Shown here in pieces: positions 1 to 36,893 of a stretch of 36,893 nt of DNA. Position 1 is the first letter of the stretch, and every line of letters starts with the position of its first letter. Where the stretch lies: the IMG/VR virus record IMGVR_UViG_3300010430_000240, positions 1 to 36,893 of that record, one strand, 5' to 3'. A program made the position numbers and the translations under genes. The stretch comes from a virus. The notes beneath the pieces were generated by a model, which was given only the letters and a program-made list of their open reading frames with translations, did not search any database and was not told where the DNA came from.

Positions 1-123
1 CCTGAAGTTTCTCGTTGCGTGGTGCCGCTTCAGCTATTCGAGTAGCGGCCTCATCAGTTAGCTGATCGTTTCGGTGGCTGGTAATGAGCGCATCACTTCC
101 TTCAGTTGCGATTGTGAAAGCCC
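1..123. repeat. Terminal direct repeat, left copy (circle-closing overlap)
   Basis: These 123 bases are identical to 36771-36893. Joining the two copies restores one uninterrupted reading frame through the junction, so the repeat reflects a circular or circularly permuted molecule and not two genomic copies. Headful packaging, as in P22, gives such permuted genomes. An overlap left by the assembler is the simplest explanation, although a true short terminal repeat cannot be excluded from the sequence alone. Confidence 0.95.
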
Positions 124-1957
124 GTTTGCCCGTCTGCCTTGCCAGTATTCCTTGTGCGTCTGCTTCTGCTTTTCTTGGTTTTGTTGCTTTGATGAAATCG
201 ACATAATCTTTTACCTTACCTTGACCTTCACGAATATTAAGCATTGCATCAAGCACAGCCGCCTGATCTGCTCCGAAACCCTCAGACTCATAATGATATT
301 GAGCCGGGATTGTTTTTTCTCCACTACGTTCAGCTAGGTCTAAACGGTGGCGACCGCTGATCACCTCTTTGCGACCATCTTCACGGACCCATATTTGAAT
401 AGGAGCAACACCAGTTCTTTCAAACTTGCCGCCCAATGGTTCAACAACGCCTTTAACGTCAGCGCCTTCTTTGAATTGAGGAACGTCTTCACTAATGGTT
501 ATTTCTTCGATCGGCGCTTCAACAACTTCCTTACCAACGATTTGTTGCTTTACTGGCTTTTCTTCAGGAAGCTCAAGTACAACAGGCTCTTGCTCAGTGG
601 CTTTAGTCTTATCAATTTCAAACTCTTGTTCGACAACTGGCTTGACTGGCTCAAGTTTAGCTTGTGGCTCTTTTGCTTTAAGTTCTTGTTTTTTCTGTGT
701 TTTTTGCTCTTGTTGAATTTGAGCCTGTTCAGGGGATAACGCTTCAATAGCTGCTTGCTCAGTACCTACAACGTCAGTAGCTTCAATATCTTTTTCAAGC
801 TGCTTAGCAATAACCTTTTCAGGTGAATAGTTGATCTCGTTAGCGGTAGCCATAGCACCGCCTCCAGCACCACCAAATACACCGCCAGCAACAGCACCAG
901 CCGCAGCCTGATCAAGTGCCTCTTTCCAATCCATTGCAACGTCAGTGCCGTAACGCTCACCAACGTATTCAATCATGCCTTCCTGAATTGCTTCAGTGGC
1001 CGCTTCTTTGGTCATGGCCTTACCACCAGCAGCAGCAACACGCTTAGTTGATTCTTTAATGCCAGCTTTCAAAATCTCTTTACCGATCTCTTCTTTTCCA
1101 GCCTGGGTAATGCCTTTAGCACCGATACGCTCAAGTAATGAAGCAGCAACGGCAAAAGGCGCAGCTTCAAGAACATCTTCAAGCTCAGCACTTTCCTTAC
1201 CTTTATTTTGGGCTCTCTGTTCTCCAATCTCACCAGAACGGGCAAAGATGTAAGCAGGCAAAGCAGTAATAGCCGCCACCATATCAGGGACCGACTTAAC
1301 ACCTTGCTCAAGACCGTATTCTAAAACGTCAGCATAAGCGCTACCGGACAACGGGCCACCTTCAGAGAATGATTTCTTAACGTCTTCCCATCCGACTTTC
1401 TCTTGATAGCCAAGATCAATATCTTTAAGAACGTCAGCGCCTTTAGTTAAGATTGGTTCAGCTTCTCGCTTAGCCCATTCTTCAGGACCAAGTACAGACG
1501 GGATAATGTCACCATCTTCCCAAACAAGGCCGCCCATAGGAAACTTCTGTTCAAGTCCAGAACCAACCGTTTCAATGGTCTGAAGCAATGCGCCGCCAAC
1601 GTCACCAGCTCGCTCACCAGCGCCAGCGCCCCAGTTTTTAAGCTTGCCGCTAACAAGCTCTAACATGCTTTGTTCTTCAGGTGCCTTCATTGCTGCACCA
1701 GTAAATCCATCAACAGGTTGTTGCTGTGGTATTGATTCTTGTGTGATTGGCTGTGCAATTAATCCAGGCTCTTGCTCTGCCACTGGATCACTAACAACCG
1801 GGTCAATCGGTGCGACTTGAAAGCCAATTGTTTGATTAAATTGCTCGAGTGGAATATCAGAATAGTATTTATTGTGAAGCGCAGTGACTAACTGATCATC
1901 AGCCATGTCATTGTATTGAGGGTTTTGTTCTCTGAAGTTTTTTATGAACTCGCTCAC
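1..1957 (-). CDS. Giant polyvalent ejection-type protein, N-terminal part (continues at 36770 down to 33289)
   Basis: This is the first ~652 codons of an ORF of about 1,812 residues once the circle is closed; the frame is the same on both sides of the junction. The start is GTG at 1957, preceded by AGGAGAGCC. The N-terminus is followed by a Pro/Gln-rich linker. At about residues 347-370 lies an Ala/Gly-rich stretch (AAAGAVAGGVFGGAGGGA), a glycine-zipper-like segment that could insert into membranes. A Lys/Glu/Gln-rich linker follows, then about residues 480-660 match the DdrB-type ParB-like domain, with SGRHRLDLAERSG and TIPAQ. The gene follows two ejection-type genes, in the place of P22 gene 16. 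Family knowledge: such ParB-like domains occur in large polyvalent proteins of phages and conjugative elements. Injection with DNA is inferred. Confidence 0.85.
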   Translation of the reverse strand, partial: MSEFIKNFREQNPQYNDMADDQLVTALHNKYYSDIPLEQFNQTIGFQVAPIDPVVSDPVAEQEPGLIAQPITQESIPQQQPVDGFTGAAMKAPEEQSMLELVSGKLKNWGAGAGERAGDVGGALLQTIETVGSGLEQKFPMGGLVWEDGDIIPSVLGPEEWAKREAEPILTKGADVLKDIDLGYQEKVGWEDVKKSFSEGGPLSGSAYADVLEYGLEQGVKSVPDMVAAITALPAYIFARSGEIGEQRAQNKGKESAELEDVLEAAPFAVAASLLERIGAKGITQAGKEEIGKEILKAGIKESTKRVAAAGGKAMTKEAATEAIQEGMIEYVGERYGTDVAMDWKEALDQAAAGAVAGGVFGGAGGGAMATANEINYSPEKVIAKQLEKDIEATDVVGTEQAAIEALSPEQAQIQQEQKTQKKQELKAKEPQAKLEPVKPVVEQEFEIDKTKATEQEPVVLELPEEKPVKQQIVGKEVVEAPIEEITISEDVPQFKEGADVKGVVEPLGGKFERTGVAPIQIWVREDGRKEVISGRHRLDLAERSGEKTIPAQYHYESEGFGADQAAVLDAMLNIREGQGKVKDYVDFIKATKPRKAEADAQGILARQTGKRAFTIATEGSDALITSHRNDQLTDEAATRIAEAAPRNEKLQ

Positions 1958-1970
1958 GGCGGCTCTCCTG

Positions 1971-1994
1971 TATTAAAGCCCTAATTAAAGGGCT
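1971..1994 (-). terminator. Intergenic hairpin before the polyvalent gene (weak terminator or attenuator)
   Basis: The 43-bp gap between the second ejection gene and the polyvalent gene holds AGCCCT (1977-1982) and AGGGCT (1989-1994), a 6-bp stem. Read leftward it is followed by TTTAATA, a short and impure U tract. It may lower expression of the giant gene relative to upstream structural genes. Confidence 0.45.
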
Positions 1995-2000
1995 CGTTTA

Positions 2001-2879
2001 TCATCGAATACCTAAAGGGTCATTATCAACTGTACTACCAGCGTCAGGAACTTCAAGCCCAAACTTCTGAGCCGCTTGCTTAACTGCTTGCGATCGAGTA
2101 ACACCACCTTCACGGAAAATCTTGGTTGCTTCGGTGGCAATGCCCTGGACCTTATTTCTAACAGTCGGATCAAGATTGGTAATATTGCCAGCCTGATCAA
2201 ACAGTCCGCCAAGCAACTCAACTGACTGGCGATACATCAAGCTTTCATCAGCCGACTTAACGCCACCACCATCAGAACCAGCGCTGGAAGTTTTAACCGG
2301 ACGAGTCTTGCGCTCAACTTCACGGCCAGCTTTATAAACCACATCTTCACCGCCGACCTGAATAGCTTTAGGGTTTTCAAGTAGCTTGTCCATTGCCATA
2401 GCTTTAGATAGTGATAGCTCCATGAATTGAGGGTCGTATTGCTCCGGTAGCTTTGATTGCACTTCAGGAGAAACGCCCTGGTACATTAGCTGATAACGGC
2501 GATCCTGCTCTTCAGGTGTTTTACCTTGAAGCACGTATCCGGCAAGTTGGCCCATTTCATCAACTGACCGCTGAGTTGCTTTAAGCTGTCTGTCATCCAT
2601 CTTGGTAACTGCATCAATAAACGTTGCACCACCTTCAGGATCCAAGGCCAACAATTGCTGTTGTGCGCTAACATCACCACCAACCGCCTTTTGGCGCAGG
2701 CCTGTTAGCAAGTTTTTACGCTCCAATGCTGCGGCCTCTTTTGCTGGTCGTTCTGATATTTCACGCTCCAACTCACCAAGCTGTAACCCAGAAAGCTTAT
2801 TTCGAGTGCGAGCGCCTTCAACCGCTGCTTGTGTTCGGTATATCTCGCCTAAGTCGATACCGTATTGATTAGCTGCCAT
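2001..2879 (-). CDS. Putative DNA ejection (internal virion) protein, P22 gp20 position
   Basis: This 292-residue protein is rich in Gln, Ala and charged residues and has no predicted transmembrane segment. Its first ~100 residues look helical (YRTQAAVEGARTRNKLSG), and a Ser/Gly hinge (SSAGSDGGG) lies near residue 200. Its ATG overlaps the stop of the preceding gene (TAATG), implying translational coupling. It lies between a gp7-like protein and the giant polyvalent gene, where P22 has gp20, which is longer at about 470 residues. The ejection role rests on position and composition; no family motif was recognised. Confidence 0.65.
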   Translation of the reverse strand: MAANQYGIDLGEIYRTQAAVEGARTRNKLSGLQLGELEREISERPAKEAAALERKNLLTGLRQKAVGGDVSAQQQLLALDPEGGATFIDAVTKMDDRQLKATQRSVDEMGQLAGYVLQGKTPEEQDRRYQLMYQGVSPEVQSKLPEQYDPQFMELSLSKAMAMDKLLENPKAIQVGGEDVVYKAGREVERKTRPVKTSSAGSDGGGVKSADESLMYRQSVELLGGLFDQAGNITNLDPTVRNKVQGIATEATKIFREGGVTRSQAVKQAAQKFGLEVPDAGSTVDNDPLGIR

Positions 2880-3568
2880 TACGAAGCCCCCAAAGTTTTA
2901 TACATTAACCAGTTTTGTGCCGCCTGGTTTCCTGCTTGAGCCATGCCTTGATAAGCACCTGCCCGAGCCTGGCCTTGTGCATATTGTGATTGCGCTTGCG
3001 ACTGACCAAGGTTAGAAAGAATATTGCCGCTTGTGCTTGCAAGGTTACTCGTTGCTTGAGCTTGACCAGCAGCAGAAGCCTGGCCACCAGAAGATAACCC
3101 TGAAAGCATGTTGTATTTACGCGCCTTCTCGTTAGCTTCACGAGCATAAGCGTTAGCGTATTCCTGGCTTGCTACATTCTGAGAATAATCAGTAACACCT
3201 TTTTGCTGCGCACCACTCAATAAGCGACCACGAGCAGCCGCCGATTTATCAAGCGCCTCAATGCCCTGGTCCATTCTGAATTGATAACCAGGGTCCTTTG
3301 TTACGTCAATGTCTCCAACTTCAAACGCACCAGACTGAACGCCTTCCCACATTTGATTCAATGCTTGCTCACCAATGTCACGCCAAGGTGCAAAGTCTTC
3401 GCGTTGCTGCTCCGCAAGCTCTCTTTGAAGAGCAACGTTTTCATCAGCTATCGCTTCTTGTGATTTTGCCGACTCTTTGGCTGCTTTCTCTTGTGCCTTT
3501 CCAGACTTATAAGCTGAATATCCACCAACAACAGCAGACCCGACAACCGCCGCCGCAACTACTGACAT
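2879..3568 (-). CDS. DNA transfer / ejection protein, P22 gp7-like
   Basis: The protein has 229 residues, about the size of P22 gp7. The N-terminus (VVAAAVVGSAVVGGYSAY) is a small-residue hydrophobic segment of the kind seen in phage internal virion proteins. It is followed by a Lys/Ala/Glu-rich helix and then FAPWRDIGEQALNQM and DPGYQFRMDQG, a signature common in phage DNA transfer proteins. The C-terminal half is Gln/Ala/Ser/Gly-rich. The start is preceded by AAGGGGGG. By analogy with P22 it is packaged in the capsid and ejected to help build the channel across the cell envelope. It starts 10 bases inside the end of the cupin-like gene. Confidence 0.75.
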   Translation of the reverse strand: MSVVAAAVVGSAVVGGYSAYKSGKAQEKAAKESAKSQEAIADENVALQRELAEQQREDFAPWRDIGEQALNQMWEGVQSGAFEVGDIDVTKDPGYQFRMDQGIEALDKSAAARGRLLSGAQQKGVTDYSQNVASQEYANAYAREANEKARKYNMLSGLSSGGQASAAGQAQATSNLASTSGNILSNLGQSQAQSQYAQGQARAGAYQGMAQAGNQAAQNWLMYKTLGAS

Positions 3569-4119
3569 AAACCCCCCTTATCAACGATAGCTTTAGCGCA
3601 TTCAGTTAATACCGCTTCATCATGCTCGATTTGCTTCATTGCTTGTTCAAGTAAATGGTTAAACTCTTCCAACTCTTCGAATGAGCCACAAGTTAGAAAT
3701 TCATACATTTCTTCAGGGTTACGCTCTTCTGCACAGTGGAATGTGATCCAATGGGTATCTTCGTGCGCGTACCCGGCTCGCTTCTTCCCGGCCTTGCCTT
3801 CCATGATGTTTAAACCAGTAAGGCGTTTAACTTCTCCGGTATCGGTTGAAACGGAAATGTCACCACTAAGCATAATATCAAAGTGGTCAAACTTATGGAT
3901 TCGACCAGTTAGCAAGGTGCCTTTAGGGATGGTAATTTCACGCGCATAGATACCACCATTAAAGCGGTGGTTAACATCAATTGGAACTTGCTCTTCCTGA
4001 AGCATAGCCTGTTCAAGTGCGTTAATCTTTCCGCGCCGTTCAGCAATATCAATTGAAGATACGGCTGCAACAATTGCCAGTGAGCGCGATTCTTCTAGCT
4101 TTGTGTTTGTCTCGTTCAT
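3559..4119 (-). CDS. Cupin-like phage protein, P22 gene 14 position
   Basis: This 186-residue protein has a helical N-terminus and then a single beta-rich domain from about residue 50 to 130. Features are HRFNGGIYAREITIPKG, a loop with GRIHKFDHFDIMLSGDIS, and YAHEDTHWITFH. The spacing of His residues and the 'PKG ... G.IH...H..' layout resemble one-domain cupins that occur in many podophage tail modules. The C-terminus is a long helix with two Cys. It follows the needle-like gene, the place of P22 gp14, an assembly-related protein. Whether it binds a metal, is a virion component or acts in assembly cannot be told. RBS AGGGA. Confidence 0.6.
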   Translation of the reverse strand: MNETNTKLEESRSLAIVAAVSSIDIAERRGKINALEQAMLQEEQVPIDVNHRFNGGIYAREITIPKGTLLTGRIHKFDHFDIMLSGDISVSTDTGEVKRLTGLNIMEGKAGKKRAGYAHEDTHWITFHCAEERNPEEMYEFLTCGSFEELEEFNHLLEQAMKQIEHDEAVLTECAKAIVDKGGLCQ

Positions 4120-4126
4120 GTTATCC

Positions 4127-4831
4127 CTATGGTGTTGTCATCTGGCCGGAGGTTTTACTCTCTGCCAATAAGTTATTGAGAACCGCAATAGCATCGTTAA
4201 GGTCTGAAGCTAGTTGATTTATTGCCGCTTTGTTTTCGTTCGTTAAATCGGTTACTGATTGTGTGTAAGTCTGATCGTAAGCTGCCGGAGCCGCACCAAT
4301 ATCAGGAGTTGTAATATCAACTGTTGTTTCTACTGCGTCAGCTATTGAAGCCATTCTTTTAACTAGACCAACCGTTGGTTCATCAGCAAGATCATTAAAT
4401 CCAACTATATCACCATTAGAACCATGAGCTTGAGAAGCGTTAACATGAGAGTCAAGGCTGTTAGCAAGTAAAACTATTGCCTGGGCATTGGCTGTTATGT
4501 TCACCGTGTTCTGAGCAATAGCTAAAGCATTTTGTACAATTGCCGCTGAGTTAATAGCAATGTCTTCAGCGTTCTGAGCAATAGCTAAAGCGTTAGTTTT
4601 AATAGCTTCTTTGTTCTCTGCTATTGCAATTATGTTGGCTTCTACAGCTTTAACAAGGTCGTCAATATCTTCAATGTTATCATCAATTGAGTTGCCACCC
4701 TTGTAAGCTACACGGCGATATAGGTCACGAAACCAAACAGACCAGGCGCGAGCCATAAGCCCGTTCTGGTCGATAAGCTTAACCTGAAGCGGTGGTTTAG
4801 ATACCAGGTTTTCAGTTTTATTATCAGCCAT
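4127..4831 (-). CDS. Tail needle-like coiled-coil protein (P22 gp26 position)
   Basis: This 234-residue protein is nearly the length of P22 gp26. After an N-terminal region with NGLMARAWSVWFRDLY, a feature of podophage tail proteins that anchor to the hub, residues about 60-125 form heptad repeats of the type AIAxN, as expected for a slender trimeric coiled coil. A middle section and a second helical C-terminus follow. It begins at a TAATG overlap with the gp10-like gene, just as gene 26 follows gene 10 in P22. The inferred role is plugging the tail after packaging and penetrating the outer membrane. Sequence identity to gp26 was not assessable. Confidence 0.6.
   Translation of the reverse strand: MADNKTENLVSKPPLQVKLIDQNGLMARAWSVWFRDLYRRVAYKGGNSIDDNIEDIDDLVKAVEANIIAIAENKEAIKTNALAIAQNAEDIAINSAAIVQNALAIAQNTVNITANAQAIVLLANSLDSHVNASQAHGSNGDIVGFNDLADEPTVGLVKRMASIADAVETTVDITTPDIGAAPAAYDQTYTQSVTDLTNENKAAINQLASDLNDAIAVLNNLLAESKTSGQMTTP
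4508..4591 (-). repeat. 21-bp direct repeat inside the needle-like gene
   Basis: GTTCTGAGCAATAGCTAAAG(C) occurs at 4508-4528 and again at 4571-4591. The 63-bp spacing equals 21 codons, or three heptads. This points to recent growth of the coiled coil by internal duplication, a way to change needle length. Confidence 0.85.
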
Positions 4832-6204
4832 TATCGAACCTCAACCCACGCCCCACCAATATCAATTGGTATAGGGTCTGATACTTCAACTTTAAATGTA
4901 AACTGCCTAGCAGCGCCAAAGCGGTTAACTTTCGCTCTTGTCAAATACTCTCCAACCTTTCCAATTCGACCACGCTTAAAGCTTTCGCTGTATGTCTTGC
5001 CTGAATCTTTTGAGAAGTAAACACGCAATTCAGGATCGTTACCTTGGCCGCTAATAAGTCCTACACCAGTACCCATATCAAACTCTAAACTATCAACGGT
5101 TAAAAACTCTCGGCCATTATTGACGGTGGGCAAAACAAACTCACGAATAACAGGCTCGCCGTCATCGGTGTAGAAGTTTCCAGCCATTTGATAGATTCGA
5201 CCATTCTGAAAATCACCAACCAAAGTTTTTGAATCAAAGAAGATCGCGTTGTTAGATTGGTGGCGGCCAAACTGATAAGACTGGCGAACATGCCAGGCAC
5301 CAGTTGAAATATCATAACACCAGGTAATATCTCGACTTGGTATAGTGAGAACGTAAAACAAGTGCCCTTCATCCTGATACGTGTAGGCAAACGCATCACT
5401 TAGATCAACGTCTTTGAGTGTCTTCTCAACTGCGTGAGTGCTTATCCTTACCGGAGTGTATCCAGTCATTTGGTAGACCATCAAATCAGAACCGATAAAG
5501 TAAACGGTATTGTTTTGCTTAGCTACAGAGTAACGAGCTCCACAGCCCTTTTCTACAAATGCGCCCTGGTTACGCTCGAAAGGAAAATCTGAAGCGCCGG
5601 AGTTATACCAGACCTCTATTGTCTCGGTTCCAAAAAGAAATATTTCACGGTGATCGCTAAGGACTGCAACAAGGTTATCTGGCTGACCTTCGGCAGTGGC
5701 AAAGTCTAACGGGTCAAAAGCCACATCAAGCAATTCAGAAATAAAAAATTGCCCCGTTCCTTTTCTATCAAACAAGAAATAACCATCTTGATAAGTAACG
5801 GTTGTGGCCGGATAAAACGCTTCATCAATGATTTGTTTTACTTCATCCTCTCTCGCGTCATAGTAAAAGGCTTTAAACCCATCCACAGCAACAACCTGAA
5901 TGCCGTTATCCTCCATAACAACGCGACCTTTAAGATCGACATCACCCAACTCTTTAAATGTTCCGTTCTTAAATATTTCGTACATCTTTGAAGGTGTAAC
6001 GGCAAATACTCGCCCTTTATTGTTGTGTAACCCAAGAACCGGGAACGTAGGAAGCTCGCAAAAAAATGCGAGCCCTGGCGTGTTAATTAGGTTGAATGGA
6101 TACTTACCACCATTTGAGGCGCGAGGATACACGTTAACAAGCAACTCATTGCCTGATATATCCTGCTCTGAAGTGTTAGCCGCAAGCGGTATCTCTCTTT
6201 GCAT
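4831..6204 (-). CDS. Tail accessory factor / packaged-DNA stabilisation protein, P22 gp10-like
   Basis: The protein has 457 residues, compared with about 472 in P22 gp10. It shows the family layout: an N-terminal NTPG-containing segment, then repeated beta-blades (VLGLHNNKGRVFAV, DGYFLFDRKGTGQFFIS, LVAVLSDHREIFLFGTETIEVWYN, GCGARYSVAKQNNTVYFIG). GTETIEVWYN and the following FPFERNQGAF region are the clearest signatures. In P22 it joins gp4 to the needle and tailspikes and closes the portal after packaging. It lies between the gp4-like and needle-like genes, three bases after the former, with RBS AAGGA. Confidence 0.85.
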   Translation of the reverse strand: MQREIPLAANTSEQDISGNELLVNVYPRASNGGKYPFNLINTPGLAFFCELPTFPVLGLHNNKGRVFAVTPSKMYEIFKNGTFKELGDVDLKGRVVMEDNGIQVVAVDGFKAFYYDAREDEVKQIIDEAFYPATTVTYQDGYFLFDRKGTGQFFISELLDVAFDPLDFATAEGQPDNLVAVLSDHREIFLFGTETIEVWYNSGASDFPFERNQGAFVEKGCGARYSVAKQNNTVYFIGSDLMVYQMTGYTPVRISTHAVEKTLKDVDLSDAFAYTYQDEGHLFYVLTIPSRDITWCYDISTGAWHVRQSYQFGRHQSNNAIFFDSKTLVGDFQNGRIYQMAGNFYTDDGEPVIREFVLPTVNNGREFLTVDSLEFDMGTGVGLISGQGNDPELRVYFSKDSGKTYSESFKRGRIGKVGEYLTRAKVNRFGAARQFTFKVEVSDPIPIDIGGAWVEVR

Positions 6205-6206
6205 GT

Positions 6207-6956
6207 TTATGGTCCTTGTTCGATCACATATGTGCCTATGCCTTTACGCTGAGTAGCAACGGCGCGATCCATTCCAAGAACAAGATCTCGGTAGTTGTTA
6301 CGCTTCAGCCACTTCTTGCCTTCAACCGCATGAGTGGCAATAGCTGCGCTTGGCTGCTTTCCCCATTCATCAGCAAGATCAAGACAAAGGTTATAGATAA
6401 GCGCTCGTTCGTAACCTGGTGGAAGGTTGATCACTTCAGTTAGGCAAGCCGCCGGAAGTATCTCGCTTAATGGCTGGATAACTTCAAGGTGAAGCGTTTC
6501 TGAAGAGTACGGGACCGATTCAAACAAGATTGTATTTAATGGCCAACCTTCACGAACATAGAAGCGTGAAGGGCGTGAGGCGTTCGTTTTACGGCTAATT
6601 CGTGAAAAGGTTTTAACGTCAATGACTTCTTGAATGTAATCAGTATCGTATTGGTCACGAATAAAAGCGGCCAGTATCTTTTCTGGACTAGCGGTTTCAA
6701 TGTGGTTAATTGGTAATGGATCGGGCTTTGGTTCAGGGTAGATACCAATAGTGTATTCAGATACATCGTTAGTTAGCTGAAATGTGACAACATTAACCAC
6801 CGGGATAAGTAGCGTTTCGTTTGTCCAGGCTCCGACCATTTGAGCAAATACCTGAAGAGCGTCATCACCTTCATTAGCTGGAAGCGCTTCGCCAGCAGCA
6901 AGAACGCCAATTTTACGCATTGAACTGCGAATAATATCCCCTACCGTAGTAGCCAT
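6207..6956 (-). CDS. Tail accessory factor, P22 gp4-like
   Basis: This 249-residue protein begins TTVGDIIRSSMRKIGVLAAGE and contains EGDDALQVFAQMVGAWTNETL, the helical start typical of the gp4 family of head-completion proteins. NLPPGYERALIYNLCLDLADEWG near residue 190 is the second conserved block. It is longer than P22 gp4 (about 166). In P22 this protein forms a ring under the portal and is added after packaging. The order coat, unknown, gp4, gp10, needle agrees with that role. RBS GGAGC. Confidence 0.85.
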   Translation of the reverse strand: MATTVGDIIRSSMRKIGVLAAGEALPANEGDDALQVFAQMVGAWTNETLLIPVVNVVTFQLTNDVSEYTIGIYPEPKPDPLPINHIETASPEKILAAFIRDQYDTDYIQEVIDVKTFSRISRKTNASRPSRFYVREGWPLNTILFESVPYSSETLHLEVIQPLSEILPAACLTEVINLPPGYERALIYNLCLDLADEWGKQPSAAIATHAVEGKKWLKRNNYRDLVLGMDRAVATQRKGIGTYVIEQGP

Positions 6957-6957
6957 T

Positions 6958-7518
6958 TTATTCAGCTCCGTTCATTGCCGCTTTAATTTTCTCGATCAGA
7001 GTGTCTTCTTTCATGTTTTCACGAAGACCTAAACTATAAAGCGAATTACCAAGAACAACATGCTCAGCCTTAGTTAGTGATTCAGGGTTCTCTTCAAACT
7101 GTGCGTAAAGAACATCAAGATCATGTTCACCTTCTAGACCTTCAGCTTGCTTTGATTCTTTCAGGCCGCGGCGTTCAGCTTCAGCAATAAGATCTTCATC
7201 AGAGAAGTTTTCAATGTCCATTGCTACTTCAGCCATTTTCACAGCTTCAGCTTTAAGCTGTTCAGGAGTTAGCACAATAAAGCCGTAAGACTCCAATAAC
7301 TTCTTCAAGTCTTCAGGGTGAGCTTCAGAAGCTTGCTCAACGGTAACGCCCGTTTTCATTTCTTGAGGTAAATCAAGTTTAGCCGGAGTTGTAACCCAAC
7401 CATCTTCAAGCATTTGCTTGTACTTGTCCGACTCTTTACCACCAGGGAACTTAAACATTTCCCCTTTTGGGGATTCTTTGCTGAATAGGTAAATAGGAAC
7501 TAATTGTGTATTTGGCAT
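6958..7518 (-). CDS. Hypothetical structural-module protein
   Basis: The function of this 186-residue acidic protein is not recognised. The first 60 residues hold a beta-type segment ending in KQMLEDGWVTTP, a pattern of small phage proteins found beside capsid genes. The remainder is helical with a short SAP/HeH-like stretch, FSDEDLIAEAERRGL, near residue 112. It sits between the coat and gp4-like genes and ends two bases before the next ATG. Its own Shine-Dalgarno is weak, and a terminator separates it from the coat gene, so it should be made in much smaller amounts than coat. A head-completion or assembly role is only a guess. Confidence 0.5.
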   Translation of the reverse strand: MPNTQLVPIYLFSKESPKGEMFKFPGGKESDKYKQMLEDGWVTTPAKLDLPQEMKTGVTVEQASEAHPEDLKKLLESYGFIVLTPEQLKAEAVKMAEVAMDIENFSDEDLIAEAERRGLKESKQAEGLEGEHDLDVLYAQFEENPESLTKAEHVVLGNSLYSLGLRENMKEDTLIEKIKAAMNGAE

Positions 7519-7544
7519 TTTAATTATCTCGCTTAACTGATTGG

Positions 7545-7565
7545 AAAAAGCCCGGCGAACCGGGC
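7545..7565 (-). terminator. Rho-independent terminator after the coat gene
   Basis: Read leftward, GCCCGG-TTCG-CCGGGC is followed by TTTTT: a 6-bp GC-only stem, a UUCG loop and a U tract, 21 bp beyond the coat stop codon. It probably reduces read-through into the low-copy tail genes. Confidence 0.85.
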
Positions 7566-7585
7566 AATTAATTTACTTGGAAGGC

Positions 7586-8842
7586 TTAGCCAGAAGTTGC
7601 ACCCCATAGGCGAAGCGCTAGTTCAGGGTAAATCATATCCGCACCCCAGACCGCATCAATACGGTGAATTTCTGTCTGCTCGTTAATATCGTAAGCACCA
7701 GTTAGGGTTAGTGATAGACCAGTTTCAGGATCAGCTGCGCGAGACTTAATAACCGCTGACTGTGGTAGCTCAAGGTCAATCATTGCAAGCGCAATAGCAT
7801 CACGGTGGAACAGGTAGTTTTGTTCGTAAGTTGCGTTAGCTGTACCAAGAACTGTCATTGGTGCGTTTTCAGCAGGCAAAGCAGTTACGTTTTGGTAAGC
7901 AGCAAGGCTAATAGAAGCGCCTTCTGGGTTAGTAGTTGTAGCCGTACCATCATTAAGCGCCGGGGAAATGTTGATTGTAGCCAAACCGCCAGCATCAGTA
8001 TCAACGTCAGCAGTAACAACGAACTCTTGAAGCAAGCCAGTTGTTTCATAGTTCTGAGGGTTAACACCAAAAACACCGTCAAAGGTAATGACGTCACCAG
8101 CTTTCAAGAAGCCAGTAGTTGAGGCTGTGCCACCAGTGATATTAACCACGCTGCCATTAGTAATGCCAGCACCAGCTAAAGGAGTGCCGCCGTGATCACC
8201 AACAGTATGCTTAGGCAAGTTCTGAGACTCGTAAGTGTCATAGTTAGCAACTGGGCCTTTGTAGCCTTTCTTGTATGCAGTCTCTACCATTGACTCTTTG
8301 AACAGCTTGGTTACTTCATCAGATAGAGTCGCACAAGTGAACGGGTCAATAACAGCGTGACGCATACCATCATCAGGCACAGCGTAAGTTGTTTGCTTAG
8401 CCGCCGCCGTTGCAAAGTCGATATACTTACCAGGGCGAACACCAGGAGTACCAGAAGAGTGGAACGCTTTCTTCAGCGTCATAGTAAGAGATCGGTCAAT
8501 CTTGTTCGCAATCTGTACCATGCCCGATTTCAGATAGCGCTCTGAGAACTGCATAATATCAAGCGTCTTATCTTTAACCGTGTACTCAAGACCAACGTGT
8601 TCTTGGTAGTCAATCTTAAACGGAATTGTCTGATCAACCATTGGTTGCTTAACCAGGGTACGACCAGAAGCTGATTTGACACGGTACGGTAGTTTCAAGC
8701 GAATCGTATCACCGACCTTACCAAATGTTTTTTCATAGTTACGGTAAACGCACTTTGCCATTACCAGGTTATTTTTCAGTAGTCGTAACGCTTCCTTAGC
8801 GATTACGTCATCTGTAAGTAGGTTGTTATTTTGAACAGCCAT
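7586..8842 (-). CDS. Major capsid (coat) protein, P22 gp5-like
   Basis: The protein has 418 residues, against 430 for P22 gp5. It begins with a helical arm (LLTDDVIAKEALRLLKNNL, VYRNYEKTF) then KVGDTIRLKLPYRVKSASGR and the TVKDKTLDIMQFSERYLK block, which match the P22 coat family with its HK97-type fold. A Gly/Thr-rich region of about residues 225-310 corresponds in place to the inserted I-domain of gp5. The RBS is AGGAG. It follows the scaffold gene and is followed by a strong terminator, as expected for the most abundant protein. Confidence 0.9.
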   Translation of the reverse strand: MAVQNNNLLTDDVIAKEALRLLKNNLVMAKCVYRNYEKTFGKVGDTIRLKLPYRVKSASGRTLVKQPMVDQTIPFKIDYQEHVGLEYTVKDKTLDIMQFSERYLKSGMVQIANKIDRSLTMTLKKAFHSSGTPGVRPGKYIDFATAAAKQTTYAVPDDGMRHAVIDPFTCATLSDEVTKLFKESMVETAYKKGYKGPVANYDTYESQNLPKHTVGDHGGTPLAGAGITNGSVVNITGGTASTTGFLKAGDVITFDGVFGVNPQNYETTGLLQEFVVTADVDTDAGGLATINISPALNDGTATTTNPEGASISLAAYQNVTALPAENAPMTVLGTANATYEQNYLFHRDAIALAMIDLELPQSAVIKSRAADPETGLSLTLTGAYDINEQTEIHRIDAVWGADMIYPELALRLWGATSG

Positions 8843-8857
8843 GATGTTTCTCCTAAA

Positions 8858-9775
8858 TTACCAAGAATTGCGCTTTCTTTCTTGCTTGTTGGCCCAGGCT
8901 TCATACTCAGATTGAGACATTTCAGCAGGGCTCTTTTGTTGGGCATCGCTGCCACCAACAGGCGAGATAGGTTCAGGCGCGTTAGTTGTTTTTGTCGGTT
9001 TCGGCGGTTTGCTCGTCACCGTCAGATCAAGTTTTGCGATTGCTCGCATTTGCTGAGCTGGCGAACCAGAAGCAATATCGGCAGCAAGATCTTTATTCTG
9101 GCCTAAATGATACATGACCTTTACCGGGTCTTCACATTCAGCTAAAGCTTCAAGCATTTCACCAGTAACGGGAACTTCAGGATTAAGCGCTACAGCTTCA
9201 AAGTCTTCCGGCTTATCTGCGCTTTCAACTGACTCCTTGATCACGGCCATTGCCGTTTTCTGGCTATCAGTCAATTCGCTTGGTTGCTCTTGCTCATCCT
9301 GTTTAGGTTCAGCCTTTTTCTCTTCACCCTTTGTTTGCTTATTATCGTAAGCGTCCAAAGCATCAAGGTACTCGTCATAAGTTTCAAAGTCATCCTCTAC
9401 AGGTTCCTTTTCTGACTTATCCGACTGTTTACCACTTTCAAGTTCATCAATGCGGCGTTGAAGGGCCTCTTTCTCTCGGCGCTCCTGCTCTCGCTCTCTT
9501 ACTACCTGGTCGATACGTTTTTGAACACGGTTAGGCTTCTTGCCTTTTTCGTGATCGGCGGCGGTATCTTTGCCGGAATCATCCTGCTCTTCTGCTTTGG
9601 GTTCTTCAGCTTCACCTTTCGGATCTTGCTCTTCATCACCTACAGTAGCATCAGATTCAGAACTGGCCTGTTCTTCTTTCTGTTGCTCTTCCTGTGGTTC
9701 AGTTTGAACTTCAGGCATATCGCTAGATGTTGTGACAAAACCAGCTGTTTCGTCTTGGTTGTTTTCTACACTCAT
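8858..9775 (-). CDS. Scaffolding protein, P22 gp8-like
   Basis: This 305-residue protein is almost entirely Glu, Lys, Gln, Asp and Ser, with long helical charged runs and hardly any hydrophobic core. The length is the same as P22 gp8 (about 303). The basic C-terminal tail (NKQERKRNSW) corresponds to the coat-binding end of gp8. It lies between portal and coat as in P22. It would drive procapsid assembly and exit before packaging. RBS AGGGA. Confidence 0.85.
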   Translation of the reverse strand: MSVENNQDETAGFVTTSSDMPEVQTEPQEEQQKEEQASSESDATVGDEEQDPKGEAEEPKAEEQDDSGKDTAADHEKGKKPNRVQKRIDQVVREREQERREKEALQRRIDELESGKQSDKSEKEPVEDDFETYDEYLDALDAYDNKQTKGEEKKAEPKQDEQEQPSELTDSQKTAMAVIKESVESADKPEDFEAVALNPEVPVTGEMLEALAECEDPVKVMYHLGQNKDLAADIASGSPAQQMRAIAKLDLTVTSKPPKPTKTTNAPEPISPVGGSDAQQKSPAEMSQSEYEAWANKQERKRNSW

Positions 9776-9795
9776 GGCGTTCCCTATGAAACGAA

Positions 9796-9823
9796 TTAAA
9801 AGCCCAGTGAAAGGCCACTGGTA
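9796..9823 (-). terminator. Hairpin between portal and scaffold genes
   Basis: Leftward, CCAGTG (9821-9816) and CACTGG (9809-9804) pair around a 6-base loop and are followed by GCTTTTAA. It may be a weak terminator or, if the promoter candidate at 9835-9863 is real, a 5' stabilising hairpin on the scaffold-coat mRNA. Confidence 0.5.
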
Positions 9824-9834
9824 GCCATAAACTA

Positions 9835-9863
9835 ATGATAAGCTTAATTTAGTAAAAAGTCAC
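9835..9863 (-). promoter_or_regulatory. Candidate sigma70-type promoter for scaffold and coat
   Basis: In the 91-bp gap after portal, leftward reading shows GTGACT (9863-9858), a 17-bp spacer and TATCAT (9840-9835). Both boxes are near consensus and the spacing is ideal. The short gap is AT-rich, so chance matches are possible. Confidence 0.35.
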
Positions 9864-9866
9864 TCG

Positions 9867-12023
9867 TTAAGCCTTGACATTTTGATTGTTTGCCATTAAC
9901 TCAGCTAATGCTTCAGCAACTAATTCACGCACTTGCTGGTAAGCTTGACCTTGGCCGCTTTGGATAGCTTGAAGTTGCGCTTGAGCTTCAGCCGTTTCAA
10001 GTTGAGCCTGGACAAGATCAGCTTGTGCCTTAGCAATTGTGGCGGCAGACTTCTCGTTATTTGCTTGAGCCGTTACCGATTTAGCTTCAGCTTCCTGGCT
10101 TCTAACTTCAAGCTCCTTCATTTGCAATTGCTGCTCAGGTGTTGGCTGGTCCTGATCTGGCATATCTTCAGCAAGCTTCTCTCTTTCGTCATTGCTCAAT
10201 ACGTTAGGTGGAACAATCTTTTTAAGACGTTCGGCCATAACATCAGCACCAGGGAAATCCATATTTTGAGCGATAAGATCAGCAATAACAGCGGCGGAAG
10301 CCGGAACAGCTTGAGCAAATTGAATAAGTGACTCAGCCGCCTCTTGTCGTTGAGTAGAGTAAGCCGGGCCAGTAGTCACAACAACATCATACTTGGCAAC
10401 GTTTAGATCATTAATAGTTACCCACTCATTTGTTTGCTCATCAAGGATCTGCTCATTCAATTTAACGAAGTCTTCAGTTTCATCAGAGAACTTTAAGCGA
10501 ACAACACGCTCGGTATCGTAAATCTTAGGTATCATTTCAACCATGATCTTACCAACACGTCGAATAGCTTTAGTTAGGTTATCAATGAAGGCAAACGAAC
10601 CGCGATCACCCTGGCGTTGCCTTGCTACGATTGCTCGACCTGAAGTTTCATTACCCATTGCCCCAAGAGATGCGTCATACATGCCAAGCGTGGCTTTAAT
10701 CTTCTCACTTGAGTTCATGCCAAGAGTAATTTCAGCGGCAGGGATAGCGGCAGGCTGTTCGCGGCGTGGTCCAGGGTCGCCCTGGAATTGTGGGACGTAG
10801 GTTAATAGTGATCGGTTAACAGTGTTGGCCGTTTCCCATTGATGTTCGTAACCTTCAGTGTGACCTTCAGAACCGATAAACGGCGCTTTAGGTGCAAGGG
10901 CAACGGCTTCAGTTGCTGCACTATCCCAATAGTTAGCCATTCGTTGAGCGTCTTTACTATGGCGAATAATGGATCGGAAAATGATTTTCTTCTTAATAAC
11001 CAATGCCTTACCCCAAACCGGAACAACCGGAATAGTTGAGCATGGTAATTCAACAGGACCTTCAAGCACATCAAGCCCGGTAATTTTACGCCAGAACACC
11101 TTATAAGTTTTCACCTTACGGGTACGGACAATGTTTACACCTTTTGCAAGTAGCTCATCAACAACAGGCTCTAACTCATCCATATACACGGAACGACCAT
11201 CACTAAGAAGGGCCACTTCTTTAATGCAAGGCTCACGAGTAAAGTATTCGCTGATCTTAACTGAGTTGTCAGAATACCAAGTCCCCATATCATCAACTGA
11301 ATCAGAGCTAACCGGGTCGGCATTGGCATCAGGGTAAAGCTCTTTGAATGCTTCCTTATCCATCGTGTCATCAATAAGGCACCAGTTCATATCTGAACGA
11401 TCACGCTCTTTGGCGTTCGGGTCCATAGTTACAGCAAACTGGTTTTCAATATGGTCAATTATCAGGTCTTGTTCAAAGCTGTCATCTGCCAGGTAATCAG
11501 AGCGAACACGCAAGTAACCCATGCCAGACTCAACGGCAGACTGAAAGGCAATGTCATAGCTTGTTTCAGCATCACAGTTGTATTCAATGTTCTTGATTAG
11601 CCCGGTAAATACTTCAGCAAGCTCATAGTCAGTCTTACCAGTGGTGTTAGATATGCGAAGCGTTGTGTCTTCTCCGGTTTCAGAGTCAGGAACGCGAACC
11701 ACATCAGTAGCACTTACCTTGATAGCTGGTCGGTTTTGTCGCTGATCACCAAGGACCTGATCCACAAAGGTAGGCAATACGTTATTAACCAGGCAAGGAC
11801 GTTGTTCAAGCTCTCGCTCAGTTCGTACTTGTGAAGGCCATTGCTCACCAGCAAGGAACTTCAGATCATCTTCAGCCGCTTCCCAATTATCTTTCCAGTA
11901 ACTTGCACCTTCACGCGCTCGCTTCCTGGCTGTGGCAAGAAGACCGCCGTTATCGTTATCTTCTTTCTTTGGCTTTACTGGCTTATCGTAAAGCTGTTCT
12001 ATTTTTGATTTAGACTTAGCCAT
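9867..12023 (-). CDS. Portal protein, P22 gp1-like
   Basis: The protein has 718 residues (P22 gp1 is 725). It begins with a basic leader and then a helix ending in ASYWKDNWEAAEDDLKFLAGEQWP. That is followed by RPCLVNNVLPTFVDQVLGDQRQNRP, typical of this portal family, with the region SGRAIVARQRQGDRGSFAFIDNL near residue 460. The C-terminal ~120 residues form a Gln/Ala/Glu-rich helix, matching the barrel domain of P22-type portals. The portal is the dodecameric DNA gate. Its ATG has RBS GGAGACTC and lies 8 bases inside the 44-residue zinc-ribbon-like gene. Confidence 0.9.
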   Translation of the reverse strand: MAKSKSKIEQLYDKPVKPKKEDNDNGGLLATARKRAREGASYWKDNWEAAEDDLKFLAGEQWPSQVRTERELEQRPCLVNNVLPTFVDQVLGDQRQNRPAIKVSATDVVRVPDSETGEDTTLRISNTTGKTDYELAEVFTGLIKNIEYNCDAETSYDIAFQSAVESGMGYLRVRSDYLADDSFEQDLIIDHIENQFAVTMDPNAKERDRSDMNWCLIDDTMDKEAFKELYPDANADPVSSDSVDDMGTWYSDNSVKISEYFTREPCIKEVALLSDGRSVYMDELEPVVDELLAKGVNIVRTRKVKTYKVFWRKITGLDVLEGPVELPCSTIPVVPVWGKALVIKKKIIFRSIIRHSKDAQRMANYWDSAATEAVALAPKAPFIGSEGHTEGYEHQWETANTVNRSLLTYVPQFQGDPGPRREQPAAIPAAEITLGMNSSEKIKATLGMYDASLGAMGNETSGRAIVARQRQGDRGSFAFIDNLTKAIRRVGKIMVEMIPKIYDTERVVRLKFSDETEDFVKLNEQILDEQTNEWVTINDLNVAKYDVVVTTGPAYSTQRQEAAESLIQFAQAVPASAAVIADLIAQNMDFPGADVMAERLKKIVPPNVLSNDEREKLAEDMPDQDQPTPEQQLQMKELEVRSQEAEAKSVTAQANNEKSAATIAKAQADLVQAQLETAEAQAQLQAIQSGQGQAYQQVRELVAEALAELMANNQNVKA

Positions 12024-12150
12024 TTGCGAGTCTCCACTTCATTAGGCATTGCTCAGAACAGTATTTACGCTTGCTCTCCTGAACGATTAGTTTTGAATTG
12101 CGCTTAACTGGAACTTTGCATTGCTCACACTTAAACTTAACTTTCTTCAT
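12016..12150 (-). CDS. Small Cys-rich (zinc-ribbon-like) protein, 44 residues
   Basis: The frame MKKVKFKCEQCKVPVKRNSK... carries CEQC near residue 8 and CSEQC near residue 31, a C-x2-C ... C-x3-C arrangement consistent with a small zinc-binding fold. It has a strong RBS (AAGGAAACC before ATG) and overlaps both neighbours by a few bases, which supports a real gene. The function is unknown. It might bind nucleic acid or assist the terminase-portal step, given its place between them. Confidence 0.65.
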   Translation of the reverse strand: MKKVKFKCEQCKVPVKRNSKLIVQESKRKYCSEQCLMKWRLANG

Positions 12151-12322
12151 GGTTTCCTTCCCCGATAAACTTATTAATTTCTTGCTTCAGCTCAAGCATA
12201 GTATTAACGAAAACCGATTTGCTACGGTATCCGTCCCAAACTCTATACTCAGTAGCCAGGTTGTAAATATTCCAGCCTACACGCTGAAAACACACATCAG
12301 CCATTTCGCCATAACTACGCAT
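12137..12322 (-). CDS. Hypothetical protein, 61 residues
   Basis: A small helical protein starting MRSYGEMADVCFQRVGWNIY. The ATG at 12322 overlaps the TerL stop (TAATG) and is preferred to an in-frame GTG 15 bases upstream. No family was recognised. Its coupling to TerL and overlap with the zinc-ribbon-like gene suggest a minor partner in packaging or head assembly. Confidence 0.55.
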   Translation of the reverse strand: MRSYGEMADVCFQRVGWNIYNLATEYRVWDGYRSKSVFVNTMLELKQEINKFIGEGNHEES

Positions 12323-13965
12323 TATCCTGTCATCCACCCACCTGAAGAGGCTCGTTGTGGTCTGCGCTTAGGCTTCTCGCGCTGAATCTCATCTTTGTAG
12401 TGAAGGCCCATTTGCTGAATAGCATCAGTGAAGTTAGTCGCCCACTTAGGACCAGTAGCATCTTTAAACACTTCATTGTCATGATCCCACTCACGGCGCA
12501 ATGCTTTGATACCCTTCCAGCCTGTTTTCTTAGCCTGATCACCAGTTGCCCCGGTTGAATCTGTATCACATCGTTTGCTATCAATCCAAATGCGAGGGAA
12601 CAGCTTCTTCAGTGCGTTGATTGATTCGCGCTTACTCTTACACCTTTCAACCAACTTAAACTTAATACCCATTCGCTTAGCGGTATCAAGTCGGCTTTCC
12701 CTGGTCATTAGGTCACGAACAGAAATATCATGCGGTGCCAGGTGTTCTTTGTATCGAATACCGTACTTATCAGCGAAGTCGTGAAGCCAGTTAATGTAAT
12801 GCTCCATACCTTCATCACGATTGGCATAACACGCAATCATTCGTAACTCTTTGCGGTGTGGCTGCATGAGCCATAAAACCATATCGTCATTGATACCAAG
12901 ATCCCAATAGGTATAAACGGGCAATGCCTTCTCGATAGGGATATTACACAAGCGACCCTCTTCAATAAGTAGCTCAAGCTCTTTCTTGTAAACAACACCT
13001 TCTTGAAGTGCGTCATCAGGGTTCTGTTGGTATTGAGCGCTAAACATAAAGTTATCTGCCTTTTCCATTGCCAGTAATGTTTCTGTTGGCTCTTTGTCTG
13101 TCCAGTAGCTAACACGGCCTGAAGTAAATCCAGTGTCACGAATGCAAGCCTCTTTCATTTCTTGCGGCAAGGTTTCCAGGTATTCACGATCAACAATAGC
13201 CGGGACCTTAAATATTTCGTAGGTGTCCGGCGTTTTGTCACTCATTAGGAAGTCGGTGCTGTCACCGTTAGCTATTCGCTGCTGAACCATGATGATAGGC
13301 ACGTTGTCATGTGCGAGACGGGAACGAACAACACGGTTAAGCTTCTTGTTGGCCTTGTCCATCAGCTTGCCGCTGTCTGAATCTTTCGGTGGAAGCGGAT
13401 CATCAAGGATAAGCGCGCCAGTAAAACAGCCCTCTATCATGTAACCAGCTCGGCGGCCTGTTACCTGTCCGTTGATGCTGGTCCCGTAAAGACGATGACG
13501 GTTGTTATTCTCGTCATAGTACATCCAGTTATGCTTTGCTTTGGTGGTTTTGGCTTGGGTCATAGGCCAAAGCTGTTGAAACTCTTCAGAGTCGATGATC
13601 TCTTTAACCCTTGTGGCGTTCTCAACAACCAGGTCGTCAGAGTAAGAAAGCGGTAGCCAGCGCGAACTTCTTGGATTGCCGTCAGTGATACACTTGATAA
13701 TGCACCATACAGGCCAGTGAATTGACCATATTTCTGTTTTAGTTGAACCTGGCGCAACGTTTATGATGCCCCGTTTAATCTTTCCGTAGAAAACATCTTC
13801 AGCAAGTTGGCACTCATAAGTGTGGTGCCAGTTCTTCTTAAATTTCTGACCTTGCAATAACTGGAAGAATATACGCATAAAAGCCTCAAAAGAGGCTTCA
13901 CTTGCTACTTTGACGGCTATCTTCTCAGCATCCGTCATTGTCTCCCATTGCATTATTTCGCTCAT
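12322..13965 (-). CDS. Terminase large subunit
   Basis: This 547-residue protein combines ATPase and nuclease parts. The Walker A-like loop APGSTKT is at about residues 71-77 and Walker B ALILDDP at about 184-190. The coupling region follows near VPIIMVQQR. The RNase H-like nuclease half begins at about residue 350 with TYWDLGINDD, giving the first metal-binding Asp, and continues to DSKRC. It would drive headful DNA packaging with TerS at 14209-14844. The loop has Thr in GSTKT where many terminases have Gly; this variant is known in terminases of this type. RBS GGTG. Confidence 0.9.
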   Translation of the reverse strand: MSEIMQWETMTDAEKIAVKVASEASFEAFMRIFFQLLQGQKFKKNWHHTYECQLAEDVFYGKIKRGIINVAPGSTKTEIWSIHWPVWCIIKCITDGNPRSSRWLPLSYSDDLVVENATRVKEIIDSEEFQQLWPMTQAKTTKAKHNWMYYDENNNRHRLYGTSINGQVTGRRAGYMIEGCFTGALILDDPLPPKDSDSGKLMDKANKKLNRVVRSRLAHDNVPIIMVQQRIANGDSTDFLMSDKTPDTYEIFKVPAIVDREYLETLPQEMKEACIRDTGFTSGRVSYWTDKEPTETLLAMEKADNFMFSAQYQQNPDDALQEGVVYKKELELLIEEGRLCNIPIEKALPVYTYWDLGINDDMVLWLMQPHRKELRMIACYANRDEGMEHYINWLHDFADKYGIRYKEHLAPHDISVRDLMTRESRLDTAKRMGIKFKLVERCKSKRESINALKKLFPRIWIDSKRCDTDSTGATGDQAKKTGWKGIKALRREWDHDNEVFKDATGPKWATNFTDAIQQMGLHYKDEIQREKPKRRPQRASSGGWMTG

Positions 13966-14026
13966 TATTCACCGTTTATGCAGTTTTCGAGATACTCACC
14001 CCGATAATTTTTATACTTTACTCACC
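13966..14026. repeat. Three TAYTCACC repeats upstream of TerL
   Basis: TATTCACC (13966-13973), TACTCACC (13993-14000) and TACTCACC (14019-14026) lie 27 and 26 bp apart in the gap between the 57-residue gene and TerL. The one nearest TerL contains its Shine-Dalgarno. Phased spacing suggests a protein-binding or translational-control site; a link to packaging initiation is speculative. Confidence 0.5.
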
Positions 14027-14038
14027 GACAATGAATAT

Positions 14039-14212
14039 CTAAGCACTTTGCTTGGCAACTTGGCACAATGCAATGACCACATTGAAAGACAGCATCAGGT
14101 AAGCATTCAACTGAGCGTCAAGCCCTAGCGATGGAACGAAAGCGACCAATGCCGCGACAATACCTGAAACAAGGTTTGCGTATGTTGAGTATCGTTTTAG
14201 GAAAGGAATCAT
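14039..14212 (-). CDS. Small membrane protein, 57 residues (holin-like)
   Basis: The frame starts MIPFLKRYSTYANLVSGIVA and holds two hydrophobic stretches, about residues 12-29 and 36-51, separated by a short polar turn. Its start overlaps the TerS stop (ATGA). Small two-helix proteins beside terminase or lysis genes are common in such phages and may act as holin, antiholin or pinholin. With two other holin candidates upstream, the exact role cannot be assigned. Confidence 0.6.
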   Translation of the reverse strand: MIPFLKRYSTYANLVSGIVAALVAFVPSLGLDAQLNAYLMLSFNVVIALCQVAKQSA

Positions 14213-14844
14213 AATTTACCCATTAAGTTAGTTAGTGCGGCGGCAATCTCAGGAGCGCTAACATCAGCCTTGATAGCTAATGCGCTTCCATCCTTACCAG
14301 TGATCTCTTGCTTACGTGGAGCATTCCAGCCTTGAAGATCAGAAAGTATCTTGATAGAGCCGTTAGCGTCATACATTTCAATCTTTGGCCCAGTCTTGGT
14401 GAAGGTTACTGACTTGATGGATGCAGCGATAACCGGATCTATCTCTTCAGTGTTCTTCATTTCCCAAACCGTTTGCATTACCGGATTGCCGTCAGCGTCC
14501 TCACCGACCTGTGTGAGCTTGAATGTGCAAATGTCGTGTATAGTTGCGCGAGCCGTCTTAGATAGGCGCTCAAGAGCTTCCTGCTTGGTCATAATCGAAT
14601 CTGAAGCGATACAGCTAAGTAATGAGTTGTAGAAAGCCTTTACCTTTAGGTTACTGAAGATTTGAGTTGCTGAAGAGTCTTGCGCTGTTTCAGTCTTAGC
14701 TTTGCCGCCTGCTGTAATGTAGGCCTGTCTTTGTGATGTTCCTGGCTTGATTAGTTCTAAAACAAACTTACGCTGAAGCGGAGTAAGCTTGCTTGCTAAC
14801 TCCAACTGTTCAGCGGTTAATTTAATTTGCTTGGTTTTACTCAT
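14209..14844 (-). CDS. Terminase small subunit
   Basis: This 211-residue protein has the N-terminal signature LTPLQRKFVLELIKPGTSQRQAYITAG, the DNA-binding helix-turn-helix of Terminase_2-type small subunits. A helical stretch with ALERLSKTARATIHDIC follows, then a short basic domain. It recognises the packaging start site and recruits TerL, which follows after the 57-residue gene. Its ATG overlaps the previous stop (ATGA). Start signals are weak, implying coupling. The TerS-binding (pac) site was not located. Confidence 0.85.
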   Translation of the reverse strand: MSKTKQIKLTAEQLELASKLTPLQRKFVLELIKPGTSQRQAYITAGGKAKTETAQDSSATQIFSNLKVKAFYNSLLSCIASDSIMTKQEALERLSKTARATIHDICTFKLTQVGEDADGNPVMQTVWEMKNTEEIDPVIAASIKSVTFTKTGPKIEMYDANGSIKILSDLQGWNAPRKQEITGKDGSALAIKADVSAPEIAAALTNLMGKL

Positions 14845-15668
14845 AGCGGTAAGTCAAGTTCACCCTCATACCAGGTAAGCAGACTTGTAATGTCTTGCGG
14901 CTGAGTATCAAGGGAGGTAATACGGAATAGGTAAGCGGTGTTTGGTTTTAATAGCTTCTCTCGCCCTGCAACGGAATTACCATAAGAACCTTTGCCTTGG
15001 TTTGATGTGTTTCCGATTAGATAGTCGGGTGCAAATTTTAACGTTCCATCTACCGTTACAGTTGCGCCAACAATAATTTGAGTCAGTCCTGCCACTGGGT
15101 TAATGGCTGAAGCGTTTTGATACGGCACTGAAGAACCACCTGTATAAGTCGGGGCCTCGAAGATTTCAGCCTTTACGCCTGTTCCGGTATAACCAATAAC
15201 GCGACCTTTTAGCGATACGGGTAATGCACCAGTTAGAAATATGGTGTCGTTCTCTGCACCAGCGGCAACGGCAGATAGTAGAGTTGAACCCTCATGTTGA
15301 ACGCCAGCCTTTGAATTTGCTTCAGTGTAGGTCTGCTGTGTAATTGCTCTCATGCCACTAAACAACCCGTCAGGCATTTCAGCGGTTACGTTCTCACTTA
15401 CGTTAATTAAACCATCGGCACCGCGACTGATAGCCCACGCACCTAATGAGCCTAAGCTGTTTGAGATTTCTACACCACCATCTAAAGGAATAAAGCCAGC
15501 ATCTTGAGCTGGTTTGCTTGCTGCAAAGTTTAGGTTTATTGAGCCGGATATATGTGTAAACGTTAGCCGATCACCTATTGAGATACCAGCGGCGACAATT
15601 GCAGGGGCTAGATAGATGTTAACCCAGGTGTCAGCCGGGAGAATGATGTTACTTATCGTGTTTTTCAT
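14841..15668 (-). CDS. Hypothetical phage protein, probably beta-rich
   Basis: This 275-residue protein is rich in Gly, Ala, Ser and Thr, with many beta-type segments and no membrane segments. Its C-terminus (LKPNTAYLFRITSLD) and middle (ITQQTYTEANSKAGVQHEGS) resemble extracellular or capsid-surface proteins of phages, but no named family was recognised. It starts 20 bases inside the LydA-like holin gene with RBS AAAGGA and couples to TerS. It might be a head decoration or accessory adhesin; this is inference from composition. Confidence 0.45.
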   Translation of the reverse strand: MKNTISNIILPADTWVNIYLAPAIVAAGISIGDRLTFTHISGSINLNFAASKPAQDAGFIPLDGGVEISNSLGSLGAWAISRGADGLINVSENVTAEMPDGLFSGMRAITQQTYTEANSKAGVQHEGSTLLSAVAAGAENDTIFLTGALPVSLKGRVIGYTGTGVKAEIFEAPTYTGGSSVPYQNASAINPVAGLTQIIVGATVTVDGTLKFAPDYLIGNTSNQGKGSYGNSVAGREKLLKPNTAYLFRITSLDTQPQDITSLLTWYEGELDLPL

Positions 15669-16059
15669 CGTCTTGTTCCTTTCTCTTTGCCATCAAAGCG
15701 GTATCCGTTGGCTCTGAAGCAATACGGTTAAGGCTTGTCGTGTTTTTTTTTAAGATTTCACCAATAAGGTAAAGGGACCTGGTGCCGTTATGAGCACAGA
15801 TCCCTGTTATTGCTGAAGTGAGTAGAAAGTCTAACTGGTAATACTGGCAAGTCATTGCGGCAATGATACCGACAAAGCCACTTACACAAGTTTCAGACAG
15901 CCAACCGAAGATAGTCGGCTTCTGTCCATTGAGTGAGGTTAGATACTTTGCAGTTCCAGCCCAAAAGCTTACGAGTAGTATCCACGCATAACCGAGTATC
16001 CCGTACTCCTGAAGGCGCTGTAAAAAACTTAAAGTATCCTGTGGCATATGTTTGTCCAT
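15649..16059 (-). CDS. Holin, LydA-like (phage holin 3 superfamily III)
   Basis: This 136-residue protein has an N-terminal membrane helix (YGILGYAWILLVSFWAGTAKYL), a short loop with LNGQKPTIFGWLSE, two more hydrophobic stretches (VSGFVGIIAAMTC, LLTSAITGICAHNGTRSLY) and a charged C-terminal tail. The pattern fits LydA-type holins, which form the inner-membrane lesion that lets the endolysin out. It lies after the amidase and 3TM holin genes. The ribosome site before its ATG is poor, which may delay or limit expression. Confidence 0.7.
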   Translation of the reverse strand: MDKHMPQDTLSFLQRLQEYGILGYAWILLVSFWAGTAKYLTSLNGQKPTIFGWLSETCVSGFVGIIAAMTCQYYQLDFLLTSAITGICAHNGTRSLYLIGEILKKNTTSLNRIASEPTDTALMAKRKEQDDEKHDK

Positions 16060-16093
16060 AATATAGGTTTAATTGTCGCTTGACATTTACATA

Positions 16094-16102
16094 ACTATAT
16101 CA
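16094..16102 (-). promoter_or_regulatory. Candidate extended -10 promoter before the late (packaging/structural) genes
   Basis: The 60-bp gap between the two holin genes reads, leftward, TGATATAGT, an extended -10 (TGn plus TATAGT) about 30 bp before the LydA-like ATG. No good -35 is present. It shares the TATAGT box of the clear leftward promoter at 22915. Confidence 0.3.
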
Positions 16103-16119
16103 CTAACAACAAATATTCA

Positions 16120-16530
16120 CTACTTTTCACGGCTTACACGCTTCACTTTCTCGAAAGAGCGCATACCGCCTAACCCCAACATTCCAAGCAATACCGGATA
16201 AAGCAAATCGGTTTTAACTTCCGGCACCGTTAGCCAAATATCCAGGAACGGAGCAAGGATCACGTTATAAAGCAATCCGAAGCCACACACCCACCCAACG
16301 AAAGGACGCCAGCCAGCAACAAAGATAGACTTGTGGGCCGCTTCCACTTTGTTTAGGTCCACCTGAGAAACAAGAAGCTTCACTTCAGCGTTTAGCTCTT
16401 CCAGATTTCCTTTTTGGGCCAGTTCTTGAAGCTTGCGCTGCTCTTCTGCTTGCTTAACCGGGTCCGGCCAAATCTTATTGATTACTGACGTTCCCAGTTC
16501 TAACGCCGCGCTGATTGGATCTAATGCCAT
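16120..16530 (-). CDS. Holin of the 3TM family
   Basis: This 136-residue protein has a charged helical N-terminal half (DPVKQAEEQRKLQELAQKG) and then three closely packed hydrophobic segments from about residue 67, starting WRPFVGWVCGFGLLYNVIL, with LLYPVLLGMLGLGGMRSFEK at the end. This matches the 3TM holin family found in gene transfer agents and many podophages. It directly follows the amidase gene with RBS AAGGGG overlapping the amidase stop. It may form the lesion itself or modulate the second, LydA-like holin. Confidence 0.75.
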   Translation of the reverse strand: MALDPISAALELGTSVINKIWPDPVKQAEEQRKLQELAQKGNLEELNAEVKLLVSQVDLNKVEAAHKSIFVAGWRPFVGWVCGFGLLYNVILAPFLDIWLTVPEVKTDLLYPVLLGMLGLGGMRSFEKVKRVSREK

Positions 16531-16531
16531 G

Positions 16532-17086
16532 CTAACCCCTTAGATAGTTAACTATCCCTTTTGTGTAGGCTTCAGATAACTCTTCAAACTTGTGGTTAGC
16601 CAGCTCTAATGATGCGTCACTATCAATAAAGAACGGCTCGACAATGACACAAGGCATTGAGGTTTTCTGAAGGAGAAGGCCACCGCGATCGCCAGCTTTA
16701 CCTTTGTGCGAAGCTACGCAAGGTTTAAGGCCGCGATCTTTAAGGCCTAAACACTTAACAACTTGCCCTTGAATGCACGAAGCAAGCAAGAAGCCTTTTG
16801 AGCTGTGCTTGTAGTAAAGCGTTTCTGAGCCGTTTGATTGCTCATTGAAGGCGTTGCAGTGGAATGAAACGGCAATATCAGCTTCAGTTTGATTTACCTT
16901 ACCTGGTAGTGCGGAGTATGAGCAGTCACGATAAATAATGATTGGCTCGTAACCTTCCAGGATAAGTTTTTCAGCTACAGAGTGAGCAAGCGGCCCGTTA
17001 AATTCAAACTCGCTTGTTCCGTAAGTCTTGTTTGTGGCCCCTGGTCTTTTAGCTGAGTGGCCTATGATTAATGCTACTTTTTTCAT
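16532..17086 (-). CDS. Endolysin: N-acetylmuramoyl-L-alanine amidase (Amidase_3)
   Basis: The start used is the ATG at 17086 (MKKVALIIGHS), preceded by AAGG. The longer frame back to 17161 has no good ribosome site and overlaps the upstream gene. The ~184-residue protein shows IIGHS with the first zinc His, EFEFN with the ligand Glu, SFHCNAF with the second His and VEPFF near the C-terminus with the catalytic Glu. It cuts the bond between muramic acid and the peptide stem. There is no signal peptide, so release depends on the holins encoded next to it. Confidence 0.85.
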   Translation of the reverse strand: MKKVALIIGHSAKRPGATNKTYGTSEFEFNGPLAHSVAEKLILEGYEPIIIYRDCSYSALPGKVNQTEADIAVSFHCNAFNEQSNGSETLYYKHSSKGFLLASCIQGQVVKCLGLKDRGLKPCVASHKGKAGDRGGLLLQKTSMPCVIVEPFFIDSDASLELANHKFEELSEAYTKGIVNYLRG

Positions 17087-17093
17087 AAATACC

Positions 17094-17282
17094 TTATTTA
17101 TCAAATACTTGAACTTGAGCCATAACAACTTCTTTGAAGTCTTTCTTGCTGTGACCATCAAAGAACAACCGCTTACTTGCTATTTCTTCAGCGGTTTTGT
17201 AGTTGTCGGTGTTAATTAAGTATTCATGCCTTTGGCCTTTTGACCGTTTAGGCATGAATACAACCTTGATAACGCTATTCAT
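17094..17282 (-). CDS. Hypothetical protein, 62 residues
   Basis: A short basic protein with KRSKGQRHEYLINTDNYKTAEEIASKR, a beta-hairpin plus helix pattern. Its ATG overlaps the stop of the previous gene and its stop lies 7 bases before the amidase ATG, so it is translated in a tight cluster. No family was recognised. Confidence 0.5.
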   Translation of the reverse strand: MNSVIKVVFMPKRSKGQRHEYLINTDNYKTAEEIASKRLFFDGHSKKDFKEVVMAQVQVFDK

Positions 17283-17508
17283 TTAACTTATCTAATTCAG
17301 CTTTCGCCGCAATAAAACAGGCGATCACCGCTACAATTTCATTACCGTGAAACTCTTGGTTCCAAAGTCCCGTTTCACGCAATGCCTTTCTTGCTTCTTT
17401 TGAAAGTACAGTAAGCGCTTCTTCTGCTGTTTTGGCTTCGTTAACGTGAGTAACGTCACCAGCCGGAGCGCTTGCGCCTTTACCGAGTAAGTCTAAAATC
17501 TTTCCCAT
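17275..17508 (-). CDS. Hypothetical protein, 77 residues
   Basis: A small, mainly helical protein (AEEALTVLSKEARKALRETG ... VIACFIAAKAELDKLNE). Its ATG overlaps the stop of the preceding gene (TAATG). It sits at the end of the recombination-gene cluster and before the lysis genes. The function is unknown; the C-terminal hydrophobic stretch is too short to be sure of a membrane helix. Confidence 0.5.
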   Translation of the reverse strand: MGKILDLLGKGASAPAGDVTHVNEAKTAEEALTVLSKEARKALRETGLWNQEFHGNEIVAVIACFIAAKAELDKLNE

Positions 17509-17843
17509 TATCGACCTCGTTGTTGACCGTAACCACCTTGTTGCTGTGGTGCTGCCTGTTGTTGATAGCCGCCAGTTTGTTGAGGCGCTTGGTTCTGGTT
17601 ATCTTCAGAGTTCCAGAAGATATACATTTTAACCGGGCCAGATTGACCGACTGGCATTGTATCAAGCTCAACTTCAATATTAGGCATGTTAGAGCCTTGC
17701 TTGTTAGGCCAAAGAGTTGCGCGGCCTACCGTTGCGTAGCGGTTTTTCATTTGAGGCTGATTGTTCTGATCAAGTTGATTGGTTGGGTACTTCTCAACTA
17801 CTACAGCAACACGGCCTTTATCAAGTGGTGCATTATTTTGCAT
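17508..17843 (-). CDS. Hypothetical SSB-like protein with Gln/Gly-rich tail
   Basis: This 111-residue protein has a beta-rich N-terminal part (GRVAVVVEKYPTN, RYATVGRATLWPN, VKMYIFWNSED) and a disordered tail of about 30 residues made of Gln, Gly, Ala and Arg. That layout resembles single-strand DNA-binding proteins, but the acidic tip typical of bacterial SSB is missing and the tail ends in Arg instead. It is encoded with ERF and exonuclease genes. A DNA-binding accessory role is inferred. RBS AAGG. Confidence 0.45.
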   Translation of the reverse strand: MQNNAPLDKGRVAVVVEKYPTNQLDQNNQPQMKNRYATVGRATLWPNKQGSNMPNIEVELDTMPVGQSGPVKMYIFWNSEDNQNQAPQQTGGYQQQAAPQQQGGYGQQRGR

Positions 17844-17862
17844 GGTATTTCCTTGTTAAAGT

Positions 17863-17889
17863 GAACTATCCGGAAATTCCAGATAGTTC
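17863..17889. other. Strong intergenic hairpin between DUF2303 and the SSB-like gene
   Basis: GAACTATC (17863-17870) and GATAGTTC (17882-17889) form an 8-bp stem, with GGAA/TTCC able to pair inside. No U tract follows in the direction of transcription, so it is more likely an RNA processing or stability element than a simple terminator. Confidence 0.6.
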
Positions 17890-17906
17890 AACTTGGTTAA
17901 TTAATC

Positions 17907-18728
17907 TTAGCTTTCGCCGATGAAGGTTTTTAGTTCAGAGTCTTTGAACATTTCAACCAGGATTTCTTTGAACTCTTCAGCCATATCTTCTTCTTGAGCT
18001 TCAAGCTTGATAATACGGAAGCAGATTTCAGGCTTCTGGCCGCCAGTTAGAATTGAGACACGAACGGTAAACGCTCGATTAGCTAAACCGTGGTAAGGCT
18101 GGCAAGTAAATTCAATCGTTGCCGGGATCTTGTCCTGGTTCTTGGCTTCAATCTTCTCGAACTCGCTCATAGACTCGCCGAAGTCGCTGACCTTGCTATC
18201 ACGGTTGCTAACTTGCTCGATAGTGATTTCACGTAATTGCTTAGCCGCCTGGCTGTTGGTCATTGGCTCGCCGTCACTGTTCACCACCTTGATATTATCG
18301 GCCCAGTCTTCAACAAAGTTAGCCGCTGCTTTCTGGCTCATGTGATCGCCATTTACGCAAAGGATAGCTTTAAACGCTGCTGTCTTATCAAGCTGAAGCT
18401 TTGAGTTGTGGCGCTGGTGAAGAGGTTTATCTTCTGTGCCAAGGTCAAAGATAGTTTCTGCATACATGCGATCAGAGTTTACAAAACACTTAGCGCCTTC
18501 TTTGTCGAACTCTTTGCAGTATTCACCAAAGTCTTTGATTGATTTGGTTGAGAAGTTGAAGCGGTAAGAAGTGCGGTGCTCCATCTTACCTTCAAGATCA
18601 TGAAGGCCAATACTATCAGGCAAAGCTATCATTGGTGATTGGGTTTTAACTTTGGTAAGTGACTCGCTCACTCCTGCAAGTAGAACAGTTTTCTCAAGGT
18701 GCTGGATCGCTTCTTTAGTCATTGACAT
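17907..18728 (-). CDS. DUF2303 family protein (YfdQ-like)
   Basis: This 273-residue protein fits the DUF2303 family found in many phages and in the E. coli prophage gene yfdQ. Typical blocks are SIGLHDLEGKMEHRTSYRFNF near residue 40, VNGDHMSQKAAANFVEDWADNI near 130 and ITIEQVSNRDSKVSDFGESMSEFE near 170. The family has no assigned function. Here it sits in the early recombination cluster with ERF and exonuclease, which is usual for it. It is most likely soluble. RBS GAGAG. Confidence 0.7.
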   Translation of the reverse strand: MSMTKEAIQHLEKTVLLAGVSESLTKVKTQSPMIALPDSIGLHDLEGKMEHRTSYRFNFSTKSIKDFGEYCKEFDKEGAKCFVNSDRMYAETIFDLGTEDKPLHQRHNSKLQLDKTAAFKAILCVNGDHMSQKAAANFVEDWADNIKVVNSDGEPMTNSQAAKQLREITIEQVSNRDSKVSDFGESMSEFEKIEAKNQDKIPATIEFTCQPYHGLANRAFTVRVSILTGGQKPEICFRIIKLEAQEEDMAEEFKEILVEMFKDSELKTFIGES

Positions 18729-18761
18729 AGTTATTTACTCTCTAATAAAAATTTAAGGTTT

Positions 18762-18779
18762 GCCGGGCGTTAACCCGGC
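18762..18779. other. GC-rich hairpin upstream of DUF2303
   Basis: GCCGGG (18762-18767) and CCCGGC (18774-18779) form a 6-bp stem with a 6-base loop in the gap before the DUF2303 gene. There is no adjoining U tract; AUUUUU appears about 10 bases later on the leftward transcript. Confidence 0.6.
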
Positions 18780-18787
18780 GGTTTGAA

Positions 18788-19195
18788 TTAGTTAGCCAGG
18801 CGGCGAACGTTTGAGTGTTGCTGTACTTCACCAGTTTCTTTATCAACATTTTCATGTGTTAGATTGAACTGGCCGCTATCGTCTTCTTCCGGTGCATTGA
18901 TGGTTAGCTTGCCACCTTTGCCAACAAAGAAAGCTGTATCGGTAATATCTTCTTCAAATTTCTTACCGCGCTTAGTTGGGTTGCTGGTTGAAAGCTTGTG
19001 AGAAACGATAACCTGATCGTTGTCACCCATTTGTTGAAAGGTAAATTCAAGTGATACCTTCGCTTTTTTACTTCCGATACCGTGAGTGATTTGAGCTAGT
19101 GCCGCATCACTTAAAGCTAGCGCAAGCTTTTCAATCATAATTCCAGCGTTACATTCGCCGATAAAGTCAGCTACGTTTGTTTTGCGATCTGCCAT
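18788..19195 (-). CDS. Hypothetical protein of the recombination cluster
   Basis: This 135-residue protein has no recognised family. Its first half is helical (DFIGECNAGIMIEKLALALS) and is followed by beta segments (VSLEFTFQQMG, DTAFFVGKGGKLTINAP) and an acidic C-terminal region. The RBS AGGAGAG overlaps the end of the upstream exonuclease gene, so both are co-translated. It may act with the nuclease or with DUF2303, but nothing in the sequence settles it. Confidence 0.5.
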   Translation of the reverse strand: MADRKTNVADFIGECNAGIMIEKLALALSDAALAQITHGIGSKKAKVSLEFTFQQMGDNDQVIVSHKLSTSNPTKRGKKFEEDITDTAFFVGKGGKLTINAPEEDDSGQFNLTHENVDKETGEVQQHSNVRRLAN

Positions 19196-19197
19196 GA

Positions 19198-19755
19198 TTA
19201 CTCTCCTGAGTTAAGTTTGAAAAAGATTTCCTGCGCTGCCAGTGTATCAGCCATTGCGCTATGAGCATTTACCAAGTCTTTGCCACAAATAGCTTTGTAA
19301 GCATCAACAAGCTTTGGATTTTTACCGCCTAGCTCTTTTTGAGCCATTCGCATTGCACAGTGGTGATCGTCTTTCACCGCCCACTTTTCAATGCACTCTT
19401 CAGACATATAGCGCTTCATTGCAATACGAATAATGCGCTGGTCAAAAGTCTTGTTATACGCCACTCGTTCAGCGTCACCACGAATCATGTGGAGCATTGC
19501 AACGGCCATTCCTTCAGGGATACCATGCTCAAGCGCGTATTCAGTCGTGATACCGTGAACCGCCGCTACTTCTTCAGGGATTTCCCAACCGTCAGGTTTA
19601 ATGATCACGTTCATTGATTGAATTTCTTCACCAGTTTCAGCGTTAGAAAGAACGCCAGCCAATTGAACTAAGTGAGGTTGCTCTTCTGAATCGCTTGGCA
19701 CTTTCCAGTTAGGTAGGCCCGTTGTTTCAGTGTCGTATGTAAAAATTGTTTTCAT
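19198..19755 (-). CDS. DnaQ-like 3'-5' exonuclease (DEDDh)
   Basis: The 185-residue protein starts MKTIFTYDTETTGLP, giving the first catalytic Asp and Glu at residues 8 and 10. AYNKTFDQRI provides the second Asp region near residue 100, and NAHSAMADTLAA near residue 164 gives the His and final Asp of a DEDDh nuclease. It is a single-domain exonuclease with no polymerase partner, and probably trims single-stranded ends during recombination or degrades host DNA. It is placed between the YqaJ exonuclease and the small recombination-cluster genes. Confidence 0.85.
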   Translation of the reverse strand: MKTIFTYDTETTGLPNWKVPSDSEEQPHLVQLAGVLSNAETGEEIQSMNVIIKPDGWEIPEEVAAVHGITTEYALEHGIPEGMAVAMLHMIRGDAERVAYNKTFDQRIIRIAMKRYMSEECIEKWAVKDDHHCAMRMAQKELGGKNPKLVDAYKAICGKDLVNAHSAMADTLAAQEIFFKLNSGE

Positions 19756-19782
19756 GTTATATCTCTACTTTGGTTTAAGTGG

Positions 19783-19802
19783 TGGCGGTTGTTACACCGC
19801 CA
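19783..19802. other. Intergenic hairpin upstream of the DnaQ-like gene
   Basis: TGGCGGT (19783-19789) and ACCGCCA (19796-19802) form a perfect 7-bp stem with a 6-base loop. It lacks a U tract, like the hairpins at 17863 and 18762. Confidence 0.65.
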
Positions 19803-19811
19803 GGTTAATTA

Positions 19812-21644
19812 TTAAAGGTAAGTTTTAACGCCTTGAGACAACCAGTATTCTTTCACCTGAAGATACTCATCGTAAGTAACACCCCAACTTTCAAGAAACT
19901 CCATGAAGTCAGTTCTCGCCGCTTCCTTAGTTAGAGCGTAAACAAGGTTAGACATAATTTCATTTAGCGGTTTAGCCTGTTCGACTTCAGCGTTACGCAT
20001 CGCTTGAGATCGGCCCTGGTGACTTTCAAGCTCTTCTTTGCAAGCCTGGTTTGTAATCTCACAATTGATACCTTGGCAATCAGGGCAACCTTTACAATCT
20101 GAAGGATGAACAACTTCGTCATATTTAACTGGGCTATCTTCAGGAAGTTGCTTATTCAATTCTACAGCATTCGCAGCTCGTTCAGCTTCTTCCCGCTCAC
20201 GTTTAGCCTGTTCTTCAGATTGAGCCTTGGCACGTTCTTCCTTGCGGATACGTTCACGCTCTGCCTCTGCTTTGGCCTCAGCTTCACGCTGAGCCTTCGC
20301 CTCTTCTTCTTTTTGAATGCGCTGGCGTTCAGCTTCAAGGCGCTCTTCTTCAGCTTGCTTGTGATCAGCAATGCGTGATTTGATTATTGCCTGAAATGGT
20401 TCAGTGTCCTGGTTAACCAACTGCTGATCATCAGAGAATAAAAATTTGTAATCCGCTGCATGATCACGAAGGTATTGAAGGTTAGGAACAACACGATCCA
20501 TTACCTGATTAATTTCAACCTTCCACTTAGCCAGCTCTTCAGATACCGAATTGGTTAAGCTTTCAATGGTGCGCTTGTTCTTCATTGCGCCAGTCCAATC
20601 AGGACGAATCTCACCCATGATTGACATAAGGCCCATAGGTGAAATTTTACCGTTAGCCTCTTGGATATGGTTAAGAAGGTCGTTGTTTGCTTCAGTCCAA
20701 ATAGCTTGCTTCTTGGCTTCCTTGGCCTGTTTAACTTGCTTCTCGCCGTGGCTTTGCATTTGCTGAAGAACACCATCCATTTCTTGAGCGATTTCTTCAA
20801 ACTGTGAGTAGCTAACAAACTCGCCGCGAACCTTGGCGATCATATCTTTTAGCCCGGCGCGAGCCTTCTTAACATCTTTGTTAAGCTGGTCCTTGTCGGC
20901 GAAGTCCTGGTCTGTTTCCAGTACCTTGCTCATTTCTTCGCTGGCCATTGTCTTGATTTGGTCAAGACACATAGCAATGTTAGTAGTGATCTCTGTACCT
21001 GTTACGCTGTATGAAATAGCTGGTAGGCTAGTTTTTTCAGCAACAACAACTTCTTTCTTAGCTTCCATTTCAAAAGACTCGAGATCTTTATTGAACTGTT
21101 TCCAGCCAGCGATTAACTGTTCACGGCGTTCAGGAATTGAAATGTAGTGCATGTATTCGCGCTTATCTGCTGTGCCGTCTGAAGTCATAAACAAAGCGTT
21201 TTCAGCGCCGGATACAAGAAGCTGGTGTTCTAACTGCCAGTAGTGAGTATCTTCAAGCACGTTATTGCGAACATTTTCAGCAAGCGTTTCATTCCAAAGC
21301 TTGTGCTCGAATACCATTTGCTGATCTTCTGATAGACCATCCAGTGAAGCGAGCAGCTTTAAGCCGTCAATCTCTATGCCACCAACAACCGGAGCGAATG
21401 ACTCAAGCATATCTACCTCAAGAAGATCGCGAGCTGCGTCTTCTGCTGCGTGGCCCTTATCGAAAAGCGCTTGTTTAGCCGGAGTGATTTTCTCCTTAAC
21501 ACCAAACTTCTTTTCTTTCATTAGTTGAGTACGGCTTTTGTACTTGCTTGCGCCCATCATTGCCGAAGCATCAGAAGCGGTTAGGTGAGTGTCACGAAGT
21601 TCGTGCCATTCCGGTGTACCTTGTTCTACTTTGAATAATTGCAT
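19812..21644 (-). CDS. YqaJ-type (lambda Exo-like) recombination exonuclease with long coiled-coil extension
   Basis: This 610-residue protein begins QGTPEWHELRDTHLTASDASAMMGAS, the N-terminal signature of the YqaJ/lambda Exo family. LLASLDGLSED and VFEHK near residues 95-113 give the catalytic Asp and the E-x-K pair of the PD-(D/E)xK core. After about residue 200 it is largely helical, with a highly charged Glu/Lys/Arg/Gln coiled coil at about 420-500. A Cys-rich patch (CKGCPDCQG, CEITNQAC) follows that could bind zinc, and then a small C-terminal domain. It would chew 5' ends for the ERF annealing protein encoded just upstream. It is about 2.5 times as long as lambda Exo. Confidence 0.85.
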   Translation of the reverse strand: MQLFKVEQGTPEWHELRDTHLTASDASAMMGASKYKSRTQLMKEKKFGVKEKITPAKQALFDKGHAAEDAARDLLEVDMLESFAPVVGGIEIDGLKLLASLDGLSEDQQMVFEHKLWNETLAENVRNNVLEDTHYWQLEHQLLVSGAENALFMTSDGTADKREYMHYISIPERREQLIAGWKQFNKDLESFEMEAKKEVVVAEKTSLPAISYSVTGTEITTNIAMCLDQIKTMASEEMSKVLETDQDFADKDQLNKDVKKARAGLKDMIAKVRGEFVSYSQFEEIAQEMDGVLQQMQSHGEKQVKQAKEAKKQAIWTEANNDLLNHIQEANGKISPMGLMSIMGEIRPDWTGAMKNKRTIESLTNSVSEELAKWKVEINQVMDRVVPNLQYLRDHAADYKFLFSDDQQLVNQDTEPFQAIIKSRIADHKQAEEERLEAERQRIQKEEEAKAQREAEAKAEAERERIRKEERAKAQSEEQAKREREEAERAANAVELNKQLPEDSPVKYDEVVHPSDCKGCPDCQGINCEITNQACKEELESHQGRSQAMRNAEVEQAKPLNEIMSNLVYALTKEAARTDFMEFLESWGVTYDEYLQVKEYWLSQGVKTYL

Positions 21645-21645
21645 T

Positions 21646-22407
21646 CTACTTTCCTACTTGTTGTAATTTTGAGTATTGGTCTTGACTAAGGATAATGTTC
21701 TTCTTAGTCAAGAATTGGTGTAGCGAGTCAACTGTGTGCTTGCCGTCAGTTATTTTTTTAGACCAGGCCGGGAAGTTCTTATTAAACTCTTCATCCGGGT
21801 AGCAGTTAACAACTTGCTGATCTTGCTCCTGGTATTCAGGTGCGCCGCCGTCATCATCTTCACCGCCGACAATAATCCCTAAGATACCTGTCAACGTGTA
21901 ACGGCGTAGGTAAGTGATAGCTGAAGCGGTTGCTTTAAGCGCATCCTTGCCGCCACTAATATCAGGCTGGGATTGAAGATCAGTATGTTCAGAGTGACCG
22001 CCTTTATGGGTAACGATACATCGAACAGTGATCCAGCCATTCTCTTGCTTTTGCGTGAACCGGTATGAAAGCCCGGCTTCTTCAAGTGCTGGCTTAATTG
22101 CGTGAGCAATATCTTCAATCTTCGCGTAGTCGTAGTAAGTGCGACCTTTTGAAGTTGTGTAATCAACAATGCCGTTCTTCTCGATTACAGGAAGAATACT
22201 CTGGAACTTAGACATTGCAGAGTCATATTCCTTCTTGGCAATGCGATCTTCAAATCGCTCTTGCAAGTCCATTAGCTTTTCAAGCTGTGCAATATCAGCA
22301 CCTTTCTCAACTGCTGTTTGAATCAGGCCCATGTACTGCTGTTGCTGGATAGCTACAGGGTGAATAATTTCGCCCTGGTCTTGAGTTACTAATTCGCCGT
22401 TACTCAT
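21646..22407 (-). CDS. erf: ERF family single-strand annealing protein
   Basis: This 253-residue protein shows the ERF signature: MDLQERFEDRIAKKEYDSAMSKFQ, VDYTTSKGRTYYDYAKIEDI, ALEEAGLSYRF and SAITYLRRYTLTGILGI, ending in the acidic segment GGEDDDGG. ERF (named from P22) anneals complementary single strands and circularises terminally redundant DNA after infection. It is paired with the exonuclease that follows two bases later. Its ATG lies inside the end of the preceding small gene. Confidence 0.9.
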   Translation of the reverse strand: MSNGELVTQDQGEIIHPVAIQQQQYMGLIQTAVEKGADIAQLEKLMDLQERFEDRIAKKEYDSAMSKFQSILPVIEKNGIVDYTTSKGRTYYDYAKIEDIAHAIKPALEEAGLSYRFTQKQENGWITVRCIVTHKGGHSEHTDLQSQPDISGGKDALKATASAITYLRRYTLTGILGIIVGGEDDDGGAPEYQEQDQQVVNCYPDEEFNKNFPAWSKKITDGKHTVDSLHQFLTKKNIILSQDQYSKLQQVGK

Positions 22408-22705
22408 TTAAGCCACCAATTAACTGAAGCTGTTCAGCGTTAAGTTCAGTCTTCTCAGACCATGAATGAATAACCTTTGCAATTTCTAATTGCTCGTTAT
22501 GGTCATTCCAGTAAATAAGCGCATCGTTTACAGTGTGGATGCCGCCCTCTTGGATAATCCCAAGTAGATCTTCATCAACAACGATAGCTTGATTGATTGC
22601 TTCAAGATCCGCTTCAGCCTTACCAAGCTCATCATTAAGACGTTGAATCTCTGCCGACTTTACGGCGAACGCTTCTACAAGAGCGCCTTTGTTTTCGATT
22701 TTCAT
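22400..22705 (-). CDS. Hypothetical helical protein, 101 residues
   Basis: The ATG at 22705, preceded by AAGGTG, is preferred to a GTG nine bases upstream. The protein is mainly helical, with a coiled-coil start (VKSAEIQRLNDELGKAEADLEAINQ), and acidic. No family was recognised. It is the second gene of the leftward unit and couples to ERF by overlap. An early accessory or host-takeover role is possible but unsupported. Confidence 0.5.
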   Translation of the reverse strand: MKIENKGALVEAFAVKSAEIQRLNDELGKAEADLEAINQAIVVDEDLLGIIQEGGIHTVNDALIYWNDHNEQLEIAKVIHSWSEKTELNAEQLQLIGGLNE

Positions 22706-22706
22706 G

Positions 22707-22889
22707 TTATTCACCTTCTACTTTTGAACAAACAATGTCATCACGGTAAGCAGGCCAGTTACCAGCTTCAACCATATCGCAATAGTGTGCTTCCTGGTTT
22801 ACTGCGTCTTCATAGTCCATTTGACCTACAAGACCGAAAAGCGCCACCGCTGCTATTACTGCTAAAACCTTCATACTTGCCTTCTTCAT
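22707..22889 (-). CDS. Small secreted or membrane-anchored protein, 60 residues
   Basis: The N-terminus (MKKASMKVLAVIAAVALFGLVGQM) is a classic signal or anchor sequence: Lys residues, then about 15 hydrophobic residues. The exported part is acidic and holds two Cys (HYCDMVEAGNWPAYRDDIVC), which could form a disulphide. Small phage proteins with this YCDMV...WP pattern are common near early promoters and unassigned. It is the first gene of the leftward unit, with RBS GGAGA. A superinfection or envelope role is a guess. Confidence 0.6.
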   Translation of the reverse strand: MKKASMKVLAVIAAVALFGLVGQMDYEDAVNQEAHYCDMVEAGNWPAYRDDIVCSKVEGE

Positions 22890-22914
22890 GTTGCATCTCC
22901 GTGTTGATGTAAGA

Positions 22915-22943
22915 ACTATAACCGCTTAATTTCACTTCCGCAA
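22915..22943 (-). promoter_or_regulatory. Leftward early promoter (sigma70 type)
   Basis: Reading leftward, TTGCGG (22943-22938), exactly 17 bp and TATAGT (22920-22915) form a near-consensus promoter, about 25 bp before the first leftward ATG. It can drive the whole recombination cluster and perhaps beyond. Confidence 0.8.
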
Positions 22944-22958
22944 GATTTATTTTCACTT
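22926..22958. promoter_or_regulatory. Candidate operator pair over the leftward promoter
   Basis: TTAATTTCACTT (22926-22937) and TTATTTTCACTT (22947-22958) are near-identical direct repeats 21 bp apart, two DNA turns, and flank the -35 box. A separate palindrome ACTT-TTT-AAGT lies at 22967-22977. The HTH protein encoded at 23026 is the obvious candidate binder. Confidence 0.55.
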
Positions 22959-22986
22959 TTTTCTGTACTTTTTAAGTTTGGCCATA

Positions 22987-22992
22987 TATATT
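22987..22992 (+). promoter_or_regulatory. Candidate rightward -10 box
   Basis: TATATT lies 34 bp before the HTH ATG in an AT-rich stretch. No convincing -35 is found at 16-18 bp, so the rightward promoter is either weak or needs help from a host factor. Confidence 0.35.
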
Positions 22993-23025
22993 AAGCTCAT
23001 CAACACAGTAAAGGAGTTAACCAGA

Positions 23026-23229
23026 ATGAACCTAAGTAAGTCTCTAAGACTCGCTATCGCAAACAAAGGCATTAAGCATAAAGATCTTGCTAATGCTTTA
23101 GGAACAAGCAGCCAGCAGATTTCTAACTGGCTTAAAAGCGGCTCTATCAAACAATCAAGCATTGTTGATATTGCAAAATTCTTTGAAATGCCAGTGAGTG
23201 AGTTCATTGCGCTTGGTGAGGGTGATTAG
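23026..23229 (+). CDS. Cro-like helix-turn-helix regulator
   Basis: The ATG at 23026 (MNLSKSLRLAI) follows AAGGAG and is preferred to an upstream ATG without one. The 67-residue protein is a single XRE/Cro-type domain: HKDLANALGTSSQQISNWLKSG is the helix-turn-helix. It has no dimerisation or protease domain, so it resembles Cro and not CI. It is the first rightward gene and lies beside the divergent control region, where it probably binds the operator repeats. No opposing repressor gene was found. Confidence 0.8.
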   Translation: MNLSKSLRLAIANKGIKHKDLANALGTSSQQISNWLKSGSIKQSSIVDIAKFFEMPVSEFIALGEGD

Positions 23230-23232
23230 CTT

Positions 23233-24213
23233 ATGCACTATTACCAATTCAATATTGGTGACTATGCTAAGGCTACTCGTCATTTGAGTAATACCGAAGA
23301 TTTAGCTTATAGACGGCTTATCGATCTGTACTACGACAAAGAGCAACCTCTTATTAAAGACGTTTCTAAGCTGTCCAGGCTTATCAATATGAGAGAAAAC
23401 CACGAGGAAATTAAAACCGTCCTTGAGGATTTCTTTACAGAAACGGAAGAAGGTTATCAGCAAAGTCGCATTGATTCAGAAATTGCGAATTATCACGCAA
23501 AGGCAGACGCAGCAAGGGCTAACGGCAAAAAGGGAGGGCGACCAAAAAAAGCCAAAGCTAACCCAGACGAAACCGAAGGCAAAGCTAAAAAAACCAAGTC
23601 GGTTAATTTAGCTAACCCAGACGAAACCGAAGGCAAAGCTAAAAAAAGCGAATCGAAAGCTAACCATAAACCAATAACCAATAACCAAGAACCATTAACC
23701 AGTAACCAATTAGAAAAACCTATGTCAGCTAAAGCTAACCCGGCTTTCGACTTGTTCAAATACTGGTGTGACGTTATGGGTAAAAATCTTTCTACCAGCA
23801 AGCTAACCGCTAAACGCGATAAAGCTATCAAGGCCAGGTTGAAAGAAGGTTATACGGTTGATCAGATTAAACAGGCTATTGATGGTTGTCGTAATGATCC
23901 GTTTTCAATGGGTCAGAACGACAGACAGAAACCTTTTAACGATATTGAGCTGATATGTAGAACAGGCGAAAAGCTCGAAAGCTTCATGGAGACAATTGGC
24001 AATGAAAAAATTATCAATGGACAATCTACACCGGGCCGTAAACTCTCAGCGCTCGAACGACAGCAATTGCGACTTCAAGAGAAGTACGGAAACGAACCAG
24101 GACAGCCAAGCGGCGGATTGGGTATGGCTGAAGATGGTCGAGATCTACGGGGAACAGTGGGTCAGGGAGAATGGCGAGGAACCGTCATTGATGTGGAAGA
24201 TAGCCCTGAATAA
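23233..24213 (+). CDS. Replication initiator (lambda O-like, DUF1376 N-terminus)
   Basis: This 326-residue protein starts with a DUF1376 domain, a winged-helix type seen in phage initiators (YAKATRHLSNTEDLAYRRLIDLYYD). A Lys/Glu/Asn-rich linker at about residues 95-165 follows and is built from two DNA repeat families. Then comes a second domain from about residue 168 (FDLFKYWCDVMGKNL ... DQIKQAIDGC). The linker DNA is the likely origin, as in lambda O. The last 70 codons overlap the P-like gene in another frame. Upstream spacing to the HTH gene is 3 bases. Confidence 0.8.
   Translation: MHYYQFNIGDYAKATRHLSNTEDLAYRRLIDLYYDKEQPLIKDVSKLSRLINMRENHEEIKTVLEDFFTETEEGYQQSRIDSEIANYHAKADAARANGKKGGRPKKAKANPDETEGKAKKTKSVNLANPDETEGKAKKSESKANHKPITNNQEPLTSNQLEKPMSAKANPAFDLFKYWCDVMGKNLSTSKLTAKRDKAIKARLKEGYTVDQIKQAIDGCRNDPFSMGQNDRQKPFNDIELICRTGEKLESFMETIGNEKIINGQSTPGRKLSALERQQLRLQEKYGNEPGQPSGGLGMAEDGRDLRGTVGQGEWRGTVIDVEDSPE
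23557..23647 (+). repeat. Two 37-bp direct repeats inside the O-like gene
   Basis: A block starting GCTAACCCAGACGAAACCGA and ending GCTAAAAAAA occurs at 23557-23593 and 23611-23647, identical and 54 bp (18 codons) apart. It encodes ANPDETEGKAKK twice. Together with the adjacent AACC array it forms a likely initiator-binding region. Confidence 0.85.
23662..23707 (+). repeat. AACC heptamer array: candidate replication origin iterons
   Basis: AACC starts at 23662, 23669, 23676, 23683, 23690, 23697 and 23704: seven copies with an exact 7-bp step (typically AATAACC). Seven is not a multiple of three, so the period is kept at DNA level while the encoded peptide (NHKPITNNQEPLTSNQ) shifts through all frames. 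This is how an iteron array inside an initiator gene looks; lambda's origin also lies inside O. Confidence 0.75.
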
Positions 24214-24682
24214 ACAGACTATCGAAAGCGTTAAGAATGGGATTGCTCAAACTGTTAAAGCTGGAATTACCTGGCCGCCAAACTTGCCTAAGTTCATTGA
24301 GCTCTGCGAAGGCGTTGAAGATGCTACCGAATCCTTTGACCGCTTCATTGACAAGAAAGAACCTCTTGATCATGCAGAGCTGTTAACCAGGCAGAAAGTA
24401 GGCTTTCAGTGTCGAACTCAGTTACCTGAAGACAAGGCTCGTAAACTTTGGGCTGAAACTATCAGCAAGATAAGAACAAAGATTGCTAACGGTGAAATTA
24501 TCTCACCGGACCCGAAGGCCAAGCGAATCGAAACACCGGAGAAGATGAAAGAAACGCTTACACCGGAACAGCACAACCAACAGCTTGACCGCCAGATTGA
24601 CGAGTTTCTTGCTAAAGGGATTAAGTTGATTGGTCCATTTAAAACCAGATATGAGGAACGAAAGAATGATTCACGTAGTTAG
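24002..24682 (+). CDS. Replication protein P-like helicase loader
   Basis: The start used is ATG at 24002, with GGAGA 9 bases upstream; a TTG two codons earlier is less likely. The ~226-residue protein has WVWLKMVEIYGEQW, LMWKIALNKQTIESVKNGI and TWPPNLPKFIELCEG, the block order of lambda P-type loaders (the 'WPP/PSP...F...C' motif). Its C-terminal part (QLDRQIDEFLAKGIKLIG) recalls the lambda P terminus. It would bring the host DnaB helicase to the O-bound origin. It overlaps the O-like gene by 212 bases in a different frame. The N-terminal ~40 residues are poorly conserved-looking. Confidence 0.7.
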   Translation: MKKLSMDNLHRAVNSQRSNDSNCDFKRSTETNQDSQAADWVWLKMVEIYGEQWVRENGEEPSLMWKIALNKQTIESVKNGIAQTVKAGITWPPNLPKFIELCEGVEDATESFDRFIDKKEPLDHAELLTRQKVGFQCRTQLPEDKARKLWAETISKIRTKIANGEIISPDPKAKRIETPEKMKETLTPEQHNQQLDRQIDEFLAKGIKLIGPFKTRYEERKNDSRS

Positions 24683-26114
24683 CTTCAGCGGTGGAAGAAC
24701 ATCCGCTTATCTTGTCCACCTAATGGAACAGAAGCGCAAGCTTGAAGGTTGTGATGTGAAATACTTGTTCATGGATACCGGAGCTGAGCACCCTAAGACC
24801 TATGAGTTTATCAGGAATGTAGTTAATCACTTTGAAATTGACCTGATATGCCTTCGCACTAAGTTTAATCCTGATCTTGGAAAAGCTAACTCTTTTGATG
24901 TTATTGATATTGATGAATGCAAACCAGATCTGAAGCCTTGGGTTGATATGCTATCGAAGTACGGAACGCCGTATAACCCTGGAGGAGCTTTTTGCACCGA
25001 CAGAATGAAACTTGTGCCATTTAAAAAGTATTGCGATCAGAACTTTGGTAAGGGGAACTACAAAACATGGCTAGGAATTCGAGCCGATGAACCAAAACGA
25101 TTAAAGCCACGCGAAGATGCTGAGTATCTAGCTTCAATTTCTGACTTCGAAAAAGAAGACGTTCTTGACTGGTGGAAAGAGCAGCCATTTGATCTTGAAA
25201 TTCCTGAACACCTTGGAAATTGCGTTTTCTGTATAAAAAAAGGAATCAACAAAGTTGCTTTGGCGATCAAGGACGAGCCAATACTTGCCAAGCAGTTTCA
25301 AGCAGTTTTAGAAGGGGATTCCGTCAGGACTGTAGAAAAAAGAAAATCACCAAGCTTAGAAATGTATCGAGGCAGAAATACATTCGGTGGAGTTATTCAA
25401 ATGTTTGACGACATTGATAGGAATGACCTTGCCGATCAGATTAGAGGCGCGAAAAGAAACGACAGTGGATCGTGCTCTGAGTCGTGTGAGGTTTTTAACG
25501 ATGAATCAATTGCCACTGAAGAAATGAAAAGAGAAGTTGAACAGGAAGCAAGGCAAGTTAAAAAGAAAAGCATGGGAGACCTATGGCGCACACCGCCAGA
25601 AGTGTTTAACACTCTAAACCGTGAGTTTAACTTCATCGCTGATATGGCGTCTAGCAAACATAATGCCTTGTGCGAAACGTTCTTTACAGAAGCGGAAGAC
25701 TCGCTTTCTTTTGATTGGAAATACACAATTGAGTGCGTTATGGGGCATGACTTACCAAATGGCGCTCACTATGTCTGGTTAAATTGCCCGTATAGCAATC
25801 CTATGCCTTGGGTGAAGAAAGCGCTTGAAGCTCAAGCTGGTGGGCTTGGTGTTGTTATGCTGCTTAACGATGACACTAGCGTTGGTTGGTTTGCTGAAGC
25901 CTTGAAAGGTGTTAGCGAGATCCGGCACATAGTTGCCGATGCTACACCGGAAGGTAAGCGCGAGTATTCAACAGGTCGAATTGCCTTCTTAGATGGTGAA
26001 GGTAAACCGATACCAGGAAATAACAAGCCTCAGTTTGTACTTGTGTTTAATCCATTCAAGATAGGCGCACAGGTAACGAGCTATGTTAAGAAGTCCGAAT
26101 TATACGGAGCATAA
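24666..26114 (+). CDS. Fusion of a PP-loop PAPS-reductase-like domain and a phage DNA N6-adenine methylase (Dam)
   Basis: The ATG at 24666 with GAGGAA 7 bases upstream is used. Residues 1-~280 are a PP-loop ATP pyrophosphatase: SGGRTS at 8-13, MDTGAEHP near 36-43, FCTDRMK at 109. Further Cys pairs CVFC (186/189) and CSESC (270/274) could bind a metal or Fe-S cluster. After a charged helical linker (~285-303) follows a Dam-type methylase: DLWRTPPEVF at about 305, FIADMASSKHNALC, then LNCPYS at 372-377 and ADATPEGKREYSTGRIAF. The methylase motif reads NCPY where NPPY/DPPY is usual. Separate PAPS-reductase-like and Dam genes are often neighbours in phages; here they are one 482-residue protein. 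It overlaps the P-like gene by 17 bases. Confidence 0.85.
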   Translation: MIHVVSFSGGRTSAYLVHLMEQKRKLEGCDVKYLFMDTGAEHPKTYEFIRNVVNHFEIDLICLRTKFNPDLGKANSFDVIDIDECKPDLKPWVDMLSKYGTPYNPGGAFCTDRMKLVPFKKYCDQNFGKGNYKTWLGIRADEPKRLKPREDAEYLASISDFEKEDVLDWWKEQPFDLEIPEHLGNCVFCIKKGINKVALAIKDEPILAKQFQAVLEGDSVRTVEKRKSPSLEMYRGRNTFGGVIQMFDDIDRNDLADQIRGAKRNDSGSCSESCEVFNDESIATEEMKREVEQEARQVKKKSMGDLWRTPPEVFNTLNREFNFIADMASSKHNALCETFFTEAEDSLSFDWKYTIECVMGHDLPNGAHYVWLNCPYSNPMPWVKKALEAQAGGLGVVMLLNDDTSVGWFAEALKGVSEIRHIVADATPEGKREYSTGRIAFLDGEGKPIPGNNKPQFVLVFNPFKIGAQVTSYVKKSELYGA

Positions 26115-26142
26115 AAAAAGCCCTAACCAATACGGCTAGGGC
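26113..26142 (-). terminator. Leftward Rho-independent terminator inside the rightward early unit
   Basis: Read leftward: GCCCTAGCC-GTATT-GGTTAGGGC followed by TTTTTTT. The 9-bp stem closes completely only in the leftward RNA (a G-U pair), while the rightward RNA has an A/C mismatch and no U tract. It lies in the gap after the methylase fusion and acts against antisense transcription arriving from the late unit. Confidence 0.8.
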
Positions 26143-26170
26143 AGTTCAAAGTAGAAAAGGAAGTAATAAC

Positions 26171-26413
26171 ATGCAATACACAAAAACGGTGACACTGGAT
26201 ATTAACGGTTCAGAAGTAGAGGCTGAACTTACGTTTAATCATACACCATTTTCACCAGGTTTCTATAGTGGGACACCAGAAGATTGTTATCCATGCGAGC
26301 CTGAAGAGTACGAACTCATTAAGTTAGTGGCTGAAGATAATGATTGCTCTTGGTTGCTGAAGCATATCGGTGACAGCCTAATTGATCAGCTAGGTGAAGA
26401 CGATGAAAGTTGA
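26171..26413 (+). CDS. Hypothetical acidic protein, 80 residues
   Basis: A small acidic protein with a beta-hairpin start (KTVTLDINGSEVEAELTFNHTP) and a C-terminal helical part ending LIDQLGEDDES. The middle region (FYSGTPEDCYPCEPEEYELI) is of a kind seen in small early proteins of several phages with no known function. RBS GGAAG. It overlaps the next gene by 11 bases. An inhibitor or adaptor role would fit its charge but is speculation. Confidence 0.55.
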   Translation: MQYTKTVTLDINGSEVEAELTFNHTPFSPGFYSGTPEDCYPCEPEEYELIKLVAEDNDCSWLLKHIGDSLIDQLGEDDES

Positions 26414-26840
26414 AATGATAAAGCAGCCTGGCGGTGTTCTTTGCCCGGCTTCAGATATGGAGCTGGAAAAGCTTAATAAATTCAAAACGGGCGAGCATTA
26501 CACCATTGAAATTAAGCTAACCAGAAACCCAAAGTTTCACCGTAAAGTTTTCGCCTTCTTCAATTTTTGCTTTAACTATTGGAAAGGTGATAACGAATTT
26601 CAAAGCGAGACTAAGCAGTTTGATGTTTTCCGTAATCACTTAACTGTACTGGCAGGGTTCTATGATCAGCATGTTAGCATTCATGGTGGCGTTAGAGTTG
26701 AAGCTAAATCACTTTCGTTCTCTTCAATGTCACAAGAAGAGTTCGAACATTGCTACAGCTCTTTGATTAATGCCGCTATGAAGCACATATTCAAGACAGC
26801 AGACCAAAGCACTTACAACCAGTTGCTAAGTTTCTTTTGA
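26403..26840 (+). CDS. DUF1367 family phage protein
   Basis: The ATG at 26403 (MKVEMIKQPGG) follows AGGTGA. The 145-residue protein has the DUF1367 pattern: LEKLNKFKTGEHYTIEIKLTRNPKFHRKVFAFFNFCFNYW in the first half and SMSQEEFEHCYSSLINAAMKHI in the second. The family occurs in the nin-like regions of lambdoid phages beside recombination genes and has no established activity. Here it lies two genes before NinG. Its last codons form part of the RNA stem at 26837-26912. Confidence 0.75.
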   Translation: MKVEMIKQPGGVLCPASDMELEKLNKFKTGEHYTIEIKLTRNPKFHRKVFAFFNFCFNYWKGDNEFQSETKQFDVFRNHLTVLAGFYDQHVSIHGGVRVEAKSLSFSSMSQEEFEHCYSSLINAAMKHIFKTADQSTYNQLLSFF

Positions 26841-26912
26841 GTTGTATACTTGTGTTGCGCCTAGGTTTAGCGGCTGAACGTGGATTTATCACCCACTGGC
26901 GCAACAACTCAA
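26837..26912 (+). other. Structured RNA candidate: compact three-way junction before the HNH gene
   Basis: An outer stem TTGAGTT/AACTCAA (26837-26843 with 26906-26912) encloses GTTGCGCC/GGCGCAAC (26854-26861 with 26898-26905). Inside sit two hairpins: GTTTAGC/GCTGAAC (26865-26879) and GTGG/CCAC (26880-26896). Only 3, 0 and 1 unpaired bases join the arms. No U tract follows. It resembles no riboswitch or ribozyme core that I recognise and ends 30 bases before the HNH ATG. Confidence 0.6.
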
Positions 26913-26942
26913 GATAAAACCTAACTGATAAAGAGGTTAACC

Positions 26943-27455
26943 ATGATTACTCAATCCGAACTTCAAGAACTATTACACTATTGCCCTGATAGCGGCTTAT
27001 TCACTAGATTAAAAACAACCGGACCAAAAGCAAAGAAAGGCGACAGTCCTGGTTATATTATGAATAATGGTCGCGGCAAGCGCTACTTAGTCATAAGGGT
27101 TAAGTGTAAGAAATATCTAGCCCACCGACTGGCATTTATGTATGTCGAGGGTTACTTTCCTGGAGAAGTAGACCACGTAAATGGTAATGGACTTGATAAT
27201 AGATTTTCCAACCTAAGACCAGTAACTAGATCTGAAAACAGCAAAAACCACAGATTAAGATCTGATAATAAAACTGGCGTCACTGGTGTCACCTTTCTTG
27301 AGAAGCATAGTATTTATATTGCAACACTTACATGCAATAAAAAAATCTATCGCTTAGGATGCTTTAAAACATTATTTGAAGCGGCTTGCGCTAGAAAGTC
27401 AAAAGAGATTGAGCTTTCTTTCCATAAAAACCACGGAAGTGTAAGGCCTCTATAA
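26943..27455 (+). CDS. HNH homing endonuclease with AP2 DNA-binding domain
   Basis: This 170-residue protein has a short N-terminal region (LLHYCPDSGLFTR), then an HNH_3-type nuclease core at about residues 58-96 (YLAHRLAFMYVEG, VDHVNGNGLDNRFSNLRPVT). An AP2-like DNA-binding part follows (TGVTGVTFLEKHSIYIATLT ... KIYRLGCFKTLFEAA). Freestanding genes of this type are mobile and often inserted between phage genes. It sits between DUF1367 and ninG, and its TAA overlaps the ninG start. RBS AGAGG. The intact HNH residues suggest it is active. Confidence 0.9.
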   Translation: MITQSELQELLHYCPDSGLFTRLKTTGPKAKKGDSPGYIMNNGRGKRYLVIRVKCKKYLAHRLAFMYVEGYFPGEVDHVNGNGLDNRFSNLRPVTRSENSKNHRLRSDNKTGVTGVTFLEKHSIYIATLTCNKKIYRLGCFKTLFEAACARKSKEIELSFHKNHGSVRPL

Positions 27456-28087
27456 TGAACTCAAAACTTAAATGCACTTTTTGTAAAGAACGCTTCAGAC
27501 CTGAAGAGGTTGAAGGCAAGCGAACACCGTCGGGGTGGTTTTGCTCAATTAACCATGCTATTGAGCATTCTCGCGCAGTCAGAGAGCGACAAAACAAAAA
27601 AGCCATACAATCACAAGCCAAAAAAGAAAAGGCTAACAGTAAGGCAAATAGAGCGCTTAAAGATAACGATAGAAAGCACCAATTCAAGCTTACCAAAGAA
27701 GTGATCCAGAAGTGGGTTAACCATGTTCGTGATTCTGAATTCGGCTGTATCAGTTGCGGCACAAAAAAACCAACCATTCTATATTCAGGCGGCCACTACC
27801 GAACAGCAGGAGGAAACCCAGAGATCGCGCTTGAATCAAAGAACATTCACAAGCAATGCCTATTTAACTGCAACAAGAATAAGTCAGGCAATATCAACGG
27901 TGATAAGCACTCTATTGGTTTTAAGCAGGGTTTAATCGAAAGGTACGGAGAAGAGTATGTTGACTGGCTTGATAGTCATCACGAATCAAACCGCCTTGAC
28001 TGCGATCAGCTTAGAGAGCTTCGCGCCTACTACAACCGACTAATCAGAGAAAAGAAAAAGACCGATGAAGATCGGCCTTTCTTTTAA
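27455..28087 (+). CDS. ninG: NinG (Rap-like) recombination protein
   Basis: This 210-residue protein (lambda NinG is 204) begins with a small Cys pair (CTFCKERF), then a basic helical region, then FGCISCGTKKP, YSGGHYRTAGGNPEIALESKNIHKQC and CNKNKSGN, the NinG zinc-binding and HNH-like core. LIERYGEEYVDWLDS follows near the end. NinG helps recombination at branched DNA and co-operates with annealing proteins such as ERF. It is the last gene of the rightward unit, and the first terminator overlaps its final codons. Confidence 0.9.
   Translation: MNSKLKCTFCKERFRPEEVEGKRTPSGWFCSINHAIEHSRAVRERQNKKAIQSQAKKEKANSKANRALKDNDRKHQFKLTKEVIQKWVNHVRDSEFGCISCGTKKPTILYSGGHYRTAGGNPEIALESKNIHKQCLFNCNKNKSGNINGDKHSIGFKQGLIERYGEEYVDWLDSHHESNRLDCDQLRELRAYYNRLIREKKKTDEDRPFF
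28057..28085 (+). terminator. Rho-independent terminator at the end of ninG
   Basis: AAAG-A-CCGAT, loop GAAG, ATCGG-C-CTTT and then CTTTT. The stem overlaps the last codons and stop of ninG. Confidence 0.75.
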
Positions 28088-28105
28088 TATTAAAAATTAC
28101 AATAG

Positions 28106-28130
28106 ATAAGCCCTATTAAGGGCTTATTTT
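28106..28130 (+). terminator. Second terminator between ninG and the tailspike gene
   Basis: ATAAGCCCT (28106-28114) and AGGGCTTAT (28119-28127) form a perfect 9-bp stem with an ATTA loop. TTTTATT follows rightward. Leftward it is followed by a weaker U-rich stretch, so it may serve both convergent units. Confidence 0.8.
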
Positions 28131-28148
28131 ATTAACAAACTTGTATAG

Positions 28149-30560
28149 TTATATTTGCTCCCACGAAATGACAGAATTAGCTAGAAGTTTAGCAGGGTTT
28201 CCTGATGCGAAATGCCTAATAACAAAACGAACCTCATCACCAGGCAATAGTTGAAATGTCTCTTCTATTGAAAATGGCTTCTGATCGTTCACAGTTGGGT
28301 TCTGAACGGGCCGCGTAATACCTTCAGATGGCTCACCGGAAGGCCTTGTTGCATTTTGTATCAACACATAGCCGAACTGATCGCCCTCAAGCATTCCGCT
28401 AAAGGTGAACCGGTAGCGACCACCAGTTTTACATATAAACCTCGGAGCAGAATAACGATCAAAAATATCTTGATAGTCATTTGTTGGTGTGTCCATTGAG
28501 GGTTCTGTGCTTGAATCGCTAGGAAGCGTTATGTCAGCAGAATTATAGAACGAACCAAAATCCCTATCGTAATCTGATGTGAATTTTACCGCTGGGTAGT
28601 CTCTAGGCGGCGTCCCTTCAACTGTGACGTGATTGCCGAATATCTCAACAACCCTAGTTTGCCTTACTGCTTTATCGGCAGATTGCCCAATTACAATATC
28701 ACACGCATCAACAAGGCGAGCACCAAGGTAGGTTGTTACTCCGCCTCTTAATATTTCAGACAGGAACGCACAATTATTAAATGTTGCGTTTGCTGATCTG
28801 ATTTCAATCATTCCGAGAACACCAAAATCAGAGACGCTAGTTTGTCCAGTATCGTTTATTGCACCTTCAACTGTCCCACCTTGAAGAATACAACTATTAA
28901 ACGAACATCCATATCTTTCAACATCACCACCAACAACACCGTTGACTCTTAGTATTCCTCCAAACCCATTTTCACAACCGCAACCTGTGAATGCTTGACT
29001 GATACCGCCAACGTCATAAGCAAAGCTACCAACACCCCAATGATCGCAAGCAAGTGAATTGAAGTTTGAGTAAATGGTTTTTAACTCCCAGCCTTCATCA
29101 CACCATGCCGCTCCGCATGATTTCATTGTTAGCGATGTGCCTCCTGGGATTTTCGCAGGTTTTACACAATCAAAAACTCGAACGTTAGATATTTCAGAAG
29201 TGTAAGTTCTAAAATATAAACAATGATTAATTCCCTCTGCGTATATATCGTCAATTTTTATTTGCGCTACTTCCTTACCATATATGCCGTGAATCTGCTT
29301 TTTGTACGGCGTATCTCTAGCATAAAATCCAATTCCAATAAATGTGTAATACCAAGCAGCAGCGCCAGCACCGTCTTGGCTATAACCGATGTTATCAAGA
29401 TTTACACCACCTACACCTGGATTGCCCACACCAGTAACTCTTCTCTGTGCAACTTGGATAACCGCAGGATTTGCTTGGTAATCTGCGAAGTCAGGTAAAG
29501 ACTGCCATTCTGAAGGATATACAAACCCAGACATATCAGAAGATACAATGAATTGCGTAGCCATTGATCCATCACCAACAAATTGAACCCCATCTTTTTG
29601 ATAAAAAAGAATCGGATCTTCAATGAAATATTGGGATGATGGTGCGTAAGCTCTACCTGTTGCTCTTGGCTTTCTTGGATTTGAGCCTGCAACATTTTCA
29701 ATATAATTGACACAAGCCTGAATTTTTGGGCTGTCATTTGTCCCTTCTCCGCCTCCTGCGCCCCAAGCTTTAATGTTATAAGGAGTTCTTAAATTTTGCT
29801 GAAGCTGAAGACCAAGCGTCGGAAGGTCGATATATTTACCGCCGTCATGCGTCCCCGTCCCAGAAGCCACCACTTTAAAAAATAACCTTCCAGAATTATG
29901 CCCTGAAGCATAATCTTCAACTGAAACAAGATTACCTTCCTGTACAGTAAAGCTACCTTCAATTGCGTTTGATGCGTCAATATCAGCAATTGTTTCAAAT
30001 GAATAGCTAGAAACGCCGCCAAGGTCTTTATTGTTAAATGCTGAGTTTTCTCCAACAATAGAAACGCAAACTTCCTCTAAGTTTACATTAATTATGCTCT
30101 GGTCAATTATTACTGTTGTCTCTCCACCAGCGTATGATGAATCAACAATTCTCGCGTAAGAATAACTAACCGTTCCATCGTTAAGCCTTATCTTTCTTTG
30201 TTTTTCAAATACTGAAACAAAGTTTCCTGTCACTTTAAATGTTGTTGGGCTTACATATGTTGCCGACATACAGTTAACCCATTCGTCAGCCATGTTTGAC
30301 GAAACAGGATCGGCGCTCCATATTTCATTTTCATCACTATCTTTAAGGACCATTTTATACTGCCCTGAAAGATAAACATTTGCGTAACCCTCGCCATTTA
30401 AAATCACTGGATTTGAATTTTCTACAATCTGATCTTCAGATTGATAAGTTGACTTAGGTATATTTGTTCTAGCCTGGTAAGTGTATAGCTTACCAGAAGC
30501 TAAAGGCTTACCGTTTCTGTCCCAAGCGTAAAACTTAGGCCCTATCATTGCGACTGCCAT
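28149..30560 (-). CDS. Tailspike protein with right-handed beta-helix
   Basis: The ATG at 30560 (MAVAMIGPKFYAWDRNGKP) follows AGGAGA; a longer frame back to 30704 lies inside the upstream gene. The 803-residue protein has the podophage tail-attachment domain (GKLYTYQARTNIPKSTYQ ... NPVILNGEGYANVYLSGQYKMVLKD) in its first ~100 residues. A neck region follows, then a beta-helix from about residue 265 (IKAWGAGGGEGTNDSPKIQACVN) to about 640, and a C-terminal jelly-roll-like part (RFTFSGMLEGDQFGYVLIQN). It would bind and probably cleave host surface polysaccharide. Catalytic residues cannot be assigned. Confidence 0.85.
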   Translation of the reverse strand: MAVAMIGPKFYAWDRNGKPLASGKLYTYQARTNIPKSTYQSEDQIVENSNPVILNGEGYANVYLSGQYKMVLKDSDENEIWSADPVSSNMADEWVNCMSATYVSPTTFKVTGNFVSVFEKQRKIRLNDGTVSYSYARIVDSSYAGGETTVIIDQSIINVNLEEVCVSIVGENSAFNNKDLGGVSSYSFETIADIDASNAIEGSFTVQEGNLVSVEDYASGHNSGRLFFKVVASGTGTHDGGKYIDLPTLGLQLQQNLRTPYNIKAWGAGGGEGTNDSPKIQACVNYIENVAGSNPRKPRATGRAYAPSSQYFIEDPILFYQKDGVQFVGDGSMATQFIVSSDMSGFVYPSEWQSLPDFADYQANPAVIQVAQRRVTGVGNPGVGGVNLDNIGYSQDGAGAAAWYYTFIGIGFYARDTPYKKQIHGIYGKEVAQIKIDDIYAEGINHCLYFRTYTSEISNVRVFDCVKPAKIPGGTSLTMKSCGAAWCDEGWELKTIYSNFNSLACDHWGVGSFAYDVGGISQAFTGCGCENGFGGILRVNGVVGGDVERYGCSFNSCILQGGTVEGAINDTGQTSVSDFGVLGMIEIRSANATFNNCAFLSEILRGGVTTYLGARLVDACDIVIGQSADKAVRQTRVVEIFGNHVTVEGTPPRDYPAVKFTSDYDRDFGSFYNSADITLPSDSSTEPSMDTPTNDYQDIFDRYSAPRFICKTGGRYRFTFSGMLEGDQFGYVLIQNATRPSGEPSEGITRPVQNPTVNDQKPFSIEETFQLLPGDEVRFVIRHFASGNPAKLLANSVISWEQI

Positions 30561-30561
30561 G

Positions 30562-33282
30562 TTATTTCTCCTGTTTCGCTTCTCGTTTGGCCTTTTGTAG
30601 AGCCTGATTAGCTTGTTGATAATACGTTTCAAATGCCTTATTGCGAGCAATCCATAACTTATCCATTTGCTCACGCTTTTCTTTACCAGACAGATTTTTG
30701 TCATATTTAATTTTCAGCTCTGCGGTTTTGATACCTTCCTTACCATACATTAGCTTAATTAATTGATTCATAGAATCATTCAGGCCAAACAGAACTTCTT
30801 TCTCTTTTCCAGAAAGACCATAAAACTTGTCATCCTTAAATTTACCAGTTCCACCTTGCCCTTTGATTTGTCGTCGAACATCAACGGTTTGTTTAAAGGT
30901 TGAAACTATTTTATCAGACTGTTCTTTTAGGTTGAAAAACTTCTCCATGTTTGCAGTGGCCGGGCGAACGTCAGGAGTAAGGAAGCGGCGCAAGAATACA
31001 TTTTCTGATAACTTGCGATCCGGTTTTTCTCCAAACTTCGATTCATCCCAAAGAAGATGATCTGTTCCAGCCATTAAGTAACCGCCAAGATAGCCAGTGT
31101 AAGCCTTGAACATGTGCTCAGCCTTGATAGGGCTAACCCCTAAAGCCTCACCCATGCGAACAAAGGTTTCACTTGTGTTTGATGTGTACTGTTCAGGCGC
31201 TTCAACATCTGAAAGAGACTGCGGCACCACTGGCGCACCAGTCCATTTCTCATTTCGAACCAAGTCCCACCATCCTGTCATCATTGCCGGAGTTCCATCA
31301 ATGCCGTACATCTGCGTCATGGTCCACAACATACCATCAGCAAACTCTTTGCCCTTGTCATCCTCTACATATTTTGCAAATAGTTCAGGCATCGTTGCAT
31401 AAACAAAACCAACATCATAAGGACGAGGAATTTTAACGAACTGACCGTCACCGATTTTAATATGCCAGTTAGTTCTTTTTTCGTAATCCGGTATTGCTTT
31501 GTAATCTTCGTCATCTTTATTCACCAAATAAAGGATCAGAGTCGGCACCGTAATACCAAGAAACGCCTTCATAGCCATGCCTGTAGGGTTTCCGTCATAA
31601 AGCTTACTCACTGCCGCTTCCCTGAAGACTCGATCCTGTGATTGAACCATCGCGTTTAGGAACGGAACTGTGCGAATGTAGCCAGTCAAGAACCTGTTAG
31701 CACCAAGAACACTAAAGTCAGTTGAGATTTCTCTCGCATCAAAACCAGCGTCCATATCAGACTTCATATTTTTCTTGGCAAGTCTGTATTCACCAATTCG
31801 AGTGCCATATTCAAAGGCACTAGCTAAGTTATCAATGCTGCTTAGTAATCTTTCAGGCCCAGTCATAACACCAAATTCATCAAGCTTAACTCTTCGTCTT
31901 GCCTGGCTATCACGAGTCGCACCTTCCAAACGGCTAGAGTGACCGCCACCGGAGCGAATAAAATCCTGGTAATATTTGTCTTTAGCTAAAAACGAATACA
32001 TACCCTGGAACGAGCTGATAAAAGGCTTGAAGTTGTTCTTGCTAAGGAATGTCGCGCCAACCGTATCACGCACCAGGTTAGCCCCTGTGAACTCAATCCC
32101 TAGCGTAATTGTACGGGTAAAGAAGTTCTTAACACCGAACATCACATTCATAAACGAGCTATAACTTTCAGGGTTCATTGACATAAGCATTTCTTGAAGT
32201 AGTGGATCTTGCACTTCGTAATACTTAGGCTTGCCATTGATGATCACTGAATCAACGATATTACCCGACTCATTAACGCGAGGCGCAACGCCGTGTTGCC
32301 AGAAAGTAAGCAGCTCTTTACTAGCCAAATCAAGATCACCTTCTATCTCAATCCCGTTAGCCTCAAGCACCTTGCTGATCTTCGCTTGCATTTCATCAGC
32401 GTAGACCTGAACAGGTTTAGAGTCCGGCGCTATCTTGGTTGCAAAAATTGCCCCGTCTTTATGCCCTGAAATGTATTGATAAAGTCGCTGCTTAGCTCGG
32501 TTGTTTAATGCCGATCGGACGTTTGCCGTTATGCCGTCTTGAATGTTTACTAAAATATCATTCAGGTTAGCGGTGCCACCTTTAAGCTTTTGGAATCCAG
32601 CACTAGCCGAACCTTTACCACCAGCAAGCTGATCACGGATACGGTTGAAAGGTACATAGTCCTTGTTCATTGACTGCATTGTTTTACGGCCTTCAGGCGT
32701 AATCATTCCGGCCTCTTCGTAAAAGTCCATCATGCGATCATTAAACTGTTGGTATTCTTTCTGGATAGATTCAAACACCGGGTAATCTTTACCAAGGCGA
32801 GCCCATTCTTTAGCGGTTTCTTTAGGGATCAGGTTTTCACGCTTCTGGCGGTGAAGCTCTAACGCCCGGCGCCCGGCAAAGTAACGCATTAGCAAATCAA
32901 TCTTCTGATCGCCTTCATGCTCAGGCTTTAGTTTGATTGTTTTTACTGGCTCCATCACTTCATGCAAGCTTTTACCGCTACGCTTCAGATCGCCTTTCTC
33001 GTCAAACTGTACGGTGCCATAGTTAAGAATGTAATCAGAAATACCTTCCGCACCACCATTAGCAATCCTGAATTGTTTCCAGGCTGACTCTTCAACGGTG
33101 CCAATTTTACGGGTTAGCTCTTGTTCAATCTTTCTAGCTGCATGGAAACGGTCAATAACTTGCTGACGAATACGCGAGTCACGGCGATAAGCCCACTCGT
33201 TAAAGCGCTGCTTAAATGAAACGTCTTGACCAATTAGCGCTTGGCCTAACTTATCAGGACCTTGGAAGTAGAACTTGTGCAT
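30562..33282 (-). CDS. LPD38-type large polyvalent-protein companion
   Basis: This 906-residue protein starts 6 bases after the stop of the giant gene, with TAGGA overlapping that stop. The first ~350 residues are helical and charged. From about 380 to 640 it carries blocks of the LPD38 domain: FFTRTITLGIEFTGANLVRD, DFIRSGGGHSSRLEG, YGTRIGEYRLAKKN, REISTDFSVLGANR, FLNAMVQSQDR, LGITVPTLILYLV (hydrophobic), WHIKIGDGQFVKIPRPYDVG. The C-terminus is basic and helical. Family knowledge: LPD38 often sits at the end of phage polyvalent proteins, and here it is a separate gene. Ejection with the upstream protein is inferred. Confidence 0.75.
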   Translation of the reverse strand: MHKFYFQGPDKLGQALIGQDVSFKQRFNEWAYRRDSRIRQQVIDRFHAARKIEQELTRKIGTVEESAWKQFRIANGGAEGISDYILNYGTVQFDEKGDLKRSGKSLHEVMEPVKTIKLKPEHEGDQKIDLLMRYFAGRRALELHRQKRENLIPKETAKEWARLGKDYPVFESIQKEYQQFNDRMMDFYEEAGMITPEGRKTMQSMNKDYVPFNRIRDQLAGGKGSASAGFQKLKGGTANLNDILVNIQDGITANVRSALNNRAKQRLYQYISGHKDGAIFATKIAPDSKPVQVYADEMQAKISKVLEANGIEIEGDLDLASKELLTFWQHGVAPRVNESGNIVDSVIINGKPKYYEVQDPLLQEMLMSMNPESYSSFMNVMFGVKNFFTRTITLGIEFTGANLVRDTVGATFLSKNNFKPFISSFQGMYSFLAKDKYYQDFIRSGGGHSSRLEGATRDSQARRRVKLDEFGVMTGPERLLSSIDNLASAFEYGTRIGEYRLAKKNMKSDMDAGFDAREISTDFSVLGANRFLTGYIRTVPFLNAMVQSQDRVFREAAVSKLYDGNPTGMAMKAFLGITVPTLILYLVNKDDEDYKAIPDYEKRTNWHIKIGDGQFVKIPRPYDVGFVYATMPELFAKYVEDDKGKEFADGMLWTMTQMYGIDGTPAMMTGWWDLVRNEKWTGAPVVPQSLSDVEAPEQYTSNTSETFVRMGEALGVSPIKAEHMFKAYTGYLGGYLMAGTDHLLWDESKFGEKPDRKLSENVFLRRFLTPDVRPATANMEKFFNLKEQSDKIVSTFKQTVDVRRQIKGQGGTGKFKDDKFYGLSGKEKEVLFGLNDSMNQLIKLMYGKEGIKTAELKIKYDKNLSGKEKREQMDKLWIARNKAFETYYQQANQALQKAKREAKQEK

Positions 33283-33288
33283 TAGGTC

Positions 33289-36200
33289 CTACATATCACG
33301 CATAGGATTAAGCAGCTTACGATCACGCGCTAACTCATTGGTAAACGCATCATAGAACTTAGGCGCTCTTAATTGCGCTTCATTGGCATTCGTTAGCCAT
33401 AGGCGCACAAACTCAGCGAAACCTTCAATTTTTTCAATCTTCGGATCAGCATCGGTATAACTAAGAGCGGCCACTTCACTAGAATACTTCGGATCTTTAT
33501 AAAGTTTCTGGAAGTTAGGCAGAGTGATATTTGAATACACATCAAGATAGTGGGCCATTTCATGCGCCAACACTTCAACGTCATTCTTGCGGCGCGTTCT
33601 GATTTCGCCAACGTTAGGACGATAGAAACCTTCAGCAGACTTACCTTTGATTTTCCCAAAGTAAATACGGCGGCCAGTGATCTTAATCAGCTTGCTCATG
33701 ATCGGCTCAATGCGTTGCGGCGCATCAGGTATCTTTAACTTGCGGCCTTCAATGGTTACAAAGTCACGGCGCTCAGGTATCCCGGTTGAACGGAACATGC
33801 CAATGAAGTTATGACCAGGCGCATGAAATACACGCTCACCGTCTTTCGGTGTAGGTGAAACTTTACTGTCATCCTTCTTGTAGTTAAGCGTGTTGGTGTC
33901 GTTTTTCTCAATCGTCACCATTACAGTGTTAACGCCAGTCGAACGCTCTGAACCTTTAAAGCTTCCTTCAGGTAAGTCTTCAATGTAACTGCCAGCATCA
34001 TCAAGCCACTCACGGAACTCAACAGCCTTCTTGCGCGAGTTCTTCACTCCGGCACCCATGATAGCCACAAGTTTTCCACCAGGTTTTAACAGGTCATAAG
34101 CATGTTTTACATGGTCAATATCCTGGAAGTTCTCAAACGGTGGATTCATCACAATGCGGTCATACTGCTTGCCGGAGTATTCAAGGAAGTCATTACCAAC
34201 AACGTTATAGCCTTTCACTTCAAGTAATGAAGCAAGTGAAGTGTTGTATTCAACAACATCAAGCGAGGCATCCGGCGCGGAAACCATGATCTGATCTGCA
34301 ATGTTGCCTTTACCAGCGGAAGGCTCTAAAACCTCATGCCCTGGTTTAATGTCTGCATAGTCAATCATCTGATCTACTAATGGCGTAGGCGTAGGAAAGA
34401 AGCCTTCAATCTTCTTCCCAACCAAATCACGCTCAAGCTTTTTAACTGGGTCTTCTTGTCGCTTAGCCACTCGAAGAGAATCAAGCTCACGAATAGCGGC
34501 ACGTAACTGCTCACCAGTAGAGATCCCTAACTTGCCTAATCGGTTTAAAGTGGCAACCTGATCCGGTAGCCAGCTAAGAGAATAAGCTTCAAGTAATCCG
34601 GCTTTATTGGCTGCCATGATCTTGTCAGCTTGCTCTTTCGTAAGCTTACGAAGTGAATCACGCTTACCTTTTGGAAGCTTGCGAAGTTCAGCGGATAGGC
34701 GAGCATAACCGCGCTTACCTTTTAAGGTGTCGGCCACACGTTCAATAACGCCGCTATCAAGCTCGATACCAGGGAAATCAACACGGTTAATGTAGTCGTC
34801 AACCGTCACACCTTCTTTAAGTGGTCGGCTAATTGAGTACCCATCAAACGAACCTTGTTCATAAAGTTCATTAGGGATTGCACGTTTCTGGATAGTGATC
34901 AGCTCTTCAAGCTGTGTAACCTGGCTCATTTGGCCCAGGTGTTTAACTTCACCTTCCTGAAGCTTGATCGCGATATTGCGAACCGTCTTAGCTAAAGCTA
35001 GTTGCTTCTCAGCTCTCTCAGTGGCGTTAGCAGCCATTGAAGCGCGTCTTGCTGTGTTAGCTTGTCTTGGTCGATTAATCTCTTCTGTGGCCTTGGCCTC
35101 CATCTTTTCAGCCATGTTTAGAAGCTTGTCAGCGTTCTTTGACTGTTTAACTTCAGCTTTAGCTTCTGCAAAGTCGCTTTTATCCACATCTTTGCCAGAT
35201 AGCAACTGCTCAAACTGATCAGCTGCTTCAACCGTTTTAAATTGAAAGCCTGGTATCGCGTCACCTTTTGAGTAAGAAGAGTAATAGCCGCCTAACTGCT
35301 TAGCCTTTCCGCTTAGCTCTCTGAATTGTTCTTTAGGTACACGGCCAACCATTTTAACTACAAACAGATCCGCACCTGTTTTAGTGTGTTTGGTTTGCGC
35401 TCGCTCAGTGGTTACGGCTTCTGCTTCAGCCTTTACAACATCAGGCTTAACTTCAGCCATTGATTCAGCAACAAGCTCGTCATAAGCGGCCAGTTGTTCA
35501 GGGCTCATTTTGTCTTTACCACGAACACGGATGAACTCTTTAAACTCTGGCAAGGTTTCAGGGTTAGATAGTGATTTTACAAACTCGTCTTTACGCTGCT
35601 TGATTTGAGCGCGGTATTCACGTTGCTTTTCATAAGCTGCGTCAACATCTGCTTGAGTCTGCTTATTAATCTTCTCCATCATTTGTTGTTCGTAGGTTTT
35701 AGAGCCGCCGAAGATGGTAAAAGTAGCATCGCCCATAACGTGGGCCGCAAGCATTGACTCATACGCACTCTTAACCATTTGAGGCTTTTTAAGATCAGAG
35801 CGTGGCGAGTGAGTTATTTGCTGAAGCATTGCCTTGGTGAACTTGCGATCACTCATCTTGGCAATGATAGCGTCTTTGTTTTTAACCAGGCTTTCGGCAT
35901 CGGCTTTAATCTCGCCAACAGTAGCGGTTTGATTGGCTACCGACTCCATGAAAGAACGATAAGCTTGTGCTGGATCAGTGGCGTAGTCTGGTTTAGGTGC
36001 TGGCACTTTATCAGCATCAGTTAAACCTTTGCCTTTCTTCTTGCTAACAGACTCGACAACTTCAGACATTGGCTTGGTTGGTTTTTTAACTGGCTCCGGT
36101 TTATCAGCTTTAACGATAGAACCAAAGTCATGCCATACGCCTTTAATCTTGGCTTGCTGCTTAGCTTGAGAAATGCCTTCAATTTCGCCACCATCAAAGA

Positions 36201-36893
36201 AGGTGCCTTTGCTATCACTCTTTACTGCCTTGGCATATTCACCGCGAGTAAATGACTGCTCAGCCGGACCGCCTTCACTGTCTTTAGCGTTCCAGTTGGT
36301 AAAGGTATCTTTCTCTTTAGGTGAAGGTTTCGCCGCTGGCTCTGGTGTTGGTGCCTTAGCTTCTTCCGTGATCGCTGGCTTCTCATCAGTTACCGCCTTT
36401 TCAGGTTGAGCTTTAAGCTCTTGGGTTAACTTAGGGTTAGTATGCCAGTTTTGCCAATCACGTTTTTGCTCTTTCAGTTCAGCAATACGGGCCTTGATAG
36501 CTTCAGGGTTTTTAACGTCAACGCCTTCTTTAGCGGCTAACTCTGGTCGCTTAGCTGCGCCCTGTACCGCCGACAAAGTTTTTTGAATTTCGCTTTGCTT
36601 CTTAACCGCTGCTTTCGCCAGGTTTTCAGCTTCGACCATTGCGGAATCATCAAAGCCAAACAGATCACCGCTTTGCTGCGCGGTTTCGTCAGTCATGGTT
36701 TTAACGGCTTTAACCATGTTCTCAGCAACGGCAATATTTTTGCCTTCTTGAACGGCCTTAATGCCAACAGCCTGAAGTTTCTCGTTGCGTGGTGCCGCTT
36801 CAGCTATTCGAGTAGCGGCCTCATCAGTTAGCTGATCGTTTCGGTGGCTGGTAATGAGCGCATCACTTCCTTCAGTTGCGATTGTGAAAGCCC
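33289..36893 (-). CDS. Giant polyvalent ejection-type protein, C-terminal part (methyltransferase and metallopeptidase)
   Basis: This is the continuation of the frame that starts at 1957; bases 36771-36893 duplicate 1-123. Residue numbers here are for the joined 1,812-residue protein. After Lys/Glu-rich helices come small domains of the LPD kind (FTRGEYAKAVKSDSKGTFFDGG; LFVVKMVGRVPKEQFRELS with LGGYYSSYSKG). Near residue 1466 VLEPSAGKGNIADQI is the SAM-binding motif I, and near 1529 IVMNPPFEN is the N6-adenine methylase motif IV. Near 1722 VLAHEMAHYLD is a HExxH zinc site, and EGFAEF about 40 residues later can supply the third ligand. It ends MRDM. The gene precedes the LPD38-type gene. Confidence 0.85.
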   Translation of the reverse strand, partial: AFTIATEGSDALITSHRNDQLTDEAATRIAEAAPRNEKLQAVGIKAVQEGKNIAVAENMVKAVKTMTDETAQQSGDLFGFDDSAMVEAENLAKAAVKKQSEIQKTLSAVQGAAKRPELAAKEGVDVKNPEAIKARIAELKEQKRDWQNWHTNPKLTQELKAQPEKAVTDEKPAITEEAKAPTPEPAAKPSPKEKDTFTNWNAKDSEGGPAEQSFTRGEYAKAVKSDSKGTFFDGGEIEGISQAKQQAKIKGVWHDFGSIVKADKPEPVKKPTKPMSEVVESVSKKKGKGLTDADKVPAPKPDYATDPAQAYRSFMESVANQTATVGEIKADAESLVKNKDAIIAKMSDRKFTKAMLQQITHSPRSDLKKPQMVKSAYESMLAAHVMGDATFTIFGGSKTYEQQMMEKINKQTQADVDAAYEKQREYRAQIKQRKDEFVKSLSNPETLPEFKEFIRVRGKDKMSPEQLAAYDELVAESMAEVKPDVVKAEAEAVTTERAQTKHTKTGADLFVVKMVGRVPKEQFRELSGKAKQLGGYYSSYSKGDAIPGFQFKTVEAADQFEQLLSGKDVDKSDFAEAKAEVKQSKNADKLLNMAEKMEAKATEEINRPRQANTARRASMAANATERAEKQLALAKTVRNIAIKLQEGEVKHLGQMSQVTQLEELITIQKRAIPNELYEQGSFDGYSISRPLKEGVTVDDYINRVDFPGIELDSGVIERVADTLKGKRGYARLSAELRKLPKGKRDSLRKLTKEQADKIMAANKAGLLEAYSLSWLPDQVATLNRLGKLGISTGEQLRAAIRELDSLRVAKRQEDPVKKLERDLVGKKIEGFFPTPTPLVDQMIDYADIKPGHEVLEPSAGKGNIADQIMVSAPDASLDVVEYNTSLASLLEVKGYNVVGNDFLEYSGKQYDRIVMNPPFENFQDIDHVKHAYDLLKPGGKLVAIMGAGVKNSRKKAVEFREWLDDAGSYIEDLPEGSFKGSERSTGVNTVMVTIEKNDTNTLNYKKDDSKVSPTPKDGERVFHAPGHNFIGMFRSTGIPERRDFVTIEGRKLKIPDAPQRIEPIMSKLIKITGRRIYFGKIKGKSAEGFYRPNVGEIRTRRKNDVEVLAHEMAHYLDVYSNITLPNFQKLYKDPKYSSEVAALSYTDADPKIEKIEGFAEFVRLWLTNANEAQLRAPKFYDAFTNELARDRKLLNPMRDM
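36771..36893. repeat. Terminal direct repeat, right copy
   Basis: Identical to 1-123. It marks where the circle closes, and the unique length is 36,770 bp. Confidence 0.95.

Follow-up and report, generated by a model that had tools for sequence, protein, structure and literature searches.

Polyvalent proteins of phages are an already published class, in which both injection and self-processing have been proposed (Iyer 2017, PMC5512222). As described in the part of that survey considered here, they are multidomain giants encoded in late virion gene blocks and can combine a zincin metallopeptidase (MPTase), an adenine methylase, a ParB-superfamily domain and an LPD38 domain in one frame. The class was defined computationally, and the action of its cargo after entry is mostly guesswork. 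In the Burkholderia podophage JC1, gp69, a giant that ends in LPD38, was detected through 51 unique peptides from virions purified on CsCl (PMC9144972). In the literature searched on LPD38 or polyvalent proteins with proteomics, only these two studies were relevant, and virion proteomics for the Shewanella phage X14/Vibrio phage group was not found.

The stretch analysed here (the window) is IMG/VR virus record IMGVR_UViG_3300010430_000240, 36,893 nucleotides at its full length. It likewise encodes a multidomain giant in a virion gene block, with ParB-type, adenine methylase, zincin peptidase and LPD38 domains all in one frame, which is divided by one stop in this record. With good confidence, we consider this giant to be an ejection protein of the polyvalent class in a P22-like marine podophage of the X14/Vibrio phage group, consisting of a conserved carrier frame and an exchangeable cargo bay and proposed to be packaged, cleaved and active on the entering genome.

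Reading frame across the circle junction and its in-frame stop

The ends of the record share an exact 123-bp terminal repeat, which gives a circle of 36,770 bp; the repeat was removed before the reading frame was joined, avoiding an in-frame duplication of 41 codons. A minus-strand frame then stays open for 1,812 codons, from the GTG at 1957 through the circle junction to 33289, as the preliminary description had reported. The 2,722-codon frame that includes it would contain about 153 stops by chance. Phages X14 and D478, which were sequenced independently, encode the same protein at 96–97% identity and continuously over the junction, so the junction is sound and a frameshift there is ruled out. 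The parts of the gene are as follows.

2..1957, minus strand: giant protein, first 652 codons; GTG start at 1957 with AGGAGA just upstream; runs on past the circle junction
33289..36891, minus strand: giant protein, codons 613–1812 plus TAG; the final 123 bp of the window duplicate the window's own start
33289..33291, minus strand: single in-frame TAG cutting the gene; a sense codon in 19/19 relatives spanning the site
30562..33282, minus strand: C-terminal third of the giant gene, 906 aa, carrier region with LPD38; in frame, with an ATG two codons past the TAG
1820..1957, minus strand: conserved N-terminal 46 residues, FRxxNPxYxDMxDxQLxxALHxKYYSDIPxxxF; kept in relatives and weakly also in other marine phages
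758..1777, minus strand: N-terminal segment, about residues 61–400; GxxxGxxxG runs, two alleles among relatives

The last third of the gene lies beyond the joined ORF, and what had been taken for the end of the protein at 33289 is a truncation by the TAG. PHROG_15406 is colinear across both the 1,812-codon and the 906-aa ORFs. In each of the 19 relatives that span the site, the stop is missing and the gene is a single ORF of about 2,700 aa. Synonymous and non-synonymous codon changes relative to X14 number 286/61 before the stop and 179/11 after it. The stop sits at the boundary between peptidase and LPD38. Unless the TAG is an artefact of assembly or population, the genome as assembled would yield either two chains or a truncated protein; this particular genome may make no full-length protein. 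Gene callers would list two unrelated genes here.

The stop could also be a genuine functional split, with cargo and peptidase on a chain of 1,812 aa and LPD38 on its own chain of 906 aa, re-initiated at the ATG two codons downstream. Such a split would fit the AGGA just before that ATG, the wholly intact downstream frame, the in-frame TAA between peptidase and LPD38 region in contig L150, and the location of the ParB and LPD38 parts in separate ORFs in L048–L051. The AGGA, however, belongs to the shared coding sequence and did not arrive with the stop, and the relatives that read through include some that are 96–97% identical; we regard a functional split as unlikely.

Predicted domains of the cargo and the carrier

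Runs of GxxxGxxxG at residues 110–122 and 354–367 (the latter at nt 857–898) agree with the glycine-zipper-like segment noticed earlier. The remaining domains are listed below.

1..520, minus strand: ParB-like cassette, start, from residue 480; GRHR at nt 344–355; alignment A2, AF2 model (pLDDT 91), Foldseek and VIA matches to ParB, Noc and KorB; the domain continues over the junction
36691..36770, minus strand: ParB-like cassette, end, to residue 679
33928..34398, minus strand: predicted SAM-dependent N6-adenine methylase core; FPTP at 1444, EPSAGKGN, NPPF at 1528 (nt 34135–34146); Pfam MTS 9.6e-06, above cut-off; alignment A3
33292..33810, minus strand: zincin-like metallopeptidase, residues 1640–1812; HEMAH at nt 33550–33564 (HExxH at 1722), EGFAEF from 33426 (EGFAE at 1768)
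30994..31512, minus strand: LPD38, a phage-type polyvalent-protein domain; Pfam E 4.4e-48, far above cut-off

A DdrB-type ParB-like domain had been proposed from the sequence. Its ParB identity stands: the ParB_N Pfam model matches 23 of the 40 cassette members, and the predicted structure aligns by VIA to Noc 7nfu (Z 11.4 over 165 residues, rmsd 3.3) and to ParB 6t1f (Z 11.3 over 159 residues, rmsd 4.2), with matches that cover both the ParB N-terminal fold and the helix-turn-helix domain. By alignment and model, this part resembles chromosomal ParB/Noc, with a ParB N-terminal fold followed by a helix-turn-helix. The DdrB subtype found no support, as the ddrB-ParB Pfam model matched 0/40 members (and no control genome either) and P1 DdrB aligned to the cassette with an hhalign probability of 0.2%. 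Among the 40 members, the nucleotide-site motif GRHR is nearly invariant and the arginine of the second box (ENxxR) is present in 39; the glutamate of that box is E in 30 and M in the window, which makes CTP hydrolysis by this part doubtful. A search for plasmid copies of the cassette returned none.

The methylase with NPPF that had been described is supported as a predicted N6-adenine (gamma) type, with a SAM-binding core, NPP(Y/F) and an upstream TP motif; FPTP, EPSAGKGN and NPPF are invariant across 17 sequences. No helicase family was found in the protein by Pfam that would correspond to the SWI2/SNF2 helicase of a DarB-like dyad, while the same kind of search finds ResIII/SNF2 in Vibrio phage VvAW1.

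A zincin-type peptidase, also proposed earlier, is supported as a prediction from its fold and from HExxH with a downstream glutamate. HExxH and EGFAE are invariant in a 47-member alignment, and the AF2 model matches zincin structures with Z about 9 over 126–129 residues; the MPTase-PolyVal Pfam model matched 6 of the 47 relatives (best 0.0038). Its structural resemblance to zincins of the toxin and Pro-Pro types holds at the level of the superfamily (Foldseek E about 0.01) and is not read as a functional sign. The small LPD-type domains that had been placed inside the ORF were not recovered, with no LPD family within the 1,812 residues at Pfam E up to 1; the sole one is LPD38, just outside the interval reported. 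Searched by sequence against solved structures, the LPD38 region gave chance-level matches only.

Exchangeable cargo in the ejection-protein slot

As judged from sequence comparison, the giant is laid out as a conserved frame (the N-terminal segment, and peptidase plus LPD38 of about 1,080 aa) around a swappable cargo bay. Among 55 distinct 3′-closed ORFs, 54 encode the peptidase with the LPD38 region after it; in this set, the stretch from the peptidase to the C-terminus has a median of 1,089 aa (CV 0.11), whereas the upstream part ranges from none to 2,974 aa (CV 0.60). Compared with the V. crassostreae phages, the DNA is 80.8% identical over codons 1–427 and 93.9% identical from codon 772 onward, and no similarity is detectable between these two parts. 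Cargos in these phages and elsewhere include a zincin-like motif, GNAT, an ART-like domain or no recognised domain; ParB is found in X14 and 1.211.A, a zincin-like cargo in 41E34.2 and another in BA3. In L016, similarity is higher in the ParB cassette (81.6%) than in the flank downstream of it (74.5%), as expected from cassette exchange.

Cargo activity is dispensable, since the frame persists in L104, where the methylase is visibly degenerate, and L109 and L115 have no recognisable cargo. These cases, together with the unconserved catalytic glutamate of the window's ParB part, are what would be expected if the giant were an ejection protein with a structural role only, its enzyme-like domains being relics. 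The invariance of the methylase and zincin motifs in 17 relatives argues against this reading, as do the nearly all synonymous core codon changes relative to X14 (19 synonymous and 1 non-synonymous in the methylase, 25 and 0 in the peptidase), and we consider relic domains improbable.

The earlier placement of the giant at the position of P22 gp16 also held, with a P22-like gene order and the giant gene located among virion genes.

2001..2879, minus strand: gp20-slot ORF, PHROG_36852; its C-terminal part is swapped together with the giant in phage 1.184.A
2879..3568, minus strand: gp7-like DNA ejection protein, PHROG_598, E 2.5e-46

Vibrio phage 1.184.A has the common head and tail genes, but the giant, of which a scar remains, is replaced by an 819-aa protein that resembles a 'DNA transfer protein' of an Aeromonas phage; from this replacement, we assign the giant to the gp16 slot. 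As neither phmmer nor hhalign detected homology between the carrier and P22 gp16 or gp20, the equivalence rests on gene order and replacement. Its enzyme domains, the phage-only LPD38 and its site in the virion gene block fit the polyvalent protein that had been suspected.

Packaging is probable, by analogy with the virion-borne LPD38 giant of JC1. An unpackaged giant, made late and modifying progeny DNA or host proteins in the producing cell, is conceivable in that a methylase can shield progeny DNA from within and free methylases occur in other phages, this genome also having its own Dam-type gene. We nevertheless hold this to be very improbable: the gene sits in the virion block, in a slot where a DNA-transfer-type protein can replace it, the part of the survey considered reports LPD38 from no proteins other than phage-type polyvalent ones (Iyer 2017, PMC5512222), and the JC1 giant is present in virions (PMC9144972).

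Under the packaged reading, the roughly 2,700-aa protein would travel in the head alongside the gp7-like and gp20-slot proteins and would exit before the DNA. The peptidase, exactly between cargo and carrier, would cut the cargo free; as it adjoins the carrier, self-processing fits better than attack on host proteins. The putative cargo, a ParB-like CTPase-fold DNA-binding domain and an adenine methylase, might then act on the incoming genome, most likely as a shield from host restriction, though we put the chances of such a protective role as even. More speculatively, the gp16 slot could be a payload bay, in which a conserved self-cleaving launcher (peptidase plus LPD38) is loaded with varied cargos by recombination. 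Here, a ParB-type DNA clamp loading on the entering genome and an adenine methylase would form an injected clamp-and-modify device not described before, an idea we offer only tentatively. Natural plaque-forming phages with nearly identical virions differ in cargo or, in 1.184.A, replace the whole giant, and such sets permit a direct test of injected cargo against survival of host defences and of cargo release by the peptidase.

Comparison with known systems

With respect to the part of the survey considered (Iyer 2017, PMC5512222), the giant differs in a ParB part of the ParB_N/Noc type, which has a helix-turn-helix and for which no DdrB-type match was found, and in a methylase without the fused SWI2/SNF2 helicase that nearly always accompanies it there; that part does not describe near-identical phages exchanging cargo. 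The truncation, the ParB subtype, the near-isogenic cargo swaps and the natural replacement of the giant are new here.

P22 gp16 shares the gene-order position, but has 609 aa, no enzyme domains and no detectable homology. P1 DdrB (ParB superfamily plus MPTase) and DarB (methylase) have the virion-borne antirestriction logic that is proposed for the giant; DarB has a helicase, which was not found here. The giants of the Burkholderia podophages JC1 (gp69) and Bcep22, compared through the published report only, share a Pfam domain, LPD38 near the C-terminus, and a methylase, and were detected in virions; they differ in length (4,515 aa) and in their lytic transglycosylase-like, SNF2-like and LPD3 parts (PMC9144972). 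Closer is gp1 of Vibrio phage VvAW1 (3,640 aa, 'DNA methylase'/'DarB-like antirestriction'), which occupies the same slot with a peptidase and LPD38 C-terminus that is 35–47% identical, but has an Eco57I-type methylase with an SNF2 helicase (a DarB-like pair) and no detected ParB cassette. The PHROG_15406 giants of Shewanella phage X14 ('DNA methylase subunit', QCQ65278), Vibrio phages D478, 1.211.A and 41E34.2 and Thalassomonas phage BA3 are the same protein, about 75–98% identical outside the cargo bay and with a shared gene order; they differ in being one unbroken ORF of about 2,630–2,740 aa, and several carry other cargo instead of ParB.

Extent of the gene and its internal stop

The record is a virus contig with an exact terminal repeat of 123 bp, the removal of which gives a circle of 36,770 bp. 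As the repeat length is divisible by 3, leaving it in at the join adds 41 in-frame residues. With the repeat removed, the minus-strand frame from the GTG at 1957 to 1, continuing from 36770 to 33289, comprises 1,812 codons. After the closing TAG, two codons in the same frame precede the ATG of a second ORF:

33291-33289, minus strand: closing TAG of the 1,812-codon ORF
33282-30562, minus strand: 906-aa ORF, in frame with the 1,812-codon ORF

The combined frame of 2,721 codons contains one internal stop, against ~153 expected by chance. The giant is a single CDS of ~2,715-2,741 aa in Shewanella phage X14 and in Vibrio phages D478 and 1.211.A (97%, 96% and 90% identical to the window, respectively). 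All 19 of the 19 records spanning the TAG site lack an interruption, with Q at this residue in near relatives and in the distant giant of Vibrio phage VvAW1 (35% identical) alike. The profile PHROG_15406 (2,789 positions) matches colinearly over both ORFs. Codon changes between the window and X14 are mainly synonymous before the stop (286 synonymous, 61 non-synonymous) and after it (179 and 11). Because of the read-through relatives, the colinear profile and the mainly synonymous changes on both sides, we conclude that the 1,812-codon ORF represents the first two thirds of a single gene. The ~1,812-residue ORF of the preliminary description is open through the junction as stated, but ends at the internal TAG, short of the full gene.

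Seen in this one contig, the TAG may have arisen by mutation or assembly error, may be a variant within the population, or may mark a functional split. In a functional split, two chains may be made from one frame; an AGGA upstream of the ATG of the 906-aa ORF would permit re-initiation, and the related contig L150 has an in-frame TAA around 10673 between the same two regions (a peptidase ORF and an LPD38-containing ORF), a second example of a stop in the peptidase-LPD38 stretch.

The gp16 slot

The P22 gene order is 3-2-1-8-5-orf69-4-10-26-14-7-20-16-9. In the window, it is terminases, portal, scaffold, coat, a small ORF, gp4-like, gp10-like, two small tail ORFs, gp7-like, a gp20-slot ORF, the giant and a tailspike-type ORF. 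The portal matches that of P22 (E 5e-40), the gp7-like protein belongs to PHROG DNA ejection, and no homology is detectable between the giant and P22 gp16.

The strongest evidence for the slot assignment is Vibrio phage 1.184.A, which resembles the window in portal (93% identity), gp4 (96%), gp10 (95%) and gp7-like protein (91%) and lacks the giant. Its region 13275-17550 holds a replacement: the gp20-slot protein retains its first 215 residues (86%) and diverges beyond, and is followed by an 819-aa protein resembling the "DNA transfer protein" of an Aeromonas phage (29.7% over 81%) and then by a scar in which C-terminal codons of the giant persist (87% DNA identity) before the tail fibre gene. 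Since this phage has both the 819-aa protein and the scar in the slot, the giant and an ordinary protein of the DNA-transfer type are interchangeable there. The earlier assignment of the giant to the gp16 position in a P22-like gene order is supported by both order and replacement.

The tailspike ORF (28149-30704, minus strand) has its first ATG inside the giant's end, while relatives start 2 nt past the giant's stop; the true start is probably internal to the called ORF.

Constant frame, exchanged cargo

Among peptidase relatives, an LPD38 region follows the peptidase in the same ORF in 54 of 55 distinct 3'-closed ORFs. From the peptidase to the C-terminus, the length varies little (median 1,089 aa, CV 0.11); upstream of the peptidase it ranges from none to 2,974 aa (CV 0.60). 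Within the group of near relatives, the window and the V. crassostreae phages share 80.8% DNA identity in codons 1-427 and 93.9% from codon 772 onward; the stretch in between shows no detectable similarity. This exchangeable middle part, or cargo bay, holds the following in the window and related viral sequences:

ParB: window, X14, D478, 1.211.A, L010, L019
Zincin-like motif without family match: 41E34.2 group
GNAT (Pfam above cut-off): L015
Cassette without assignment: Thalassomonas phage BA3, L104/L113
Helical unknown: FGH/L018
ParB and SprT-like zincin: L016
ParB and two GNAT-like parts: L111
ART-PolyVal-like and GNAT: L113

Neither methylase nor recognised cargo was found in L109 and L115, whose peptidase-LPD38 cores are 75-83% identical. 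The L016 ParB cassette is closer to that of the window (81.6%) than is its downstream flank (74.5%), a contrast that we read as a mark of exchange.

The ParB cassette is present in 68 viral contigs. Nearly all copies lie in ORFs of 1,000-4,000 aa, and the few shorter ORFs are split or cut at contig ends. In L048-L051, the cassette lies in ORFs of ~960-1,140 aa and a separate ORF several kb further downstream carries the LPD38 region; these are apparently split versions of the giant. Pfam ParB_N matches 23 of 40 cassette members, and ddrB-ParB none of the 40. The AF2 model (pLDDT 91) matches Noc (Z 11.4) and ParB (Z 11.3) across the nucleotide-binding fold as well as the helix-turn-helix. A G-R-H-R motif is nearly invariant; the ENxxR-box glutamate is E in 30 of 40 members and M in the window. 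Of the DdrB-type ParB domain first proposed, the ParB part stands, and the type is better described as ParB_N/Noc, as judged from the lack of ddrB-ParB matches and the positive structural matches in a comparison against structures other than DdrB.

A methylase and a HExxH peptidase had also been proposed, and both find support. The methylase matches Pfam MTS above cut-off, its motifs FPTP, EPSAGKGN and NPPF are invariant in 17 sequences, and its relatives include Pseudomonas phage giants. The predicted peptidase shares HExxH and EGFAE with 47 relatives, and its AF2 model (pLDDT 81) resembles zincin catalytic domains (Foldseek E ~0.01, VIA Z ~9). In the L104 giant (codons ~930-1080), NPPF and the SAM motif are lost from the methylase with the remaining frame intact, which we interpret as decayed cargo. 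Elsewhere in the window, an ORF at 24669-26114 (plus strand) combines two parts, one PAPS-reductase-like (PF01507) and the other a Dam-type adenine methylase (PF05869, E 3e-39), and may supply a second activity that modifies DNA.

LPD domains were likewise part of the preliminary description; LPD38, in the 906-aa ORF, is matched at E 4e-48 (Pfam), and no Pfam family matched residues ~780-1290. The proposed glycine-zipper-like segment is reflected in glycine runs at 110-122 and 354-367; the gene's most strongly hydrophobic stretch, however, is in the LPD38 region (codon 2384). The N-terminal segment (~60-400) has two alleles among relatives. A 46-residue motif at the N-terminus (1820-1957, minus strand) has weakly similar counterparts in Ruegeria phage 45A6 and Pelagibacter phage HTVC106P, and might serve as a common tag for packaging or ejection.

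Possible delivery and relation to known polyvalent proteins

Architecture, domain identity, slot, exchange and codon selection of the giant are established at the sequence level. Iyer et al. (2017; PMC5512222) propose that phage polyvalent proteins are injected and cut by their own MPTase. Purified virions contained the podophage giant JC1 gp69 (4,515 aa, LPD38 at 4195-4401), identified by 51 unique peptides (PMC9144972). By the mechanism we propose, the window's giant would be packaged in the virion, ejected together with the gp7-like and gp20-slot proteins, and cleaved between cargo and carrier, whereupon the methylase and ParB-like part would protect or organise the incoming DNA. The placement of the putative peptidase beside the constant carrier is compatible with self-processing. 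A DUF2303 protein is encoded in the early region (17907-18728, minus strand), and may also be packaged because the JC1 DUF2303 protein has been reported in virions (PMC9144972).

The polyvalent class is already known, and close homologues have been deposited as DNA methylase or hypothetical proteins. In the literature searched, we found no description of near-isogenic cargo exchange or of replacement of the giant by a DNA-transfer protein. The window's giant differs from published archetypes in having a methylase without a helicase, whereas the same kind of search detected a helicase alongside the methylase in VvAW1, and in a ParB domain that is putatively of ParB_N/Noc rather than DdrB type.
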